Below, piece by piece: positions 1 through 61,462 of a stretch of DNA of 61,462 bases (positions within the stretch are counted from its first letter, which is position 1; each line of letters opens with the position of its first letter). The position numbers were made by a program, and so were the translations under genes. The DNA comes from Oscillospiraceae bacterium (GTDB lineage Bacteria; Bacillota; Clostridia; Oscillospirales; Oscillospiraceae), in assembly GCA_017416685.1 (NCBI GenBank), contig JAFQBN010000028.1, positions 1 through 61,462 of the forward strand, written 5' to 3'. The notes under the pieces are model-generated. The model saw only the letters and a list, made by a program, of their open reading frames with translations, was not told the DNA's origin and made no database searches.

Positions 1-50
1 GCCATATCCCGACCAAGGCCGGAGCTTGCGCCGGTGATCAATGCTTTCAT
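1..50 (-). CDS. Short-chain dehydrogenase/reductase, N-terminal fragment cut by the window edge
   Basis: Only the first 16 codons are inside the window. Read on the minus strand from ATG at 50-48 they give MKALITGASSGLGRDM, the TGxxxGxG nucleotide-binding turn that opens classical short-chain dehydrogenases (NAD(P)-dependent oxidoreductases). An AGGAGGT ribosome binding site lies just upstream (about 56-62) and a TATAAT-like -10 box is seen near 80-86 on the same strand. The gene follows the glutamine synthetase terminator and so is probably its own transcription unit. The substrate cannot be told from this fragment. Confidence 0.75.
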   Translation of the reverse strand, partial: MKALITGASSGLGRDM

Positions 51-103
51 GGAATACCTCCTGAGAACGGTTTGTGCCTATTATACCACAGCGGGGGACA
101 AAG

Positions 104-138
104 AAAAAGCCTGCGTTCGAAACCGAACGCAGGCTTTT
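104..138 (-). terminator. Intrinsic terminator of glutamine synthetase
   Basis: A 12-bp stem (108-119 paired with 124-135) with an AAAC loop is followed on the minus strand by five T residues (complement of 104-108). It lies 10 bases beyond the glnA stop codon. Confidence 0.85.
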
Positions 139-147
139 GGTAGTGGC

Positions 148-1572
148 TTACAGGTTGTAGTACTTGTCGAACTCGGCGGGGTGGGGGATCTTGGCCATCT
201 CGGCGCATTCGGCGCGCTTGGCCTTGATGAAGTTGCGCAGCAGCTCCTCGGGGAATACGCCGCCGGCGGTCAGGTACTCGTAGTCCTTCTCCAGGCAGTC
301 CAGTGCTTCGTTCAGAGAGGTGGGCAGACCCTGCAGCTTGGCCTTTTCCTCCTCGGGCAGATGGTACAGGTTCATGTCGTAGGGACCCCAGCCGTTGGCG
401 TGGGGATCGATCTTGTTCTTGATGCCGTCCAGACCGGCCATGAGGATGGCGGCGTAGCAGAAGTAGGGGTTGCAGGTGGCATCGGGGTTGCGCAGCTCGA
501 ATCGGCGCTTGTCGGGACTCTTGGCATAGGCGGGGATACGGATGACCGCGCTGCGGTTGGAGGTGGCGTAACCCACGGTGACGGGAGCCTCGAAGCCGGG
601 AACCAGACGCTTGAAAGAGTTGGTGCTGGGGTTGGTGATGGCACACAGAGAGCCGATGTGCTTGAGCAGGCCGCCCATAAAGTAGTGGGCAGTTTCGCTC
701 AGGTGGGAGTAGCCGTTATCGTCGGAGAACACGGGCTGGCCGTCCTTGAACAGGATCATATGCACGTGCATGCCGCTGCCGGCCTCGCCGTAGATGGGCT
801 TGGGCATGAAGGTGGCGCTCTTGCCGTACTTCAGGGCCACGTTGTGGATGATATACTTGATCATCATGGTGGCGTCGGCCATGTGGACCACCTCACCCAG
901 CTGAGGCTCGATCTCGTACTGGCCGGAGGCGGCCACCTCGGGGTGGTGATAGTTGATGTCGATGCCCGCTTCCTTCATCAGCATGCACATCTCGCTGCGG
1001 CACTCGTAGGAGGTGTCGAAGGGCTTGGCAATGTGGTAGTTCTTCTGCTTGGGGACCACCACGCCGTGACCCTCGGTGGCAGAGTTCCAGTAGGACTGGC
1101 TGGCGTCCACGGTGGCGCCGATATAGCGGCCGTCCACGTTCCAGGTCACATCGTCGAACAGATAGAACTCAAACTCGGGCAGGATCTTCATCTCATCGGC
1201 GATGCTGCTGTCCTTCATGTACTGGACAGCCGCCTTGATGATGTTGCGGGGATACTGAGCCAGAGGGCGATTCTCCGGCGTGTCGATGATCATAGCATTG
1301 CCGGTCATGGACAGGGTGGGAATGGCGCAGAACGGGTCAATGACGGCGGTGTCGGGGTCGGGGATAAAGACCATGTCGCTCTTCTCCACCACGGCGTAGC
1401 CGTAGTTGGAGGCGTCAAAGCCGATGCCGCTTTTCATGGTATCCTCGGAGAAGTTTTCGGCGGGGATGGTGACGTGACGGTACTGACCGTTGATGTCCAC
1501 CATCTTGAAGTCCACCATTTTGATGTCGTTTTCTTTAATGATAGCAAGGATATCCTGAACAGTTTTTGCCAT
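148..1572 (-). CDS. glnA: Type I glutamine synthetase
   Basis: ATP-dependent ligation of ammonia to glutamate, the main cytoplasmic ammonium assimilation step. The 474-residue product has the full GS-I layout: an N-terminal beta-grasp domain, then the catalytic domain. Visible signatures are the glutamate/metal site LPEFEFYLF, the KPIYGEAGSGMHVH histidine motif, the ATP motif NPSTNSFKRLVPG and ELRNPDATCNPYFCYAA near the C-terminus. It is somewhat longer than the roughly 440-residue Bacillus-type GSI-alpha. No adenylylation loop is obvious. I chose the ATG at 1572 because AGAGGTG sits just upstream; the GTG at 1581 has no ribosome site. A consensus promoter and a strong terminator bracket the gene, so it is probably monocistronic. 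Confidence 0.96.
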   Translation of the reverse strand: MAKTVQDILAIIKENDIKMVDFKMVDINGQYRHVTIPAENFSEDTMKSGIGFDASNYGYAVVEKSDMVFIPDPDTAVIDPFCAIPTLSMTGNAMIIDTPENRPLAQYPRNIIKAAVQYMKDSSIADEMKILPEFEFYLFDDVTWNVDGRYIGATVDASQSYWNSATEGHGVVVPKQKNYHIAKPFDTSYECRSEMCMLMKEAGIDINYHHPEVAASGQYEIEPQLGEVVHMADATMMIKYIIHNVALKYGKSATFMPKPIYGEAGSGMHVHMILFKDGQPVFSDDNGYSHLSETAHYFMGGLLKHIGSLCAITNPSTNSFKRLVPGFEAPVTVGYATSNRSAVIRIPAYAKSPDKRRFELRNPDATCNPYFCYAAILMAGLDGIKNKIDPHANGWGPYDMNLYHLPEEEKAKLQGLPTSLNEALDCLEKDYEYLTAGGVFPEELLRNFIKAKRAECAEMAKIPHPAEFDKYYNL

Positions 1573-1608
1573 AAATAACACCTCTTCTGTGTTTTATTGG
1601 TATCTAAA

Positions 1609-1637
1609 ATATAACAGAGATTTATCTTTCCTGTCAA
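1609..1637 (-). promoter_or_regulatory. SigA-type promoter of glnA
   Basis: On the minus strand TTGACA (complement of 1632-1637) is separated by exactly 17 bases from TTATAT (complement of 1609-1614), about 37 bases upstream of the glnA start. Confidence 0.8.
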
Positions 1638-1640
1638 CGA

Positions 1641-1669
1641 TGGATTATTGCGTTTTGCCGTGTTATAAT
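1641..1669 (+). promoter_or_regulatory. Probable promoter of the first Gfo/Idh gene
   Basis: A perfect TATAAT (1664-1669) lies 43 bases before the GTG start. The -35 hexamer at 17-base spacing is TGGATT (1641-1646), a weak match. The same TGGATT-N17-TATAAT pairing recurs before the AraC gene at 18668. Confidence 0.5.
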
Positions 1670-1712
1670 AGGGTTGCCCGAAAAAATCCCGATATACATA
1701 GGAGTTGGTTTT

Positions 1713-2648
1713 GTGGAGCTTCGTTACGGTATTTTGAGTACGTCTTCCATCGCCCCCCGGTTTATTGCCGCGGTGCGCGCCTGCGGTAAGGGGCGCATTG
1801 TGGCGCTGTCCTCCCGAACGGCGGAAAAGGCGCGGGAAAAAGCGGCCCAGTGGGACATTCCAACGGCCTACGGTTCCCACGGGGAGCTGCTGCGGGATGA
1901 GAAAGTGAATATCGTCTATATTTCCAACGTGAATGCCCAGCACTACCCCTGGGCAAAGGCCGTACTGCTGGCGGGCAAGCATGTGATTTGCGAAAAGCCC
2001 TGCACCACCTCTGAGGTGCAGACCAAAGAGCTGTATGCGCTGGCCCGGGAGCGGGGACTGTTTTTTATGGAGGCCCAGAAAATGCTGTTCCTGCCTGCGG
2101 TGCTGGCGGTGCGCGGGCGGCTTGCCGAATTGGGTCAAATCACCATGGTGGACCTCAGTCACAGCTTCAAGGCTACCTATAACGGATGGATGTTCGACAG
2201 GGAGGCCGGCGGCGGCCCCCTTTTAAGCAGCGGTATTTACGCTGTGCAGCTTGTCAGCTGGCTGTTTGGTGAGATCACGGACATCCGCGGCACAGCAAGC
2301 AAGATGGATAACGGCGTGGAGTGGCAGTACGTTCTGACCGGCCAGACGGAGCAGGGGGTGCTGTTCTCCGCCAAAAACAGTACCCGGGCGGTGCTGGACA
2401 ACACCTGCCGCATCTTTGGCGAAAACGGCTTTGTGGAGCTGCCCAGCTACTGGAAAGCGAGAAAAGCAATTTTCCACATCGGCAGTGAAACCCAAACACT
2501 GGAGTTCCCCTGTGAGCATGAACTGGTTTACGAGGTGGAGCATATCGCCGAATGCATGGAAAAGGGCCTGCTGAACAGCCCTGTGGTTACCGAAGAGCTT
2601 TCCGTAGCCGGTATCCGTGCCATTGAAACAGTAAAAGCCGGTTGGTAA
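1713..2648 (+). CDS. Gfo/Idh/MocA-family oxidoreductase
   Basis: A 311-residue NAD(P)-dependent oxidoreductase of the glucose-fructose oxidoreductase/inositol dehydrogenase family. The start is the GTG at 1713, giving V-ELRYGILSTSS; AGGAG (about 1700-1704) is correctly spaced from it, while the upstream ATG at 1674 has no ribosome site and precedes the Rossmann fold. The N-terminal half is the dinucleotide-binding domain, with the family's EKP motif (CEKPCTT) about residues 93-99. The C-terminal half is the alpha/beta substrate domain with GGGPLLSSGIYAV. The first glycine turn is degenerate (GILSTSSIA), as in the dihydrodiol/trans-diol dehydrogenase branch. Substrate unknown. It is divergent from glnA and ends at a bidirectional hairpin. 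Confidence 0.88.
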   Translation: MELRYGILSTSSIAPRFIAAVRACGKGRIVALSSRTAEKAREKAAQWDIPTAYGSHGELLRDEKVNIVYISNVNAQHYPWAKAVLLAGKHVICEKPCTTSEVQTKELYALARERGLFFMEAQKMLFLPAVLAVRGRLAELGQITMVDLSHSFKATYNGWMFDREAGGGPLLSSGIYAVQLVSWLFGEITDIRGTASKMDNGVEWQYVLTGQTEQGVLFSAKNSTRAVLDNTCRIFGENGFVELPSYWKARKAIFHIGSETQTLEFPCEHELVYEVEHIAECMEKGLLNSPVVTEELSVAGIRAIETVKAGW

Positions 2649-2651
2649 ATA

Positions 2652-2686
2652 AAAACCCCCGCAGCCGTTTGGCTGTGGGGGTTTGG
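2652..2686. terminator. Bidirectional terminator between two convergent genes
   Basis: A 13-bp stem (2654-2666 with 2671-2683) is flanked by A-rich sequence on the left and T-rich sequence on the right, so it can terminate both the Gfo/Idh gene (+) and the LarA-like gene (-). Confidence 0.8.
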
Positions 2687-2701
2687 TTCGTTTTTGGGGG
2701 A

Positions 2702-3979
2702 TCACCAGAGGTTGCCTTCTTCGTTGAAGGGCAGCTCGTAGGGCTCGGTGAGGATTTCGAAGGTGTCCTTCTTTTGGGCCTCGGGAATCATGGCCTCGGA
2801 AATCTCGAACTCGCTCAGAGACAGGGTGTTGCGGATGCGGACGATGCGCACGCCCTCGGGGTGCTTTTCGTTGCAGGTGCGGATGCACAAACGGATGGTG
2901 TTCAGGTCGCTGTCCATAATCACCGGCACCTTGGAGAAACCCAGAGAGGTGGAGGTGATGGTGTTGGGGTAGACCTTGTCCAAATCCAGCTCACGATAGA
3001 ACCGCTCGCTGATGGCGTCGGCGGCGCCCATGCCGTAGCCGTTGCCGTGGGTCTCCTCGGTCAGGCCGAGAATGCAGCGGCGCTGAGCCTGAATGCCGCC
3101 GGTCATACCGGGGGTGGCAAAGACGCCGGAAATGTTGGGATCCATGCCGCAGCCGCTGATGTTTTTGCCGATCTCGTCCACCACCAGCACGTCGCAGGAC
3201 TCAAAACCGATGCCGGGCATCAGGGAGAAGGCTTTTTTCAGCAGGGCAGGCTCTTTTTCCTCGAACTCCTCGGCCAGCAGGGCCTCCAGATGGGCGGTGT
3301 GGTCAAAGGCGTTCTCGATAATGCCAACGCCGCACAGAACGGGGGCGTACTTCAAAATGGCCTTGCCAAACAGGGGGACCATGTGGTGCATCTTGGGGAA
3401 ACCGGCGGCGTGGCACACCTCGGCGCCCTTCTGCTTGCCCAGACCAATAGCCATCATCTTCATCAGGCCGCTTTCATAGGTGCCGCGGAAGGAGGTGTGG
3501 GGCTTGATGCGGTTGATGACGATGATGCCGTCCGCCTCGGCGGCGTTGCGGTCGATCTGGACGGGGTGTCCCTCTTCGGTCTGACCGATGAGCTTGGTCT
3601 CCATGGAGGAGATGATGGGGCAGCCGATGCTCTCCTCGGTGATGCCGAAGGAGTGCAGCACTTCCAACTGACCCTCGGCGGTGGCACCGCCGTGGCTGCC
3701 CATGGCGGGGATGGCGAAGGGCAGGGCGCCCTGCTGCTTGCAGAACTCTGCCACGCTGGCGACGATTTGGACGATGTTGTCAATGCCGCGGCTGCCGCAG
3801 GTTAGGCAGATGCGCATGCCGGGACGGATGCGCTGGGCGATGTCCTGCCGGGACAGGATGCTGAACACGGTTTCCCGAATGCGCTCGGGGGGGATATGGG
3901 TGGAGTCAAAGGTCTGACGGACCTTGACGAACTTGGGCACTTCCACATTTTTGAGCAGGTTGCGGATAATATCGTTCAT
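2702..3979 (-). CDS. LarA-like (Lar_N/DUF2088) protein, possible nickel-pincer racemase
   Basis: A 425-residue protein that resembles the lactate-racemase LarA superfamily. Features seen are CGSRGI, the histidine-bearing AMGSHGGAT loop, and RIKPHTSFRGTYESGLMK, where His and Lys fall where LarA uses a histidine and the lysine that carries the pyridinium-thioamide-Ni cofactor. Known LarA homologues racemise or epimerise 2-hydroxyacids. The substrate here is unknown and cofactor genes larB/C/E are not in the window. The ATG at 3979 is chosen because AGAGGGAT precedes it; an ATG 60 bases upstream lacks a site. It lies divergent from a CoA-transferase gene, suggesting hydroxyacid/CoA metabolism. 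Confidence 0.8.
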   Translation of the reverse strand: MNDIIRNLLKNVEVPKFVKVRQTFDSTHIPPERIRETVFSILSRQDIAQRIRPGMRICLTCGSRGIDNIVQIVASVAEFCKQQGALPFAIPAMGSHGGATAEGQLEVLHSFGITEESIGCPIISSMETKLIGQTEEGHPVQIDRNAAEADGIIVINRIKPHTSFRGTYESGLMKMMAIGLGKQKGAEVCHAAGFPKMHHMVPLFGKAILKYAPVLCGVGIIENAFDHTAHLEALLAEEFEEKEPALLKKAFSLMPGIGFESCDVLVVDEIGKNISGCGMDPNISGVFATPGMTGGIQAQRRCILGLTEETHGNGYGMGAADAISERFYRELDLDKVYPNTITSTSLGFSKVPVIMDSDLNTIRLCIRTCNEKHPEGVRIVRIRNTLSLSEFEISEAMIPEAQKKDTFEILTEPYELPFNEEGNLW

Positions 3980-4010
3980 GGTATCCCTCTTTTCGGTTTC
4001 TGTATTATCT

Positions 4011-4039
4011 ATCATATCACCTGCGGAAAATAAAGGCAA
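4011..4039 (-). promoter_or_regulatory. SigA-type promoter of the LarA-like gene
   Basis: On the minus strand TTGCCT (complement of 4034-4039) and TATGAT (complement of 4011-4016) are 17 bases apart, 32 bases before the chosen start codon. Confidence 0.7.
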
Positions 4040-4070
4040 TATTCTTTTGCGACGGGTGAAGAAACGATAT

Positions 4071-4107
4071 AAAAATCCTCGCCATCTCGTGATGGCGAGG
4101 ATTTTTT
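4071..4107. terminator. Symmetric hairpin terminator between divergent promoters
   Basis: A 12-bp stem (4075-4086 with 4091-4102) with a TCGT loop is flanked by five A on one side and six T on the other. It sits upstream of both neighbouring genes rather than after a gene, so it may insulate the two divergent units or mark a lost gene. Confidence 0.7.
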
Positions 4108-4243
4108 GTGGGAAGGAAGTCGGGGTTTGAGTATGTCATAGGAAATGCGAGGAGCAGGAAGAACGAATGAATAAAAAGAAGAACAGAAGCTCCAACTTAT
4201 GTATTGAGAAGAATAAACAGGGGGTTTTTAAGGGAGAAGACAC

Positions 4244-4271
4244 TTGAGACACAGGGGGGGAACCATATAGA
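4244..4271 (+). promoter_or_regulatory. Possible promoter of the CoA-transferase gene
   Basis: TTGAGA (4244-4249), 16-base spacer, TATAGA (4266-4271), about 55 bases before the GTG start. Moderate match only. Confidence 0.4.
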
Positions 4272-4325
4272 ATGTAAATATACAACAAAGCAGGGAAGAC
4301 ATGATATTGTATAGGAGGAAGACGT

Positions 4326-5543
4326 GTGAGCGAGAGTAGAAAACCCCTTGAAGGCATTCGCCTGGTTGAGCTGGCCAACTATGTTGCCGCCCCCATTGTG
4401 GGCCGCATTGCCGCCGATCTGGGTGCGGAGGTTATTAAGATTGAGGGCCGTGGAGGCGACACCTGGCGCGTAACCGGGTTGAACCATACCCACAGCGCCC
4501 CGGAGGAGAACCCGGTGTTCGACGTGTTCAACGTGGGCAAAAAGTCCCTGTCCCTGAACATGAAAACCAAAGAGGGAATGGAGATTTTCTTCAAGCTGTT
4601 GGAGAAGGCCGACATCCTGCTGACCAACACCCGCAATCAGTCTCTGGTCAAGCTGGGTGTGGACTATGAGTCCATCAAGGACCGGTTCCCCCGGCTGATT
4701 TACGCCACCCTCACCGGTTTTGGCTATGAGGGGCCTGACCGCAATGCCCCCGGATTTGACAACATCGCCTTTTGGGCCCGGTCCGGTTTCTCGGCCGATA
4801 TGGCTATCGAGGGCCCCGGCAGCTATCCCGTCAACTCCCGCCTTGCCATGGGTGACATTCTGTCCGGCACCACCCTGTTCGGCGGTGTGATGACGGCTCT
4901 GTATCAGCGGGAAAAGACCGGCAAGGGCGACTTTGTTACCATGTCTTTGTACAATGCCGGTATCTGGATGATGGGCGGCTGTTTGATGGCGACCCAGGAA
5001 CCGTACTGCCATCCCTTCCCTGAAAAGCGCAACTTCGGCACGGCCACCAATCTGTCCTACCGCTGCGCCGACGGGGAGTGGCTGCGTTGCACCATCTTTG
5101 AGTATGACCGCTACGCCAACAAGTTCTTCGATGCCCTTGGGGTGGCGGAGCAGGTGGCGGCCTTTGGGGTGCATGATATGGCCAGCATGGTGGCCCATGC
5201 CAACGATTTAGTGCCGCTGTTTGAACAGATTTTTCTGACCAAGACGTCGGAGGAATGGCTGGAGATTTTCCGGCAGCTGGACATTGTGGCGGGGCGGTTG
5301 AGCCATGTGCGGGATGTGCTGAAGGACGAGCAGGCCTGGGCCAACGAGTATTTACAGACCTACCACTGTGTCAACGGTGTGGAGCGGGTACTGCCTACTG
5401 TGCCGGTGCGCCTTGGCTCTCAGGGCGCGCTGAAATTCGGCAAGCCCTTTATGTGCGGCGACCACAACCGTCAGGTGCTGGCGGAGTTGGGATACACCGA
5501 CGAGGAAATCGATGCGATTATTGCCGCCGGCGCCCTGAGCTGA
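4326..5543 (+). CDS. Family III CoA-transferase (CaiB/BaiF)
   Basis: A 405-residue class III CoA-transferase, which moves CoA between carboxylic acids through an aspartyl-CoA anhydride. The N-terminus (PLEGIRLVELANYVAAP) and LGAEVIKIE are typical of the family. The catalytic aspartate is expected in MGDILSG (about residue 177). NVGKKSLSLNMKTKEG and the GKGDFVTMSLYNA stretch are also family-typical. The GTG start is set by AGGAGGA at 4313-4319. Family members act on carnitine, oxalate/formate, phenyllactate or 2-hydroxyisocaproate; the presence of a LarA-like protein and a hydroxyacyl-CoA dehydrogenase nearby makes a hydroxyacid substrate attractive, but this is inference. Confidence 0.93.
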   Translation: MSESRKPLEGIRLVELANYVAAPIVGRIAADLGAEVIKIEGRGGDTWRVTGLNHTHSAPEENPVFDVFNVGKKSLSLNMKTKEGMEIFFKLLEKADILLTNTRNQSLVKLGVDYESIKDRFPRLIYATLTGFGYEGPDRNAPGFDNIAFWARSGFSADMAIEGPGSYPVNSRLAMGDILSGTTLFGGVMTALYQREKTGKGDFVTMSLYNAGIWMMGGCLMATQEPYCHPFPEKRNFGTATNLSYRCADGEWLRCTIFEYDRYANKFFDALGVAEQVAAFGVHDMASMVAHANDLVPLFEQIFLTKTSEEWLEIFRQLDIVAGRLSHVRDVLKDEQAWANEYLQTYHCVNGVERVLPTVPVRLGSQGALKFGKPFMCGDHNRQVLAELGYTDEEIDAIIAAGALS

Positions 5544-5544
5544 T

Positions 5545-5580
5545 AAAAACGCCCCGCGGGAATATCCCGCAGGGCGTGGG
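5545..5580 (-). terminator. Terminator between convergent CoA-transferase and LysR genes
   Basis: Interrupted GC stem (5549-5560 with 5566-5577, AATA-type loop). The T run (complement of 5545-5548) follows on the minus strand, so it fits the LysR gene better than the CoA-transferase. Confidence 0.7.
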
Positions 5581-5583
5581 TAA

Positions 5584-6468
5584 TCAGGCTTTTTTGGTCC
5601 AGTAGTCGGCACAAAAATCGCGGAAGCTGAGGGCTGCTTTGGACATATATTTTTTGGGGTTCCAGAACAGAGCCATCTCCCGGTGGGAGAACTCGTCCGC
5701 GATGGGGACATAACAGTTGGGCTTGAGCATATCCACCTCGTAAGCGGAGGAAGAGGTTAGAGCCACGCCGAACTCCGCGTCAATCAGGGCGGAGCGAATG
5801 GAGGCGTCGCACTCCAATACCCGGTTTACTTTTACGCCGGCCTGCTCAAACAGTTGGGCGCAGTAGGTGCGCCAGGGAGCGCCCACGGACAGGTCGATAT
5901 ACGGCTCGTTTTCCAATTCGCGCAACCAAACCTGTTCCCGCTGGGACAAGGGATGACTTTTGGGTACGCACAGATAGACACCGTCGGTTTTCAGCACCAC
6001 ATGTTCAAAACTCGGGTCGGGGACTTCACCCAGACCGGCGATGACAAAATCGGTATTCATGGAGCGCAGCGCGTCGGTCAACCCCTCCAATGTGCAGCTG
6101 TGCTGCTTGATGGAGTATTCCGGACATTGCTTGCGGAAGTCCCGGATCATATGCAGCCATACCTGTGGCGAACCTACGGTCAGGCTGACCTGGTGTTCGG
6201 CCGTTTCGGTCAACTCGTGAAGTGCGGTGCGTCCGTTTTCCAGGGCGGCGAAAATGTCGTTGACGTACTGCAAATAGATACGCCCGGCCTGATTGAGGCG
6301 GACGGAACGTTTGGAACGATCAAACAGCTGCACGCCAAGCTCTTTCTCCAGACCGATGATCATGCTGCTCAAGGCCGTTTGAGAGATATAGAGCTCCTTG
6401 GCCGTCTGGGTGATATGCTCGGTGGCCGCCAGTTTGCGGAAATAGTCCAGCTGTAATAGTGTGATCAT
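5584..6468 (-). CDS. LysR-family transcriptional regulator
   Basis: A 294-residue LysR-type DNA-binding regulator. The winged helix-turn-helix is at residues about 1-60 (DYFRKLAATEHITQTAKEL...ISQTALSSMI) with the family-typical LGVQLFDRSKRSVRLNQAG. The rest is a periplasmic-binding-like effector domain. The ATG at 6468 is preferred (AGGGG six bases upstream); a GTG at 6477 is the alternative. It is transcribed away from the 3-hydroxyacyl-CoA dehydrogenase, the classical LysR-target arrangement, and the two probable promoters overlap, so it most likely controls that gene in response to a pathway metabolite. Confidence 0.92.
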   Translation of the reverse strand: MITLLQLDYFRKLAATEHITQTAKELYISQTALSSMIIGLEKELGVQLFDRSKRSVRLNQAGRIYLQYVNDIFAALENGRTALHELTETAEHQVSLTVGSPQVWLHMIRDFRKQCPEYSIKQHSCTLEGLTDALRSMNTDFVIAGLGEVPDPSFEHVVLKTDGVYLCVPKSHPLSQREQVWLRELENEPYIDLSVGAPWRTYCAQLFEQAGVKVNRVLECDASIRSALIDAEFGVALTSSSAYEVDMLKPNCYVPIADEFSHREMALFWNPKKYMSKAALSFRDFCADYWTKKA

Positions 6469-6491
6469 GTGGGACACCCCTGACCATAAGA

Positions 6492-6521
6492 TTGAAGTTA
6501 TGAAACCATTTGAGATTATAA
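6492..6521 (+). promoter_or_regulatory. Possible promoter of the 3-hydroxyacyl-CoA dehydrogenase gene
   Basis: TTGAAG (6492-6497) and TTATAA (6516-6521) are 18 bases apart on the plus strand. The element overlaps the LysR promoter on the other strand, as expected for a LysR-controlled divergent pair. Confidence 0.4.
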
Positions 6522-6543
6522 GTTATACATTTGGCATTGTCAA
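6515..6543 (-). promoter_or_regulatory. Consensus SigA promoter of the LysR gene
   Basis: On the minus strand TTGACA (complement of 6538-6543), exactly 17 bases, then TATAAT (complement of 6515-6520): a perfect consensus, about 47 bases from the LysR start. The strength is unusual for a regulator and suggests repression, possibly autoregulation. Confidence 0.85.
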
Positions 6544-6610
6544 TGATATCATCACAAGTAGCGAAGTGTTTATTCACAGGGGACCATTTAATGAAAGCGA
6601 GGGAAGTGTG

Positions 6611-7465
6611 ATGGCTATGAAAAAGTGTACGGTAATTGGCGGCGGCGCCATGGGGCGTCAGATTGCCCTGAATACCGCTATCCACGGCTATGAGGTGGCG
6701 GTGTGCGAGAGTTTTCCCGCGGCGCTGGAGGGCCTGAAGGGTTGGCTGGAAGAGTATCTGGCCGGCCGCGTGAGCAAGGGCCGCATGACCCAGGAGCAGG
6801 TGGACGCCGTCAAGGCGCGGTTCACCGTTACCGATGATTTGGCCGCGGCCTGCAAGGATGCCGATATTGTCATCGAGGCCATTATCGAGGACAAGCAGGC
6901 CAAGCTGGACCTGCTGGGTAAGGTGAGCGAGCTGGTGCGTGCTGACACCGTCATTGCCACCAACTCCAGCTATATGGTATCCTCCACCTTTGCCGGGGTG
7001 GTGAAGGATCCGGAACGGCTTGCCAATCTGCACTACTTCATGCCCGCCCTGGTCATGAAGCTGGTGGAAGTGGTTAAGGGTGAGCATACCAGTCAGCAGA
7101 CGGTGGACAAGCTCATGGCCTTTGCCACGGAAACCGGAAAGACTCCGGCTCTGGTGCAAAAGGAGGAGGACGGCTTTATCGTCAACAACATCCTCAATGC
7201 CATCAAGGAGGAGGCTTACCGACTGGTGGCACAGGGTGTGTGTACCACCCGGGATTTGGATACCGCCGTCAAGCTTGGTTTGGGTCACCCCATGGGCCCC
7301 TACGAGCTGGACGACATGAGCGGTGTGGACGTGCGCTACAACGTGCTCAAGCGCCGTTACGAGGAAAAGGGTGTGAAGTCCCACGGCTATGACATGATTG
7401 AGAAGCTGGTCAACGAAGGACGGCTGGGCAAGAAGGTCAAGCACGGCTTCTATGACTACGAGTAA
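6611..7465 (+). CDS. 3-hydroxyacyl-CoA dehydrogenase
   Basis: A 284-residue NAD(P)-dependent dehydrogenase interconverting 3-hydroxyacyl-CoA and 3-ketoacyl-CoA. The GGGAMG dinucleotide-binding turn is at residues 9-14 of the chosen product. Other signatures are ATNSSYM, the catalytic-histidine motif NLHYFMPALVMKLVEVV, and the C-terminal LGLGHPMGPYELDDMSGVD. The length matches the stand-alone PaaH/Hbd type rather than FadB fusions. The start is ATG 6611 with GAGGGAAG upstream (ATG 6617 is possible); 50 further in-frame codons upstream have no ribosome site and no similarity. It probably works with the CoA-transferase at 4326. Confidence 0.92.
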   Translation: MAMKKCTVIGGGAMGRQIALNTAIHGYEVAVCESFPAALEGLKGWLEEYLAGRVSKGRMTQEQVDAVKARFTVTDDLAAACKDADIVIEAIIEDKQAKLDLLGKVSELVRADTVIATNSSYMVSSTFAGVVKDPERLANLHYFMPALVMKLVEVVKGEHTSQQTVDKLMAFATETGKTPALVQKEEDGFIVNNILNAIKEEAYRLVAQGVCTTRDLDTAVKLGLGHPMGPYELDDMSGVDVRYNVLKRRYEEKGVKSHGYDMIEKLVNEGRLGKKVKHGFYDYE

Positions 7466-7544
7466 GGAAAGATTTACCGCCTGTTTTGGGGCGGTTCTGA
7501 ATGATAGAATGATTCCAACAAACCGAACATCGGAGGTAACTGTA

Positions 7545-10500
7545 ATGAAGAAATTGACATCCTTCCTGCTGACACTGGTCATGCTGATGGGCATGGTGCC
7601 CGTTGTGGCCCAGCCCATGACCGCCGCAGCAGCAGAACCCATCAAGGGCTACTACTACGGGCAGGAAATCGTAGTGGACGGCAAGCTGGATGAGGCCCCC
7701 TGGATTATGCGTGACCGGGTGGGCGGTACCGCCATCACCCTGCTGTGCGGTGACAACGACCTGTACATGGGCCTGTACACCAAGCAGTCCACCGCCGTGC
7801 TGACCATCAACGGCGTGGAGGCCAAGGTGGATTTTGACCTTGGCTCCGTCATGGTCAACGGCGAAAAGGTTGGCACCGCCAACGCCAACGCTGACAGGGG
7901 TACGGCCGAGCTGCAGCTGACTCTGGCCAGCGTGGGTCTGGAGTATCTGCGCAGCCAGACCGTGTCCTTTGCCATGACCATCGGCGGGGACAGCTATACC
8001 GGCACCGCGCTGTTGGCGGATACCGCTATCGCCTTTGCCGAGAACTTTGATGACATCGCCAACCGCTCCTACGCCAAGAGTATGGGCGGCGACACGGCGG
8101 AGATTTTCTGCCGTCAGGATGATCAGGGTCTGGGTGCCATGCACATGCGCACCGGTGAGCTGACCGCCAACGGCTCCGCCATGATTATGCCCAACTTCAA
8201 GATGGGCACCAACTTTGACCCCTCCCGGGGCTACACCGTCACCTTTACCGCTGACTTCAACGACCTGGTGGTGGCCGGTCAGCCGGCCTACCTGGCGCTG
8301 AGCGCCTTCTGCGTGGACGTGCGTGCCGACGTGTATAACCGCCATGGCTTCTATGCCGATGAGGCGGGCAACATCTACGTTACCCTGTATGACACCACCG
8401 TGGCCAACACCAAGTTCGACACCGGCTTCGACCTGCCGGCCAAGAACGTGGAAGTGCGCATTGAGGTGGACGACGATTTTGCCTCCGAGGTGTTCATGAA
8501 CGGCAAGAGTGTGGGTGTGTTCCCCATCTCCGGCCGCCGGGACGCCAACAACAAGACCATGGGTATCGGCACCAGCACGGTACGCCGCGGCAGCGATGCC
8601 CGCAAGAATGACGTGATGGTTTACGATTTGCTGTTCGAGCAGGAGGCACCCGCCATCAAGCTGCAGGCCGGTCAGCTGGCCAACGCTAAGGAGCTGACGC
8701 TGGATGGTGGCCTGGACGAGATGTTCTGGACCATGCGCGAGGTCGCCGGCGGCACCAAGATTGGCGCCTTGTGCGACGGGGAGTATCTGTACCTGGGCGT
8801 AGAGGCCAAAGAGAGTACCCTGAATTTTGAAATCAATGGGCTTAAGGCCAAGGCCACTTTGAGCAAATCTCCCAGGTTTGAGCTGGGCTTTACCATGGGC
8901 AGCACCATCAAGGGCAACGGCAAGGGTCAGTATGAAATTTCCATCCCGCTGTCCCTGATGCAGTTGGAGAACCCTGTGGGCAAGACCATCGACTTTTCTG
9001 CCACTGCTGCCGGCGTGACCAAGGAGTACGCCCTGACGCTGGGTGGCGGCAATGTGCTGCAGCTGGTGACCCGGAAGCCCGCCGCCGGCGACGGCAAAAA
9101 CGACGCCGTAGCCTATCTGGACACCGCCGGTCTGACCCTTGACGGTCAGCTGAAGGAAAACCAGTGGTACAACCCCTATAAGGCGGCCGGTACCGGCAAT
9201 GCCCCTGCCGCCCACGTGGGTTTCCTGTGGAATGGCAAGGCCATGTTTGTGGGCGGCCAGGTCTTTGATGCTGCCCGCGCTAAGGAAATCACCTTTACCC
9301 TGGGCGACAAGACCCTGACTGCTGACCTGACGGCCGGCACGGCCGGCGTAGGTGAGGTCAAGACCTCCGGCCAGACCTTTGAGTGGCGCATTCCCTTTGC
9401 CGATTTGGGTATGGGCAACGCCCTGAACGTGGAGAAGGACTACAAGCTGGACATTTCCAACGCCTCCGGTACCTCCACCCTGTACGGCAAGCTGCAGTTT
9501 GTGGGTCAGGTGATGGTTTGGGGCGACAGCTGCCAGGACTTCAACACTAAGGATTACACGATTCAGACCACCGGCGCATACACCAAGTGGAACAACGGCG
9601 CCGATGGCTATGAACTGGTTACGCTGGACGGTATGCCTGCGGACCGGAACGAGTATTTTGGCTATTACACTCTGCTGAACTACGAGGGCGGTGCCTATGA
9701 GTTCACCGTGGATATGAACATCAAGGACGTGGCCCAGCACAGCGGCGGTACCATCGTGGGCTGGCGCGGCCTGTGCTTCGAGATCCGTCAGCCCAACCTG
9801 CAGACTCGTTTCTGCTTCACCAACGACGGCAAGGGCGAGCTGCTGCTGGAGACTCCCTACTACATGTTTAACGAGTCCAAGCCCACCGGCATCAAACTGG
9901 GTGAGCGGGTCAAGGTCACCGTTAAGGTGGACGAGGGGCGCACCCCCAATTTGTACGTCAACGACAAGTTCGTGCTGGCCATGCCTCGACTGGACCGGGA
10001 GCAGTTTACCATCAGCGACAGCATCCCCATGCCCCGGCTGATCATCAACGCCATGAATTACTCCCGCGTGCCTAACGAGGACGGCACTTTGGGTGAGCTG
10101 GACGCCGAGATCTACAGCATGAGCTTCGTTCAGACCCCCTACGCGGATACCCAGGCCATCGTGGAGGCTGCCGCCGACACCATTACCGAGAAAATGCTGC
10201 TGGGCAGCGGCGACCCCGGCGACGTGACCCAACTGAACCTGCCCGCTACGGTGGTGGCCGGTGATATGGGCGTGAATTGCGACGTGAAGTGGACGGTCAT
10301 CGACGGAGCCACCGGCATGAAGGCGGCCAACGTGGACCTGGCCACCGGCAAGGTCACCCGAGGGAGCGACCCCATTCTGCTACGCCTGACCGCCGAGGTC
10401 AGCTACGGCGGCGTGGGTGCCAGCCGCACCTTCCAATTCCAGGTCAAGGGTAAGCCCGCCGCCGCCAAGGTGGCCATGATCTACAGCGACATGGACCCCG

Positions 10501-13500
10501 CCACCGGCACGGTTTCCGACTGGAGCGACAACAGCTATCAGTACTTCGACACCGAGCAGAACAGCCTTGTGCTGGATCAGGGCTCCGCCAAGAAGTTCAA
10601 CACCATCAAGCTCTACGACAGCGACAACTTCTCCCGCGTGTCCAAGCAGCACCTGGGCGTGTTTATCAGCGACGACGGCAAGAGCTTTACCAAGGTCCTT
10701 GGCTGGCACCTGCATCAGGATGGCGAGGAATACACCATCTACAACCTGAACGAAACTGCCCGCTATGTGAAGGTGCATACCTACCACGACAACTGGGCTA
10801 TGAGCGACTACGAACCCAGCTTCTACAACGCGGTGCCCAAGATGATGGCTGTGAGCAACGAGGCAAACCTGCCCGGTGCCGGCGGCGCCTTCGCCCACAG
10901 CGCGGACTACGTGGTGAAGAATGACAAGGCTGTGGCGGTGAAGGACACCCCTGTGTTTATCTCCATTGCCGACCTGGGTGCCAAGGCCGGCCAGTACAAG
11001 GCCGACGCCGCCGACTTCCGCTTTACCGTGGGCGACGAAATTCTGCCCTACTGGTACAACGGCGTGGACGGCTTCTACGTGCGGGTGCCGGAGATGGCGG
11101 CCAACAGCTCCGCCACCGTCAAGGCCCACTGGGGTTGCGGCAGTGCCAAGAGCTTTTCCGACGGTGAGGCCACCTTTGAGGTGAATTACGGCAACGTGGC
11201 GGTCATTCCCATGAGTACGCTGACCGAGATGGGTACCCACGGCCGACCCTGGGTGTTCCCCAACGGTGACTTTATTATCGTGGGTCGTCAGGGTGGCACC
11301 AAGGCCGACGTGGCCATCTACCGCTCCACCGACGGCGGTCAGACCTTCGCACAAAAGGCAGAACTTGCCTATAACGATGCCGCGTATGTGGGCTACGGCT
11401 CCGGCTTTGGCGGCTTTATGTACAACGAGCATACCGGCCGGCTGTACCTGCTGGCCTACCGCGGTAGCACCAAGGACAAGAACGATTACCGCATTATGCT
11501 TCTCTACACCGATGACAACGGTGAAACCTGGTCCGAACCCCTGTCCCTGGATCCCCCCAACAAGGAACCCTGGGGCGACAACAGTACCGTCATTCAGAAT
11601 TACCCCGAGCAGGTAACCCGCCACTTCCTGTACGGCGACGGCGTAACGTTGAGCGGGTATGACGGCGACGGTCCCAACGTGGACTACGTGTTCTCCTGCA
11701 CGGCGGACGATTACTCCACCGACCCCTTTACCTATGCTCCCCTGGTGCTTTACTCCAAGGACGATGGCAAGACCTGGACTTGCAGTAAGGACCAAATCCG
11801 CATCAACGTGGATCGGACCCGCACCCACGGCACGGAGGACGGCGTGTCCGAGACCTCTGTGGTGGAGCTGTCCAACGGCGATTTGTATCTGGTGGTCCGC
11901 ACCCAGCAGGAGGGCAACTACTACCTGTGGCAGGCTGTGTCCAAGGATCAGGGCGTGACCTGGGAACAGAGCTACTCCAACATCATCTCGGTCAACAGCT
12001 CCCCCTGTCTGCGGCAGTACGGCGACAATCGCATCCTGCTGTGGACCGGTATGAACGGCCTGGGTGCTACCAGCTATCACCGTATGCCTGCCCACGCGGC
12101 CATCACCACCGACGATTACAAGAGCTTTGATAAGATCGTGGACCTGACCTTCGGCACCTCGCTGAACACGGTGCGCATTGAGGAGAGCCGCATGACCCAG
12201 CCCGGTATTGCCGTGAGCGAGGACGGCAACACCGCCGTGGTTGCCTACTACGACAACTACTGGCTGCCCCACGGCGTGTCCTTTGCCCCCGGCGTAAATC
12301 CCCACCAAAGCGGTATAGTGGGCACCATGGCCTTCCGTGTGGATCAGTTCGACGACGTGATTCACTACAACAAGGGCGGCTACGATGACTTTGAGGTTGC
12401 TTCGCTGAAGTATCAGGGCTGGCTGTGTGACTCCGGCCACTCCATCGTGCTGTCCTCCGAGCAGTCCGCCTCCGGTATGCACTCCATGAAGGTGGAGGAT
12501 ATATCCGCCGGTTCCCCCGCCCATGCCCTGCGTCAGGTGCCCTCCATGAAGGCTGGTACTGTGGGTGCCAAGGTGATGGTTCCCAAGGGCAACAAGGATC
12601 CCTTCGCCCTGGAGCTGAAAGCGGCCTACAACTACGACCACATGAAGCTGACTTTGGCGGCGGTGGAGCTTGCTCCCGACGGCACCGTCAGCATCTGCTC
12701 CGACAACGGCAAGACCGCCGTGGCCAAGGTGACGGTGGGCGAGTGGAACGATATCGCCATCAGCTTTGACATCGCGGCCGATATGGGCAAGCTGTACGTC
12801 AACGGCAAGGCGGTGGGCGACATCAAGCTGAAGACCTCTCAGGTTATGTATCCCTATGAGAAGGGCGGCCCCGTGGAGTACAAGATGGAAAACGGTATTC
12901 AGGAGGTTACCTGCGTGCAGTTCAACCAGATTAAGGCCACGGATTCCATGAGCGACAGCCTGTATGTGGATGACTTCTACGCCACCGAGCTGACCACCCC
13001 CCTCCAGCGCAACACCTATGACATCGCCTTTGGCGACGTCAAGCAGGGCGACTGGTACTTCGACGCGGTGAACTTCGCTGTGGAGAACGGTATCATGTCC
13101 GGCTACAACGCTACCAAGTTTGGCCCCAACGACACCCTGAACCGGGCCATGGTGGTGCAGGTGCTGTACAACAAGGAGGGCCAACCCGCTCTGAACGGTC
13201 TAAAGCACAGCTTCTCTGACGTGCCGGCAAGCCAGTGGTTCAACAATGCCGTGACTTGGGGTTCCAACCGCGGCGTGGTCAGCGGCTTCGGCGGCGGCGT
13301 GTTCAAGCCCGAAGATGCGGTCACCATCGAGCAGGTGGCGGTGATTCTGTGGAATTACACCAACACCCCCACCGGATACGGCAACTTGTCCAAGGTCGGC
13401 AACCACAGCGATTGGGCGGCCAACGCCCTGCGTTGGGCGGTTGAGAAGGGCATTTTGGAGAATGTGCCCTTCACCAACGCCACCGAGAAGGCGACTCGCG

Positions 13501-13544
13501 CCCAGACGGCCCAGATGCTGACCAACTACCTGCGCGCCATTTAA
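7545..13544 (+). CDS. Giant secreted SLH/Asp-box (sialidase-like) surface protein
   Basis: A 1999-residue exported, S-layer-associated protein. The ATG at 7545 is set by GGAGGT at 7532-7537 and starts a signal peptide (MKKLTSFLLTLVMLMG..., cleavage near AAA-AEP). Layout by residue: carbohydrate-binding type-9-like domains at about 32-160, 370-505 and 519-652; LamG/jelly-roll-like regions about 165-365 and 656-865; an Ig-like region 866-970; an F5/8C-like domain 974-1095; a DUF2341-like stretch 1103-1215; an Asp-box beta-propeller 1217-1600 with STDGGQTF, TDDNGETW, SKDDGKTW and SKDQGVTW; another jelly-roll; and three SLH modules from about 1826. It probably holds the cell to glycans or trims them. 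A true sialidase active site is not demonstrated. Paralogue at 51161. Confidence 0.9.
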   Translation: MKKLTSFLLTLVMLMGMVPVVAQPMTAAAAEPIKGYYYGQEIVVDGKLDEAPWIMRDRVGGTAITLLCGDNDLYMGLYTKQSTAVLTINGVEAKVDFDLGSVMVNGEKVGTANANADRGTAELQLTLASVGLEYLRSQTVSFAMTIGGDSYTGTALLADTAIAFAENFDDIANRSYAKSMGGDTAEIFCRQDDQGLGAMHMRTGELTANGSAMIMPNFKMGTNFDPSRGYTVTFTADFNDLVVAGQPAYLALSAFCVDVRADVYNRHGFYADEAGNIYVTLYDTTVANTKFDTGFDLPAKNVEVRIEVDDDFASEVFMNGKSVGVFPISGRRDANNKTMGIGTSTVRRGSDARKNDVMVYDLLFEQEAPAIKLQAGQLANAKELTLDGGLDEMFWTMREVAGGTKIGALCDGEYLYLGVEAKESTLNFEINGLKAKATLSKSPRFELGFTMGSTIKGNGKGQYEISIPLSLMQLENPVGKTIDFSATAAGVTKEYALTLGGGNVLQLVTRKPAAGDGKNDAVAYLDTAGLTLDGQLKENQWYNPYKAAGTGNAPAAHVGFLWNGKAMFVGGQVFDAARAKEITFTLGDKTLTADLTAGTAGVGEVKTSGQTFEWRIPFADLGMGNALNVEKDYKLDISNASGTSTLYGKLQFVGQVMVWGDSCQDFNTKDYTIQTTGAYTKWNNGADGYELVTLDGMPADRNEYFGYYTLLNYEGGAYEFTVDMNIKDVAQHSGGTIVGWRGLCFEIRQPNLQTRFCFTNDGKGELLLETPYYMFNESKPTGIKLGERVKVTVKVDEGRTPNLYVNDKFVLAMPRLDREQFTISDSIPMPRLIINAMNYSRVPNEDGTLGELDAEIYSMSFVQTPYADTQAIVEAAADTITEKMLLGSGDPGDVTQLNLPATVVAGDMGVNCDVKWTVIDGATGMKAANVDLATGKVTRGSDPILLRLTAEVSYGGVGASRTFQFQVKGKPAAAKVAMIYSDMDPATGTVSDWSDNSYQYFDTEQNSLVLDQGSAKKFNTIKLYDSDNFSRVSKQHLGVFISDDGKSFTKVLGWHLHQDGEEYTIYNLNETARYVKVHTYHDNWAMSDYEPSFYNAVPKMMAVSNEANLPGAGGAFAHSADYVVKNDKAVAVKDTPVFISIADLGAKAGQYKADAADFRFTVGDEILPYWYNGVDGFYVRVPEMAANSSATVKAHWGCGSAKSFSDGEATFEVNYGNVAVIPMSTLTEMGTHGRPWVFPNGDFIIVGRQGGTKADVAIYRSTDGGQTFAQKAELAYNDAAYVGYGSGFGGFMYNEHTGRLYLLAYRGSTKDKNDYRIMLLYTDDNGETWSEPLSLDPPNKEPWGDNSTVIQNYPEQVTRHFLYGDGVTLSGYDGDGPNVDYVFSCTADDYSTDPFTYAPLVLYSKDDGKTWTCSKDQIRINVDRTRTHGTEDGVSETSVVELSNGDLYLVVRTQQEGNYYLWQAVSKDQGVTWEQSYSNIISVNSSPCLRQYGDNRILLWTGMNGLGATSYHRMPAHAAITTDDYKSFDKIVDLTFGTSLNTVRIEESRMTQPGIAVSEDGNTAVVAYYDNYWLPHGVSFAPGVNPHQSGIVGTMAFRVDQFDDVIHYNKGGYDDFEVASLKYQGWLCDSGHSIVLSSEQSASGMHSMKVEDISAGSPAHALRQVPSMKAGTVGAKVMVPKGNKDPFALELKAAYNYDHMKLTLAAVELAPDGTVSICSDNGKTAVAKVTVGEWNDIAISFDIAADMGKLYVNGKAVGDIKLKTSQVMYPYEKGGPVEYKMENGIQEVTCVQFNQIKATDSMSDSLYVDDFYATELTTPLQRNTYDIAFGDVKQGDWYFDAVNFAVENGIMSGYNATKFGPNDTLNRAMVVQVLYNKEGQPALNGLKHSFSDVPASQWFNNAVTWGSNRGVVSGFGGGVFKPEDAVTIEQVAVILWNYTNTPTGYGNLSKVGNHSDWAANALRWAVEKGILENVPFTNATEKATRAQTAQMLTNYLRAI

Positions 13545-13570
13545 TTTGTGCGCTTCTCTGTCTCTGCAAC

Positions 13571-13606
13571 AAGACCCCGCGGTTCACTTGAGCCGCGGGG
13601 TCTTGC
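13571..13606 (+). terminator. Terminator of the first SLH/Asp-box gene
   Basis: A 12-bp GC-rich stem (13571-13582 with 13593-13604) with a 10-base loop, 27 bases past the stop. The T run is short (TCTTGCT). Confidence 0.75.
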
Positions 13607-13643
13607 TGTATACAGAGAATGTGTCTGAAAGGAGGCGAATAAT

Positions 13644-13672
13644 TTGACAAAAGGTCAACACAGTGCTAATTT
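13644..13672 (+). promoter_or_regulatory. Upstream promoter/operator candidate for the DegT gene
   Basis: TTGACA (13644-13649) with 17-base spacing to TAATTT (13667-13672). The -35 is part of an inverted repeat TTGAC-aaaag-GTCAA (13644-13658), so a repressor could bind here. Confidence 0.45.
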
Positions 13673-13688
13673 GAGGTAACAGGGAACA

Positions 13689-13716
13689 TTGCTTTTTCTT
13701 CCGTTGGGACTATAAT
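13689..13716 (+). promoter_or_regulatory. Promoter of the DegT aminotransferase gene
   Basis: TTGCTT (13689-13694), 16 bases, TATAAT (13711-13716), about 44 bases before the ATG. Confidence 0.65.
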
Positions 13717-13759
13717 GGGGGCAGAACCGTAAAATACTGCGACCGAGGAGGGTTTCAAC

Positions 13760-15112
13760 ATGAAAAAACTGGCCATTATGGGCGGCGAGCCTGTATTTAC
13801 CCAGGCGGACCGAGAGCGGCTGAATGCGGCCAGACAGTGGCCCATCATTACCCGGGAGGATGAGGCGGCGGCGCTGGAGGTTATCCGCACCAACAACTTT
13901 TCCAACACGGATATTACCCAAGCCTTTGAACGGGAGTTTGCCGCCTGGAACGGCACCAAGCACGCCGTGGCCTACTGCAACGGAACCATGGCGTTGGCGG
14001 CGGCTATGTTTGGTATCGGCCTTGGTAAGGGCGACGAGATTATCTGTACCACCAAGACCTATTGGGCCAGCGCGGTGCCGGCCAGCATTTTTGGGGCAAC
14101 GGTCGTATTCTGTAATGTGGACGAAATGATCAGCATGGATCCCAAGGATTTGGAGCGCATCATTTCTCCCAAGACGAAGGCTATTATGGTGGTTCATTAC
14201 ATCGGCTACCCCTGTGATATGGACCCCATTATGGCCATCGCCAAAAAGTATAATCTGAAGGTGATTGAGGACGTGTCCCATGCCCAAGGTGGCCTGTACA
14301 AGGGCAAGAAATTGGGTACCTTTGGCGATGTGGCGGCAATGAGCCTGATGAGCACTAAGTCCTTTGCCGCCGGCGAGATGGGTATGGTGGTGACCGACAA
14401 CACCAAGGTGTATGAGCGCGCCCTGGCCTACGGTCATTATGAACGCAACAACGGCACCTACATTACCGAAAGCAAGGAATTGGAACCCTATTTCCACATC
14501 GCTTTGGGCGGCGTGAAGGGACGCGTCAACCAGCTGTGTGCCGCCATCGGTCGGGTACAGCTGAAGTACTACGACGAGCGCTGCGCCGAAATTCGCAAGG
14601 CCATGAACTACTTCTATGACCAGCTGGAGCAGCTGCCCGGTCTGAAACCCATCCGTGTGGATGAGTCTACCGGGTCCAACATGGCCGGCTTCTATGCGCC
14701 TGCGGCGCGCTATTATCCGGAAGAACTGGACGGACTGCCCGTGAAGCTGTTTGCCAAGGCGGTCAGCGAAGAGATGGGTTGGGGTGGCAATTGCTATGAC
14801 GGCGTGAACTACTCGCTGCACCGCCACAACTACTTCAAAACCTTCGATTTCAACCACTGCGGCAGTCCCACCCGTCTGGAAAATGCCCAGCGCGATGTGC
14901 GCCGGTTGGATCCCGCCCTGGACGATGTGGAGCAGAAGTACTGCGTGTCCATGCCCTGGATTAAGAAGTTTGATCAGGAACTGATTGACCGGTATGTGAC
15001 CGTGTTCCGCAACGTAATTGAAAACCGCGACCAGCTGGTGCAGAAAGAAGAAGCTGAGGGCGGTCTGGATGGCACCCAGGCCGGCCGCTGGTACGGGTTT
15101 ACGAATCAATAA
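13760..15112 (+). CDS. DegT/DnrJ/EryC1/StrS-family PLP aminotransferase
   Basis: A 450-residue PLP-dependent sugar/cyclitol aminotransferase. The opening MKKLAIMGGEPVF is like the AHBA-synthase/inosamine-aminotransferase branch. Family features visible are YCNGTMALAAAM, the IIEDVSHAQGG-type aspartate that holds the pyridine ring (VIEDVSHAQGG), and the Schiff-base lysine in LMSTKSFAAGEMG (K200). It is a little longer than usual (about 380-430). GAGGAGGG precedes the ATG. It stands at the head of a cluster with an AraC regulator, a Gfo/Idh oxidoreductase and a ceramidase-like hydrolase, which suggests interconversion of a keto and an amino sugar or cyclitol (oxidoreductase plus transaminase). 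Substrate not known. Confidence 0.92.
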   Translation: MKKLAIMGGEPVFTQADRERLNAARQWPIITREDEAAALEVIRTNNFSNTDITQAFEREFAAWNGTKHAVAYCNGTMALAAAMFGIGLGKGDEIICTTKTYWASAVPASIFGATVVFCNVDEMISMDPKDLERIISPKTKAIMVVHYIGYPCDMDPIMAIAKKYNLKVIEDVSHAQGGLYKGKKLGTFGDVAAMSLMSTKSFAAGEMGMVVTDNTKVYERALAYGHYERNNGTYITESKELEPYFHIALGGVKGRVNQLCAAIGRVQLKYYDERCAEIRKAMNYFYDQLEQLPGLKPIRVDESTGSNMAGFYAPAARYYPEELDGLPVKLFAKAVSEEMGWGGNCYDGVNYSLHRHNYFKTFDFNHCGSPTRLENAQRDVRRLDPALDDVEQKYCVSMPWIKKFDQELIDRYVTVFRNVIENRDQLVQKEEAEGGLDGTQAGRWYGFTNQ

Positions 15113-15148
15113 CTTACTGCCCCGTGGGGGCGAAAGGCGTGAGAGTTT

Positions 15149-16000
15149 ATGGCCGAAGTGAAAAACTATCTGATTGACACAGATAAGGTCGCCTATATTG
15201 ACCGGCCGGACAGCATTTCCGGTCGGACGGCGCTGCATGAGGCTATTGAGCTCAAATGTTTTTATGAGGGTACGGCGACCTTGCTCATCGAGTCCCAGAC
15301 CATAAGCGTCAAGGCCGGTGACGTGGTGGTCATCAACCCCTATGAATTCCACGCCACAGTAGAAACCGGGGCGGATACGGGCAAGTACCACCTGTTTATG
15401 CTGCCGCTGGACTACTTTGCCGGCATTCCGGAGCTTGATTTGCAGGAGTTGTTCCTGACTCAAGGCAAGGTGTTTCAAACGCTGTTTGCCGCCGATGAGG
15501 AGTTGTACTCCCTGCTCATGCGGGCTGCCCACGAGGCGCAGCAGAACACCTCGATGGCGGCTGTGGTGATCAAGGGGCTGCTGATCCAGTTTTTTGCCCT
15601 GTTGCTGCGGCGGGGGATTGACCAGGGAGGACGCCCTGCACCGGGAAAGAGCCTTTTGCGTCGGTATTCGGTTATTGACCCGGCTTTGCGGCGCATCAAA
15701 AGTGCCTATGCAGAACCCCTGACTGTGGAGGAACTTGCCGGCCTGTGTGGGGTCAGCAAACACTATTTCTGCCGTACCTTTAAGGCGGTGACGGGGAAGA
15801 GCGCCATGGAATACCTGCGGGATTTCCGCCTGCGGGTGGGTAACGCGCTGCTGACCGGAACAGACCGGAGCATTGCGGAGCTTTCTGCCTGCTGCGGCTT
15901 TGAAAACCAAAACTATTTCTCCCGCTGCTACAAGCAGTATTACGGCGAGACCCCATCTCAAAGTCGGGCTCGCAACCTTAAAAACAGATTGGACGGATAA
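15149..16000 (+). CDS. AraC-family regulator with cupin sensor domain
   Basis: A 283-residue transcription factor. The N-terminal part (about 25-100: LKCFYEGTATLLIESQTIS..., GDVVVINPYEFHA) is an AraC-type cupin ligand pocket. The C-terminal 100 residues carry two helix-turn-helix motifs (LTVEELAGLCGVSKHYFCRTFK and IAELSACCGFENQNYFSRCYK) followed by GETPSQSR. It lies 36 bases after the DegT gene and 3 bases before the next gene, so it is embedded in the operon it probably controls. The ribosome site is weak (GAAAGGCGTGAG). Confidence 0.92.
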   Translation: MAEVKNYLIDTDKVAYIDRPDSISGRTALHEAIELKCFYEGTATLLIESQTISVKAGDVVVINPYEFHATVETGADTGKYHLFMLPLDYFAGIPELDLQELFLTQGKVFQTLFAADEELYSLLMRAAHEAQQNTSMAAVVIKGLLIQFFALLLRRGIDQGGRPAPGKSLLRRYSVIDPALRRIKSAYAEPLTVEELAGLCGVSKHYFCRTFKAVTGKSAMEYLRDFRLRVGNALLTGTDRSIAELSACCGFENQNYFSRCYKQYYGETPSQSRARNLKNRLDG

Positions 16001-16003
16001 AAT

Positions 16004-17017
16004 ATGTCTGATAACATCATTCGCTTTGGCATTTTGGGCAGCGGCGTGATTTCCGGCTCCCACGCCGAGGCCATCCAACGCATGGATACGGCGGAACTGG
16101 TGGGTGTGACCTCGGTGGATCTGCCCGGTGCAGAGGCCTTTGCCCGGAAGTTTGCGATCCGTTGCTATCCCGATTACGAAACCATGCTGGCTGACGAGAG
16201 TATTGATGCGATTTGCATCTGTACACCCAGCGGCTTTCACAAGGACAACGCCATTCAGGCCCTGCGGGCGGGCAAGCACGTGGTGCTGGAAAAGCCCATG
16301 GCGTTTACCCGCGCCGAGGCAAAGGAGATAGATGCGGCGGCGAAGAAAAACGGCCGTGTGCTGACCACCATTTGCCAGCTGCGGTTCTTCCCGGACATTC
16401 AAAAGGCGAAGAAAATCGTGGACGAGCAGATACTGGGCAAGCTGGTGTTCTGCGACCTGTCCATGAAATACTGGCGTGACCCGGCCTATTTTGCAGGCAG
16501 TAACTGGCGGGGTACAAAGGCGCTGGATGGCGGCGGTGCCCTGATGAATCAGGGTATCCACGGGGTGGATTTGCTGCTGTACATCGTAGGCGACGGAAAG
16601 GTTGTCTATGCCAAAAACCGCACACGGTTCCATGACATCGAGGTGGAGGACGCCTCGGTGGCGGTGCTGGAGTTTGAAAACGGTGCCATGGGCGCCATCG
16701 AGGCCTCCACTTGCAGCAACCCGGGGTTTGAACGCCGGATTGAAATCAACGGCACACGGGGTACTATGGTGCTGGTGGAGGGCCGCATGGACAAGCTGAT
16801 TGTGGACGGCAAGCCCCTGATTGACGGCGGTAAGACGTCAGACGCCGGGACGTCCGGCAGCAATGCCATGCCGGCCTGGGAGCCGTACACCTGGCAGCTG
16901 GGCAACTTTATCAACGCCATCCACGGCAAGGAGGAATTGCTGCTGACCGCCACCGAGGGCAGCCGCGCCGTGGGAATGATTGAGGATATTTACAGCTTTG
17001 GATGCCAAAAAGGCTAA
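16004..17017 (+). CDS. Gfo/Idh/MocA-family oxidoreductase
   Basis: A 337-residue NAD(P)-dependent sugar/polyol oxidoreductase. The Rossmann turn is RFGILGSGVISGSHA (residues about 6-20), the EKP motif is VVLEKPMAFTRAEAKE, and the substrate half has GALMNQGIHGVDLLLYI with the conserved Gly-Val-His-Asp type helix. Start three bases after the AraC stop, so it is translationally linked. In this cluster it is the natural partner of the DegT aminotransferase (oxidise a hydroxyl, then transaminate, or the reverse). Substrate unknown. Confidence 0.92.
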   Translation: MSDNIIRFGILGSGVISGSHAEAIQRMDTAELVGVTSVDLPGAEAFARKFAIRCYPDYETMLADESIDAICICTPSGFHKDNAIQALRAGKHVVLEKPMAFTRAEAKEIDAAAKKNGRVLTTICQLRFFPDIQKAKKIVDEQILGKLVFCDLSMKYWRDPAYFAGSNWRGTKALDGGGALMNQGIHGVDLLLYIVGDGKVVYAKNRTRFHDIEVEDASVAVLEFENGAMGAIEASTCSNPGFERRIEINGTRGTMVLVEGRMDKLIVDGKPLIDGGKTSDAGTSGSNAMPAWEPYTWQLGNFINAIHGKEELLLTATEGSRAVGMIEDIYSFGCQKG

Positions 17018-17038
17018 GGCGAAGCGAGGGGTGAGTTT

Positions 17039-18409
17039 ATGCACACAGCATCTCAAAACGTGATATTCGGCGCGGCCAAAGAGCTGATTACCCCCCGGGA
17101 GCGCACAACACTCATAGGCTTCGGCCCGGTGTTCGGTGTGCCCTTTGAGAGCATCCATGATGACCTCTATGTGCGCACCCTTGTGCTGGAAGATGCCTGG
17201 GGGGAGCGGGTGGTACTGATGGGGTTTGACCTGCTGTTCCATGACGACAGCCTGACCGCTGCTCTGCGGGACTATGCGGGGGAGAAGTACGGAGTGAAAC
17301 CGGGGAATCTGCACGTGGCCTACTCTCACACCCACTTTGCGCCTGCGGTGCGCGGTTACGACCAGCATTACCACACCGACAGCTATGAGGCGTTTTTGCT
17401 GGAACGGTGCTGTGCCTGTATCGACCGGGCGTTCCGGGATACCTGCGTCGGTACGATGGACTTTGCGGCGGTGGAGGGGGATTGGAACATCTCCCGCCGT
17501 GTGCCTCAAGGGAATGGGAAGACAAAATTTGCACCGAATCCCGACGGAGACCGGGATCCTAACCTGTACCTGCTGCGACTGCGAGATGAGGCGGGGCAAG
17601 TGCGTGTCCTGCTGACCAGTTTTGCCTGCCACCCCTCGAATTTGGCACAGCTGCATGCCATTTCGGCCGAATACCCCGGTAGGCTGTGTGCGTTATTAGA
17701 GGAACGGTATCCCGGATGTACCGCTCTGTTTTTCCAGGGTTTTGGTGCGGATACCAAGCTGAAACGGGGTGCGCAGGAGGATAAGTTTACTCCCTTGACC
17801 TATGAACAGTTGGAGGAAGTGGTACAATCCATGGTCGGTGCCGCGACCCAACAGTTAGAACACGGCAGTTGGACCGCTGTGCCGGTGCGGTTGGCCGGTT
17901 GCGCCTTTACGGTAGAGCTGCCGTTGGAGGAAAATGGACGGGCGTTCTATGAGAGCGAACTGGCCAAGTACAGTCAGCGGCTGGGTTGCCCCGGCGAGCG
18001 GTTCGTTAAGACCGAAAACGAGGGTGAGAGCGGTGCAAACAGCTTCCGCCTGATGTGGTCCTGTGCCGACTACGTGGTGGAACATTACGAGCAACTGCCC
18101 GATGCCATTACCCTGAACTGCGGTGTGGTGCGGCTGAATCCGGACTTCTATATTTTCTCCATGGGCGGCGAGCCGGTGGTAAGTCTCCAAAATGCGCTGC
18201 GGGACGCCTTTCCCAGCAAGCGGATTCTGTGTTTTGGGTACAACGATGCCATTGCCTACATCCCAAGTGATAAGGTGATTGAGGAGGGCGGCTACGAAGC
18301 CGGCGAGGGCGCCGATTTGGAGTACCGATTGAAGGGCCGGTGCAAACTCGGCGTGACCGGAATCTGCGTTGCGGGGTTTGGCGAGGCCGTGGCGGAACTG
18401 GACAAGTAA
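17039..18409 (+). CDS. Neutral-ceramidase-fold (N-terminal domain-like) hydrolase
   Basis: A 456-residue protein resembling the metal-binding N-terminal domain of neutral/alkaline ceramidases. Histidine motifs AYSHTHFAPA and SFACHPSNL fit the zinc-site pattern of that superfamily. There is no signal peptide, unlike secreted ceramidases, so it is likely cytoplasmic. In bacteria such stand-alone proteins often sit in sugar-catabolic operons and their substrates are unknown, so ceramide need not be the substrate. Start ATG 17039 follows GAGGGGTGAG. It is the last gene of the DegT-AraC-Gfo cluster and ends before a repeat and a very strong hairpin. Confidence 0.75.
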   Translation: MHTASQNVIFGAAKELITPRERTTLIGFGPVFGVPFESIHDDLYVRTLVLEDAWGERVVLMGFDLLFHDDSLTAALRDYAGEKYGVKPGNLHVAYSHTHFAPAVRGYDQHYHTDSYEAFLLERCCACIDRAFRDTCVGTMDFAAVEGDWNISRRVPQGNGKTKFAPNPDGDRDPNLYLLRLRDEAGQVRVLLTSFACHPSNLAQLHAISAEYPGRLCALLEERYPGCTALFFQGFGADTKLKRGAQEDKFTPLTYEQLEEVVQSMVGAATQQLEHGSWTAVPVRLAGCAFTVELPLEENGRAFYESELAKYSQRLGCPGERFVKTENEGESGANSFRLMWSCADYVVEHYEQLPDAITLNCGVVRLNPDFYIFSMGGEPVVSLQNALRDAFPSKRILCFGYNDAIAYIPSDKVIEEGGYEAGEGADLEYRLKGRCKLGVTGICVAGFGEAVAELDK

Positions 18410-18420
18410 AGAGTTCAGAC

Positions 18421-18462
18421 ATCAATAACCAGAAATAAGTACCGAAAAAACAGTGAAATGAG
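18421..18462 (+). repeat. 42-nt dispersed repeat, copy 1
   Basis: 38 of 42 bases match 43156-43197. Both copies sit directly upstream of a hairpin in a non-coding gap. Core shared: AGAAATAAGTACCGAAAAAA. Confidence 0.75.
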
Positions 18463-18503
18463 AAATAAATATCCCCCCGCTATGCGGGGGGATATTTATT
18501 TCT
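18461..18503. terminator. Perfect 20-bp stem terminator
   Basis: 18461-18480 pairs without mismatch with 18484-18503 around a TAT loop. The arms are A/T-rich at the base and C6/G6 near the tip, so it can work on both strands. It follows the ceramidase-like gene. Confidence 0.8.
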
Positions 18504-18525
18504 GTACACAGACGGAAACGGCGAC

Positions 18526-18554
18526 TGGATTTTTTGCGCTACCTGCGTTATAAT
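18526..18554 (+). promoter_or_regulatory. Possible promoter of the AraC-NagA-GH20 operon
   Basis: TATAAT at 18549-18554 with TGGATT 17 bases upstream, leaving a 110-base leader. A second TATAAT (18642-18647) lies close to the start codon with a poorly spaced TTGTGG (18616-18621). Confidence 0.45.
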
Positions 18555-18667
18555 GCGGCTGGACGAAAAAAGGCACGATTTTGGGACATAATTTGTAAAA
18601 ATCTGACCCACCACATTGTGGAAGAGGTGGGGGTGGCAATTTATAATAAAAGCAGAGGTGGAACGAC

Positions 18668-19531
18668 GTGGAATTGATTGATCCGATTATGGAATTTGGC
18701 CTGCAGCTGGGACGAGAAAGCCTGCAGGTGGATATTGATGCAAGCCCCCACACCATTGCGAATATGTGGGGCAGCGGCACCCACAACCATCCCAAGTTCG
18801 AGGTGCACATCCTGCTCAGCGGCAACTGCAGTATCGACATGGAAGGAACCGGTTACAAGCTGCGGGCGCGGCAGGCGGTGGTGGTGGCCCCGGGCCAGTA
18901 CCATCGGCTGGAACTGGGTGCGGGGGAGATAGAGCGGTTGTCCATGGGTCTGACCGTGCCCAATGGACCCCTGCGCCGGGCCATGCAGGCGGCGGTGGAG
19001 CAGACCAGTATCTACGTCGTGACCGACGAAATCATGCAGTTGTGCCGCGGCGTTTTGGAAGAGAGCCGGCGGCTTGAACCCTTCCGCCGGGAAATGATGC
19101 AGGCCAAGGTGTCCACGCTGGTGCTGGCAATTTTGCGGACCATGAATTTGCAGGGCGATGTGAATGGCCTGGACAAGGAAGGCAGGCGCATGCCCTCCGC
19201 CATCGATATGTATTTCGAACGCAATCTGGCCCAAAATCCCAGCGCGGAGGACCTGGCGCAGCAACTGCACATGTCCCGCCGGCACCTGAACCGCATCCTG
19301 CAGGCCAACTACGGCATGGGATTCCGGGAAAAACTGTTGCAGGCGCGGCTGGAACGGGCCAAGTGGCTGTTGCGGCACACGGAAAACTCGGTCAGCGTTA
19401 TCGCCGGCGACGTGGGGTACACCTACGACTCCGCCTTTCGCGAAGCCTTTTATCGACAGGTGGGCATGACGCCCCAGGCCTATCGGTTGAACCATAAGAA
19501 AATAAATGTACAGGAGGAAGCGGGCAAATGA
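18668..19531 (+). CDS. AraC-family regulator of the hexosaminide operon
   Basis: A 287-residue AraC-type activator. The N-terminal cupin has the metal/ligand-type HNHPKFEVHILLSG and VVVAPGQYHRLE. The C-terminal domain has the helix-turn-helix pair (SAEDLAQQLHMSRRHLNRIL and VSVIAGDVGYTYDSAFREAF) and ends GMTPQAYR. The start is GTG 18668 with AGAGGTGG upstream. Its stop overlaps the start of the NagA-like gene by one base pair of codons (ATGA), so it is co-translated with the deacetylase it probably regulates. Confidence 0.92.
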   Translation: MELIDPIMEFGLQLGRESLQVDIDASPHTIANMWGSGTHNHPKFEVHILLSGNCSIDMEGTGYKLRARQAVVVAPGQYHRLELGAGEIERLSMGLTVPNGPLRRAMQAAVEQTSIYVVTDEIMQLCRGVLEESRRLEPFRREMMQAKVSTLVLAILRTMNLQGDVNGLDKEGRRMPSAIDMYFERNLAQNPSAEDLAQQLHMSRRHLNRILQANYGMGFREKLLQARLERAKWLLRHTENSVSVIAGDVGYTYDSAFREAFYRQVGMTPQAYRLNHKKINVQEEAGK

Positions 19532-20670
19532 AAGGGATTATCCATGCGGAACTGGTCATGCGTGACCATCTGATTCCCGATGCGGTTATCTTTATGGAGG
19601 ACGGCATCATCACCGGCTACGGCGAGATGCGCAACACCCCCATCCCCGAGGGATGCGAGGTGATTGACGTTGCGGGTGCCTATGTCGGCCCCGGTCTGGT
19701 GGATATCCACACCCACGCCGGTGACGATGTGACCATCAGCGACGAGCCCTACACCCCCTGTACCGCCCACCTGAAGGCGGGCACCACCACCTTGTTGGCG
19801 GCGCTGTATTTCAGCTCTACCAAGGAACAGCTGGTGGAGCAAGCCGCCCGTGTGCGGGCCGCCATCGGCCAGCCGGGTGCGGAGAACCTGACCGGCTTTT
19901 ACATGGAGGCGCCCTACATGAACCCCAAGTTCGGCGCCGATCGCTCCAACAACCCCTGGAACCACCCGGTGTGCAAGGCGGACTATCAGCCGGTCATCGA
20001 TGCGGTGGGGGACAAGGCCTTTGTGTGGGCACTGGCTCCGGAGCGGGAGAATATTTTGGACTTTGTCAAGGATGCCAAGGCAGCTAACCCTGCCGTCCGC
20101 TTCGCTGTGGGTCACTCCGAGGCGGAACCCTACCAAATTGAGGCGCTGATGCCCTACGGGCTGTGCTTGGGCACCCACCACACCAACGCCACGGGCACCA
20201 TCGTGAAGTATCCCGAGTGCCGGGGGGTGTGCGTGGATGAAACGGTCAGCTACAACCACGATATTTACGCGGAGCTTATCTGCGACAGCGTGGGAATTCA
20301 TGTGGACCCCTATATGCTGCGGCTGGTACGGAAAATCAAGGGGGACGACCGCGTTATCCTCATCTCCGACCAGTGCGCCGGCGTGGCGCCTGCTCCTGCG
20401 GGGTACGAGCACGTCCACGACATCAACTTTGACTTTGAGGGCGAGATCTACGGCTCCCGCCTGACACTGAATGTGGCCTGCCGCAACATGATGAAGCACA
20501 CCGGTGCCTCTATCGTGGACGTGTTTCGCTTTGCAAGCTATAATCCCGCCCGGGCCGTGGGCCTTCTGGACCGAGGAGAGATCGCTGTGGGTAAACGGGC
20601 CGACCTGCTTGTGTGCGACCACAAGATGAATGTGAAAACCGTGTTCCTTGCCGGCAAGGAAATGGATTGA
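19528..20670 (+). CDS. nagA: NagA-like N-acetylglucosamine-6-phosphate deacetylase (amidohydrolase)
   Basis: A 380-residue amidohydrolase-superfamily TIM barrel. NagA removes acetate from GlcNAc-6-phosphate in amino-sugar catabolism. Visible: PGLVDIHTHAGDD (metal HxH), the metal-glutamate loop FYMEAPYMNPKFG, HSEAEP, GTHHTNA and the catalytic-aspartate stretch ISDQCAG, then a C-terminal strand GEIAVGKRADLLVCDH. AGGAGG precedes the ATG, which overlaps the preceding stop. The downstream GH20-like gene, 16 bases away, would supply N-acetylhexosamine. GTHHTNA and the loop differ from E. coli NagA, so the true substrate may be another N-acetylated sugar. Confidence 0.82.
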   Translation: MKGIIHAELVMRDHLIPDAVIFMEDGIITGYGEMRNTPIPEGCEVIDVAGAYVGPGLVDIHTHAGDDVTISDEPYTPCTAHLKAGTTTLLAALYFSSTKEQLVEQAARVRAAIGQPGAENLTGFYMEAPYMNPKFGADRSNNPWNHPVCKADYQPVIDAVGDKAFVWALAPERENILDFVKDAKAANPAVRFAVGHSEAEPYQIEALMPYGLCLGTHHTNATGTIVKYPECRGVCVDETVSYNHDIYAELICDSVGIHVDPYMLRLVRKIKGDDRVILISDQCAGVAPAPAGYEHVHDINFDFEGEIYGSRLTLNVACRNMMKHTGASIVDVFRFASYNPARAVGLLDRGEIAVGKRADLLVCDHKMNVKTVFLAGKEMD

Positions 20671-20686
20671 TAGGAGGCAAACAAAG

Positions 20687-22852
20687 ATGACTGCAAAGAA
20701 CCTGCAAAAGAAGATTTTTCCCCTGCCCAAACAGGTGGAAGTGAGCGACAGCACCCTGAAGCTGGACAAGGTGGCCCTGAAGATCACCGCCGATGTTCAT
20801 ACCGCCAAGCAGGCCGCCGCCGTGATTGAGAAAAAGCTGGCCGCCCTCGGTATCGCCGTGTGCGATTGCGCCAAGACCACCATTACCTTGGCACTGGGCG
20901 ACGCTCCTGCCCAGGTGCAGTTTGCCGAGCAGGGCTACCGCATCGCCGTTACCGCCGATGGCGTGGAGTTGACCGGCTTCGGTGCTCAGGGCGTGTACTA
21001 CGCAGCGGTGTCCTTCGTGCAGATTTTGGACAAGGAGATTCCTTGTTGTAATATTTTGGACTGGCCGGATATGGCCTTCCGTGGCCATGTAATCGAGAGC
21101 CGTCTGGGCAGCGACCTGATGGAGAAAGAGGACTGGTTCGCCATGATCGACGATCTGGCCGGCCAGAAAATCAACCACCTGCAGGTCAACGTGTACGGCT
21201 GCTGGCTGGTGCAGTACGACGGGCGAGTCAGCGAGTATCTGTACGTCCCCATCGACGGCTATCCCGAGCTGAAGACCCCCTTCCACCTGAAGTATTACTC
21301 CCCTGCCAAGGGCGAGTGGGTGGAGAGCGACAAGCTACCCCCCATGTTTGAGAAGAACTTCTTTGGCGAACTGGTGGCCTACGGCTACGAGCGGGGCGTG
21401 AAGGTGTTCCCCGGCTTCAACTCCTATGGCCACAACACCCTCATCCCCCACACGTATCCCGAACTGTCTGCCAAGGACGAGGAGGGCAATCCCAGCTACT
21501 CCGGCTTCTGCACCTCCAACCCTGATGTGTACAAGCTGCTGTTTGCTGCCTATGACCAGCTGATTGACAAATATATGAAGCCCTATGGCTCCGATTGCAT
21601 CGCCCTACAGCTGGACGAGGTGTGGGCAGAAATCGGCCAGTACGCCGGCGACATTTTCAGCAAGCGTTCCCCTTGGTGCAAGTGCCCCAAATGTAAGGAC
21701 TTGAACGAGGGTCTGCTTTTCGTGGAGCACACCGTGCGCCTGGTCAAGCACCTGAAGGAGAAGGGCATGAAGCGGGTGTTCATCTGCTGCGATATGCTCA
21801 TCGACCACGGCCCCAATGGAGTGGGCGTGCTGACCGAGCCGCTGCTGGCCGCCCTGAAGCGAGAGGATGTGTTTGACACCGTCACCATCACCTGGTGGAC
21901 CTACGCCGACCTGTGGGAGAAGCTGATGTTCCACACCACCCAGCCGGAGACCGGCCTGCACCGGGTCACCTCCCCTTGGAACGGCTATTACCACTGGTGC
22001 TGCCAGACCAACTCCACCCGTGACATCTACATGCTGGCCAAGATGGCCAAGGAGGAAAACTGCGACGGTATGCATTCCTACTCCGCCTATGACCGCTGCT
22101 TCGACCGCAGCCACCACCTGCTGGCGGAACTGAGCTGGAGCTACGACCAGGCCGGCGGGATTCAGGACGTGACGGACCGCTACCTGCAGCAGAACTTCCC
22201 CACCCAATACGAGGCGGCCCGCAAGGCGTTCCGCCTGTTCGACCTCATCACCGAGGAGCGCATCGACCAGCCCGAGGGCAACTCCTCTTGCCTTGCCAAT
22301 TATTTCATGCTCCGTGACCGGCTGAGCTACTACTTCTACTCCTACGTAGCGGCCGGTAAGCCCTATCCCCGTGTGTTCCCCGGCGAGGCGCTGGAGAAGG
22401 TCTGCGCCCGTCGCGAGGACCACCTGCGTGCCATGCTGTCCATCTCCGGTATGGCCAAGGAGGCCAAGGCCATTTGGGAGCAGATTGCCGCCGACCCCGC
22501 CTGTAATCAGGAAATGGCCCGCCGTTACGCGTACGAGGCGGATAACTACATGGTGCTGGTGGACGATTATCTTGCCATGCTGCGCATGATGGAGCTGGCC
22601 GGGGACGGCGAGTATGACGCCGTAAAAGCCATGGCCGAGGAGCGCCGTGACACCCGCATCGCCCTGATGCGCCGCCACGAACAGGTGAAGGACAGCTATC
22701 AGCAGCCTTGGAACCTGCGTAACCACAGCATCTTTATGCAGTTCTTTGAGGACCTGCGCAACTACCTTGATACCACCCCTGCCGACAAGGTGGAGCTGAA
22801 CTTCTTCGATATGCGCCACTTTGCCTCCGAGCGATTTATGTGGCTGCGCTGA
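20687..22852 (+). CDS. GH20-like beta-N-acetylhexosaminidase
   Basis: A 721-residue protein with no signal peptide, so probably intracellular. Residues about 8-115 match the non-catalytic GH20b-type alpha/beta domain (LPKQVEVSDSTLK..., GYRIAVTADGVELTGFGAQGVYYA). The following TIM barrel begins DWPDMAFRGHVIESRL, as in GH20 enzymes. The expected Asp-Glu pair that acts in substrate-assisted catalysis is in IALQLDEVWAE (D310-E311). A CX2C pair (CKCPKCK) follows. The C-terminal 250 residues are helical. The ATG at 20687 is set by AGGAGG. It shares an operon with the NagA-like gene. The barrel motifs diverge from textbook GH20, so a new subfamily or a GH84/GH123-like specificity is possible. Confidence 0.75.
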   Translation: MTAKNLQKKIFPLPKQVEVSDSTLKLDKVALKITADVHTAKQAAAVIEKKLAALGIAVCDCAKTTITLALGDAPAQVQFAEQGYRIAVTADGVELTGFGAQGVYYAAVSFVQILDKEIPCCNILDWPDMAFRGHVIESRLGSDLMEKEDWFAMIDDLAGQKINHLQVNVYGCWLVQYDGRVSEYLYVPIDGYPELKTPFHLKYYSPAKGEWVESDKLPPMFEKNFFGELVAYGYERGVKVFPGFNSYGHNTLIPHTYPELSAKDEEGNPSYSGFCTSNPDVYKLLFAAYDQLIDKYMKPYGSDCIALQLDEVWAEIGQYAGDIFSKRSPWCKCPKCKDLNEGLLFVEHTVRLVKHLKEKGMKRVFICCDMLIDHGPNGVGVLTEPLLAALKREDVFDTVTITWWTYADLWEKLMFHTTQPETGLHRVTSPWNGYYHWCCQTNSTRDIYMLAKMAKEENCDGMHSYSAYDRCFDRSHHLLAELSWSYDQAGGIQDVTDRYLQQNFPTQYEAARKAFRLFDLITEERIDQPEGNSSCLANYFMLRDRLSYYFYSYVAAGKPYPRVFPGEALEKVCARREDHLRAMLSISGMAKEAKAIWEQIAADPACNQEMARRYAYEADNYMVLVDDYLAMLRMMELAGDGEYDAVKAMAEERRDTRIALMRRHEQVKDSYQQPWNLRNHSIFMQFFEDLRNYLDTTPADKVELNFFDMRHFASERFMWLR

Positions 22853-22974
22853 CAGAATAAGGGGACGATGGGAATGGGGAAACGGCAAGATAGCGTTGCC
22901 CGTTTGGACGTCGCACCACATCCGGATACGATGCCGAAGGAGTTCATTCCCATCTGCCGCCGCAGATAACAAAC

Positions 22975-23008
22975 AAAAAGCACCCGACAACAAGTCGGGT
23001 GCTTTTTT
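22975..23008. terminator. Bidirectional terminator
   Basis: A 13-bp stem (22976-22988 with 22994-23006) with A and T tails serves the GH20-like gene (+) and the convergent AraC gene (-), whose stop codon abuts it. Confidence 0.85.
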
Positions 23009-23009
23009 G

Positions 23010-23855
23010 TTACGGCTCAATGGTTCGGTGTGCGGCAAACTCGTTTTCTCTGGAGGGGCTGCGCCCAAAATAGGCGGTATAGTTGCGGAAGAAGGTCGCG
23101 TAGTCACTGAAGCCGCAGGAGGAGAAGACGGTGCTGGGCTTTTCTCCCATCCGAATCAGCTTCTGTGCCTTGGCAAGCCGGCGAATGTTGATGAATTTCT
23201 TGGGCGTTATCTGCAAGTGTTCCGTGAACAGATGGTGCAGATGACTTTTGTTGACGCACAAGTGCCGGCAGATTTCGTCGATGGTGATTGGGTCGCAGTA
23301 GTGCCGGGCGATGTATTGCAGGGCATCCCTCAACGTGGGGTGCATAGACGATATGGGCTCACCGTCAAAATCGTCGGGCCGAATGAGGTATATGTGGAAC
23401 AAAATTTCCTCAATGGTGTTTTGAAGCAGAAGAGCCAGATCCTCGCCCTGAAAGTGTTCACAGTAAAAGTCCAGCTTTTCAAACAGACCCAAGATGGAAC
23501 TGTTGCCGTTGCAATCAATAAAATGCAGGGACTTTGGAATGCGGTCGAAGACCCGGTTGCCCACAACGGTTTCGTCAAAGAGGATGTTGTAACGCTCGTA
23601 ATCGCTGTCGGAGTCAAACATCATTTTGTGCGGAATGTTTGCCCGGAATATGACGAGATTGTTCTTGCCGAGCTTATAAATCTGCTCGCCGATCATCGCG
23701 GAAACGCTGCCGGCTTTTACGAGGATAAGCTCGCACACGTCGTGAACGTGGAAGGTGGATTGGATATTTTTCAGGGGGGTGGAGATGGTGGCGTGGCCGC
23801 AGTATATGACGTTATTCCGGTAGGTGAAGTGCCGGGTGAAGGCGGTTTGTTTCAA
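23010..23855 (-). CDS. AraC-family regulator
   Basis: A 281-residue regulator divergent from two Gfo/Idh genes. The cupin half contains FHVHDVCELILVKAGS and NLVIFRANIPHKM. The DNA-binding half contains ITIDEICRHLCVNKSHLHHLF and PSTVFSSCGFSDYATFFRNY, then FGRSPSREN. I place the start at the TTG of 23855, eight bases after AGGAG; longer in-frame versions (to 23909) begin with weak codons and no ribosome site. It lies under a near-consensus promoter. The target is probably the divergent oxidoreductase pair. Confidence 0.9.
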   Translation of the reverse strand: MKQTAFTRHFTYRNNVIYCGHATISTPLKNIQSTFHVHDVCELILVKAGSVSAMIGEQIYKLGKNNLVIFRANIPHKMMFDSDSDYERYNILFDETVVGNRVFDRIPKSLHFIDCNGNSSILGLFEKLDFYCEHFQGEDLALLLQNTIEEILFHIYLIRPDDFDGEPISSMHPTLRDALQYIARHYCDPITIDEICRHLCVNKSHLHHLFTEHLQITPKKFINIRRLAKAQKLIRMGEKPSTVFSSCGFSDYATFFRNYTAYFGRSPSRENEFAAHRTIEP

Positions 23856-23889
23856 CGGTAACACTCCTCTTTGTATGACGGGTACTGCC

Positions 23890-23918
23890 ATTGTACAGCA
23901 AAAACACATTTATTGCAA
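23890..23918 (-). promoter_or_regulatory. Promoter of the AraC gene at 23010-23855
   Basis: TTGCAA (complement of 23913-23918), 17 bases, TACAAT (complement of 23890-23895), 35 bases before the chosen start. Confidence 0.75.
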
Positions 23919-23940
23919 TATAAGAACCTATTTTTTCCTA

Positions 23941-23968
23941 TTTACTATCAAAAAAACGGGGTTATGAT
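23941..23968 (+). promoter_or_regulatory. Probable promoter of the Gfo/Idh pair
   Basis: TTTACT (23941-23946), 16 bases, TATGAT (23963-23968), 37 bases before the ATG and close to the divergent AraC promoter. Confidence 0.5.
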
Positions 23969-24004
23969 GGTGACACAAACCCAGATGATTTGGAGGTTGT
24001 TATG

Positions 24005-25075
24005 ATGAAAAAATTGAACGTAGCCATTATTGGTCAGGGTCGAAGCGGACGTGATATCCACGGCGCCTACTTCCACACAGAGGCGGCTCAGCTGCTGTAC
24101 AACGTGGTGGCCGTGGTGGATCGGGACGAGCGGTGCCGGACCCGGGCGCTGGAGGAGTTCCCCGGTTGTGAGGCCTTTGAGCGCCCCGAGCAGCTCTATG
24201 GCCGCACCGACGTCGATCTGGTGGTCAACTCCACCATCTCCAACGAGCATTTTGAGGTTGCTATGGGTCTGTTGGAAAACGGCTTCAACGTGCTGACCGA
24301 AAAGCCCTTTGCCCGCACCCGGTACGAGTGTGACGCCATCATCGCAAAGGCCAAGGAAAAGGGTGTCAAGCTGTGTGTGTTCCAGCAGTCGTTTACCTTC
24401 CCCTTCTACCGTAAGGCCAAGGAATTCATCGCCAGCGGCAAGCTGGGCGACATTCAGCAGGTGGATATCACCTACAGCAACTTTGCCCGCCGCTGGGACT
24501 GGCAGTGCGTGCAGAGCAAGATGGGCGGCAACATCTACAACACCGGCCCCCATCCCATCGGTCTGGCGCTGGGGTTCCTGGACTTTGACCCCAAGGCGCA
24601 GGTGGTGTTCTCCCGTCTGGAGCAGGTTATGAACAGCGGCGACTCCGACGGGTATGCCAAGCTTATCATCACCGCCCCCGGCAAGCCCGTGGTGGACGTG
24701 GAGGTCAACTCCAACGACGCTTTCGTGGGCCCCAACTTTAAGGTGCTGGGATCCAAAGGTACCTTTAAGTCCACCTTCGGCAAGTGGGAGGCGGAGTACA
24801 TCGTGGACGGCGAGAATCCCGAGCAGCCCCTGATTCTGGAGTCTATGAAGAACGAGGCCGGTCTGCCGGCCTACTGCTCCGAAAAGCTCATCACCCACAA
24901 GGAAGAGGGCGAGTATGTGGGCAGCCTGGTGCTGGGTGTGGACGAGTTTTACGAGGTGCTGTACAAGCACATCACGCAAGGGACAGAGCTGGAAGTCAAG
25001 CCGGAGCACGCTGCCCAGACCATCAGTATGATTGAGACGGCGCACGCCCAGAATCCCCTGCCCGTCAAGTTTTAA
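24005..25075 (+). CDS. Gfo/Idh/MocA-family oxidoreductase
   Basis: A 356-residue NAD(P)-dependent oxidoreductase. Rossmann start MKKLNVAIIGQGRSGRDIHG, then NVLTEKPFARTRYECD (EKP motif) and the substrate-domain segment GGNIYNTGPHPIGLAL containing the conserved histidine region. ATG 24005 lies seven bases after GGAGGT (24002 is also possible). It forms a two-gene operon with the next gene, 14 bases away, probably under the divergent AraC protein. Substrate unknown; a two-enzyme oxidation or epimerisation of a sugar acid is plausible. Confidence 0.92.
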   Translation: MKKLNVAIIGQGRSGRDIHGAYFHTEAAQLLYNVVAVVDRDERCRTRALEEFPGCEAFERPEQLYGRTDVDLVVNSTISNEHFEVAMGLLENGFNVLTEKPFARTRYECDAIIAKAKEKGVKLCVFQQSFTFPFYRKAKEFIASGKLGDIQQVDITYSNFARRWDWQCVQSKMGGNIYNTGPHPIGLALGFLDFDPKAQVVFSRLEQVMNSGDSDGYAKLIITAPGKPVVDVEVNSNDAFVGPNFKVLGSKGTFKSTFGKWEAEYIVDGENPEQPLILESMKNEAGLPAYCSEKLITHKEEGEYVGSLVLGVDEFYEVLYKHITQGTELEVKPEHAAQTISMIETAHAQNPLPVKF

Positions 25076-25089
25076 GGGAGGACACAGCT

Positions 25090-25944
25090 ATGTATAAGAT
25101 TGCGATTCTGGGCTGCGAGAACTCCCACGCTATCGGCTTTCTGGACATCATTTCCAAGGACTACAGCGACGTGCAGGTGATTGGTCTCTACAGCGATGAG
25201 GAGGGCGTCGCCGAAGCGCTGGGCAAGAAGTATGGCGTGCCCGTTATGAAAACCGCTGACGAGCTGGTGGGCAAGGTGGCCGGCGTGGCCATCGTGGCCC
25301 GTCACGGCGGCAAGCGCTACGCGCTGGCAAAGCCCTATATCGCTGCCGGCACCCCCGTGTTGCTGGACAAGCCCGTGGTCAACAGCGAGGAGGACGCGCT
25401 AGCCCTGAAGGCCGATCTCATCGCCCATAACGTCAAAGCCTGCGGCGGCTCGCTGTGCCGGTTCCCCCAGCCGGTGCAGGACCTGAAGAAGGCCGTTGCG
25501 GGAAAAACGTGGGGTGAGGTGTACGGCGGTCTGCTGCGCGCCCCCATCAATACCGATAACGAGTATGGCGGCTTCCCCTACTATGCCCAGCATCTGGTGC
25601 AGGTGATGGGGGAGATCTTCGGCTACTATCCCAACAGCGTGCAGGCTTTCGTCAACGGCAAGGCCATCAACTGCATCGTCCGCTACGACAGTTATGACGT
25701 CAATCTGCAGTTTGTGGAGCAGAACGACAATTTCTACGCCGGTGTCAGCTGCGAGAACTACGGCACCTTCGAAAAGTACGGCTTTGCCGGCTGCTTCGAC
25801 AAGGAATTTGCGGAATTCTACAATCTGATTTGCGGTGGGGAACAGCACGACTCCTACGATGACCTGATTGCCCCTATTTTCGTGATGTGCGCCATTGAGC
25901 GTTCCATCCAAAGCGGTAAAGAAGAGAAAATCAATCGGGCGTAA
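25090..25944 (+). CDS. Short Gfo/Idh/MocA-like oxidoreductase
   Basis: A 284-residue relative of the preceding protein, shorter than the usual 330-400. It opens MYKIAILGCENSHAIGF, with Cys-Glu-Asn in place of the usual glycine-rich turn, and has DKPVVNSEE instead of the family's EKP. Both differences suggest altered cofactor handling or a binding role. The second half keeps the beta-sheet domain (KYGFAGCFDKEFAEFYNLI). GGGAGG precedes the ATG. It is second in the operon with the gene at 24005 and may act with it as a heteromer; this is inference. Confidence 0.85.
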   Translation: MYKIAILGCENSHAIGFLDIISKDYSDVQVIGLYSDEEGVAEALGKKYGVPVMKTADELVGKVAGVAIVARHGGKRYALAKPYIAAGTPVLLDKPVVNSEEDALALKADLIAHNVKACGGSLCRFPQPVQDLKKAVAGKTWGEVYGGLLRAPINTDNEYGGFPYYAQHLVQVMGEIFGYYPNSVQAFVNGKAINCIVRYDSYDVNLQFVEQNDNFYAGVSCENYGTFEKYGFAGCFDKEFAEFYNLICGGEQHDSYDDLIAPIFVMCAIERSIQSGKEEKINRA

Positions 25945-26007
25945 CGGCAGAGCCGGCTGCTCTTCAAGTAAAAAACGAAGGGGCTTTTGGCAGATTTTTT
26001 GCAATGC

Positions 26008-26049
26008 AGCCCACACATTTTGCTATTTTACTAACAAAATGTGTGGGCT
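26008..26049. terminator. 15-bp inverted repeat after the Gfo/Idh pair
   Basis: AGCCCACACATTTTG (26008-26022) pairs with 26035-26049 around a 12-base loop, followed by an AT-rich tail (ATAATTATTGTTATAAT) rather than a pure T run. It is a probable terminator; it could also fold in the leader of the 22-codon ORF downstream. Confidence 0.6.
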
Positions 26050-26110
26050 ATAATTATTGTTATAATATGTGTGAGAATATGTCACTTCAGCGAAAAGGAT
26101 GGTGCAACCG

Positions 26111-26179
26111 ATGAGAAATGTACTGAAAAAGCTGACTGCCTGGCTGTGCTGTGCGGTGCTTTTGAGCGCGCTGCTGTAA
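26111..26179 (+). CDS. 22-codon hydrophobic ORF resembling an isolated signal peptide
   Basis: Reads MRNVLKKLTAWLCCAVLLSA plus two leucines, then TAA. It has a basic N-terminus, a hydrophobic core and a weak upstream AAGGAT. It looks just like the signal peptides of the secreted proteins in this window, but nothing follows. It may be the stump of a lost secreted protein, or a small membrane peptide. Function not known. Confidence 0.4.
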   Translation: MRNVLKKLTAWLCCAVLLSALL

Positions 26180-26257
26180 TCAATAAATAAAAATGCCCTG
26201 TTTTTTGTCTTGCGAGATTCTGTTGCCTTCCGCGACCACCCCAACGCCCTGAAATGC

Positions 26258-26286
26258 TTGACAACAAAGGAAAAAAGTGCTACCGT
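26258..26286 (+). promoter_or_regulatory. Possible promoter of the pilus locus
   Basis: Perfect TTGACA (26258-26263) with 17 bases to TACCGT (26281-26286), a weak -10, 55 bases before the signal-peptidase-like gene. Confidence 0.45.
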
Positions 26287-26340
26287 AGGATGGGATTTCG
26301 CATTTTTATGTATACCACATTTTGGGGAGGTGAGGGCAAT

Positions 26341-26856
26341 ATGAAAACGCTTATTTCAACAAAGGGGAAGCGCGTCCTGCCCAGCCCTCCCTACGGGAAA
26401 ATTGTCCTGCGGCTGGCTGCGGTGCTGTTGGCTGTGGTTTTGCTGCTGGCCAACCTGTTCACCCATGTGTTTATGGTCGTCCGGTATTACGGGGACGGAA
26501 TGGACCCCTCCCTTTCCGACCGTCAGCTGCTTGTGCTGCTGAAAACAGACAAGGTACAGTCGGGCGATATTATTGCATTCTACTACAACAACAAGGTGCT
26601 GGTGCGCCGGGTGATCTGCGAGGGCGGCCACAGCATCTCGCTGGAGGAGAACGGGACCGTCACCATTGACGGCACGGTTCTTTCCGAGCCGTATGTACAG
26701 ACCTCCTCCATTGGTCAGCACAACATTTCCTTCCCTTATCACGTACCCTACGGACATTATTTTGTTATGGGGGACAACCGTTCCATTTCCATGGACAGCC
26801 GTCTTTCCGAAATCGGAACTGTTCCAGCAGACCGTATACTGGGGAAGGTCCTTTGA
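26341..26856 (+). CDS. Signal peptidase I homologue lacking the catalytic dyad (SipA-like pilus assembly factor)
   Basis: A 171-residue membrane protein of the S26 signal-peptidase fold: one N-terminal transmembrane helix (about residues 22-45) and an extracellular domain. The box that should read G-D-S-M-x-P reads GDGMDP, so the nucleophilic serine is glycine (residue 53). The box that should carry the general-base lysine (K-R-V/I) reads VRRVI, so lysine is arginine (residue 89). The structural box MGDNRSISMDSR is intact. GGGGAGGTGA precedes ATG 26341. Streptococcal pilus islands contain SipA proteins with the same kind of losses that act as assembly chaperones, so I infer that role here and not peptide cleavage. 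Confidence 0.85.
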   Translation: MKTLISTKGKRVLPSPPYGKIVLRLAAVLLAVVLLLANLFTHVFMVVRYYGDGMDPSLSDRQLLVLLKTDKVQSGDIIAFYYNNKVLVRRVICEGGHSISLEENGTVTIDGTVLSEPYVQTSSIGQHNISFPYHVPYGHYFVMGDNRSISMDSRLSEIGTVPADRILGKVL

Positions 26857-26880
26857 TTACACCAGCGCAGCCAAACCTTA

Positions 26881-26904
26881 ACAAGTCAGGGGTCCCTGAC
26901 TTGT
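26881..26904 (+). promoter_or_regulatory. First of two abutting hairpins ahead of the tip pilin gene
   Basis: An 11-bp perfect stem (26881-26891 with 26894-26904). Its last three bases also belong to the next hairpin, so the two compete at the junction. Confidence 0.6.
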
Positions 26905-26923
26905 GCTCTATTTATAGAGCACA
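26902..26923 (+). promoter_or_regulatory. Second hairpin ahead of the tip pilin gene
   Basis: TGTGCTCTA (26902-26910), TTTA loop, then 26915-26923 pairs perfectly. A TATACT string (26925-26930) follows directly. No long T run, so it looks more like an mRNA-processing, attenuation or stabilising structure than a simple terminator. Confidence 0.55.
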
Positions 26924-26947
26924 ATATACTTTGACGAAACAAAGAAG

Positions 26948-29900
26948 ATGAAGCACGTGAAAACCATTGGTTTGCGACCGCACAATCGAATATGGATCGC
27001 TGCCGGGGTTGTTGTTTTCCTGCTGCTTTCTCTGCTGCCCCTGCGCGGTGGCATGGTCAGTGCGGTGGCACTGGAGCAATCGGCGCGCTGTGGTATGACA
27101 GAACATACACACGATTCAGCCTGCTACACCGGAAGTCGGCTGACATGTATTCAGCCCCAGCATACGCACACAGAAAACTGTTATCTTGTCCTGCTCCGGG
27201 ACAATGACATCAACAATCTGCTGGCTCGGGTGGATGCGGATACGAGCAATAATCTGGAAACCGTGATCACCCACACGGTGACCACAGCCGAAAAACTCCG
27301 CGCCGATGCTTCCCCTCCCACGGGAACGGTTGATTCCAACTCCGGTGTGCAGGCGGTCTTACTGAGCAACACGACCGTGCAGGCAGAGGACCCCGAAACG
27401 GTCACAACACCGGATATCCCCGCACAGTTGGATGTGTCTGCACTGAACGAAAGTATCGCGGAAAACAACATAGAATCCGGGTTGGTGCTGAACGAAAACC
27501 TGTATAAGGCATCCACCCTCGCTTCCGGCCCCGGTGATTTGGCTTTGCCGACGGATACCTCCGCTTTGCTTGCCGCAGGATCGGACAGCGGAGTATCTAC
27601 ACTGGCCGTGGGCGACAATGCCAGCACAGGAAACTACAACGCCAACTTCTATGTCTATCTGGACAACCGGTGGACCTGCTTCGGCAAGCTGACCTTTACC
27701 ACCTCCGGCTCAAGCTGGCGGCAAACCGTCCGACTGGATACCGGCGATGCGGTGGATTTGATTAATGACAATCTGGGGACCGACTATAGCTGGAGCGAAC
27801 TGAATTTGCAGTGGGCCGACTCTCAAAATCCAAGTATATGGAACGACATTACCATCTCCCGGACCACGATGACCTTCCGCAACGGCAACAGCAACTATTT
27901 CACCGCCAATTCCGCACGCAGTGCCAAGTACGTGTTCCTGATGGACGACTCCGGCGACCCGCTGCCGTTCTATACCGTCACCTTTGAATATCCGGACGGT
28001 TCCTCCGACACGCAATACGTTCCCGGCGGCAGCTCCGTCACTCTTTCGGGCGACTACGTTTGGAGCGACGGAAGCGCCCAATACACCGGCGGTCAGTCTG
28101 TGACCATCAACGGGCCAAAGACCTTTACCGCCAGTGAAGATAGCGGGACCCTGCGTATCGTTTACAACATTGGTTTCCCAACGGTGAGCGGCGTAACGGT
28201 GTCCACCAGACCCACCATCTACGGTACCACCGCTACCACGTTGACCGATACGGTGGATGAAAACGGTTCTGCGCTTATCCGCAATGTCTCTCAGCACGAG
28301 GTGCCGGGCAAGCTGTCCGACGGCAACACCCGCATCATCCGGTTCTCCGGCTGGCGGGTGGGCACTTCGGACACCATCCTCAGCCCCAACTCCACCCTGA
28401 ACTGGGACGAGCTGCAATCCTTTGCCAGCGGCAGCCGGCTCAATCTCACCGCCGTGTGGGAGACCTCGCCCCTGCAAACGGTCAGCTTTTTTGTCCGCTA
28501 TGACTCCAAGCCCATCGACACCCAGGGCGGCGGCGTGGTGGGCGGTGCGGTCACCGACTACACCCCCGAACTGTTTGCCACCCACGTGGGCGGTACGGAT
28601 GCGGCATCCCTGTCCGTGAACGAACTGAACAACAAATATTACATCGCCGATACGACTACAGATAACTCCTTCGGTGCCGACCAGCGCATTCGCGCCCTGT
28701 ACGGTGAGCAGCCGGGAATTTGGCTGCAAAGCTTCCCGGACGACGAGGAGATTTTCCAAAAGCTGATCACCCATGCTCAAAACCGCCAGCTTGAAGTGGA
28801 TGGCGAGCCGGTGGCGCCGGAAGATCTGCACGCGGAGGCCTATGCCATCCGCTGGTATGTGTTCAAGGCCCAGAGCGATGCCTGGCACATCGATGGTCGT
28901 TTGGTGAAAAAACAGGGCATCGTCTATGTGAAAAAGTCCTTTGCGGGAAATATGGACGGTGTTGCGCTGGCCAAGGAGGACTTCTCCATTACCGCGGCCA
29001 ATGGGGCCGGAACCAAGCAGCACACTCTGACGCTGAACAACGCCGCCGGCTATGATCCGGCTGCCGACACCTATACCTGGGAAGTGAACGGTCTGGACTA
29101 TGGCGAACCATGGACGCTCACCGAACACACCTACAATGAGGTGAATAACCCGGGCGGAATCAATTATCACGGCTATTCCGAATACATCGTCGTGGATGCA
29201 TTCAATCAGCAGAATAAAAACGGTCCGGGTACTACGGTGGACATTGTCGGTCAAACCTATGCACTGGATGCAGGTACCGACCAGATCATGCGCGTGGAGT
29301 TCACCAATGTGTACCACACCAGCGACTCCATCATCATCAAAAAGGAAGATGCCCGCACCGGAAATCCGCTGGCGGGAGCCACGTTCCAGCTGCTGCAGAA
29401 CGAACTGCCCCTGACCTTTACTTATGATAGTGCAAAGAACCAATACATCTATGACACACAGGGCAGTATAACGGAGCTATCCGGCTCTACTACCGGCTAT
29501 TACGAACTGGTCATTTCCGGTTTCAGCTACGACACCGGTAATGTGGTGGTGCAGGAGCTGCGGCCGCCTTCCGGCTATACTCCCATCGAAAACATCACCA
29601 TCGGCTATCTGCCCGACCCCGACACAGGCCAGCAGACAGACCAAATCGGAATTTTGAGCACTTCGCCTCTGGCATCCTACCATGACGGCCTGCTCATTAT
29701 TGAGAACACCACGGAGAATACCTCCGTCACCGTGTCCAAGCAATGGTTGTGTCCCGAGGCCGATTGGGCCGATGTGACCGTGCAGCTGCTGGCCAATGGA
29801 CAGCTGGTCTCTTCCCTGATCCCCGGCGTGGAGCCCACGGTGCAGCTGACGGCGGCCAACGGCTACCGGGCTACATGGAGCGGCTTGCCCGCCTATGCCA

Positions 29901-30550
29901 ACGGCACATCCATTACATGGTCCGTGCGGGAGACGAAGATTGGCACAGAGAACTGCAAGCCGGACTTCACCTTCGCCAACTGGCTGGTAAGCTACTCCGA
30001 CCCGACCTATACCAGGGACGGCAGCGGAAAGGTAACGAACACCGCCTTTACCATCCAGAACGATACCCGGCGTACCCTGCTGCGTCTGACAAAAACCAAT
30101 CTATCCGGCACTCTGCGGCTGCCCGGGGCTACATTCACCCTGCAGCATCTCATCCCGGATGGAAACGGAGGGTACACCATCGACTCTACCTTCGTTACCC
30201 GTACCGCCACCACCGGCTCAGACGGCACGCTGACCTTTGATAACCTGCTTTACGGCTATTATCGGTTGACCGAGACCGCCGCTCCCGAAGACTACAAGCG
30301 GCTGGTGGATCCCATCTATCTGACCATCCATGAGGATGGCTCGGTGGTGGTGGACGATCATGCCTTTGCTCAATCGAGTAATGTAGCTTACAGCATCCTT
30401 GTCCGCAACCAGGCCTCCGGTGTCCCCTTGCCCGAGACCGGCGGCAGCGGACCGGGCGGATATTACATGCTTGGCGCTTTGCTGATGCTCGGTGCCATGT
30501 GTGCTTATATAATCCTCATCCTGAAAAAAAGGAGGGGGAGTTCCGCCTGA
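26948..30550 (+). CDS. Large LPETG-anchored Cna-B/SpaA-type pilin (likely tip or adhesin)
   Basis: A 1200-residue secreted protein with an N-terminal hydrophobic export segment (about residues 15-35). Next is a Cys/His module (EHTHDSACYTGS... and QHTHTENCY, about 55-80). A long adhesin-like central part has repeat-type beta domains. SpaA/Cna-B domains include KKEDARTGNPLAGATFQLL and LPGATFTLQHL, with the isopeptide-glutamate motif LTETAAPEDY. The C-terminus is a sortase signal: LPETGG, a hydrophobic helix and KKRRGSSA. The ribosome site is weak (AAAGAAG next to the ATG), which would keep synthesis low, as expected for a tip subunit. It is the first pilin of the locus. Confidence 0.9.
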   Translation: MKHVKTIGLRPHNRIWIAAGVVVFLLLSLLPLRGGMVSAVALEQSARCGMTEHTHDSACYTGSRLTCIQPQHTHTENCYLVLLRDNDINNLLARVDADTSNNLETVITHTVTTAEKLRADASPPTGTVDSNSGVQAVLLSNTTVQAEDPETVTTPDIPAQLDVSALNESIAENNIESGLVLNENLYKASTLASGPGDLALPTDTSALLAAGSDSGVSTLAVGDNASTGNYNANFYVYLDNRWTCFGKLTFTTSGSSWRQTVRLDTGDAVDLINDNLGTDYSWSELNLQWADSQNPSIWNDITISRTTMTFRNGNSNYFTANSARSAKYVFLMDDSGDPLPFYTVTFEYPDGSSDTQYVPGGSSVTLSGDYVWSDGSAQYTGGQSVTINGPKTFTASEDSGTLRIVYNIGFPTVSGVTVSTRPTIYGTTATTLTDTVDENGSALIRNVSQHEVPGKLSDGNTRIIRFSGWRVGTSDTILSPNSTLNWDELQSFASGSRLNLTAVWETSPLQTVSFFVRYDSKPIDTQGGGVVGGAVTDYTPELFATHVGGTDAASLSVNELNNKYYIADTTTDNSFGADQRIRALYGEQPGIWLQSFPDDEEIFQKLITHAQNRQLEVDGEPVAPEDLHAEAYAIRWYVFKAQSDAWHIDGRLVKKQGIVYVKKSFAGNMDGVALAKEDFSITAANGAGTKQHTLTLNNAAGYDPAADTYTWEVNGLDYGEPWTLTEHTYNEVNNPGGINYHGYSEYIVVDAFNQQNKNGPGTTVDIVGQTYALDAGTDQIMRVEFTNVYHTSDSIIIKKEDARTGNPLAGATFQLLQNELPLTFTYDSAKNQYIYDTQGSITELSGSTTGYYELVISGFSYDTGNVVVQELRPPSGYTPIENITIGYLPDPDTGQQTDQIGILSTSPLASYHDGLLIIENTTENTSVTVSKQWLCPEADWADVTVQLLANGQLVSSLIPGVEPTVQLTAANGYRATWSGLPAYANGTSITWSVRETKIGTENCKPDFTFANWLVSYSDPTYTRDGSGKVTNTAFTIQNDTRRTLLRLTKTNLSGTLRLPGATFTLQHLIPDGNGGYTIDSTFVTRTATTGSDGTLTFDNLLYGYYRLTETAAPEDYKRLVDPIYLTIHEDGSVVVDDHAFAQSSNVAYSILVRNQASGVPLPETGGSGPGGYYMLGALLMLGAMCAYIILILKKRRGSSA

Positions 30551-30602
30551 TACCGACAGAATACAAAACGATTTTACCAATAAAGAAAAAGGAGAAAAAA
30601 CC

Positions 30603-32195
30603 ATGAAAATGACAAAGAGAATCCTCAGCGCTCTGCTGGCCACCCTGCTGCTGGCCGCCATGACCATCCTCCCCGCAAGTGCCGCGGGACACACCATCCG
30701 CATCGCCAACGAGGCTGCCGGCCACACCTACGAGGTGTACCAGATCTTCTCCGGCGTTCTGAATGAAAAGGGCATCATGACCGAGATTCAGTGGGGCTCC
30801 AGTGTCAGCGCTGCCGGACGGGCAGCTATGGGCGTGGCTGAGACCAAGGCCGGCACCCTGAAGACCGTGGCCGATGCCGAAGCCTTTGGCTATGAGGTCG
30901 ACAACTATCTGGAAACCCCCGTTAAAACCGTGAATACGCAGACCACTCTGAGCAATGGACAGAAGGTCTATGAGATCACCGACCTGGACACCGGCTACTA
31001 TCTGATCATGGACAAGAGCGGCAGCCTGTCCGGCGATGCTCACGATGCCTATACCCAGTACATCATTCAGGTGGTCGACAACGTGGAAGTCAGCCCCAAG
31101 AGTGCTGTTCCCACCCTGCTCAAGCGCGTCAGTCTGCAGCAGAAGACCAACTACGCCAGCGCCGTCAGCTCCATGATCGGCGGTGAGGTGTACTATCAGC
31201 TGATCGCCTCTATGCATTCCCACATCAGCACCTATCCCGAGTATTACCTGCAGTTCAGCGACACCCTGCCTGCCGGCTTGAAGGATGCCGAGGTTGTCAG
31301 CGTGGGCGTGGCCAACGGCGAGAACTACGCCGAACAGGAACCCGTACCTGCCGAGCACTACACCTTTGCCTATGACAGTGCCGCCAATACCGTCACCGTC
31401 ACCATGAAGGATGCCAAGGCCGCCATTAAGGTCGCCACCGGCGAGGAGGCCCTGATCGACGACAAGATCGTTGTCACTTACAAGGCCGTTTTGGATCCCG
31501 ACGCGGTTGTGGGCCGCACTCCCACCGACGGTAACGTGAACACCGCTGTTCTGTTCTACTCCAACGACCCCAACGAGGATTATGACCCTGTTGCTGACGA
31601 GAAGCCCGAACACGTGGGCAAAACCGCTCAGGCTGAGGCCACCGTATACACCTATCAGATCCGTATCAAGAAGATCGATGCTTCTGACGACACCAAGGTG
31701 CTGCCCGGCGCTCAGTTTATCGCCTATCGCTACACCGGCACCAACACCAAGGCATACTATCAGGTCGATACGGCTACCGGCAAAGTGACCGGTCTGGTGG
31801 CGGATGAGAGTCAGGCGACCAGACTGACCACCGATGCCGACGGTATGCTGTCCATCATCGGTCTGCCCTCCGGCACCCACCACTTCAAGGAAGTGGTTGC
31901 CCCCAGCGGCTACAATGTGCTGACCACCGAGATCTCCGTGATCATCACCGCCGCCGCCGACGCCACCACCGGCAAGCTGGACACCTTTAAGGGTGAGGCC
32001 ACCGGTACCGCCCGTCCCGTTATCGTGGATATGGAGAAGGGCGACCTGCTGGTCACTGTGGAGAACCGCATTGGTTCCACCCTGCCCGAGACCGGCGGCA
32101 TCGGCACCACCATCTTCTATGTGGCCGGTATCGTTCTGATGCTGGGTGCTGTGGCCGTGATCGTGGCCAAGAAGCGCTCCGGCGAAACCAAGTAA
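30603..32195 (+). CDS. Major pilin, LPETG-anchored isopeptide-forming fimbrial subunit
   Basis: A 530-residue backbone pilin. Signal peptide about residues 1-28 (KRILSALLATLLLAAM..., SAAG). The segment VDNVEVSPKS holds a lysine where backbone pilins carry their pilin-motif lysine that sortase C joins to the next LPXTG threonine. The E-box-like FKEVVAPSGYNV is near 430. The C-terminus is LPETGGIG, a membrane helix and KKRSGETK. AAGGAG stands well placed before the ATG, a much better ribosome site than that of the tip pilin. The gene is followed by an intercistronic GC hairpin, which fits high expression relative to the sortase. Confidence 0.93.
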   Translation: MKMTKRILSALLATLLLAAMTILPASAAGHTIRIANEAAGHTYEVYQIFSGVLNEKGIMTEIQWGSSVSAAGRAAMGVAETKAGTLKTVADAEAFGYEVDNYLETPVKTVNTQTTLSNGQKVYEITDLDTGYYLIMDKSGSLSGDAHDAYTQYIIQVVDNVEVSPKSAVPTLLKRVSLQQKTNYASAVSSMIGGEVYYQLIASMHSHISTYPEYYLQFSDTLPAGLKDAEVVSVGVANGENYAEQEPVPAEHYTFAYDSAANTVTVTMKDAKAAIKVATGEEALIDDKIVVTYKAVLDPDAVVGRTPTDGNVNTAVLFYSNDPNEDYDPVADEKPEHVGKTAQAEATVYTYQIRIKKIDASDDTKVLPGAQFIAYRYTGTNTKAYYQVDTATGKVTGLVADESQATRLTTDADGMLSIIGLPSGTHHFKEVVAPSGYNVLTTEISVIITAAADATTGKLDTFKGEATGTARPVIVDMEKGDLLVTVENRIGSTLPETGGIGTTIFYVAGIVLMLGAVAVIVAKKRSGETK

Positions 32196-32215
32196 GTTTA
32201 TTCCATCCCACCACT

Positions 32216-32244
32216 TGCCCCGGGGAGCATCGCTCCCCGGGGCA
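32216..32244 (+). promoter_or_regulatory. Intercistronic GC hairpin between major pilin and sortase
   Basis: A 13-bp perfect stem (32216-32228 with 32232-32244) with a 3-base loop and no T run. Probably protects the pilin mRNA end or lowers read-through into the sortase gene. Confidence 0.7.
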
Positions 32245-32260
32245 GCAAGGAGAGCTCTGC

Positions 32261-33121
32261 ATGAAACGAAAGAAAAAGAATAAAGGGACCGACGTCCTGC
32301 TTATTTTGATTTTTCTTGCAGGGCTGTCCTTGCTGCTCTACCCCGTGGTCAGCAACTTCTGGAACGCACGGGTCCAATCCAATGCCATTGCCGATTACGC
32401 TCAGGCGGTCGACAACAGCGACCGGACACAGGCCGAGCAGATGCTGGCAGCGGCCAGAAGCTATAATGATTCCCTGTTGTCCCGGGACGGAACCGTTGAC
32501 ATGGACGAAACCTGGCAAGCAGAATATTCCGAGCTTTTGAATGTGGCCGGCACGGGTATTATGGGCTATGTGGACGTCCCCTGTATCAACTGCAAACTGC
32601 CCATCTACCACGGAACGGACGAATCGGTGCTGCAGGTGGCGGTGGGCCATCTGGAGTGGACCAGTCTGCCCGTAGGTGGTTCAAGTACTCACGCGGTCAT
32701 TTCCGGCCACCGTGGTCTGCCATCGGCAGAACTGTTGACTCATATTGACCGGCTGGAGACCGGCGACAGGTTTTATATTCACGTTTTGGGCGAGGCGCTG
32801 GAGTACCGCGTGGATGACATCGCCGTTGTACTGCCCAACGACACTTCCCGCCTACGGGTGGTGGCCGGGGAGGACTATGTGACCCTCGTCACCTGCACGC
32901 CTTACGGCATCAACTCCCACCGTCTGCTGGTGAGGGGTACTCGTGTGCAAAACAGCGCTGGTGCAACTTCCGAGCAGTTGTATCTTACCAATGAATTGCG
33001 TCCCGTCAGTCTGGTGTACGTGATCCCGCTGACCCTTGTTGGTCTTGGCGCGATCACCGGCCTGTTCCTTGGAGTGCGCAGCATCTTGTCACGTAAATGG
33101 CAAAGAAAGACCGGCAATTGA
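32261..33121 (+). CDS. Class C sortase (pilus polymerase)
   Basis: A 286-residue membrane transpeptidase that joins pilin subunits. It has an N-terminal transmembrane helix (about 10-32) and a second C-terminal one (about 248-270), the class C topology. Catalytic residues: His150 in ISGHRGLPSA, Cys212 in LVTCTPYGIN and Arg221 in SHRLLVRG. The region before the core (about 88-100, SRDGTVDMDETW) lies where class C sortases carry a DPW/DPF lid; a clear Asp-Pro is missing, so the lid may be altered. AAGGAGAG precedes the ATG. Confidence 0.93.
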   Translation: MKRKKKNKGTDVLLILIFLAGLSLLLYPVVSNFWNARVQSNAIADYAQAVDNSDRTQAEQMLAAARSYNDSLLSRDGTVDMDETWQAEYSELLNVAGTGIMGYVDVPCINCKLPIYHGTDESVLQVAVGHLEWTSLPVGGSSTHAVISGHRGLPSAELLTHIDRLETGDRFYIHVLGEALEYRVDDIAVVLPNDTSRLRVVAGEDYVTLVTCTPYGINSHRLLVRGTRVQNSAGATSEQLYLTNELRPVSLVYVIPLTLVGLGAITGLFLGVRSILSRKWQRKTGN

Positions 33122-33137
33122 TTTCAGGAGAGAATCT

Positions 33138-34763
33138 ATGAGAAACCTTATGCGAAAATGGAATAGAGTGCTGCTGTGCGTGCTGGTGTCTTGTATGCTG
33201 CTTGGGACTGCGGTGGTGCAGGCGGCCAACCCCTGCGCTTTGCGGGTCACCATACGCAACGATGCGGACGAGCCGATCTCCGGCATCAATGTAGACCTGT
33301 ATCAGGTGGCAGTTACAAAGAACGGTGTCACCACGTTGAACGAGCGGTTTGCCGGTCTTTCTCTGAGCGCGGACCAACTGCTTGCCGACAGTGGTGCGGA
33401 CAATGCCAACATCGTCTACCAGTATGTCTTTGCTCAGGAAGTGGAGTATACCGCCAAGCATACTACCAACGCCAATGGCAACGCGGAATTTAACAATCTG
33501 GAGCAAGGCATTTATCTGGTGCTGGATGAAGGCGGACAAAAAGTGGCCTTCCAACCCTATCTGGTCGTCCTCCCCATGACCGTGGACGGGCAAGTGAGCT
33601 ATTACGTGGCCTCCAGTCCCAAGACTTCTGAAACGGACACAAAATCCTTTCTTGTGGTTATGTTGTGGGAAGACAACATGAATGCGGCAGGTAAACGCCC
33701 CCGCAGTGTAGAGGTGACCCTGCTGCGGGACGATATCCCGGTTCGCAAGGTAACGCTCAGCGCCGACAACAGCTGGCAGCATCAGTTCTATCAACTGCCC
33801 ACCGGCGGAGAATATTCGGTGAAGATCGACCCAATTTCGCAGTACAGCACCTCTTATGACCTGCGGGGAGACTCCTGCATCATCCTGAACAAGTACACCG
33901 GTGGCGGTGGCGGAGGCGGCGGTGGTACGAACCCCGACCCTCCCACACCGCCCACACCGGAAAAAGGCCATGTCAGCGTGTACAAAATTTGGGACGATAA
34001 CAGCGATGCTGCCGGTACGCGTCCCGAACAAGTTACTGTTCAGCTGATTCGGGCGGGAACGGTGGAGAAAACTGCCGCTCTCTCTTCAGCCAACAGCTGG
34101 AGTTATACTTTCTACGAGCTGGATCCGCTGGCGAGTTATACGGTTCGGGAAGTTTCTGTTCCCGGTTATACCCCCGATTATCGCGGCAATGCCGCCACCG
34201 GTATTACCATTACCAACCGCAGCGATACCAAACCCGAACCCCCCGACCAACCAATCAATCCCGATCCCCCCGGCCCAGTGGAGCCTGTTCCCGAAACCAT
34301 TGATATTCCTGTCGTTGTCGTGTGGCGTGGTGATGAAAACCACCCGCAGGCCCGCCCGGAGCAGGTGACGGTCCATTTAATCTCCTCCGGCAACATTGTT
34401 TCCACCCTCGATTTGACCGCCGCTGACGGCTGGCAAGGCGTGTTTGCCGATATTCCCGCCGATCTTGCCTACAGCATCTGGCAGCTGTCGGTAGATGGTT
34501 ATTCTACCGCTTACGAAGGCAGTGCATCACAGGGGTTCACCGTAATCAACACTTACCGAAGCCAGACACCCTCCGATCCGCCCGCACCTCCCCAGCCCCC
34601 GGATTCGCCACCTTATGAACCTTCCGTTCCTGTAAAACCCTCCCAGCCTACCATTCCTCAGACCGGTGTGCAGTTATGGCCTCTTTGGCTGTTGCTGGTG
34701 GCCGGTGTACTGCTGATAGCGTTGGGCCTTGCAGACCTGTACTTGGGGAGGAAAAAATCATGA
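33138..34763 (+). CDS. Minor/basal pilin with Cna-B domains and an IPQTG anchor
   Basis: A 541-residue secreted Cna-B protein. Signal peptide about 1-30 (VLLCVLVSCMLLGTAVVQAA). An N-terminal pilin domain is followed by three Cna-B-type repeats, each opening with a W(D/R/E)D-type strand (VMLWEDNMNAAGKRP, VYKIWDDNSDAAGTRP, VVVWRGDENHPQARP). Linkers are a nine-glycine run and proline-rich stretches; the second is PPAPPQPPDSPPYEPS before the anchor. The sorting signal is IPQTG, not LPETG, followed by a helix and RKKS. The different motif suggests recognition by the neighbouring second sortase, with a basal role in attachment to the wall. AGGAGAG precedes ATG 33138. The stop overlaps the next start (ATGA). 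Confidence 0.9.
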   Translation: MRNLMRKWNRVLLCVLVSCMLLGTAVVQAANPCALRVTIRNDADEPISGINVDLYQVAVTKNGVTTLNERFAGLSLSADQLLADSGADNANIVYQYVFAQEVEYTAKHTTNANGNAEFNNLEQGIYLVLDEGGQKVAFQPYLVVLPMTVDGQVSYYVASSPKTSETDTKSFLVVMLWEDNMNAAGKRPRSVEVTLLRDDIPVRKVTLSADNSWQHQFYQLPTGGEYSVKIDPISQYSTSYDLRGDSCIILNKYTGGGGGGGGGTNPDPPTPPTPEKGHVSVYKIWDDNSDAAGTRPEQVTVQLIRAGTVEKTAALSSANSWSYTFYELDPLASYTVREVSVPGYTPDYRGNAATGITITNRSDTKPEPPDQPINPDPPGPVEPVPETIDIPVVVVWRGDENHPQARPEQVTVHLISSGNIVSTLDLTAADGWQGVFADIPADLAYSIWQLSVDGYSTAYEGSASQGFTVINTYRSQTPSDPPAPPQPPDSPPYEPSVPVKPSQPTIPQTGVQLWPLWLLLVAGVLLIALGLADLYLGRKKS

Positions 34764-35359
34764 AGCAGATCCGTGCTGCCGCATTGATCCTTTTGGGCCT
34801 GTCTATGATCCTTGCCTCGGCCTATTTATTCTCTCGGTACGAGCAGGAGGCCGAAACAGCGGGCGAAAACGCGCAGCAACTGCTGGCAGCCCTAACCGAG
34901 GAAATCGAGAAAAACAAGGAGCAGAACCTGTATGACACGGCAGTGCAGGAGCAGTCCATCGGCCAAATGCTCCAAACATCACTGCAGGGCTATGACCTTG
35001 TAGGCATCATCCGTGTTCCCAGTATGGGTGTGGAACTGCCCGTGCTGAACGATTGGAACTACGACCTGCTGAAACTGTCCCCCTGCCGCTACTCCGGCAG
35101 CATAGAGGGGCAGAATCTGATCCTGATGGGCCATAACTACAAAAAGCATTTTGCGCCTCTGCGCCGGGTGTCGTCCGGTGATCGGGTGGAATTTTTGGAT
35201 GTTAACGGAACCTCGCACGCCTATGTGGTCGCTGAAACGGAAGTCTTAAAACCCACACAGCTGGATGAGTTGTCCTCTTCGGAACACAGCCTGACGATCT
35301 TCACCTGTACCTCCGGCGGTCAAAGCCGTTTTGTGGTTCGGTGCGATCCGGCCGAGTGA
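34760..35359 (+). CDS. Second sortase of the pilus locus
   Basis: A 199-residue sortase with one N-terminal membrane helix (about 5-25), then an acidic helical stretch and the beta-barrel core. Catalytic residues: His125 in LMGHNYKKHF, Cys183 in IFTCTSGGQ and Arg190 in QSRFVVRC. There is no C-terminal membrane helix, so it is not class C; the GHN and short size fit class B/D-like or housekeeping types, not settled here. Its start overlaps the stop of the IPQTG pilin, so the pair is co-translated and this enzyme probably handles that pilin or anchors the finished pilus. Confidence 0.88.
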   Translation: MKQIRAAALILLGLSMILASAYLFSRYEQEAETAGENAQQLLAALTEEIEKNKEQNLYDTAVQEQSIGQMLQTSLQGYDLVGIIRVPSMGVELPVLNDWNYDLLKLSPCRYSGSIEGQNLILMGHNYKKHFAPLRRVSSGDRVEFLDVNGTSHAYVVAETEVLKPTQLDELSSSEHSLTIFTCTSGGQSRFVVRCDPAE

Positions 35360-35421
35360 CTCCTTCATTGCTCAGGGCAATCCGTATTTGGCCATAAGTG
35401 CAATACGCAATCAAACGGTAA

Positions 35422-35464
35422 ACCGTGGGGCAAGTCGTATCGACCTGCCCCACGGTCATTTTTT
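35422..35464 (+). terminator. Terminator of the pilus operon
   Basis: A 16-bp stem (35422-35437 with 35441-35456, one mismatch) with a TAT loop, followed by six T (35459-35464). Confidence 0.88.
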
Positions 35465-35477
35465 CGTTTGCTGGGCA

Positions 35478-35537
35478 AAAAAGAAGCCTCGCTATCCTGA
35501 GATAGCGAGGCTTTCCTAATGGTTGCGGAGGCAGGAC
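35478..35537 (-). repeat. 60-bp direct repeat copy A: tRNA terminator hairpin plus the last 18 nt of tRNA-fMet
   Basis: 59 of 60 bases match 43199-43258. It contains the hairpin AGCCTCGCTA...TAGCGAGGCT and the 3' end of the tRNA-fMet gene (35520-35537), then the similarity stops abruptly in the T arm. Confidence 0.85.
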
Positions 35538-36229
35538 GAAGCTTTGCTGCGCAAATCTTCCGTGCTTGACGACCCAATGCTGCGCATTCGGTACCCGTCT
35601 GCGCACCACGCATCTAAAAAACAGTTCCCCGAACTGTTTTTCTTAACGATGCATGCCTTCATAAGGTTCAAGTCCTGCCCGGCTCAAAGCAAAGAAAATC
35701 CAAACCCAACCACAGGGTTGAGTTTGGATTTTTGGTTGCGGAGGCAGGACTTGAACCTGCGACCTCCGGGTTATGAGAACGACCAAGAAGTTCGGAAATT
35801 CCGAGAAAAGCGAAGAAATTGCGCACTTTTCGGGCTGATAACGACGACCGGACGCCGACCGGGACCTCTCGTGCCGCCGTCGCAAGCCTTTTTCTCTCGG
35901 CTCGGTGGTCAAATGGGAATCAAATTGTGCGGTCAGTCACTAGCACTTGAGTGATTACATCTCTTAAGCGAGAAGTGCCGACCCTATATTCCAAAACCTC
36001 ATCGGCGGTTTTGCAAAGCAACTCGGTTTCTTGACGGCGGCTGTGTGAGATAGAAATGTAGCCGTTGTAATGAGTGATGTTGTAGGTGAAGTTCTCCCAT
36101 TGAAATTCGACTTCGCCCCGCCAGCGCATTGTTGTTGCTGCTGTACCAGTTGCAACTGTACGGGTATTGCCCAACAGTGCACCAAAAGGACTTTGAGAGA
36201 CTCGTTGTGTCGGTGGCTGAGGATAGCCT
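35538..36229. other. Scar region with tRNA pieces and gene debris
   Basis: No intact gene. It holds a hairpin (35617-35627 with 35631-35641, CCC loop), a plus-strand tRNA-like piece CATAAGGTTCAAGTCCTGCC (35660-35679), a further hairpin (about 35696-35732), the tRNA-fMet fragment B and a minus-strand protein fragment. The mosaic suggests repeated insertion and deletion. Confidence 0.6.
35733..35777 (-). repeat. tRNA-fMet 3'-half fragment, copy B
   Basis: 45 of 45 bases match the 3' part of tRNA-fMet (43241-43285), from the CCA end to just past the CAT anticodon; then the sequence diverges. This is the usual extent of an integrase crossover site in a tRNA gene. Confidence 0.85.
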
Positions 36230-36234
36230 GGCAC
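35920..36234 (-). pseudogene. Possible fragment of an unrecognised gene
   Basis: The last 60-70 codons of this frame look protein-like (WENFTYNITHYNGYISISHS, LLCKTADEVLEYRVGTSRLR), while the upstream part is low-complexity and overlaps the serine-hydrolase fragment. No ribosome site or start is evident, so I treat it as the C-terminal stump of a gene. I do not recognise the family. Confidence 0.35.
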
Positions 36235-36643
36235 GGCGGTGGACTATGCCAAGTTTGCCGCGGCTCTTGCCAATGACGGTGTGGGAGAAAATGGTGTACG
36301 GATTATCAGCGCTGAGAGTATCCGGCGTATGTATCAGGAGGAAATCTGTGTGGATGACCTCAAATGTGACTTTACCTGCGTGCAGGGTGCGGATTATAGC
36401 TACGGTCTTGGCGTGCGCACCCGCATTCGTCCCACAGAATGGGGCCTGGGCGTAGGTGAGTTTGGCTGGGACGGTGCGGCGGGCACCTACCTGATGGTTG
36501 ACCCGGTAAAGCACGTCAGCGTTGTGGTTGGTATGCACATAGAATGTTGGCCGACCATATTTGAGGGAAAACACCTGGAGCTGGTCAAGCAGATTACGAA
36601 GAGCTGTTTGACGCACAGTAAAACACGACACCGAAGCGAATGA
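36230..36643 (+). pseudogene. C-terminal remnant of a serine beta-lactamase-like hydrolase
   Basis: About 137 codons opening GTAVDYAKFAAALANDG, continuing RIISAESIRRMYQEE and YSYGLGVRTR, and ending with the GEFGWDGAAGTYLMVDP strand. This matches the C-terminal third of class C beta-lactamase-related esterases (PF00144 type), where GxFGWxGxxGT is typical. The SxxK nucleophile and YxN motifs are upstream of the break and absent. No start or ribosome site. It ends at a terminator, so the 3' end of the original gene is preserved. Confidence 0.75.
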
Positions 36644-36652
36644 TCGAAACAG

Positions 36653-36687
36653 AAAGGCTCGAAATCCACGGATTTCGAGCCTTTTAT
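36653..36687. terminator. Terminator after the hydrolase remnant, shared with AraC
   Basis: A 15-bp stem (36653-36667 with 36670-36684) with CTTTTATT on the plus side. The convergent AraC gene ends 21 bases further on. Confidence 0.8.
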
Positions 36688-36707
36688 TGCGTTTGGACGG
36701 CCTCAAC

Positions 36708-37565
36708 CTATGCCGTTGCCGGTGTAATGTTGACAGGGGCCGCATCCGACAGGGCCTGCCGCGCACGAAACCGATTCGGAGAACAATTGTGAAACTGGGA
36801 AAAACAGCGGATGAAGGCAGGGACGGAGGCGTAGCCCACTTGAAGGGCGATCTGCTGGATGGACAGTTCGGTGTTTTGCAGCAGCCAGCCGGCGTGGGTC
36901 ATCCGGGTGGCAGCCAGCTTTTCCCGAAAACTCATACCGTATCGCTTTCGCAGAAAACGATGCAGCTGGCTTGGGGACAGGCAAAGCCGCGCACAAAGCT
37001 GGTCCTTTGTCACGTTTTCCCTAAGGCAATTGGCAAAGAAACTGTCGATGATATCGACCCGAAGGTCGGAGTTGATGGCCGTGGCACTTTCTGTGTCTGC
37101 GGCACCCAACAGGCGCAGCAGATGAATGGTCAACTGACCCAGCAGGAAGTGGACCATCTTTTGGTGAAACGGAGCAGGGTTGGTGTGTTCCGTCAGCAAT
37201 TCGTTGGCCAAAAAGGCTGTGGCAGGAGGGAAATCCAAAACCACACAGGAGGCGTTCGGGTCAGAAACCAGTTGACCGGAAGCGGGGAACAAATCCAAAA
37301 CCAGTTTGTCGAAATCGGAAGAGTAGGAAACGGGATTGTGAAACTTGTCCGGCAGGATCAAGATGCCCTGCCCGGCGTGGAGGGTGTGCTCCGTGCCTTC
37401 CACATCCACACAGCAGCTGCCGTGGAGGACGATATGAAGCTCGTGGTCGGCATTGCAGTGCCGCTTGGCCACCCAGGTGTGCCGGTAGGATATAAAGTTC
37501 GAGGGGACGTACAGATCCAGTCGGATATCGTTGATTGTGGTTCGAATGACTTCTTTGCGTGGCAT
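36708..37565 (-). CDS. AraC-family regulator divergent from the SGNH/SLH protein
   Basis: A 285-residue regulator. Cupin half: NADHELHIVLHGSCCVDVEG and GILILPDKFHN. DNA-binding half: VTKDQLCARLCLSPSQLHRFL and IQQIALQVGYASVPAFIRCFSQ, ending CSPNRFRAR. ATG 37565 is set by AGGAGGATG; a long in-frame extension upstream is not translated from any good start. It reads away from the 5.2-kb surface-protein gene 210 bases off, as does the AraC gene at 50090 from the surface protein at 51161, so it is the likely activator of that gene. Confidence 0.92.
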   Translation of the reverse strand: MPRKEVIRTTINDIRLDLYVPSNFISYRHTWVAKRHCNADHELHIVLHGSCCVDVEGTEHTLHAGQGILILPDKFHNPVSYSSDFDKLVLDLFPASGQLVSDPNASCVVLDFPPATAFLANELLTEHTNPAPFHQKMVHFLLGQLTIHLLRLLGAADTESATAINSDLRVDIIDSFFANCLRENVTKDQLCARLCLSPSQLHRFLRKRYGMSFREKLAATRMTHAGWLLQNTELSIQQIALQVGYASVPAFIRCFSQFHNCSPNRFRARQALSDAAPVNITPATA

Positions 37566-37775
37566 AGAACATCCTCCTATTTGCAGAATAGACCACGTTT
37601 GGAAATAATGTGGCATATTCGGGTATTTCAAGAGGGAGTATATCATGTTAGAATTACAAAAGCAAGGTGTATGTATGCGGAGATTTGCGGTGCAAGAGCA
37701 GGGGCGTGACGCAGGGGAAATGCGCCGTCCGGATCGGCTCAACCACCGACCCCGTATGAACAGGAGGATGAAACG

Positions 37776-40700
37776 ATGAAACAGAACCGATTGAACCGAA
37801 TGCTTTCTCTGCTGCTGGCCGTCGTACTGTGCGTCAGCATGGTGCCCGTTGCGGCAATTCCTGCGGCGGCTGCCAATCTCGGCAACAAGGAGTGGGTTGC
37901 CCGGAACGATGACTTTAGTAGCTATCCCGTGGGGCGTGATACCTTCTTCGGCAATGCCGGGTACACCGGCTTCAGCGAGAGCCAGCACGGCGCCTATGGC
38001 AGTGCGAGCTACTCCACCTACGGCATTGTGGAGGAGAAGGGCAACAAGATGCTGGAACTGACCAGTGTCAACACTACCGGCAACGATTTCTGTGGGCCTC
38101 GGGTTTCCGGTACCCACGCGGTGAGTTTTGACTTCTATATGCCCTCCGGCGGCAGTTCCGTGCCCGGACTGATCCTGCGTATGTTCGAGGGCATGAAGCC
38201 CGCTCTAGCCGGCAACGCCATCGTCTACATTGACGGCGGCATGAATATCCGCCTGATCGAGAGTATCACCACCGGCAGCAACGTGACCACGGAGATGAAA
38301 AACGCCGCCGGTGACCGCTTGGTCCCCAATCGGGATCAGTGGTATACGGTGAAGATGTCCGTGGAACCCGGCAAGTTCATGGTAAAGATCTGGCCTCAGG
38401 GCGGACAGGAGCCTGCTGACAACTCCACTGCCGGCGTGTGCGTGCTGGAAACCCCCGTCATTACGGAAGAGATGCTGGGTCGCGGTATGTCCACCCGCAT
38501 TCAAAACCGCAACCGCAATCTGGCCGGTGAGTCCTACACCACCCGCATCGACAACTTTAAGATCACCAAGCCTTACGAGGAAATGATGCTGCCCAAGATG
38601 CTGTACGGCGACCCCGGCGAAAAGCTGACCATGGACGCGGTGTTTACCGGCCAGGATCTGATGGCGCAGACCCCCACCCCCAAGTTCAAGTACACCCTGT
38701 CCAACCCCGCGCTGGGCCGCGTGAACGGCAGCGGTGAGCTGGTTTTGGGCTCTGCGGGTCGGGGCACCCTCACCGTGGAGCTGGCCGACATGGACGGAAA
38801 GGGCACCGGCGTGACCAAACAGGTAGATCTGTCCGTGGGCGAGAGTGCCGAGGTCAAGGCCAAGCAGCCTCTGGTCAAAGTGCCGGAGAGCGACATCGGC
38901 AAGACCCGGCAGATCGAGCTGGAAACCAAGTTCGACCTGAACCTGGCCATTCCCGGCCACACCATCAAGTGGGTCTCCGACAACGAGACGGTGGCTGCCG
39001 TGGATCAGACCGGCGTGGCCACCATCAAGGGTTTTGGTACCGCCAAGATCACCGCCATGGTCTACACCCCCGACGGCACCTACACCGGCCTGATCGCACG
39101 AACCACCGTGCAGGTGGGCGAGAAGCCCCTGCGCATCCTGTCCATCGGTAACAGCTACAGCCGGGACACCTTCTACTACTTGAGCAACCTGGCCAAGCTG
39201 TACGGCGAGCGCGTGGAGAGCGCCTACCTGATGCTGGGCAGCGCCACCCTACGTATGCACGCCCGCAACGTGGCCAAGAACGCCGCCGAGTACACCTACT
39301 ACACCAGCGACCCCCTGACCGGCGAGATGTACGGCGGCGCCGTCAGCAGCATCAAGGACGCCGTGGAAAGCCGGGATTGGGACGTCATCATGCTGCAGCA
39401 GGGCGTGATGGAGGCTGGATTTACCACCACCTACAACGCCGATCTGCAGTTCATGCTGGACTATCTGGCCGACGTACAGCCCAACGCCAAGGTCTACTGG
39501 AACATGACCTGGGCTAACCGGGACGGGGAAACCAGCGAGTACAAGTACGGTTCCGTGGCAGATTTCGCCACCGCCTATGAGAGCAGCCAGGCGCTGATGT
39601 ACAACGCCATCGTGGACTGCCTGGGCAAGCACATCGTGGGCGAGGACGCCGAGTACGCCGACCGGTTCGACGGCTGGTTCCCCGTAGGTGCCGCCATTCA
39701 GAACGTCCGCGCCACCGCCATCGGCGACAACGTCACCCGGGACGGCTATCACCTGTCCCTGCAGGCCGGCCGATTGACCGCCGCCATGACGGTGCTGAAG
39801 GTGCTGTTCCCCGACGCCGACCTTTCCAAGATCACCCCGGAGGCGGTCAAACCCTTCCTTGACACCGACAAGCAGGATCTGAGCAGCAGCTTCCCCGACG
39901 ACCCCAACTACGCCAATACTGAGGCCAATATGGCCCTGATCCGCAAGAGCGTGGAGGCCGCCTGTGCCGATTTGACCAAGGCCCCCGCCAAGATCCCTGC
40001 CCCCAAGTCCCGAACCGTGGAGGATTTGACGGCCGACCCCGATGACGTTACCATCGGTCAGGTAGCAGCCCCTCTGATTTTGAACTTCGGTGACCTGGTG
40101 GTGGACAAGGCCGGTACCGTCTACGTCACCGCCTACGAGTGCATCACCCACGTACCCACCCGCAACACCGGTGACTATAAGCAGGACGGTCAGGAAGGCC
40201 CCGGCATCCTGAAGATCTGGAAGAGCACCGACAACGGCAAGACCTGGGACTATGATAACCCCCTGCTGACCATCGACCAGCGCAAGTACGAGGAGTGGGG
40301 CATCACCCCCGGCCTCTATAACCGCTATGAGCGGGTGCAGAACGGCGCCAACGACTACGCCTACGGCTTCGACGGCCGCGACCCCAACATGGGCCTGATG
40401 TACTACGACATGGACGGCGACGGCACCGAGGATGAGGTGCTGCTGTACACCTTCTGGGGCTTCCAGTACATGGAGTCCGGCAGTGCCATCGGCGAGGGTA
40501 CTTACATTATGTACTCCATCGACGGCGGAGAGAACTGGTCTGTCCCCCAGCGCGTCATGACCCAGCATTGCCCCGGCAACGGCGGCCTGAAGCGCGGCGA
40601 TATGACCTACTTCTCCGGCGGTCAGCTGCTGGTGCCCCTGTACGGTTCCCCCATCGTGGTGGCCTTGCTGCTGCAGTGGGATACGGCCACCCAGAAGTGG

Positions 40701-42965
40701 ATCACCCTCAGCGACGTGCAGATCGAGAACTACGAGCCGGAAAAGGCGGAGGAGCATAACGAGTGTTCCTTCATTGCCCCCGACCCCGACGGCGACATGG
40801 TGCAGGGCTTCGTCCGTGACAGCGGCCAGGTGGTCATCTCCTACGACCGGGGCCGCACCTGGGAGTATCTGCGCACCATTGACGGTGTCGTGCAGCAGCC
40901 CGGCTGGGCCTACATCGACGAGGACCGGGCCTTTGCCACCTGGGCCATTGTGGAGGGCTTTGTCCGTCCCACCAAGGGTCAGATGGTCTACTTCGACGCC
41001 GGCTGGGAGGCCACCGAGCCCGTGACCATTCACGAACCCCTGTACAAGGCGCAGCACGACTGCGGCGATCCCTCCAGCAAGCTGCTGGCCAACGGCCAGA
41101 TCCTGACCATCATGTACGACAGCTATTTCCGGGCGCTCAACGGTCGGTTTGTCGACCCCGACGCTCCTGAGTTCCAGCTTCCCGAGCTGTATGAGGATGC
41201 GGCGGAGATTACCCTGCAGACCGTTACCCCTGAGTCCGCCTCCCTGACCGTGGGGGAGGACCTGCCCTTCTCCCACACCGTCAACACCACGGCCACCTTC
41301 ACCGCCGACGGCAAGCTGACCGTTACCGCCGCCAACGGCGCCAGGGTGGAGTTCGCCCCCGGCGTGTACGGCATCGAGACCGATAAGGCCGCCGAACTGC
41401 GTGTGGCGGTCGTCAACGGCGCCACCTACGTCAAGGCGTGGCCCGTGGGCGGCGCGGAGCCCGCCGACTGGACGGCCGTCAAGGGCGGCACCGCCCAGAA
41501 CAGCGGCAAGGCCGTTCTGGACGGAAGCGGCGTCACCCTGGGCGCGGTAAAGATCACCCGCCGAGCCATCCTCATTATGAACGAGGGCGGCGAGAGCGAG
41601 GCCAACCAGAGCGCGTCGGCTGCCGTGATCGCGCCCGCCGATATGATGGACAAGGTCACCTTTACCACCAGCAACTCCGCTATTGCTACCGTGGATGAGC
41701 AGGGCGTAGTCAGCTTCGTGGGTGCCGGCACGGTGACCATCCGTGCCTCCATCGGCGACGTGAACGGCTCCGTGACCTATAAGGTGAAGGGCGCCCCTGC
41801 CGAAGTGATGGAGCGGGGCGAGAAGAAGGTCATCTTCCGGGATGACTTTGAGAGCTATACCGTGGGCGAGAACACCTTCTACAACGAAATGACCTCCCAC
41901 GGCTACGCCACTGCGAGCAGCTACGCCCCCGTGGCCGGCGCCAGCTACTACAACGTGGTGGAGGAGAACGGCAACAAGTATCTGGAGCTGGGCGCCAGAA
42001 ACTCCAAGCAGGCCTGGTTCAAGGTGGATACCCCCATCTACGGCGACTACACCGTGCAGTTTGACGTCTACCGCACCGACACGAACATCAACCACTGGGT
42101 GTACGCCACCCTGTGGCAGGACACCGACGTGTACGGCTTCGTGCAGATGCGCGGGGACAACTACCGCATCCAGTACGGCGCGGACAAAATCACGTCCGAT
42201 ACCAACTACCACGAGGCGATGCAGTGGATGACGGTGAAGATTGCCCGCGTCAACGGCGGCATCTACACCAAGATTTGGCCCAAGGGAACCACCGAGCCCG
42301 GCTGGCAGTACAGCGTGGCGTCCAATGAGCTGTCCACCGATAACGAGGCGAAGTTCCGCCTGTCCTTCTACACCGGCAAGGATCACGACCACGTGACCTT
42401 GCTGGATAACCTGATCATCACCCAGCAGCAGGTCAGCGGCGTGGACGTTATGGCCGACGTGGGTGCCAACGACTGGTACTACGACGCAGTGGGCTACGTC
42501 ATCGAAAACAAGATCATGAGCGGCTACAACTCCTACACCTTTGGCCCCAACGATACCCTGACCCGCGCCATGGTGGTGCAGGTGCTGTACAATAAGGAGG
42601 GGCAGCCCGCTCTGAACGGCCAGAAGCACAGCTTTAAGGACGTGCCCGCCGACCAGTGGTTCAACAATGCCGTTACTTGGGGCTCTAACCGCGGTGTGGT
42701 GTCCGGTTACGGCGGCGGTGTATTCAAGCCCAACGACGCCGTCAGCCTGGAGCAGGTGGCGGTCATCCTCCACAACTACGCCGGCAAGCCTGCCGGAAAC
42801 GGCGACATCGCCAAGTTCGGCACCTGCAGCGATTGGGCGCAACCTGCCCTGAAATGGGCGGTGCAGCAGGGTCTGTTCCAGGGGATGGAGTACGGCTCTG
42901 TCACCGCCAGTGCCACCCGCGCCCAGACAGCTCAGATGCTGACCAACTATCTGCGCGGAAACTAA
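37776..42965 (+). CDS. Giant SGNH-esterase/Asp-box/SLH surface protein
   Basis: A 1729-residue exported protein; AGGAGGATG precedes the ATG and the signal peptide ends near AAA-ANLG. Layout by residue: a jelly-roll domain 37-270; Ig/BIG2-like regions 275-432 (VAAVDQTGVATIKGFGTAKI); an SGNH/DUF4886-like esterase about 452-685 with the nucleophile in SIGNSYSRD (S460) and the Asp-His pair in RDGYHLS (D656, H659); an Asp-box propeller about 752-1128 (STDNGKTW, SIDGGENW, SYDRGRTW); a second BIG2 (about 1290-1335); a second jelly-roll; and three SLH modules from about 1556. The esterase plus sialidase-like propeller suggests deacylation and binding or cleavage of an acylated glycan such as O-acetyl sialic acid; this is inference. 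Its paralogue starts at 57541. Confidence 0.9.
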   Translation: MKQNRLNRMLSLLLAVVLCVSMVPVAAIPAAAANLGNKEWVARNDDFSSYPVGRDTFFGNAGYTGFSESQHGAYGSASYSTYGIVEEKGNKMLELTSVNTTGNDFCGPRVSGTHAVSFDFYMPSGGSSVPGLILRMFEGMKPALAGNAIVYIDGGMNIRLIESITTGSNVTTEMKNAAGDRLVPNRDQWYTVKMSVEPGKFMVKIWPQGGQEPADNSTAGVCVLETPVITEEMLGRGMSTRIQNRNRNLAGESYTTRIDNFKITKPYEEMMLPKMLYGDPGEKLTMDAVFTGQDLMAQTPTPKFKYTLSNPALGRVNGSGELVLGSAGRGTLTVELADMDGKGTGVTKQVDLSVGESAEVKAKQPLVKVPESDIGKTRQIELETKFDLNLAIPGHTIKWVSDNETVAAVDQTGVATIKGFGTAKITAMVYTPDGTYTGLIARTTVQVGEKPLRILSIGNSYSRDTFYYLSNLAKLYGERVESAYLMLGSATLRMHARNVAKNAAEYTYYTSDPLTGEMYGGAVSSIKDAVESRDWDVIMLQQGVMEAGFTTTYNADLQFMLDYLADVQPNAKVYWNMTWANRDGETSEYKYGSVADFATAYESSQALMYNAIVDCLGKHIVGEDAEYADRFDGWFPVGAAIQNVRATAIGDNVTRDGYHLSLQAGRLTAAMTVLKVLFPDADLSKITPEAVKPFLDTDKQDLSSSFPDDPNYANTEANMALIRKSVEAACADLTKAPAKIPAPKSRTVEDLTADPDDVTIGQVAAPLILNFGDLVVDKAGTVYVTAYECITHVPTRNTGDYKQDGQEGPGILKIWKSTDNGKTWDYDNPLLTIDQRKYEEWGITPGLYNRYERVQNGANDYAYGFDGRDPNMGLMYYDMDGDGTEDEVLLYTFWGFQYMESGSAIGEGTYIMYSIDGGENWSVPQRVMTQHCPGNGGLKRGDMTYFSGGQLLVPLYGSPIVVALLLQWDTATQKWITLSDVQIENYEPEKAEEHNECSFIAPDPDGDMVQGFVRDSGQVVISYDRGRTWEYLRTIDGVVQQPGWAYIDEDRAFATWAIVEGFVRPTKGQMVYFDAGWEATEPVTIHEPLYKAQHDCGDPSSKLLANGQILTIMYDSYFRALNGRFVDPDAPEFQLPELYEDAAEITLQTVTPESASLTVGEDLPFSHTVNTTATFTADGKLTVTAANGARVEFAPGVYGIETDKAAELRVAVVNGATYVKAWPVGGAEPADWTAVKGGTAQNSGKAVLDGSGVTLGAVKITRRAILIMNEGGESEANQSASAAVIAPADMMDKVTFTTSNSAIATVDEQGVVSFVGAGTVTIRASIGDVNGSVTYKVKGAPAEVMERGEKKVIFRDDFESYTVGENTFYNEMTSHGYATASSYAPVAGASYYNVVEENGNKYLELGARNSKQAWFKVDTPIYGDYTVQFDVYRTDTNINHWVYATLWQDTDVYGFVQMRGDNYRIQYGADKITSDTNYHEAMQWMTVKIARVNGGIYTKIWPKGTTEPGWQYSVASNELSTDNEAKFRLSFYTGKDHDHVTLLDNLIITQQQVSGVDVMADVGANDWYYDAVGYVIENKIMSGYNSYTFGPNDTLTRAMVVQVLYNKEGQPALNGQKHSFKDVPADQWFNNAVTWGSNRGVVSGYGGGVFKPNDAVSLEQVAVILHNYAGKPAGNGDIAKFGTCSDWAQPALKWAVQQGLFQGMEYGSVTASATRAQTAQMLTNYLRGN

Positions 42966-42980
42966 ATTCATAGCAAAGCA

Positions 42981-43015
42981 AAAAACTCCCTGCCCACATT
43001 GGGCAGGGAGTTTTT
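42981..43015. terminator. Terminator of the SGNH/SLH gene
   Basis: A 15-bp perfect stem (42981-42995 with 43001-43015) including A5/T5 at its base, 16 bases after the stop. Confidence 0.9.
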
Positions 43016-43155
43016 GATGTTTATAAGTTTTGAGGGGTACCGCCGACCAAAGCGACGGCGTGCCGACGAGGTATCGACGGAAGCGACGAGCAAAGGTTGC
43101 CATAGCGACGATATAGCGACAGAAAAGGCACAAAAAGGCATAACTAGTCGCAACT

Positions 43156-43197
43156 ATCAATAACTAGAAATAAGTACCGAAAAAACGGCAAAATGAG
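43156..43197 (+). repeat. 42-nt dispersed repeat, copy 2
   Basis: Matches 18421-18462 at 38 of 42 bases and again lies immediately before a hairpin, here the terminator of the tRNA operon on the other strand. Confidence 0.75.
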
Positions 43198-43198
43198 C

Positions 43199-43258
43199 AA
43201 AAAGAAGCCTCGCTACCCTGAGATAGCGAGGCTTTCCTAATGGTTGCGGAGGCAGGAC
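43199..43258 (-). repeat. 60-bp direct repeat copy C: tRNA operon terminator plus tRNA-fMet 3' end
   Basis: Counterpart of 35478-35537 (one mismatch). The hairpin at 43205-43233 ends transcription of the tRNA pair on the minus strand. Here the tRNA is complete. Confidence 0.85.
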
Positions 43259-43316
43259 TTGAACCTGCGACCTCCGGGTTATGAGCCCGACGAGCTGCCA
43301 ACTGCTCTACTCCGCG
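43241..43316 (-). tRNA. Initiator tRNA-Met (CAT)
   Basis: Folds as a full cloverleaf with encoded CCA. Acceptor CGCGGAG/CUCCGCA leaves the C1:A72 mismatch of bacterial initiators. D arm GAGC...GCUC, anticodon loop CUCAUAA on a stem with three consecutive G:C pairs (GGG/CCC), T arm GCAGG-UUCAAGU-CCUGC. The C1:A72 mismatch and the GGG pairs mark it as fMet and not elongator Met. Its 3' half is duplicated at 35520-35537 and 35733-35777. Confidence 0.96.
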
Positions 43317-43319
43317 ATA

Positions 43320-43406
43320 TGGTGCCGGAGACCGGGATCGAACCGGCACGCTGTTACCAGCAAGGGATTTTAAGTCCCTGGCGTCTGCCAATTCCGCCAC
43401 TCCGGC
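43320..43406 (-). tRNA. tRNA-Leu (TAA)
   Basis: 87-nt class II tRNA with acceptor GCCGGAG/CUCCGGC, encoded CCA, a long variable arm (UUGCUGGUAACAGCG) and anticodon UAA in CUUAAAA. It is three bases upstream of tRNA-fMet in the same transcript. Confidence 0.96.
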
Positions 43407-43446
43407 AAGGGTGGCTCCGGTTGCTCCTGCTCTAAAGAGCCTAACC

Positions 43447-43475
43447 ATAATAACATACACAAACGCCTGTGTCAA
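43447..43475 (-). promoter_or_regulatory. Promoter of the tRNA-Leu/tRNA-fMet operon
   Basis: TTGACA (complement of 43470-43475), 17 bases, TATTAT (complement of 43447-43452), about 40 bases before the tRNA-Leu 5' end. Confidence 0.85.
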
Positions 43476-43512
43476 CCCCTAAAGAGAAGAAAGTGTTCGA
43501 CGGATTCCCGCA

Positions 43513-43542
43513 AAAACCGGGCAGCGGCGTAAACCGCTGCCC
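43513..43542 (-). terminator. Terminator of the GH127-type gene
   Basis: GGGCAGCGG stem (43519-43527 with 43534-43542), followed on the minus strand by GGTTTTTG, 11 bases after the stop. Confidence 0.8.
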
Positions 43543-43552
43543 TGTAGACGAT

Positions 43553-45637
43553 TTACGGTTCAAAAATGGGGAAGCAGTTGAAGTCTGCGTCGCCGGGGAC
43601 TTCAAAATAGGGGCGGAATATCATGCCGTCATTGACCCTGATCTCAACGGAATTTTCCGTCCGCTCCACGCGCAGGGTTTCCGCAGCGGCAGTGACGGTG
43701 GGCAGCTTGGTCTCGCCAATGCCGGTCAAAGCCATGAGGTAGGGGCCGTAGGTCACGCAGAAGCGACCCTTGCCGTTTTCCGCCTGCTCCACGCCGGTAT
43801 AGGGCAGGACGGTCAGGGCGGGGGAGAAGGTGAGGGTGACGGTGTCGCCGGTCTGCCAGACACGCTTGAGTTGCGCAAACGTACCCGCGACAGCGGAAGC
43901 AGCCTCGCCATTGACGCGGATTTCGGCATCCTTCGCCCAAGCGGGGACACGCAGCTTGACAAACTGCTCCCGGGCGGGGGCGGAACGGACGGTGAAGGTC
44001 AGCTGATGCTTGTGCAGGATATCGCTGTCCACGCAGAAGTCCCAGTCGCCGCACCTGGCATCATAGGACATAAGCTGATGCAGCCACAGACCGTCCTTAT
44101 TGGACAGGAAGGTGTACTGGGGGCAGTCGCCCAAGGTGAGGGTGGTGGTCATCTCGCAGCAGGAGCCGACGGCATCGCCCACAGGGACGGGGGGATCATC
44201 CTTGCGGCCCTGCAGCACGTTGTGGTAGCGTACACCCAAACGGCCCATGAAGGCGGAGGGCAGGACGTTGAGCAGACCTTCCTCAATTTGGGCGGCGTAT
44301 TTCTCCTCGTCGGGGAACAGCTCCAGCAGTTCCAGATTCAGCCATAACCAGAACATGGTACCGCAGGTCTCACCGGTGTGGCCGATGTCCATCTGATAGG
44401 AGCCGGGGTAGTAGGGGCCGCCCTGCTCGCAGATGGCGGTGACGGCACCCAGATGCTTGTAGTAGCGGTTATAGACGTCCCAGCCGCCCAGGGCCGCATC
44501 CAGATAACGCTGCTGGCCGGTCAGGCGGTACTCACTCAAAGCGGCCAAAATGTCCATGATGCAGTAGCAGTGGGGGCGGTCGGCGGGATAGTTGCTGAAG
44601 ATGACAGGATTGAGGGCGGCCATTCCGTCCAGCACGGTCTTTTTATCCAGACAGGTTTGGCTGAACAGCATATCTTCGACTTTGCCTGCCACGGACTCGG
44701 CCAGCACCAGATTGCCGGTGAGGGAGTTGGTGCTGTTGTGGGCCAGCAGAAGCTGAGTGGCGTAGGGGCTTGCCTCCAACCAGTCGTACATGCGGCGGAT
44801 CAGGGTGTAAGCCTTCGCGTTGCCGCACTTGCCTGCAGCGATCATACCGTAGGACCAAAAGATGCGGTCAAAGCTTTTTTTCTCGCTGCTGAGGATGACA
44901 TCCACCGAGTTTTCCACATTGGGGTAGTAGTTGACGGCATACTCCGACTCGGGGTAGTAGTTATACCAACCGTCGGGGCGCATGGTGGATTCGATGCGGT
45001 CGATGGCGTTGTCCACGATGGTGCGCAGGTCGGCATCTTCACCCCAACGCAGAGCCTTGGCGGCACCGCCCATGATGCGGCCGTCTTTCAGGGAGGCGGG
45101 CAGCCAATCCACCCAACCCAAGTCGCGTTTGGCGCCCTCGGGCAGGTCCAGGGTGTCCGGGTCGGCGGCACAGCGCTTGATGCGGGCCACGTTCTGTTCA
45201 AACAGCTGACCGAACAGACCGCCCAGCTTCACATCAGTTTCCGGGCGGCGGGCGGCGGGGGTCACGGGCTGCCAGGTGGCGGGGTCGGTGCCTTCGCGGC
45301 CCTGCACGATGGAGAGCAGTTCGTCATTGAAGGCGTGCTGCAGCTCTTCGTTGACGTTCAGAACAGCATCGGCTTCGATGGAGTCCAGCCTTGTACCGGC
45401 GTTGACGGTGACCATCAGGGTGTGGACACCGCCGGCCAGAGAAAACTCGGTTTCGGCACAGTCGGCGCCGCCGTCCACGCTGCATAGCAGCTCGCCGGTG
45501 GCATTCAATTTAAGGGCGGAACCCTTAAACAGCACAAAGCATTTCGCAAAATTGAATTTGGCGGTCTTGGAACTGTCGCAATCGTTCCAGCTGCCGATGT
45601 AAATGATATTGGGATTGTTTGCCTTAAAGGTTTTCAT
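43553..45637 (-). CDS. GH127-type beta-L-arabinofuranosidase (DUF1680)
   Basis: A 694-residue (alpha/alpha)6-barrel glycosidase without signal peptide. GH127 enzymes release L-arabinofuranose with a Zn-bound cysteine nucleophile. The metal/catalytic set is visible: Glu423 and Cys425 in HTGETCGTMFW, and Cys493-Cys494 in GSCCEMTT, matching the Glu/Cys/Cys-Cys arrangement known for HypBA1. Other segments are DGWYNYYPES and the C-terminal beta domain (KLRVPAWAKDAEIRVNGE). The N-terminal 100 residues include an extra beta-rich region. The ATG at 45637 is chosen (AAAGGAG upstream, spacing long at about 11); in-frame sequence before it is out of the promoter's reach. Confidence 0.88.
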   Translation of the reverse strand: MKTFKANNPNIIYIGSWNDCDSSKTAKFNFAKCFVLFKGSALKLNATGELLCSVDGGADCAETEFSLAGGVHTLMVTVNAGTRLDSIEADAVLNVNEELQHAFNDELLSIVQGREGTDPATWQPVTPAARRPETDVKLGGLFGQLFEQNVARIKRCAADPDTLDLPEGAKRDLGWVDWLPASLKDGRIMGGAAKALRWGEDADLRTIVDNAIDRIESTMRPDGWYNYYPESEYAVNYYPNVENSVDVILSSEKKSFDRIFWSYGMIAAGKCGNAKAYTLIRRMYDWLEASPYATQLLLAHNSTNSLTGNLVLAESVAGKVEDMLFSQTCLDKKTVLDGMAALNPVIFSNYPADRPHCYCIMDILAALSEYRLTGQQRYLDAALGGWDVYNRYYKHLGAVTAICEQGGPYYPGSYQMDIGHTGETCGTMFWLWLNLELLELFPDEEKYAAQIEEGLLNVLPSAFMGRLGVRYHNVLQGRKDDPPVPVGDAVGSCCEMTTTLTLGDCPQYTFLSNKDGLWLHQLMSYDARCGDWDFCVDSDILHKHQLTFTVRSAPAREQFVKLRVPAWAKDAEIRVNGEAASAVAGTFAQLKRVWQTGDTVTLTFSPALTVLPYTGVEQAENGKGRFCVTYGPYLMALTGIGETKLPTVTAAAETLRVERTENSVEIRVNDGMIFRPYFEVPGDADFNCFPIFEP

Positions 45638-45682
45638 GCTGGACCCAACTCCTTTGAACCCGAGATGGCTGCTTACAAGGAT

Positions 45683-45711
45683 TTTATAGCACAAGGGGCG
45701 GGGAAAGACAA
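45683..45711 (-). promoter_or_regulatory. Promoter of the GH127-type gene
   Basis: TTGTCT (complement of 45706-45711), 17 bases, TATAAA (complement of 45683-45688). Confidence 0.7.
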
Positions 45712-45712
45712 G

Positions 45713-45724
45713 GAGAATATTCTC
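45713..45724. promoter_or_regulatory. Perfect 12-bp palindrome just upstream of the GH127 promoter
   Basis: GAGAATATTCTC abuts the -35 hexamer, the usual position for an activator or repressor site. The regulator is unknown. Confidence 0.45.
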
Positions 45725-45825
45725 AAGTTTTAGTACAATATTATCTTTTTGCAGAATGGGCATGGAGAGGGGAACGGCTGCATATACTGGTGAGGAGTGT
45801 TTAGTTCTGACAGGAGGAAGGACCC

Positions 45826-45939
45826 ATGTGCCAACCCATCGGTGCCCAGGAGGACACCAAGCGCAACCCACCCCGCGAGCGGGATGTGGATGATTTGATT
45901 TTCCGGGATGAGCGGGAGTGGCAGACCAGCGACCGCTGA
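45826..45939 (+). CDS. Small 37-residue charged protein, unrecognised
   Basis: ATG 45826 follows an excellent AGGAGGAAGG ribosome site, and the 38-codon frame ends 10 bases before a strong terminator. It therefore looks like a complete one-gene transcript. The product begins MCQPIGAQEDTKRNPPRERD and ends FRDEREWQTSDR: highly charged, one cysteine, no membrane segment, no domain that I know. A TATACT (45783-45788) could be the -10 box. Gene reality is supported by signals, function is unknown. Confidence 0.6.
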   Translation: MCQPIGAQEDTKRNPPRERDVDDLIFRDEREWQTSDR

Positions 45940-45948
45940 CCCGTGCCG

Positions 45949-45992
45949 AACCCACCACAGCAGCAAAAAATGCGGCTGCGGTGGGTTTTTGC
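45949..45992 (+). terminator. Terminator of the 37-codon gene
   Basis: A long ACCCACC(A)CAGC...GCTGCGGTGGGT stem ending in five or more T, directly upstream of the prfB promoter. Confidence 0.8.
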
Positions 45993-46021
45993 TTTACTTT
46001 GGGGCAAAACTTGTATATAAT
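45993..46021 (+). promoter_or_regulatory. Promoter of prfB
   Basis: TTTACT (45993-45998), 17 bases, TATAAT (46016-46021), 40 bases before the start codon. Confidence 0.7.
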
Positions 46022-46061
46022 ACTATGCTGAGAGAATATGGAACAGGAGAGAGGTATATTT

Positions 46062-47183
46062 ATGCTCCAATTTGATGAATATAAGGTGAAGCTGAACAAC
46101 CTGCTGCCTGCGCTGGAGTCTTTGGCTTCGGCTTTGGACCTGGAGAGCGCGGAGCGGGAGTTGGATATGCTGGAGGCGGAGTCCGCCGCCGACGGTTTTT
46201 GGGACAACCTTGCCAAGGCCCAGAAGGTGCAGCAGCGTATCAAGAACCTGCAGGACAAGGTGGACGGACAGCGCCGGCGCAAAAGTCAGTGGGATGACCT
46301 GATGGCTCTGTGCGAGATGGGCAACGAGTTTGAGGACGAGTCTCTTGTCCCCGAACTGGAGGAAGGGTTTGCCCAGCTGGAGGCCAACATGGAGTCTGCC
46401 CGTCTGCAGACCCTGCTGACCGGCGAGTACGATAGCTGCAACGTTATCCTGACTGTCCATCCCGGCGCCGGCGGGACCGAGGCTCAGGACTGGGCCCAGA
46501 TGTTGTACCGCATGTACACCCGCTGGACCGAGCGCCACGGCTTCACCTACACCATCATGGACTATCAGGAGGCGGACGATGCCGGATTGAAGTCTGCCAC
46601 CATTATGATCGAGGGCGAGAATGCCTACGGCTACCTGCGGGGCGAGCATGGCGTGCACCGTCTGGTCCGGGTGTCCCCCTTTGATGCCAACGCCCGGCGA
46701 CAGACCTCCTTCGCCTCTGTGGAAGTTATGCCCGACCTGCCGGAGGATGTGGAGATCGAGATCCGGCCCGAGGACATTGAGATGCAGGTCTACCGCGCCA
46801 GCGGTGCCGGCGGCCAGCACGTGAACAAGACCTCCTCCGCCGTGCGCCTGATCCACAAGCCTACCGGCGTGGTGGTGGCCAGCCAGCAGGAGCGGTCCCA
46901 GTTCCAGAACAAGGACAACTGTATGCGTATGCTGCGTGCCAAGCTGGTGGAGCTGCAGATGCAGGAGAAGGCCGAGAAGATCTCCGATCTGAAGGGCGTG
47001 CAGCTGAAGATCGAGTGGGGCAGCCAGATCCGTTCCTATGTGTTCATGCCCTACCAGATGGTCAAGGACACCCGCACCGCCTTTGAAACCAGCAACATCA
47101 ACGGCGTGATGGACGGCGATCTGGACGGCTTTATCAATGCCTACCTGACCGCTGAGGCCACGGGTAACTGGGCCAGCAAGTAA
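46062..47183 (+). CDS. prfB: Peptide chain release factor 2
   Basis: A 373-residue RF2, which reads UAA/UGA and triggers peptide release on the ribosome. Domain 1 is helical (1-110). The stop-reading tripeptide SPF is in RVSPFDANARR and the GGQ catalytic loop is in ASGAGGQHVNKTSS. ATG 46062 is set by AGGAGAGAGGT; an ATG at 46038 has no ribosome site. The N-terminal region is in one continuous frame: at the place where many RF2 genes have a CTT-TGA-C programmed frameshift this gene reads GCT-TTG-GAC (ALDLE), so there is no internal stop. Confidence 0.96.
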   Translation: MLQFDEYKVKLNNLLPALESLASALDLESAERELDMLEAESAADGFWDNLAKAQKVQQRIKNLQDKVDGQRRRKSQWDDLMALCEMGNEFEDESLVPELEEGFAQLEANMESARLQTLLTGEYDSCNVILTVHPGAGGTEAQDWAQMLYRMYTRWTERHGFTYTIMDYQEADDAGLKSATIMIEGENAYGYLRGEHGVHRLVRVSPFDANARRQTSFASVEVMPDLPEDVEIEIRPEDIEMQVYRASGAGGQHVNKTSSAVRLIHKPTGVVVASQQERSQFQNKDNCMRMLRAKLVELQMQEKAEKISDLKGVQLKIEWGSQIRSYVFMPYQMVKDTRTAFETSNINGVMDGDLDGFINAYLTAEATGNWASK

Positions 47184-47205
47184 ACAAAGGAAGGAATCGT
47201 TATCC

Positions 47206-48147
47206 ATGAAATGCCTGGTCATTGACGTGGTGCATCACACCATCCGAGATGAGTTGGAACAATATATGCAGGTGGATACCGAACTGCTGCCCACGCAGCA
47301 GCGGCTGGCGGAGATCATCGGTGAGTATGACCTGTTGCTGATGCGGGTGGACCCCGCCATCGACAGGACGATTCTGGATGCCGCCAAAAAGCTGAAGGTC
47401 ATCGGCGTGTGCGCCGTGGGTCTGAACCACGTGGATCTGGAATATGCCAAAGAAAGAGGCGTGCAGGTGTTCAATGCCCCCGGCTGGAGCGATAATGCGG
47501 TTGCGGAGCTGACCATTGCCAAAATGCTGGACATCTCCCGCGGGACCATGCAGGCCAACCGGGAGGTAAAGGTCGAACACCGGTGGAACAAGTACAAGTT
47601 CTACGGCCGCGAACTGCGGGGCAAGACCCTTGGCATTCTCGGTTTTGGACGTGTGGGACGGCGCGTGGCCAAGCTGGCCGACGCCTTTGAGATGAACATT
47701 GTGGCCTATGACCCATTTGTGTCCAAAGAGGAGTTTGAGCAGAACTTTGCCGTCGGCATGAGCAGGGAAGAGGTACTGCGTGTGTCTGATTTTGTGGCCA
47801 TCCATCTGCCCCTGCTGCCTGAGACCCGAAATTTGATTTGTGCCGAGACCATCCAAACCATGAAACAGGATGCCATCGTGCTGAACATGTCCCGGGGCGG
47901 CATCGTCAATGAAAAGGATATGTATGAGGCGCTGACTGCCGGTCGGCTGGGCGGCTATGCCACCGACGTCATGGGCGACGAGCTGGCTCACGGCGGCCTG
48001 ACCCGGAACGCGGGATTTGATTCCCCTCTGTTTGACTGCGAGAATTTTATCGTTTCCCCCCACATCGGCGCCCAGACCCAGGACGCGGCCTATCTCATTG
48101 CACAGGATATCGTTGCAAAAGTAAAAACTGCGCTGAATCTGAAGTGA
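47206..48147 (+). CDS. D-isomer-specific 2-hydroxyacid dehydrogenase
   Basis: A 313-residue NAD-dependent oxidoreductase of the D-2-hydroxyacid family (D-3-phosphoglycerate/glyoxylate reductase relatives). The NAD turn is LGILGFGRVGRRVA (about 145-158), the catalytic arginine is in NMSRGGIVNE, and the catalytic histidine is in SPHIGAQT near the C-terminus. The ACT or ASB regulatory domains of long PGDH enzymes are absent. AAAGGAAGG precedes the ATG. It lies 22 bases after prfB and may be co-transcribed. Substrate unknown (2-ketoacid/2-hydroxyacid). Confidence 0.93.
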   Translation: MKCLVIDVVHHTIRDELEQYMQVDTELLPTQQRLAEIIGEYDLLLMRVDPAIDRTILDAAKKLKVIGVCAVGLNHVDLEYAKERGVQVFNAPGWSDNAVAELTIAKMLDISRGTMQANREVKVEHRWNKYKFYGRELRGKTLGILGFGRVGRRVAKLADAFEMNIVAYDPFVSKEEFEQNFAVGMSREEVLRVSDFVAIHLPLLPETRNLICAETIQTMKQDAIVLNMSRGGIVNEKDMYEALTAGRLGGYATDVMGDELAHGGLTRNAGFDSPLFDCENFIVSPHIGAQTQDAAYLIAQDIVAKVKTALNLK

Positions 48148-48151
48148 AGAT

Positions 48152-48189
48152 AAAAAACGCCCCGTGCCAACCGGCACGGGGCGTTTTTT
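48152..48189. terminator. Bidirectional terminator
   Basis: A 17-bp perfect stem including A6/T6 arms (48152-48168 with 48173-48189), shared by the dehydrogenase (+) and the unrecognised gene ending at 48204 (-). Confidence 0.9.
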
Positions 48190-48203
48190 TAGGTTTGAAG
48201 TAT

Positions 48204-49139
48204 TTACTTGGTGAAGCGGTAGGCACAGGCACCGGTCTGCTCGTCATAGGCGCCCATCTCGAACTTGGCGCCGGCGGCCTCAGCCAGCACCTCCATGACG
48301 CACTCGGTGGTATAGCGGAACCAGGGGGACAGCCACTTGCCGTTGTCCACCAGCCACTTGGTGGCGGGGCAGTAGTGTACGGTGACGTCCAGAGTGTTAT
48401 CGGTCAGCTCGCAGGTGACGGCGTCGGGAGCCTTATCCAGCTCGTAGCTCTCCACGATCTTGTCCCGGATGGCGGCCAGACCGCGGGTGGGGATGGCCTC
48501 CAGCGTCTTGCACAGGGCGTTTTTGGTGTAGCGGGCCATGGCGGCGCGGACGTGGTCGATGCCGTAGTTCTCGCCGATGTAGTGGATGCAGCGGCTGAGG
48601 CTGAAGTGGAAGCTGGGGTGGAAGTACTCGTTGTCGGCGGCGTTGCGGCGCATGACCAGAGTATCCTCGTCCAGAATCACGCGGCCGTCAAAGACCTCGG
48701 GGTCATAGATGAGCATGGAGCAGGCGGCCTTGTCGGTGCCGATGAAGTTATAGATGTACTTCAGACCGGCCTTTTCCACAGCCAGACGGTAGCCATCGCA
48801 GTGCAGGCAGTAGTCGGGATAGGGTTTCAGACCGATCTCGTCCTGCAGCTTCAGCAGCTTGCCCTTGGAGGGGCACCAGAACATCTCGTTGTAGAAGAAA
48901 CCCCGCTTTTCGTTCAGGTACATGACGAAGTCGGCAGCCTCTTCGTTCAGGCTGTGGGTCCAGTGGGTCCAGCAGCCGTGGATGCCCTCGGCCAGCAGGG
49001 CGTTGATCAGGGTGCCGCCCTTGCCGTCGGGCTTGAAGAGGGTGGCCCAGTAGCGGTCGATCTCTTCACGGCCGAAGGTCTCGTCCAGATAGTGGAACAG
49101 CTCGCTGTAGGCGGGGATAAACTCGGTACAGGAAATCAT
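48204..49139 (-). CDS. Unrecognised cysteine-rich protein paired with an SDR
   Basis: A 311-residue soluble protein without signal peptide. I do not recognise it with confidence. The N-terminal 60 residues are helical (YSELFHYLDETFGREEIDRYW). The middle has MFWCPSKGKL, then YPDYCLHCDGYR and a later cysteine in DKAACSMLIY, a set that could bind metal or form a thiol site. The Cys pattern recalls L-2-amino-thiazoline-4-carboxylate hydrolase-like proteins, but this is a guess. The second half has HPSFHFSLSRCIHYIG. AAGGAGG precedes the ATG. It lies 13 bases after the SDR stop, in one operon. Confidence 0.7.
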   Translation of the reverse strand: MISCTEFIPAYSELFHYLDETFGREEIDRYWATLFKPDGKGGTLINALLAEGIHGCWTHWTHSLNEEAADFVMYLNEKRGFFYNEMFWCPSKGKLLKLQDEIGLKPYPDYCLHCDGYRLAVEKAGLKYIYNFIGTDKAACSMLIYDPEVFDGRVILDEDTLVMRRNAADNEYFHPSFHFSLSRCIHYIGENYGIDHVRAAMARYTKNALCKTLEAIPTRGLAAIRDKIVESYELDKAPDAVTCELTDNTLDVTVHYCPATKWLVDNGKWLSPWFRYTTECVMEVLAEAAGAKFEMGAYDEQTGACAYRFTK

Positions 49140-49152
49140 GACTTATTCCTCC

Positions 49153-49956
49153 TTACCAAATGGTCCAGCCGCCGTCCATCACGATGGTGGCACCGGTGAT
49201 ATAGGCTGCGGCATCGCTGGCCAGGAAGGCCACGGGACCCTTGATATCGTCGTCATTGGCGAAGCGACCCAGGGGGCAATGCTCCTCATAGTTCTTCAGG
49301 AACTGAGCCTGGGCGGGAGTGGGGTTCTTGCCCATGGTGGTGAAGCCGCCGGGGGCCACGGCGTTGACGCGGATGCCATCTTTGCCGTAGCGGCCGGCCA
49401 TGTACTTGGTCATACCGATCATGGCCCACTTCTCGGTGGTGTAGTTGACAGGCTGCTCGCCAAACCCCTCGGGGTAGAAGGGGAAGTGGGGGCAGTCCAG
49501 ACCGCGCATGGAGCTGATATTGATGATATTGCCGCTGTGGGCGGGAACCATGTACTCCAGCACCGCCTGACTCAGCAGCAGCTGGCCGTTCAGGTTGGTC
49601 TCGGCGGAGGCGGTCAGCTTCTCCCGGGTGGCCACGCTCATGCCCACGATATTGCGGCGGTCCACGGCGTTGTTGACCAGAACGTCGATTTTGCCAAACT
49701 TCTCGATCACGTTCTTGACCAGTGCCTTGATGGAAGCGTCATCGCTCAGGTCCAGAGCCATGCCGCAGGCGCTGTAGCCCTGAGCGCGCAGCTCGGAAGC
49801 CAGCTCCTCGCACTTTTCCACGTTGCGGGAGGCGATGACCACGGTGGCGCCCATTTCACACAGGCCGGTGGAGATAGATGCGCCGTACAGACCACGGCCG
49901 CCGGTGACGATGGCCACCTTGCCGGTCAGGTCGTAAAGGTCTCGCAGATTTTTCAT
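49153..49956 (-). CDS. Short-chain dehydrogenase/reductase
   Basis: A 267-residue classical SDR. The cofactor turn is VTGGRGLYGASI, NNAV follows at about residue 95, and the catalytic motif has Ser in NISSMRG and Tyr-x3-Lys in NYTTEKW. VNAVAPGGF and a C-terminal ITGATIVMDGGW are typical of the family. ATG 49956 follows AGAGGGTG; upstream in-frame codons lie in the leader. It is first in the operon with the Cys-rich protein. A sugar, sugar-acid or steroid substrate is possible; not determinable here. Confidence 0.93.
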   Translation of the reverse strand: MKNLRDLYDLTGKVAIVTGGRGLYGASISTGLCEMGATVVIASRNVEKCEELASELRAQGYSACGMALDLSDDASIKALVKNVIEKFGKIDVLVNNAVDRRNIVGMSVATREKLTASAETNLNGQLLLSQAVLEYMVPAHSGNIINISSMRGLDCPHFPFYPEGFGEQPVNYTTEKWAMIGMTKYMAGRYGKDGIRVNAVAPGGFTTMGKNPTPAQAQFLKNYEEHCPLGRFANDDDIKGPVAFLASDAAAYITGATIVMDGGWTIW

Positions 49957-49984
49957 ATGATACACCCTCTTCTTTCTTGTTGCG

Positions 49985-50007
49985 GCGGCTGCGCGGGTCG
50001 CAGCCGC
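49985..50007 (-). promoter_or_regulatory. GC hairpin in the SDR leader
   Basis: GCGGCTGCG (49985-49993) pairs with 49999-50007. It lies between the promoter and the SDR ribosome site, so it is in the 5' UTR; no T run. Confidence 0.5.
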
Positions 50008-50029
50008 GATCCTGTTTTCCCTTCCGTAT

Positions 50030-50058
50030 ATTATAAGGGTTTGCGGCGGGAAAAGCAA
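50030..50058 (-). promoter_or_regulatory. Promoter of the SDR operon
   Basis: TTGCTT (complement of 50053-50058), 17 bases, TATAAT (complement of 50030-50035), overlapping the end of the upstream AraC unit. Confidence 0.75.
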
Positions 50059-50089
50059 GCCGATTTTGCGGTGGATGGCGGGAAATGGC

Positions 50090-51007
50090 TCATTCCCCGG
50101 CGCAGAAGCGACGGTATTCGGACGGCGTCTGCCCGGTGTGGGCGGTAAAGGCTTTGTAAAAAGCGTGGTAGGAGCCGTAACCGCACTGCTCCGCAATGGC
50201 TTTCAGGGACAGGTCGGTGGTGTCCATAAGGAACTGGCTTCGCTGCAGTTTGGCCTGAATCAGCCGCTCCTGAAAGGAAACGCCGTAGTAGCGCTTGACC
50301 ACCCGCCGGGTCTGAGCCGCACTGAGGCTCAATTCTCTGGAAAGCGCGGCAAGACAGACATTTTCTTGCAGGGAGCGGCTGTTGAAGAAGCTGTCCAAAA
50401 TGGCCTTATAATGCATCTGCGGCACAACAACATCGAATTGCTGGTTCTTGCGGTCAGCCGGAGGGGTGATGGGGAACGACTGTGGAAGGGGAGCGGCGGG
50501 GACGTCCAAAAACGTGCGCAGCAGTTGGGCGTAGAACACCTGCAGCAGCGCCTCGACGGTGGTGTCGTACAGGGGCTGCTGCTGGGCAAACTCCTTGCGC
50601 AGCAGGTTCAGCGTGGTCAGCAGGGTTTCCTGTCCCCGCAGAAGCTCCGGAGAGGAAAGCCGGGAAAGTAGGCGGGAATAAAAGGAATCGGCCTGCTTGT
50701 TGTTGGGAAAGAACGAGAACTGCAGCGAGTACACGTCCGCATCCGCAGACAGACGTACTGTGGCATGCCGGGTCCCCTCGTTGATCAAAAGGATGTCGGA
50801 TGGGCCGCAGACGTAGTCCCGGTCGCCGCAGCGGACGGTACTGTGCCCCCGATTTACGAAAAAAAGCTCGTAATTGAGGTGATAGTGGACCGGGGATACC
50901 TCCGGCAGCCTGGCATGGGTAAAGCCAACGCTGAATATGGTGTGGAAGCGTATATCGGCCAAATCGGTGGCCGCACAGATAAAATTGGACCGCAGGAACC
51001 AAAACAC
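50090..51007 (-). CDS. AraC-family regulator divergent from the second SLH/Asp-box gene
   Basis: A 305-residue regulator. Cupin half: PVHYHLNYELFFVNRGHST and SDILLINEGTRHA. DNA-binding half: VCLAALSRELSLSAAQTRRVVK and LKAIAEQCGYGSYHAFYKAF, then HTGQTPSEYRRF. I prefer the GTG at 51007, with GGAAGGTGG nine bases upstream; the ATG at 51037 has no ribosome site. An inverted repeat TATCG-N6-CGATA (51065-51080) lies in the 150-base divergent gap and may be its site. The adjacent 5.9-kb surface-protein gene is the likely target. Confidence 0.9.
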   Translation of the reverse strand: MFWFLRSNFICAATDLADIRFHTIFSVGFTHARLPEVSPVHYHLNYELFFVNRGHSTVRCGDRDYVCGPSDILLINEGTRHATVRLSADADVYSLQFSFFPNNKQADSFYSRLLSRLSSPELLRGQETLLTTLNLLRKEFAQQQPLYDTTVEALLQVFYAQLLRTFLDVPAAPLPQSFPITPPADRKNQQFDVVVPQMHYKAILDSFFNSRSLQENVCLAALSRELSLSAAQTRRVVKRYYGVSFQERLIQAKLQRSQFLMDTTDLSLKAIAEQCGYGSYHAFYKAFTAHTGQTPSEYRRFCAGE

Positions 51008-51160
51008 ACCAAACAACCACCTTCCCAAAACGAGCATTTAGCAACACAGTATGAGCGATGAGAATATCGAAAGAACGATAAAAATATACTACACTAACAG
51101 CAGAATGGCAAGCGTTTTTTATGAAAAACGCATACGCACACAGGAAAAGGAGGAACCAAT

Positions 51161-54100
51161 ATGAAGAAACTGACATCCCTGTTGCTTGCGCTGGTGATGG
51201 TGTTCTCCATGCTGCCCGGCACGGCCCTGACCGTGGCGGCCGCGGGGGAAGACGAGGCCATCGTGGCAAACTACACCGCTGCCGCCCCCACGGTGGACGG
51301 CAAGCTGGACGAGACACTCTGGCTGCTGCGTGACCGTATCGGCAGCGTCCCCGTTACGGTGGTCACCAACGTGGACAAGCTGTTTATCGGCATGAAGACC
51401 AACGAAGCCAAGGCCGCCTTTACCGTCAACGAGGTTGCGGTGGAAGTGGACCTGGACGGCAAGGTGGTGCTGGTGGGCGGCGAAAAAGTCGGCGTGTGCG
51501 CCAAGGACGATGTGGCCGGCACCGCCGAGGTGGAAATCCCCCTGTCCGCGGTGAATATGATCTACGCTGTTAAGCAGCAGATTCCCTTTGCCGCTACCGT
51601 TGGCAGCGACAGCTACAGCGGCGAGCTGGCTTATGCCTACGGCGAACTCAAAATCGCCGACAGCTTTGATAATCTGGCTGCCCGGCCTTACGCCAAGAAT
51701 CTGGCTCTGGACAAGACCACTCAGGAGATCTACACCACCCAGGCGGAGGGCGGCCTGCAGTACAAGACCGGCACCCTGACCCAGACCGGCGGTATGCTCA
51801 ACTACCCCAACTGGAATGCCGGCGTGATCGACACCGCCATCGGCTGGGAGATGAGCTTTACGGCCGACTTCAACGACCTGCCCGTGGCCGACGAGCTGGG
51901 TTATCTGGCTCTGTGCGGCTTCTCCATCGACATCCGTGCCGAGGAGTATGTGCGTATTGGCTTCTTCGCCGATAATCAGGACAACGTGCGGGTGTCTTTG
52001 TACGATGAGCCTGCCGACCTGACCAAAAATTTTGACACCGGTGTGGATCTGGGCGCCAAGAATGTGGATGTGCGCATTGTGGTCAACGACGACTTCACCA
52101 GCGAGGTGTTTGTCAACGGCAAGAGTGTGGCCAACTTCCCCACCGCCACCCGCACCACCGGCGTGACCGGCGCGGTCTATCTCAGTGCCACCACTCTGCG
52201 CCGGGATGAGTCCAAGGACAACAAGACCGATGTGGTCATTCATGACTTCCTGCTGACCCAGGCTGCCCCCGCGGCTCAGCTGCCCGTCAGCATGGCCAGC
52301 GGCCTGAAGCAGGACGGCACTTTGGACGAGCCTTTCTGGACCATGAACGCCGTGAAGCAGAGCCAATTTGGCCTGCTGTGCGATGAGCAGTACCTGTACA
52401 TCGCCCTGGCTACCACCCAGAGCAGCGCGGCCTTTGACATCAATGGTGCCAAGGCTACCGCCAAGCTGGGCAGCAAGCCCACCTTCGCCCTGGGCTACAC
52501 CATGGGCAGCACCATCAAGGGTGGCAACAACGAGTACGAAATTGCCATTCCCCTGAAGCTGCTGGGCATTGACAAGCCCGTGGGGCAGAAGACCGCGTTT
52601 GCCATTACCATTGACGGTGTTACCCGGGAGTATGAGCTGAGCGTGGGCGGTGGCGCCACCCTGAGTGTGGTGGAGCGTGAGGTGGCCCCCGGCGACGGCA
52701 AGATGGATGCCATTGCCTATCTGGACACCGCCGGTCTGGTTCTGGACGGCAAGGTGAAGGAGAATCAGTGGTACACTCCCTATCAGACCCAGGGTGCCAA
52801 GGGCGGCCTGCCTGCCGATATCGGTTTCCTGTGGGATTCCTACAACCTGTACGTGGGCGGCCAGGTGTTCAGCGCCAGCCGCGCCAAGAAGCTGGAACTG
52901 ACTGTGGGCGGCAAGAACCTGACCGCCGACCTGAGCGCCAAGACCGCCGATGCCGGTGTTATCCTGACTGCCGGTCAGACCTTTGAGTGGCGTGTTCCTC
53001 TGACCGCGCTGGGTATTGACAACCCCCTGAACCACAAGACGACCTACAAGCTGAATGTGGTGGGTACCGACGGAACCTCCGCCATTCAGGGCAACCTGAG
53101 CCTGATGGGCAAGGTGGTCGTGTGGGGCGACACCTGCGGCGACTTTACCGCCAAGAGCTACACCGTGACCAGCAACACCGTGCACACCCGGCAGAGCCAG
53201 GGCAACGGCGCTTATGTGGTCACCACCGACCCCGCCTTGGGCAATGCCAACGAGATGATCCAGTACTATACCCTGCTGAATTTCGAGGGCGGCGCCTACG
53301 AGTTTACCGTGGATATGAACATCAAGGACGTGGCCGCCTATGATGCGACTCTGGGCTGGCGCGGCATGTGCTGGGAGATCCGCCAGCCTGAGCTGCAGAC
53401 CCGCTTCAACTTCCGCAACGACGGCAAGGGCAATATCCTGATGGATATCCTGTACCACATGCATGTGGAGACCGCCGAGACCGGCATCAAGCTGGGAGAG
53501 CGGGCCACCTTCACCGTGAAGGTGGATGATAATCTGATGCCCGCCCTGTATGTCAACGGTCAGTTTATCAAGGGCTTCTCCCGCCTGGACCGCACCAGCT
53601 TTACCATTGCGGACAACATCCCCATGCCCCGCATGATCGTGCAGCCCCAGAACTACGGCCGCGCCCTGAACGCCGACGGCAGCCTGGGCAAGCTGGATGT
53701 GGAGGTCTATGACGTTCTGTGGACTCAGGAACCCTATGTGGACAGCAAGGCCATCGTGGACAACGCGGCGGCTACCCTGACCGCGGAGTACATTCTGGCC
53801 GGTGCCGACGGGGAGGACGTGACCAAGCTGCGCCTGCCCAAGGAATTGGTGGTGTCCGACCTGGGCATCAGCTGCCCGGTGAAGTGGACTGCCATTGACG
53901 CCGCTACCGGTATGTCCGCCAAGAACGTGAATGTGGACACCGGCGTTATCACTCGCGGCAGCGAGCCTTTGCTGCTGACCCTGATGGCCAACATCAGCTA
54001 CGGCGGCACCGGCGTGACCCGCACCTTCCAGTTCCAGACCAAGGGTATTGCCAGCATTGGCAAGGTTGCCATGATCTACGGTGACAACGACCCCCTGACC

Positions 54101-57100
54101 GGCGAAGCCACCAACTGGAGCGACAACAGTTATCAGTACTTTGACACCGAGCATAACAGCCTTGTCCTTGACCAGGGCAGTAGCAAGCAGTTCAACCGCA
54201 TCGTGCTGCACGACAACGATGACTTCTCCCGCGTGGCCCAGCGCCATCTGGGCGTGTTCGTCAGTGAGGACGGCAAGAGCTGGACTAAGATCACCGGCTG
54301 GCTGCTGCATCAGGACGGCCCGGACTACACCCTGTACAACCTGAACGCCAAGGCCCGCTATGTGAAGGTGCACAGCTATCACGATAATCTGTCTGTGGTG
54401 GACTATGAGCCCAGCTTCTATAACATTGTTCCCAACATGATCACCGTGAGCAATGAGCCGAACCTGCCCGGCGCGGGCGGCGCCTTTGCCCGCAAGGCCG
54501 AGGTTAAGGTGACCAGCGGGGAGAAGGACTCTCCCGTGTTTATCAGCCTTGCTCAGTTGGGTGCCAAGGCCGGCCAGTATAAGGCCGATTGCAGCGACTT
54601 CCGCTTCACCGTGGGCGACACCGTGCTGGCCCACTGGTACAATGGCAAGGACGGTTTCTATGTCCGTGTGCCTGCTGTGCCCGCCACCGTCACCGCCCAG
54701 TGGGGCTGTGGCTCCGCCAAGGACTTCTCCGACGCCGAGGCGGTGTTTGAGGTGACCTACGGCAACGTGTCCTGCATTGACATCAGCGGCACCACCGGCA
54801 TGGGTACCCACGGCCGTCCCATTACCCTGTCCAACGGCGACATCATCGTGGTTGGCCGTCAGGCCAGCACCAGGGGCGACCTGGCCTACGTGCGCTCCAC
54901 CGACGGCGGCCGCACCTTTAACAAGCAGCCCGAGGTCGCCATGCGCGACGCGGACAACAAGGGCCGCGCCCTGGGCTACGGCGGTTTCATCTATAACGAG
55001 AAAATTGACCGTCTGTTCCTGTTTGCTTACAGCGGCAGCGGCAAGGATGCCAACGATTACCGCATTGTCATCACCTACACCGATGACTGCGCCAAGACCT
55101 GGTCCACCCCCCTGTATCTGCGCGGCGCCGATGCCGAGCCCTTTATGAATGACACGGTCATCAACAACTACCCCGACTATCTGGGCCGCACCGTGTTCTA
55201 TGGCGACGGTCTGACCCTGTCCACCTATGACGGAGAGGGCCCCAACATCGACTACGTGTTCTCCACCGGCGATAAGAACATGGAGAACAGCCACAACGTG
55301 GCCATCGCCATCTTCTCCGCCGACGGCGGCAAGACCTGGACCGCCAGCGACACCATCCTGACCATGAATCTGGGCGGCGGCGAGTTCGGCCTGTCCGAGA
55401 CCAGCCTGGCCGAACTGGATAACGGCGACATCTATCTGGTGTCCCGCGCCCAGCAGGACGGAAACCTGTACCTGTGGGAGGCCACCAGTAAGGATCAGGG
55501 CAAGACCTGGACTCAGGGTTACTCTAAGATCATCTCCTCCAACACCTCTCCCGTGCTGGCCCGTTATGGCGAGGATCGCCTGGTGCTGCACTCCAGCCGC
55601 AACAGCCTGGGCGCTGACGTGTATCGCCGTACCCCCATGCACATCGGTGTGTCCAGCGACAATTACGCCACCTTCGACCGCTATATCGACCTGACCCTGG
55701 GTACTTCCTTCGATGCGTTGAAGGAACGCGAACACCGGATGACCCAGCCCGGTATCGCCTTCTCCGCCGACGGCAAGGAGGCCTTTGTCTGCTGGTTTGA
55801 CCACTATTGGTTGGCTCATGGCGAGTCCTTCGCCCCCGGCGTCCCCCCCTACAGAAGCGGCGCTACCGGTACCATCGGCTTCCTGGTAGAGGAGTTTGAC
55901 GAGCTGGTGTACGATAGCAAGGGCGCCTACGATGATTTCGAGGTATCCTACCTGAAGTATCAGGGCTGGTTGTGTGACACTTCCGCAACCATCAATCTGT
56001 CCAAAAAGGAGTCTGCCTCCGGCCTGTACTCCATGCAGGTGCTGGACAACAATGCCGGCGGCGCCACCCATGCTGCCCGTGAGGTTCCCGCCATGAAGGC
56101 CGGTACTGTGGGTGCCAAGGTGATGGTATCTTCCGCCAACACCAACGACTTCGCTCTGGAGCTGAAGGCGGCCTTTAACGAGACTTTCCTGCGTCACACT
56201 TTGGCTGCCGTGGCCTTTAGCCCTGACGGCACCATCAGCCTGTGCTATGAGGACGGCAAGGTGGCCGTGGGCAAGGTCGCCCCCGACACCTGGTTCGACG
56301 TGGCCATCAGCTTTGACATCGCCGCTGACACCGGTACGCTGTACATTGACGGCGAGAAGATCAGCGACATCAAGCTCAAGCACGACCAGACCATGGAGGT
56401 GTCCATGGTGGGCAGCACCACCGCCACCGGCGAGACCACTGCCATCCATCACACCGACGTGATCCGCGAGATCATCAGCGTCATGTTCACCCAGACCGAG
56501 GCCAACGCCCACAACGGCGGCTGCATCTACGTGGACGACTTCTACGCCACCGAGCTGAAGACCCCCATCGTGCGTGCCATGCAGAGCGTCAGCGTTGCCG
56601 ATGTGAAGGAAAACGACTGGTTCTATGATGCCGTCAGCTTTGCTGTGGATAACGAACTGATGAGCGGCTACAACGCTACCAAGTTCGGCCCCAACGATAC
56701 CCTGAACCGCGCCATGGTGGTGCAGGTGCTGTACAACAAGGAAGGCCAGCCCGACCTGAAGGGTATGAAGCACAACTTCTCCGACGTGCCTGCTTCCCAG
56801 TGGTTCAACAATGCCGTTACCTGGGGCAGCAACCGCGGCGTGGTGTCCGGCTTTGGCGGCGGCATCTTCAAGCCCGAGGACGCCGTGACCATCGAGCAGG
56901 TGGCGGTCATTCTGTGGAATTACAGCCACACCCCCGAGGGCTACGGTGAGCTGTCCGGCGTGGGCAAGTACAGCGATTGGGCGGCCAACGCCCTGCGCTG
57001 GTGTGTGGACAAGGGCATTCTGGAGAATGTCCCCTTCACCAACGTGACCGAAAAGGCCACCCGCGCCCAGACGGCCCAGATGCTGACCAATTTCCTGCGC

Positions 57101-57109
57101 AGCATTTAA
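51161..57109 (+). CDS. Second giant SLH/Asp-box (sialidase-like) surface protein
   Basis: A 1982-residue paralogue of the protein at 7545, colinear over its whole length. AAGGAGGAA precedes the ATG. Signal peptide MKKLTSLLLALVMVFSMLPG... cleaved near AAAG. The order is: CBM9-like domains (APTVDGKLDETLW; DGTLDEPFW; LVLDGKVKENQW), jelly-roll regions, an Ig-like segment, an F5/8C-like domain (ATNWSDNSYQYFDTEHN), DUF2341-like, an Asp-box propeller (STDGGRTF, TDDCAKTW, SADGGKTW, SKDQGKTW), a jelly-roll, and three SLH modules from about residue 1809. The last three modules are nearly identical to those at 13.0-13.5 kb. It is likely an S-layer-bound glycan-binding or -hydrolysing protein; enzymatic residues are not proven. 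Confidence 0.9.
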   Translation: MKKLTSLLLALVMVFSMLPGTALTVAAAGEDEAIVANYTAAAPTVDGKLDETLWLLRDRIGSVPVTVVTNVDKLFIGMKTNEAKAAFTVNEVAVEVDLDGKVVLVGGEKVGVCAKDDVAGTAEVEIPLSAVNMIYAVKQQIPFAATVGSDSYSGELAYAYGELKIADSFDNLAARPYAKNLALDKTTQEIYTTQAEGGLQYKTGTLTQTGGMLNYPNWNAGVIDTAIGWEMSFTADFNDLPVADELGYLALCGFSIDIRAEEYVRIGFFADNQDNVRVSLYDEPADLTKNFDTGVDLGAKNVDVRIVVNDDFTSEVFVNGKSVANFPTATRTTGVTGAVYLSATTLRRDESKDNKTDVVIHDFLLTQAAPAAQLPVSMASGLKQDGTLDEPFWTMNAVKQSQFGLLCDEQYLYIALATTQSSAAFDINGAKATAKLGSKPTFALGYTMGSTIKGGNNEYEIAIPLKLLGIDKPVGQKTAFAITIDGVTREYELSVGGGATLSVVEREVAPGDGKMDAIAYLDTAGLVLDGKVKENQWYTPYQTQGAKGGLPADIGFLWDSYNLYVGGQVFSASRAKKLELTVGGKNLTADLSAKTADAGVILTAGQTFEWRVPLTALGIDNPLNHKTTYKLNVVGTDGTSAIQGNLSLMGKVVVWGDTCGDFTAKSYTVTSNTVHTRQSQGNGAYVVTTDPALGNANEMIQYYTLLNFEGGAYEFTVDMNIKDVAAYDATLGWRGMCWEIRQPELQTRFNFRNDGKGNILMDILYHMHVETAETGIKLGERATFTVKVDDNLMPALYVNGQFIKGFSRLDRTSFTIADNIPMPRMIVQPQNYGRALNADGSLGKLDVEVYDVLWTQEPYVDSKAIVDNAAATLTAEYILAGADGEDVTKLRLPKELVVSDLGISCPVKWTAIDAATGMSAKNVNVDTGVITRGSEPLLLTLMANISYGGTGVTRTFQFQTKGIASIGKVAMIYGDNDPLTGEATNWSDNSYQYFDTEHNSLVLDQGSSKQFNRIVLHDNDDFSRVAQRHLGVFVSEDGKSWTKITGWLLHQDGPDYTLYNLNAKARYVKVHSYHDNLSVVDYEPSFYNIVPNMITVSNEPNLPGAGGAFARKAEVKVTSGEKDSPVFISLAQLGAKAGQYKADCSDFRFTVGDTVLAHWYNGKDGFYVRVPAVPATVTAQWGCGSAKDFSDAEAVFEVTYGNVSCIDISGTTGMGTHGRPITLSNGDIIVVGRQASTRGDLAYVRSTDGGRTFNKQPEVAMRDADNKGRALGYGGFIYNEKIDRLFLFAYSGSGKDANDYRIVITYTDDCAKTWSTPLYLRGADAEPFMNDTVINNYPDYLGRTVFYGDGLTLSTYDGEGPNIDYVFSTGDKNMENSHNVAIAIFSADGGKTWTASDTILTMNLGGGEFGLSETSLAELDNGDIYLVSRAQQDGNLYLWEATSKDQGKTWTQGYSKIISSNTSPVLARYGEDRLVLHSSRNSLGADVYRRTPMHIGVSSDNYATFDRYIDLTLGTSFDALKEREHRMTQPGIAFSADGKEAFVCWFDHYWLAHGESFAPGVPPYRSGATGTIGFLVEEFDELVYDSKGAYDDFEVSYLKYQGWLCDTSATINLSKKESASGLYSMQVLDNNAGGATHAAREVPAMKAGTVGAKVMVSSANTNDFALELKAAFNETFLRHTLAAVAFSPDGTISLCYEDGKVAVGKVAPDTWFDVAISFDIAADTGTLYIDGEKISDIKLKHDQTMEVSMVGSTTATGETTAIHHTDVIREIISVMFTQTEANAHNGGCIYVDDFYATELKTPIVRAMQSVSVADVKENDWFYDAVSFAVDNELMSGYNATKFGPNDTLNRAMVVQVLYNKEGQPDLKGMKHNFSDVPASQWFNNAVTWGSNRGVVSGFGGGIFKPEDAVTIEQVAVILWNYSHTPEGYGELSGVGKYSDWAANALRWCVDKGILENVPFTNVTEKATRAQTAQMLTNFLRSI

Positions 57110-57138
57110 TTTGCTTTCTTCTCCTCTATTTTCCAAAC

Positions 57139-57175
57139 AAGACCCCCGCAGTCCAAACGGACTGCGGGGGTCTTG
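57139..57175 (+). terminator. Terminator of the second SLH/Asp-box gene
   Basis: A 16-bp stem (57139-57154 with 57159-57174) and AAAC loop, 29 bases after the stop; nearly the same terminator sequence class as at 13571. Confidence 0.85.
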
Positions 57176-57180
57176 CCATT

Positions 57181-57420
57181 CTCCGGGACCACCGCCCCTG
57201 CCCAAAGTGAAGCCTTCTCCCCGGGGGCTGCATAGTCGTTCGCGACAACGGAGCGTTACGGATATGGCGTACCCCTTGCGGGTGGAAGGTGGCACGGCGT
57301 TAGCCGTGCCGGATGAGGGGGCAGGTCCCCGCCGGTCTTCCCACATCGCCACCTCATCAGTCAGCCTGCGGCTGACAGCTTCCCCTCAAGGGGAAGCCTT
57401 TCTTGGGGTGGAGGGCGGGG
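57181..57420. repeat. Hairpin-rich intergenic element (REP/MITE-like)
   Basis: A 240-base non-coding stretch made of short perfect hairpins: GGCACGGC-gtta (57291-57310), GTCAGCC-tgc (57360-57376) and GCTTCCCCT-ca (57378-57397). The last two blocks resemble intergenic repeats common in Oscillospiraceae genomes. Only this copy is in the window, so the repeat status rests on that memory. Confidence 0.5.
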
Positions 57421-57468
57421 ATTCCGGTGAATTTTTGTGCGACCGGGACAAAAAAAGATGGGTTTGAC

Positions 57469-57497
57469 TTGAAACTTTAGGAAAAATCATGTAAAAT
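57469..57497 (+). promoter_or_regulatory. Promoter of the SGNH-like paralogue gene
   Basis: TTGAAA (57469-57474), 17 bases, TAAAAT (57492-57497), 43 bases before the ATG. Confidence 0.65.
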
Positions 57498-57540
57498 AAA
57501 ATACACGGCATTTTCGGGTGTCGGGATTGGAGGAATGAAC

Positions 57541-60500
57541 ATGAGAAGTAAAATGTTCAACAAGGTGCTTTCTGCACTGCTGGCTGTGGTAATGTGCATC
57601 GGCATGTTGCCTGCCATGGCGGTCTCCGCCGCTGCTGCCGATCTGGGCAGCAATGAGTGGGTGGTCCGCAACGACGATTTCAGCAGTTATCCAACCGGTG
57701 TGGATACCTTCTGGAAAAATGATAAGTACACCGGTTTTTCCAACAGCTATCACAGCTACACGCTTGCCGAGGCTGATAATGACCCCGCGGGGACGATTTA
57801 CGGCCCGAGAGGTACCTCCTCCTACAACATCGTGGATGGGGCAAACGGCGACAAGTGGCTGGAGCTGGTCAGCGTGGATATGTGCGGAACCCGCATTACC
57901 CTCCCCACTGTTTCCGGCGCTTACTCCATGACCATGGATCTGTATATGCCAAAATCCACCGGATCGAGCGTCCCCGGTGTCATCCTGAACCTTGGCTACA
58001 AGGGCCAGGTCTATATCGACGGCGGAGACGGCGTGCGACTGATGGGCGTGGGTCTGACCTCTCCGGATTATTACGTCAAAGACGGAACGCAGAAGATGCC
58101 CTTCGCCCTGAACACGTGGTACACGGTGAAGATGTCCATGGAACCGGGCAGGTTCATTGTGAAGTTCTGGCCCCGGGGCGGACAGGAGCCGGCCGACGAT
58201 GCCGCTGCCGGTGTGTTCGTGTTTGAAGACGAGACAGACCTGACGGCAGAAAAGCTCAGCAGCGGTATGACTCCCACCATCACGACCCGCTCCCGCGGAA
58301 CAAAAACTGCGATAGATGCGAATGAGTACGTCGTTCGGCTGGACAACCTGAAGATCACCAAGCCCTTTGCGGACATGACTCTGCCCGCTCAGCTGTCCGG
58401 CAAGGTGGGCGAGCGTGTGGCCGTGGGTGCGACCTTCAGCGGTCAGGACCTGAACGCTCAGCTGCCCGCGCCCAAGTTTAATTACACCTTCTCCAACCCC
58501 GCTTTGGGCAGCGCGACTCCCAACGGCTATGTGGCCTTTGCCGCCGAAGGGCAGGGGACCCTGACCGTGGAACTGGCCGACATTGACGGAAACGGCACCG
58601 GGTTTACCCGCCAGGTGCCTGTGTCAGTGGCGGGACAGGCGGATACGCCCCTGCGTATTCTGTCCATCGGCAACGACTACAGCGGCAATACCCTCTATTA
58701 TGTTGACAAGCTGGCCGCCCTGGTGGGCGAGCAGGTGGAGGTCGCCTACCTGAGCATGACCGACGCCACCCTGCGTTACCATGCACACAATGTGGCCATG
58801 AAGACCGCCGACTACAGCTACTATAAGTCCGACTCCTCCGGTGTGCCGGTGGAGGTTGCTTCCGCCATCACCATCAACGACGTGGTGGAGGGCGAGAATT
58901 GGGATATCGTCATGCTGCAGCAGGGTGGGGCAGCGGTCGGCATGAACAACACCTTTGCCGGCGATCTGCGTTTCCTGCTGGACTATCTGGCCGATGTGCA
59001 GCCCAACGCCGAAGTGTACTGGAACATGAACACGGCTGAGGGCAGCGGCAATATCCTTGCTGACTACTACGACAACAGCCAGAACGTGATGTACAACGCC
59101 ATCGTGGGCTGTCTGGATATGTTTATCGTGGGTGAGGACGCCCGGTATGCCAACGACTTTGACGGCTGGTTCCCTGTGGGTGCCGCCATCCAGAATCTGC
59201 GCGCAGCTGCGGGTGATACCACCCTGACCAGTGAGACCGAAAATGGCCGGCTGGCCGCCGCCATGACGGTGCTGAAGGTGCTGTTCCCCGAGGCTGGGCT
59301 GGACAGCATCACGGCAGAAGAGCTGGGCATCACGGCCGATCTGGACCTGATCCGTCAGAGCGTGGCCGCGGCCTGCACCAACCTGAACGCAGCCCCTGCC
59401 AAGCTGGCTGTTTCCCCCGAAACCATTGAAACTGCCTCCAAGGATCCCAGTCAGGTGACGGTGGGTCAGACCGACGCCCCCCTGAACCTGCGCTTTGCGG
59501 ATATCGTGGTCACCAAGGATGGCACCGTCTACGCCGGCGCCTATGAGTCGGTGACTCACGTGCCTGCCCGCGGCAAGCTGCCCTACACCGAGTACTGCCC
59601 GGAGGGCTACGGCCGTCTGAAGATCTGGAAGGGCAGCAGCGACGGCAAGAGCTGGGACTTTGACAACCCCGTTCTGACCATCGACCAGCAGGAGCTGGAC
59701 GATTGGGGCGTTTCTCCCGACCTCTACAACCGCTACGAGCGATTGCAGAACGGCGCTCAGGATTACGCTTTCTTCAACGATGCCCGTGACGCCAACCTGG
59801 GTCTGATGTACCATGACATGGACGGCGACGGCACCGAGGATGAGGTGCTGCTGTTTACCTTCTTCTGTAATGACTACAACGAGTCCGGTACCAGCACCTT
59901 CAGGGGCACCTTCCTGATGCACTCCATTGACGGCGGCAAGACCTGGTCCGTACCCCAGCGCATTCAGTCCAAGGCTTTGGGCAACGGCGGCGGCAAGCGC
60001 GGCGACATCGCCGTGTTCGACGACGGTCAGATCCTGTTTCCCATGTACAGCCATCCCAAGGTGTCCGGCGTGCTGCTGCAGTGGAATGTGACCGCCCAGC
60101 AGTGGGATACCATCGCCGATACCGAGATCCCCAACTATGTCCCCGAAAAGACCACGGACTTTACCGAGCCTTCCTTTATCGCGCCCGATCCCGACGGCGA
60201 CACCGTGTACGGCTTTGTCCGTGACAACGGCCAGGCGGTGATCTCCTATGACCGCGGCCGTAGCTGGGAGCATATCCACACCATCGACGGCAACGTGCAG
60301 CAGCCCGGCTGGGCCTACATTGATGAGAACCGTGCTTTTGCCACCTGGTCCTTTGCAGATGGCGGTACCCGTCCCACCAAGGGTCAGATGGTGTACTTCG
60401 ACGCCGGTTGGGAGGCCACCCAGCCCACCGTCGTGCACGAGTATTTCAACCGTTCCCCCCGTGATACCGGCGACCCCTCTGCCAAGCTGCTGCAGAATGG

Positions 60501-61462
60501 CAAGCTGCTGACCATTAACTACGATACCGAATTCCGCGCTATCAACGGCAAGTTCCTGGATCTCAACGCTACCGAGTTCCAGCTACCCGAATTGAGCGAT
60601 GAGGCGGGCGAGGCCACCTTGCAGACGGTTACTCCCGGTTCTGCAAGCTTGACTGTGAATAACCTGCCCGACTCCCATACCCTCAACTTTACCGCCACCT
60701 TTGCTTCTGGCGGCAAGCTGGCGGTGACCGCTGCCAACGGCGCGGTGGTGGAGCTTAAGGCAGGCAGCGACGGTATCCGTGTGAACAAGGAAACCGAAGT
60801 GCGCATTGCCGTAATCAACGGTGCTACCTACACCAAGGTGTGGGCTGTGGGCAGCGCGGCGCCGGCGGAGTGGACCGTCGTGAAGGGCGGCACCGCCATC
60901 AACAGCGGCAAGGCTGTCTTTGCCGGCAGCGCCGTTACCCTGGGCGAAGTGACCGTCACCCGCAGAGCGGTTATGGTCATGAACCAGGGCGGCGACAACA
61001 CCCTTGGTATGGGCATCGCAACGCCTCTGACGATCAATCCTGCGGATATGGCCAACAAGGTCATCTGGGAGACCAGCAATCCCGCCGTGGCCACCGTGGA
61101 TCAGCAGGGCAACATCAGCTTTGTGGGTGCGGGCAAGGCCACCGTTACCGCGACCCTGGGCAACAAGAGCGTCTCTGCCAGTTACGAGGTCGGCGAGGCT
61201 GCCGGTGAGGTCACCGGCGCGGGCGAAACCAAGGTCCTGTTCCGCGACGACTTTGAAAGCTATACCACCGGCGACAATACCTTCTATAGCGCCATGACTT
61301 CCAGCGGATATGCGGCGATTCCCAGTGCATATGCCAAGACCGGCTACAATATTGTGGCAGAGAACGGCAACAAGCATTTGCAGCTGATTGGCAGCGAGGG
61401 CAAGGCCAACTATCCCTGGGCCATCGTGGATACCCCCATCTTTGGCGACTATACCGTGCAGC
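57541..61462 (+). CDS. Giant SGNH-like/Asp-box surface protein with a degraded esterase site (partial)
   Basis: An open frame of 1307 codons running off the window edge; GGAGG stands before ATG 57541. It is a close colinear paralogue of the protein at 37776: signal peptide (KVLSALLAVVMCIGMLPAMA), jelly-roll from DLGSNEWVVRNDDFSSYP, an Ig-like region, an SGNH-like domain, an Asp-box propeller (SIDGGKTW, SYDRGRSW), BIG2-like (VATVDQQGNISFVGAGKA) and the start of the second jelly-roll. SLH modules are expected beyond the edge. The SGNH nucleophile position reads SIGNDYSGN (Asp379 for Ser), and the Asp-x-x-His block is replaced by TTLTSETENGR, so esterase activity is probably lost. Confidence 0.88.
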   Translation, partial: MRSKMFNKVLSALLAVVMCIGMLPAMAVSAAAADLGSNEWVVRNDDFSSYPTGVDTFWKNDKYTGFSNSYHSYTLAEADNDPAGTIYGPRGTSSYNIVDGANGDKWLELVSVDMCGTRITLPTVSGAYSMTMDLYMPKSTGSSVPGVILNLGYKGQVYIDGGDGVRLMGVGLTSPDYYVKDGTQKMPFALNTWYTVKMSMEPGRFIVKFWPRGGQEPADDAAAGVFVFEDETDLTAEKLSSGMTPTITTRSRGTKTAIDANEYVVRLDNLKITKPFADMTLPAQLSGKVGERVAVGATFSGQDLNAQLPAPKFNYTFSNPALGSATPNGYVAFAAEGQGTLTVELADIDGNGTGFTRQVPVSVAGQADTPLRILSIGNDYSGNTLYYVDKLAALVGEQVEVAYLSMTDATLRYHAHNVAMKTADYSYYKSDSSGVPVEVASAITINDVVEGENWDIVMLQQGGAAVGMNNTFAGDLRFLLDYLADVQPNAEVYWNMNTAEGSGNILADYYDNSQNVMYNAIVGCLDMFIVGEDARYANDFDGWFPVGAAIQNLRAAAGDTTLTSETENGRLAAAMTVLKVLFPEAGLDSITAEELGITADLDLIRQSVAAACTNLNAAPAKLAVSPETIETASKDPSQVTVGQTDAPLNLRFADIVVTKDGTVYAGAYESVTHVPARGKLPYTEYCPEGYGRLKIWKGSSDGKSWDFDNPVLTIDQQELDDWGVSPDLYNRYERLQNGAQDYAFFNDARDANLGLMYHDMDGDGTEDEVLLFTFFCNDYNESGTSTFRGTFLMHSIDGGKTWSVPQRIQSKALGNGGGKRGDIAVFDDGQILFPMYSHPKVSGVLLQWNVTAQQWDTIADTEIPNYVPEKTTDFTEPSFIAPDPDGDTVYGFVRDNGQAVISYDRGRSWEHIHTIDGNVQQPGWAYIDENRAFATWSFADGGTRPTKGQMVYFDAGWEATQPTVVHEYFNRSPRDTGDPSAKLLQNGKLLTINYDTEFRAINGKFLDLNATEFQLPELSDEAGEATLQTVTPGSASLTVNNLPDSHTLNFTATFASGGKLAVTAANGAVVELKAGSDGIRVNKETEVRIAVINGATYTKVWAVGSAAPAEWTVVKGGTAINSGKAVFAGSAVTLGEVTVTRRAVMVMNQGGDNTLGMGIATPLTINPADMANKVIWETSNPAVATVDQQGNISFVGAGKATVTATLGNKSVSASYEVGEAAGEVTGAGETKVLFRDDFESYTTGDNTFYSAMTSSGYAAIPSAYAKTGYNIVAENGNKHLQLIGSEGKANYPWAIVDTPIFGDYTVQ

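What the first reader, a model, noticed from the sequence alone, without database searches (positions are those of the whole stretch)
26341..26856. Signal peptidase in the pilus operon has lost both catalytic residues
The box that normally carries the serine reads GDGMDP (Gly53), and the box that normally carries the lysine reads VRRVI (Arg89), while the structural GDNR...DSR box is intact. Selective loss of the dyad with fold preservation, right beside pilins and sortases, argues for a chaperone or assembly role. SipA of streptococcal pilus islands is a known parallel; a clostridial counterpart with a Gly/Arg dyad seems little described.
Basis: partly seen in the sequence, partly recalled or inferred. 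Interest (0 to 1): 0.72.

Follow-up and report, generated by a model that had tools for sequence, protein, structure and literature searches.

The report
Dead signal peptidase in pilus operon
A protease-like protein in a gut bacterium's pilus operon has lost both catalytic residues yet stays highly conserved, which suggests it now helps build the pilus rather than cutting proteins.

Summary
Confirmed: 26341-26856 encodes a 171-aa S26 (signal peptidase I) protein with Gly53 at the Ser position and Arg89 at the Lys position. Not an error: codons 53 and 89 are 2 and 3 substitutions from Ser and Lys, and three more species of the genus carry the same pair. Not decay: dN/dS is 0.08 against two of them, lowest in the operon in those comparisons. 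Of 228 distinct pilus-type sequences 205 keep Ser/Lys; 15 form one strongly supported Arg-type clade (9 Ser/Arg, 6 Gly/Arg). All 15 lie upstream of one tip-adhesin family, not detected downstream of 193 Ser/Lys and 8 other altered genes. Streptococcal SipA, the known dead pilus peptidase, groups apart, with relatives beside class B sortases; this operon has class C. Common origin with SipA was allowed by thinner trees (AU p 0.77, 0.127) and rejected by the fullest (p 0.015). Best reading: a second, probably convergent, non-catalytic pilus-assembly factor, likely serving the tip pilin.

The parts
26258..26286 (+). possible promoter TTGACA-N17-TACCGT upstream of sip
   Evidence: Read by eye; the same in G310, only the first hexamer kept in G312. 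The consensus scan did not list it and listed others, e.g. 26027-26054.
26324..26336 (+). ribosome-binding site GGGGAGGTGAGGG, supports the start codon at 26341
   Evidence: conserved in G310 and G312
26341..26856 (+). sip: S26 signal-peptidase-like protein without catalytic dyad (Gly53/Arg89), 171 aa; hydrophobic N-terminal segment about residues 23-46 (by eye)
26497..26499 (+). codon 53, GGA (Gly) at the nucleophile Ser position
26605..26607 (+). codon 89, CGC (Arg) at the general-base Lys position
26881..26924 (+). two adjacent palindromes between sip and tip
   Evidence: nearly identical in G310 and G312, not in G309; as terminators no more than chance (2 found, shuffles 1.7)
26948..30550 (+). 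tip pilin/adhesin, 1200 aa, LPETG anchor; family linked to the Arg-type sip clade
   Evidence: the tip role is inferred from size, position and domains
30603..32195 (+). backbone pilin, 530 aa (GramPos_pilinBB, RrgB_K2N_iso_D2, LPETG)
32261..33121 (+). class C sortase
   Evidence: NF033745 272 bits, cut-off 160
33138..34763 (+). Cna_B pilin with IPQTG anchor, probably the basal pilin
   Evidence: role inferred
34760..35359 (+). second sortase; Pfam sortase, below every NCBIfam cut-off

Best explanation
Sip is a membrane-anchored pseudo-signal peptidase: an S26 domain outside the membrane that can no longer cleave, kept as a dedicated pilus-assembly factor. Most likely it binds the exported tip pilin encoded by the next gene (its N-terminal or signal-peptide region, in or near the old substrate cleft) and presents it to the class C sortase so that the tip starts the fibre; the housekeeping Ser/Lys peptidase removes the signal peptides. 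It probably descends from a Ser/Lys enzyme like those common in clostridial pilus operons: Lys became Arg first, later Ser became Gly in some branches. Shown: residue loss, an Arg-type clade, selection, operon and tip linkage. Inferred: lack of activity, order of the losses, binding partner, assembly role.
For: No nucleophile or general base at the catalytic columns. Purifying selection: dN/dS 0.076 (window-G310) and 0.082 (window-G312), against 0.11-0.29 for tip, both sortases and the Cna_B pilin and 0.55-0.65 for the backbone in the same two pairs. Gly and Arg unchanged across four species down to 60% identity. Arg-type clade 100/100 with 15 rows, 100/98 with 12 of them. Tip family (at least 80 bits) downstream of 15 of 15 Arg-type, 0 of 193 Ser/Lys and 0 of 8 other altered genes. 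The backbone is only 41% and 37% identical in the two closest species where sip is 96% and 93%, so sip does not track backbone sequence. The genome keeps a Ser/Lys enzyme elsewhere. Precedent: SipA lacks the dyad, is essential for pilus polymerisation, and one SipA allele supports backbone but not tip (Cpa) incorporation of another pilus type (PMC4049620; abstract, passages, part 1 of the Discussion).
Against: No expression, deletion or binding data. In the third pair, G310-G312, sip (0.153) is not the lowest dN/dS: the Cna_B pilin is 0.118 and the second sortase 0.152. Tip linkage may simply reflect one operon passed on whole: sip and tip identities correlate at r 0.948 over 45 pairs, as shared descent alone would give. 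Deleting the Ser/Lys homologue sipF of S. suis only reduced polymers (PMC2797073, passages), so such proteins can be dispensable. SipA bound neither pilin nor peptides in vitro. Tyr49 in all 15 may narrow the old substrate cleft, which would argue against signal-peptide binding there.
Confidence: 0.58

Rival explanations
1. It is a true SipA: the same lineage as the streptococcal factor, inherited or transferred, with one ancient loss of the catalytic Lys.
For: SipA is the best single-sequence structure match. In the first tree (3 SipA-type rows) the arrangement joining SipA type and Arg clade scored 16.7 log units higher than the free search, p-AU 0.77. With 7 SipA-type rows the union is 9.85 lower, p-AU 0.127.
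Against: With seven further rows the union is 30.06 lower, p-AU 0.0154. SipA type is its own clade at 100/100 and 99/97, Arg type at 100/98 in both. Spacing DSR-x4-G in 15 of 15 Arg-clade and 202 of 205 Ser/Lys sequences, DSR-x2-G in 7 of 7 SipA-type rows. Arg-clade and Ser/Lys profiles match SipA equally, 52.3 and 52.9 bits. Class B sortases at 6 of 6 SipA-type loci, class C here.
Confidence: 0.15
2. It acts as a substrate-protecting decoy: it shields the tip pilin's signal peptide from the housekeeping peptidase until folding or sortase docking, a regulatory rather than scaffold role.
For: Retained S26 boxes; Arg-clade tips share a short [AS]VALEQ motif after the hydrophobic segment in 14 of 15 (L193 differs).
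Against: Nothing here separates binding-to-protect from binding-to-present; Tyr49 may block the cleft.
Confidence: 0.12
3. A different chemistry replaces the dyad, so the protein still cuts something.
For: Nine of 15 Arg-clade members keep the Ser; Arg as general base is conceivable for those.
Against: The window's protein lacks the Ser; outside the S26 motifs I saw no invariant Ser, Thr, Cys or Asp close to the site in the clade's columns. In SipA the replacing Asp and a nearby Lys were dispensable.
Confidence: 0.05
4. It is a decaying remnant of a pilus peptidase.
For: Two catalytic residues are lost.
Against: dN/dS 0.08-0.15; same Gly/Arg in four species; intact reading frame and ribosome-binding site.
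Confidence: 0.02

Closest known systems
SipA/LepA of Streptococcus pyogenes FCT pili (4n31, 4k8w)
   Same: S26 fold family, in a pilus operon, both catalytic residues replaced (Asp48/Gly85 in SipA), anchored extracytoplasmic domain
   Different: Replacement residues; [quoted passage not shown] class C instead of class B sortase; separate clade
Ser/Lys signal peptidases of clostridial pilus operons (and S. suis SipF)
   Same: Closest sequences outside the Arg clade, often the same operon position, class C sortase
   Different: They keep Ser and Lys; other tip proteins; mostly Ile/Val at position 49
LepB2 of Actinomyces oris (citation and title seen only; paper not held)
   Same: A type I signal peptidase required for pilus assembly, by its title
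   Different: Recalled, not read, as a catalytically active enzyme
Clostridium perfringens VR-10B pilus locus (PMC8088525, passages)
   Same: Clostridial pilus locus with a signal peptidase gene
   Different: Class B sortase; dyad state not given in the passages seen

Membership tests
Type I signal peptidase (S26A), active enzyme | S26 domain with boxes B-E | tested here: met
   PF10502 94 bits, TIGR02227 97.9 bits
Type I signal peptidase (S26A), active enzyme | Ser nucleophile and Lys general base | tested here: not met
   Gly53 and Arg89
SipA (streptococcal pilus-assembly factor) | S26 protein without the Ser-Lys dyad | tested here: met
   fold inferred from sequence, no model could be made
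SipA (streptococcal pilus-assembly factor) | encoded in a sortase pilus operon | tested here: met
SipA (streptococcal pilus-assembly factor) | operon polymerised by a class B sortase | tested here: not met
   class C, NF033745 272 bits; 6 of 6 SipA-type loci have class B
SipA (streptococcal pilus-assembly factor) | one clade with SipA | tested here: inconclusive
   p-AU 0.77, 0.127, 0.0154 with rising sampling; only one streptococcal row
SipA (streptococcal pilus-assembly factor) | required for pilus polymerisation | not testable with these tools
   needs a deletion experiment
Clostridial pilus-operon S26 group | groups with Ser/Lys pilus peptidases to the exclusion of housekeeping ones | tested here: inconclusive
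   96/91, but unresolved against both
Clostridial pilus-operon S26 group | catalytic Ser/Lys | tested here: not met
   205 of 228 distinct sequences keep both, this one neither

The most novel reading that the evidence does not exclude
A second, independently evolved family of dead signal peptidases serves sortase pili. It arose from active, class-C-sortase-linked pilus peptidases by Lys-to-Arg and then Ser loss, became locked to one tip-adhesin family, spread between families of gut Clostridia as a unit, and acts as the tip's assembly factor. Dead pilus peptidases would then not be a peculiarity of class B sortase pili, as the published discussion of SipA suggests.
Probability: 0.4. Interest if true: 0.65.

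Novelty: new variant of a known kind. Interest (0 to 1): 0.5.

Why it matters
How SipA helps build pili is still described as unknown, and it is discussed as a companion of class B sortases. A separate dead lineage with class C sortases, with Ser/Lys and Gly/Arg forms within one genus, Ser/Arg forms in related families and a fixed tip partner, gives natural comparisons to ask what the fold does when it cannot cut, and points to the tip pilin as the client to test.

Tried and rejected
Sequencing error: rejected. Pseudogene decay: rejected. Single origin of all altered dyads: not a simple story, since 8 of the 23 altered distinct sequences fall outside the Arg clade (L053, L194, L195, L251, L096, L182, L054, L134); the explicit test holding all Arg rows together did not finish. 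One or two losses of Ser inside the Arg clade: unresolved (Gly/Arg as one clade p-AU 0.535, 0.224). A clean switch in tip signal motif between Ser/Lys and Arg loci: only partly borne out. Many Ser/Lys tips end in a LILPAIT-like motif, but 75 of 205 matched my loose pattern, 103 did not, 12 were too short and 15 had no adjacent long ORF, so I do not build on it. The pattern missed SVALEQ variants; the 14 of 15 count is from reading its printed rows. The first tree was poorly searched: constrained trees scored higher, hence larger SipA-type sampling and, on re-checking this report, a tree with seven more rows, which rejects the union with SipA but leaves the Arg clade unresolved between pilus and housekeeping enzymes; I lowered the SipA rival from 0.2 to 0.15 for that. 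More relatives of L256 in its family: only its own genome, 1 of 10.

Structure prediction, and thus fold search, could not be run, so statements on fold and cleft rest on sequence; the E. coli equivalences that make Tyr49 a cleft position and Ser150 a box-E active-site Ser are recalled.

Full report
What is there. The ORF at 26341-26856 (+) codes for 171 residues and starts behind a strong ribosome-binding site. It is an S26 protein (PF10502 94 bits; TIGR02227 97.9 bits) with a hydrophobic N-terminal segment. The serine box reads G51-D52-G53-M54 and the lysine box V88-R89-R90-V91-I92; G144-D145-N146-R147 and D152-S153-R154 are kept. Among solved structures the first matches are S. pyogenes SipA/LepA (4n31 E 1.7e-11, 4k8w 6.1e-11), ahead of signal peptidases proper (4wvh, 4.2e-9). 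The gene heads an operon: 1200-aa tip pilin, backbone pilin, class C sortase (272 bits, cut-off 160), Cna_B pilin with IPQTG, and a second sortase that reaches no NCBIfam cut-off. The genome (1.86 Mb, 98.9% complete) has one other S26 match, with Ser and Lys.

Not an error and not decay. Within the genus 62 of 64 genomes match at E 1e-12 or better, by score mostly the housekeeping type; 11 have a match at 1e-30 or better. Four of these 11 are Gly/Arg: the window's, G310 (96% identity), G312 (93%) and G309 (60%), with the same codons GGA and CGC. The other seven are Ser/Lys (G323). GGA is two substitutions from Ser and CGC three from Lys. Nei-Gojobori dN/dS for sip is 0.076 (window-G310), 0.082 (window-G312) and 0.153 (G310-G312). 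In the first two pairs sip is lowest: tip 0.164 and 0.187, class C sortase 0.220 and 0.285, Cna_B pilin 0.146 and 0.114, second sortase 0.133 and 0.220, backbone 0.547 and 0.648. In the third it is not: Cna_B pilin 0.118 and second sortase 0.152 are lower. Against G309 the sip synonymous sites are saturated, so no ratio is given. By protein identity sip is the most conserved of the six genes against each of the three species.

Survey. The 254 loci held at that point gave 255 rows of at least 150 bits to a profile of alignment A1, 228 of them distinct, the window's included; six lower-scoring distinct rows (five housekeeping, one fragment) were set aside. A rescan of 285 loci gave the same 228; loci L286-L301, fetched later, are not in it. 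Of 228: Ser/Lys 205, Ser/Arg 10, Gly/Arg 6, Ala/Arg 2, and one each of Ser/Ser, Gly/Lys, Ala/Lys, Thr/Lys, Tyr/Arg. The loci were fetched by similarity to the window, so this is not a frequency in nature. In a 67-row tree (all 23 altered rows, 31 Ser/Lys representatives, 5 housekeeping, 8 SipA or other peptidases) fifteen altered rows, 9 Ser/Arg and 6 Gly/Arg, form one clade at 100/100 with a stem of 0.55. Some lie on short contigs (G582 3.1 kb, G490 6.6 kb, G787 8.7 kb) where mis-binning is possible; others lie on long ones (G367 160 kb, G501 87 kb, G538 29 kb). Arg is fixed in 15 of 15 and Ser kept in 9 of 15, so Lys-to-Arg most simply came first. In the clade Tyr49 is fixed where Ser/Lys proteins have Ile in 147 and Val in 50 of 205, and the box-E Ser (position 150, kept in the window) is Ala in 11 of 15; Asn38 in the hydrophobic segment is also fixed.

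Tip linkage. The window's tip family (residues 1-900, at least 80 bits, within up to 8 kb downstream) is found behind 15 of 15 Arg-clade genes, 0 of 193 Ser/Lys genes with at least 1.2 kb downstream (205 less 12 too short; highest 55.5 bits) and 0 of 8 other altered genes. Many stretches were shorter than 8 kb: 98 of the 205 Ser/Lys and 7 of the 15 Arg-clade genes had about 8 kb. A relative of the window's class C sortase lies near 70 of those 98, 7 of those 7, and 6 of the 6 other altered genes with 8 kb. Sip and tip identities correlate at 0.948 over 45 pairs of ten loci (L035, whose tip frame appears interrupted, was left out), which shared descent alone would also produce. The backbone is far less constant: 41% and 37% identity in G310 and G312, so sip does not track backbone sequence.

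Is it SipA? A phylum search with a SipA segment found 106 of 398 genomes with a match at 1e-8; of the 20 loci fetched 17 are Ser/Lys. The closest, with those, are SipA-type proteins with varied dyads: Thr/Arg, Ser/Arg, Ser/Gly, Asp/Ser, Gly/Ala and Asp/Gly. With seven SipA-type rows (one streptococcal) and 12 of the 15 Arg rows the tree separates SipA type (100/100) from the Arg clade (100/98), which joins Ser/Lys pilus peptidases at 96/91. Holding SipA type and Arg clade together costs 9.85 log units, p-AU 0.127; in the thinner tree the union scored 16.7 better, p 0.77. Adding seven more rows (L294, L292, L287, L053, L195, L194, L251) the union is 30.06 lower, p-AU 0.0154, but the Arg clade is then unresolved between pilus and housekeeping enzymes. 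So separate origin from SipA is favoured more strongly than descent from the pilus peptidases in particular. The DSR-to-G spacing is four in 15 of 15 Arg-clade and 202 of 205 Ser/Lys sequences and two in 7 of 7 SipA-type rows; of nine housekeeping rows two have four, four have two and three did not match. Profiles of the Arg clade and of Ser/Lys proteins score SipA alike (52.3 and 52.9 bits), while the match to signal peptidase IB falls from 70 to 52.6.

Sortase class. Both sortases of L275 and one of two in L276 pass the class B cut-off, the other (142.5 bits) falls just short; L296-L299 have relatives of these class B sortases and no match to the window's class C one. That makes 6 of 6 SipA-type loci. 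Two more loci fetched with them do not count: L300 (Ser/Lys, no sortase match in 7.4 kb) and L301 (L294, Ser/Arg, a class C relative about 5.7 kb away). The two SipA-type loci read gene by gene keep the order tip, sip, backbone, sortase. Here the sortase is class C and sip is first.

Published background. SipA has Asp48/Gly85, no detectable activity, and is essential for pilus polymerisation in L. lactis; mutating Asp and the nearby Lys had no effect, and FCT3 SipA replaced FCT2 SipA for backbone and base but not for the tip Cpa. The same paper notes that Gram-positive genomes encode other S26-like proteins without an identifiable dyad (PMC4049620: abstract, passages, part 1 of the Discussion). 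[quoted passage not shown] S. suis SipF keeps the dyad and its deletion only reduced polymers (PMC2797073, passages). Of eight library searches, seven were about pilus signal peptidases or SipA; in the titles and abstract openings listed I saw no report of a dyad-less pilus peptidase outside streptococci. That covers an open-licence library only.

Reading. The simplest account is a dedicated pilus peptidase that lost catalysis, while the housekeeping enzyme processes the pilins, and was kept for a non-cutting job most likely directed at its neighbour, the tip pilin. Loss, selection, clade and linkage are shown; inactivity, partner and assembly role are inferred.

Noticed in passing
window 26881-26924: Two back-to-back palindromes (10-bp stems, 4-nt loops) between sip and tip, nearly identical in G310 and G312; G309 has a different short palindrome there. 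Possibly an attenuator or RNA-processing site that sets sip against pilin expression; no Rfam family matched.
   Followed up: partly
window 30603-32195: The backbone pilin is only 37-41% identical to those of G310 and G312, whose other pilus proteins are 76-96% identical to the window's, suggesting allele exchange or strong diversification of the shaft.
   Followed up: partly
L255, L256, L289, L290, L291, L295 and their loci L275, L276, L296-L299: SipA-type proteins with scattered dyad changes (Thr/Arg, Ser/Arg, Ser/Gly, Asp/Ser, Gly/Ala, Asp/Gly) beside class B sortases, five of six in the window's class: a non-streptococcal SipA group.
   Followed up: partly
L294 in L301: A further Ser/Arg S26 protein with a class C sortase relative 5.7 kb away; its place in the tree is unresolved.
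   Followed up: partly
tip proteins of many Ser/Lys pilus loci (e.g. L044, L089, L046): A recurrent signal-sequence ending 'TYALILPAIT' (or close to it) directly before a Cys-His-rich repeat; it may be a dedicated signal for the pilus peptidase.
   Followed up: partly
L053, L195, L194, L251, L096, L182, L054, L134: Eight pilus-type S26 proteins outside the Arg clade with other dyad changes, so change of the dyad seems to have happened repeatedly. For L195 and L251 no class C sortase was seen in the sequence held.
   Followed up: partly
window 17039-23909: Upstream of the pilus operon, by my reading of the translations only, an amidohydrolase resembling N-acetylglucosamine-6-phosphate deacetylase, a hexosaminidase-like protein and AraC-type regulators, i.e. 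amino-sugar use.
   Followed up: no
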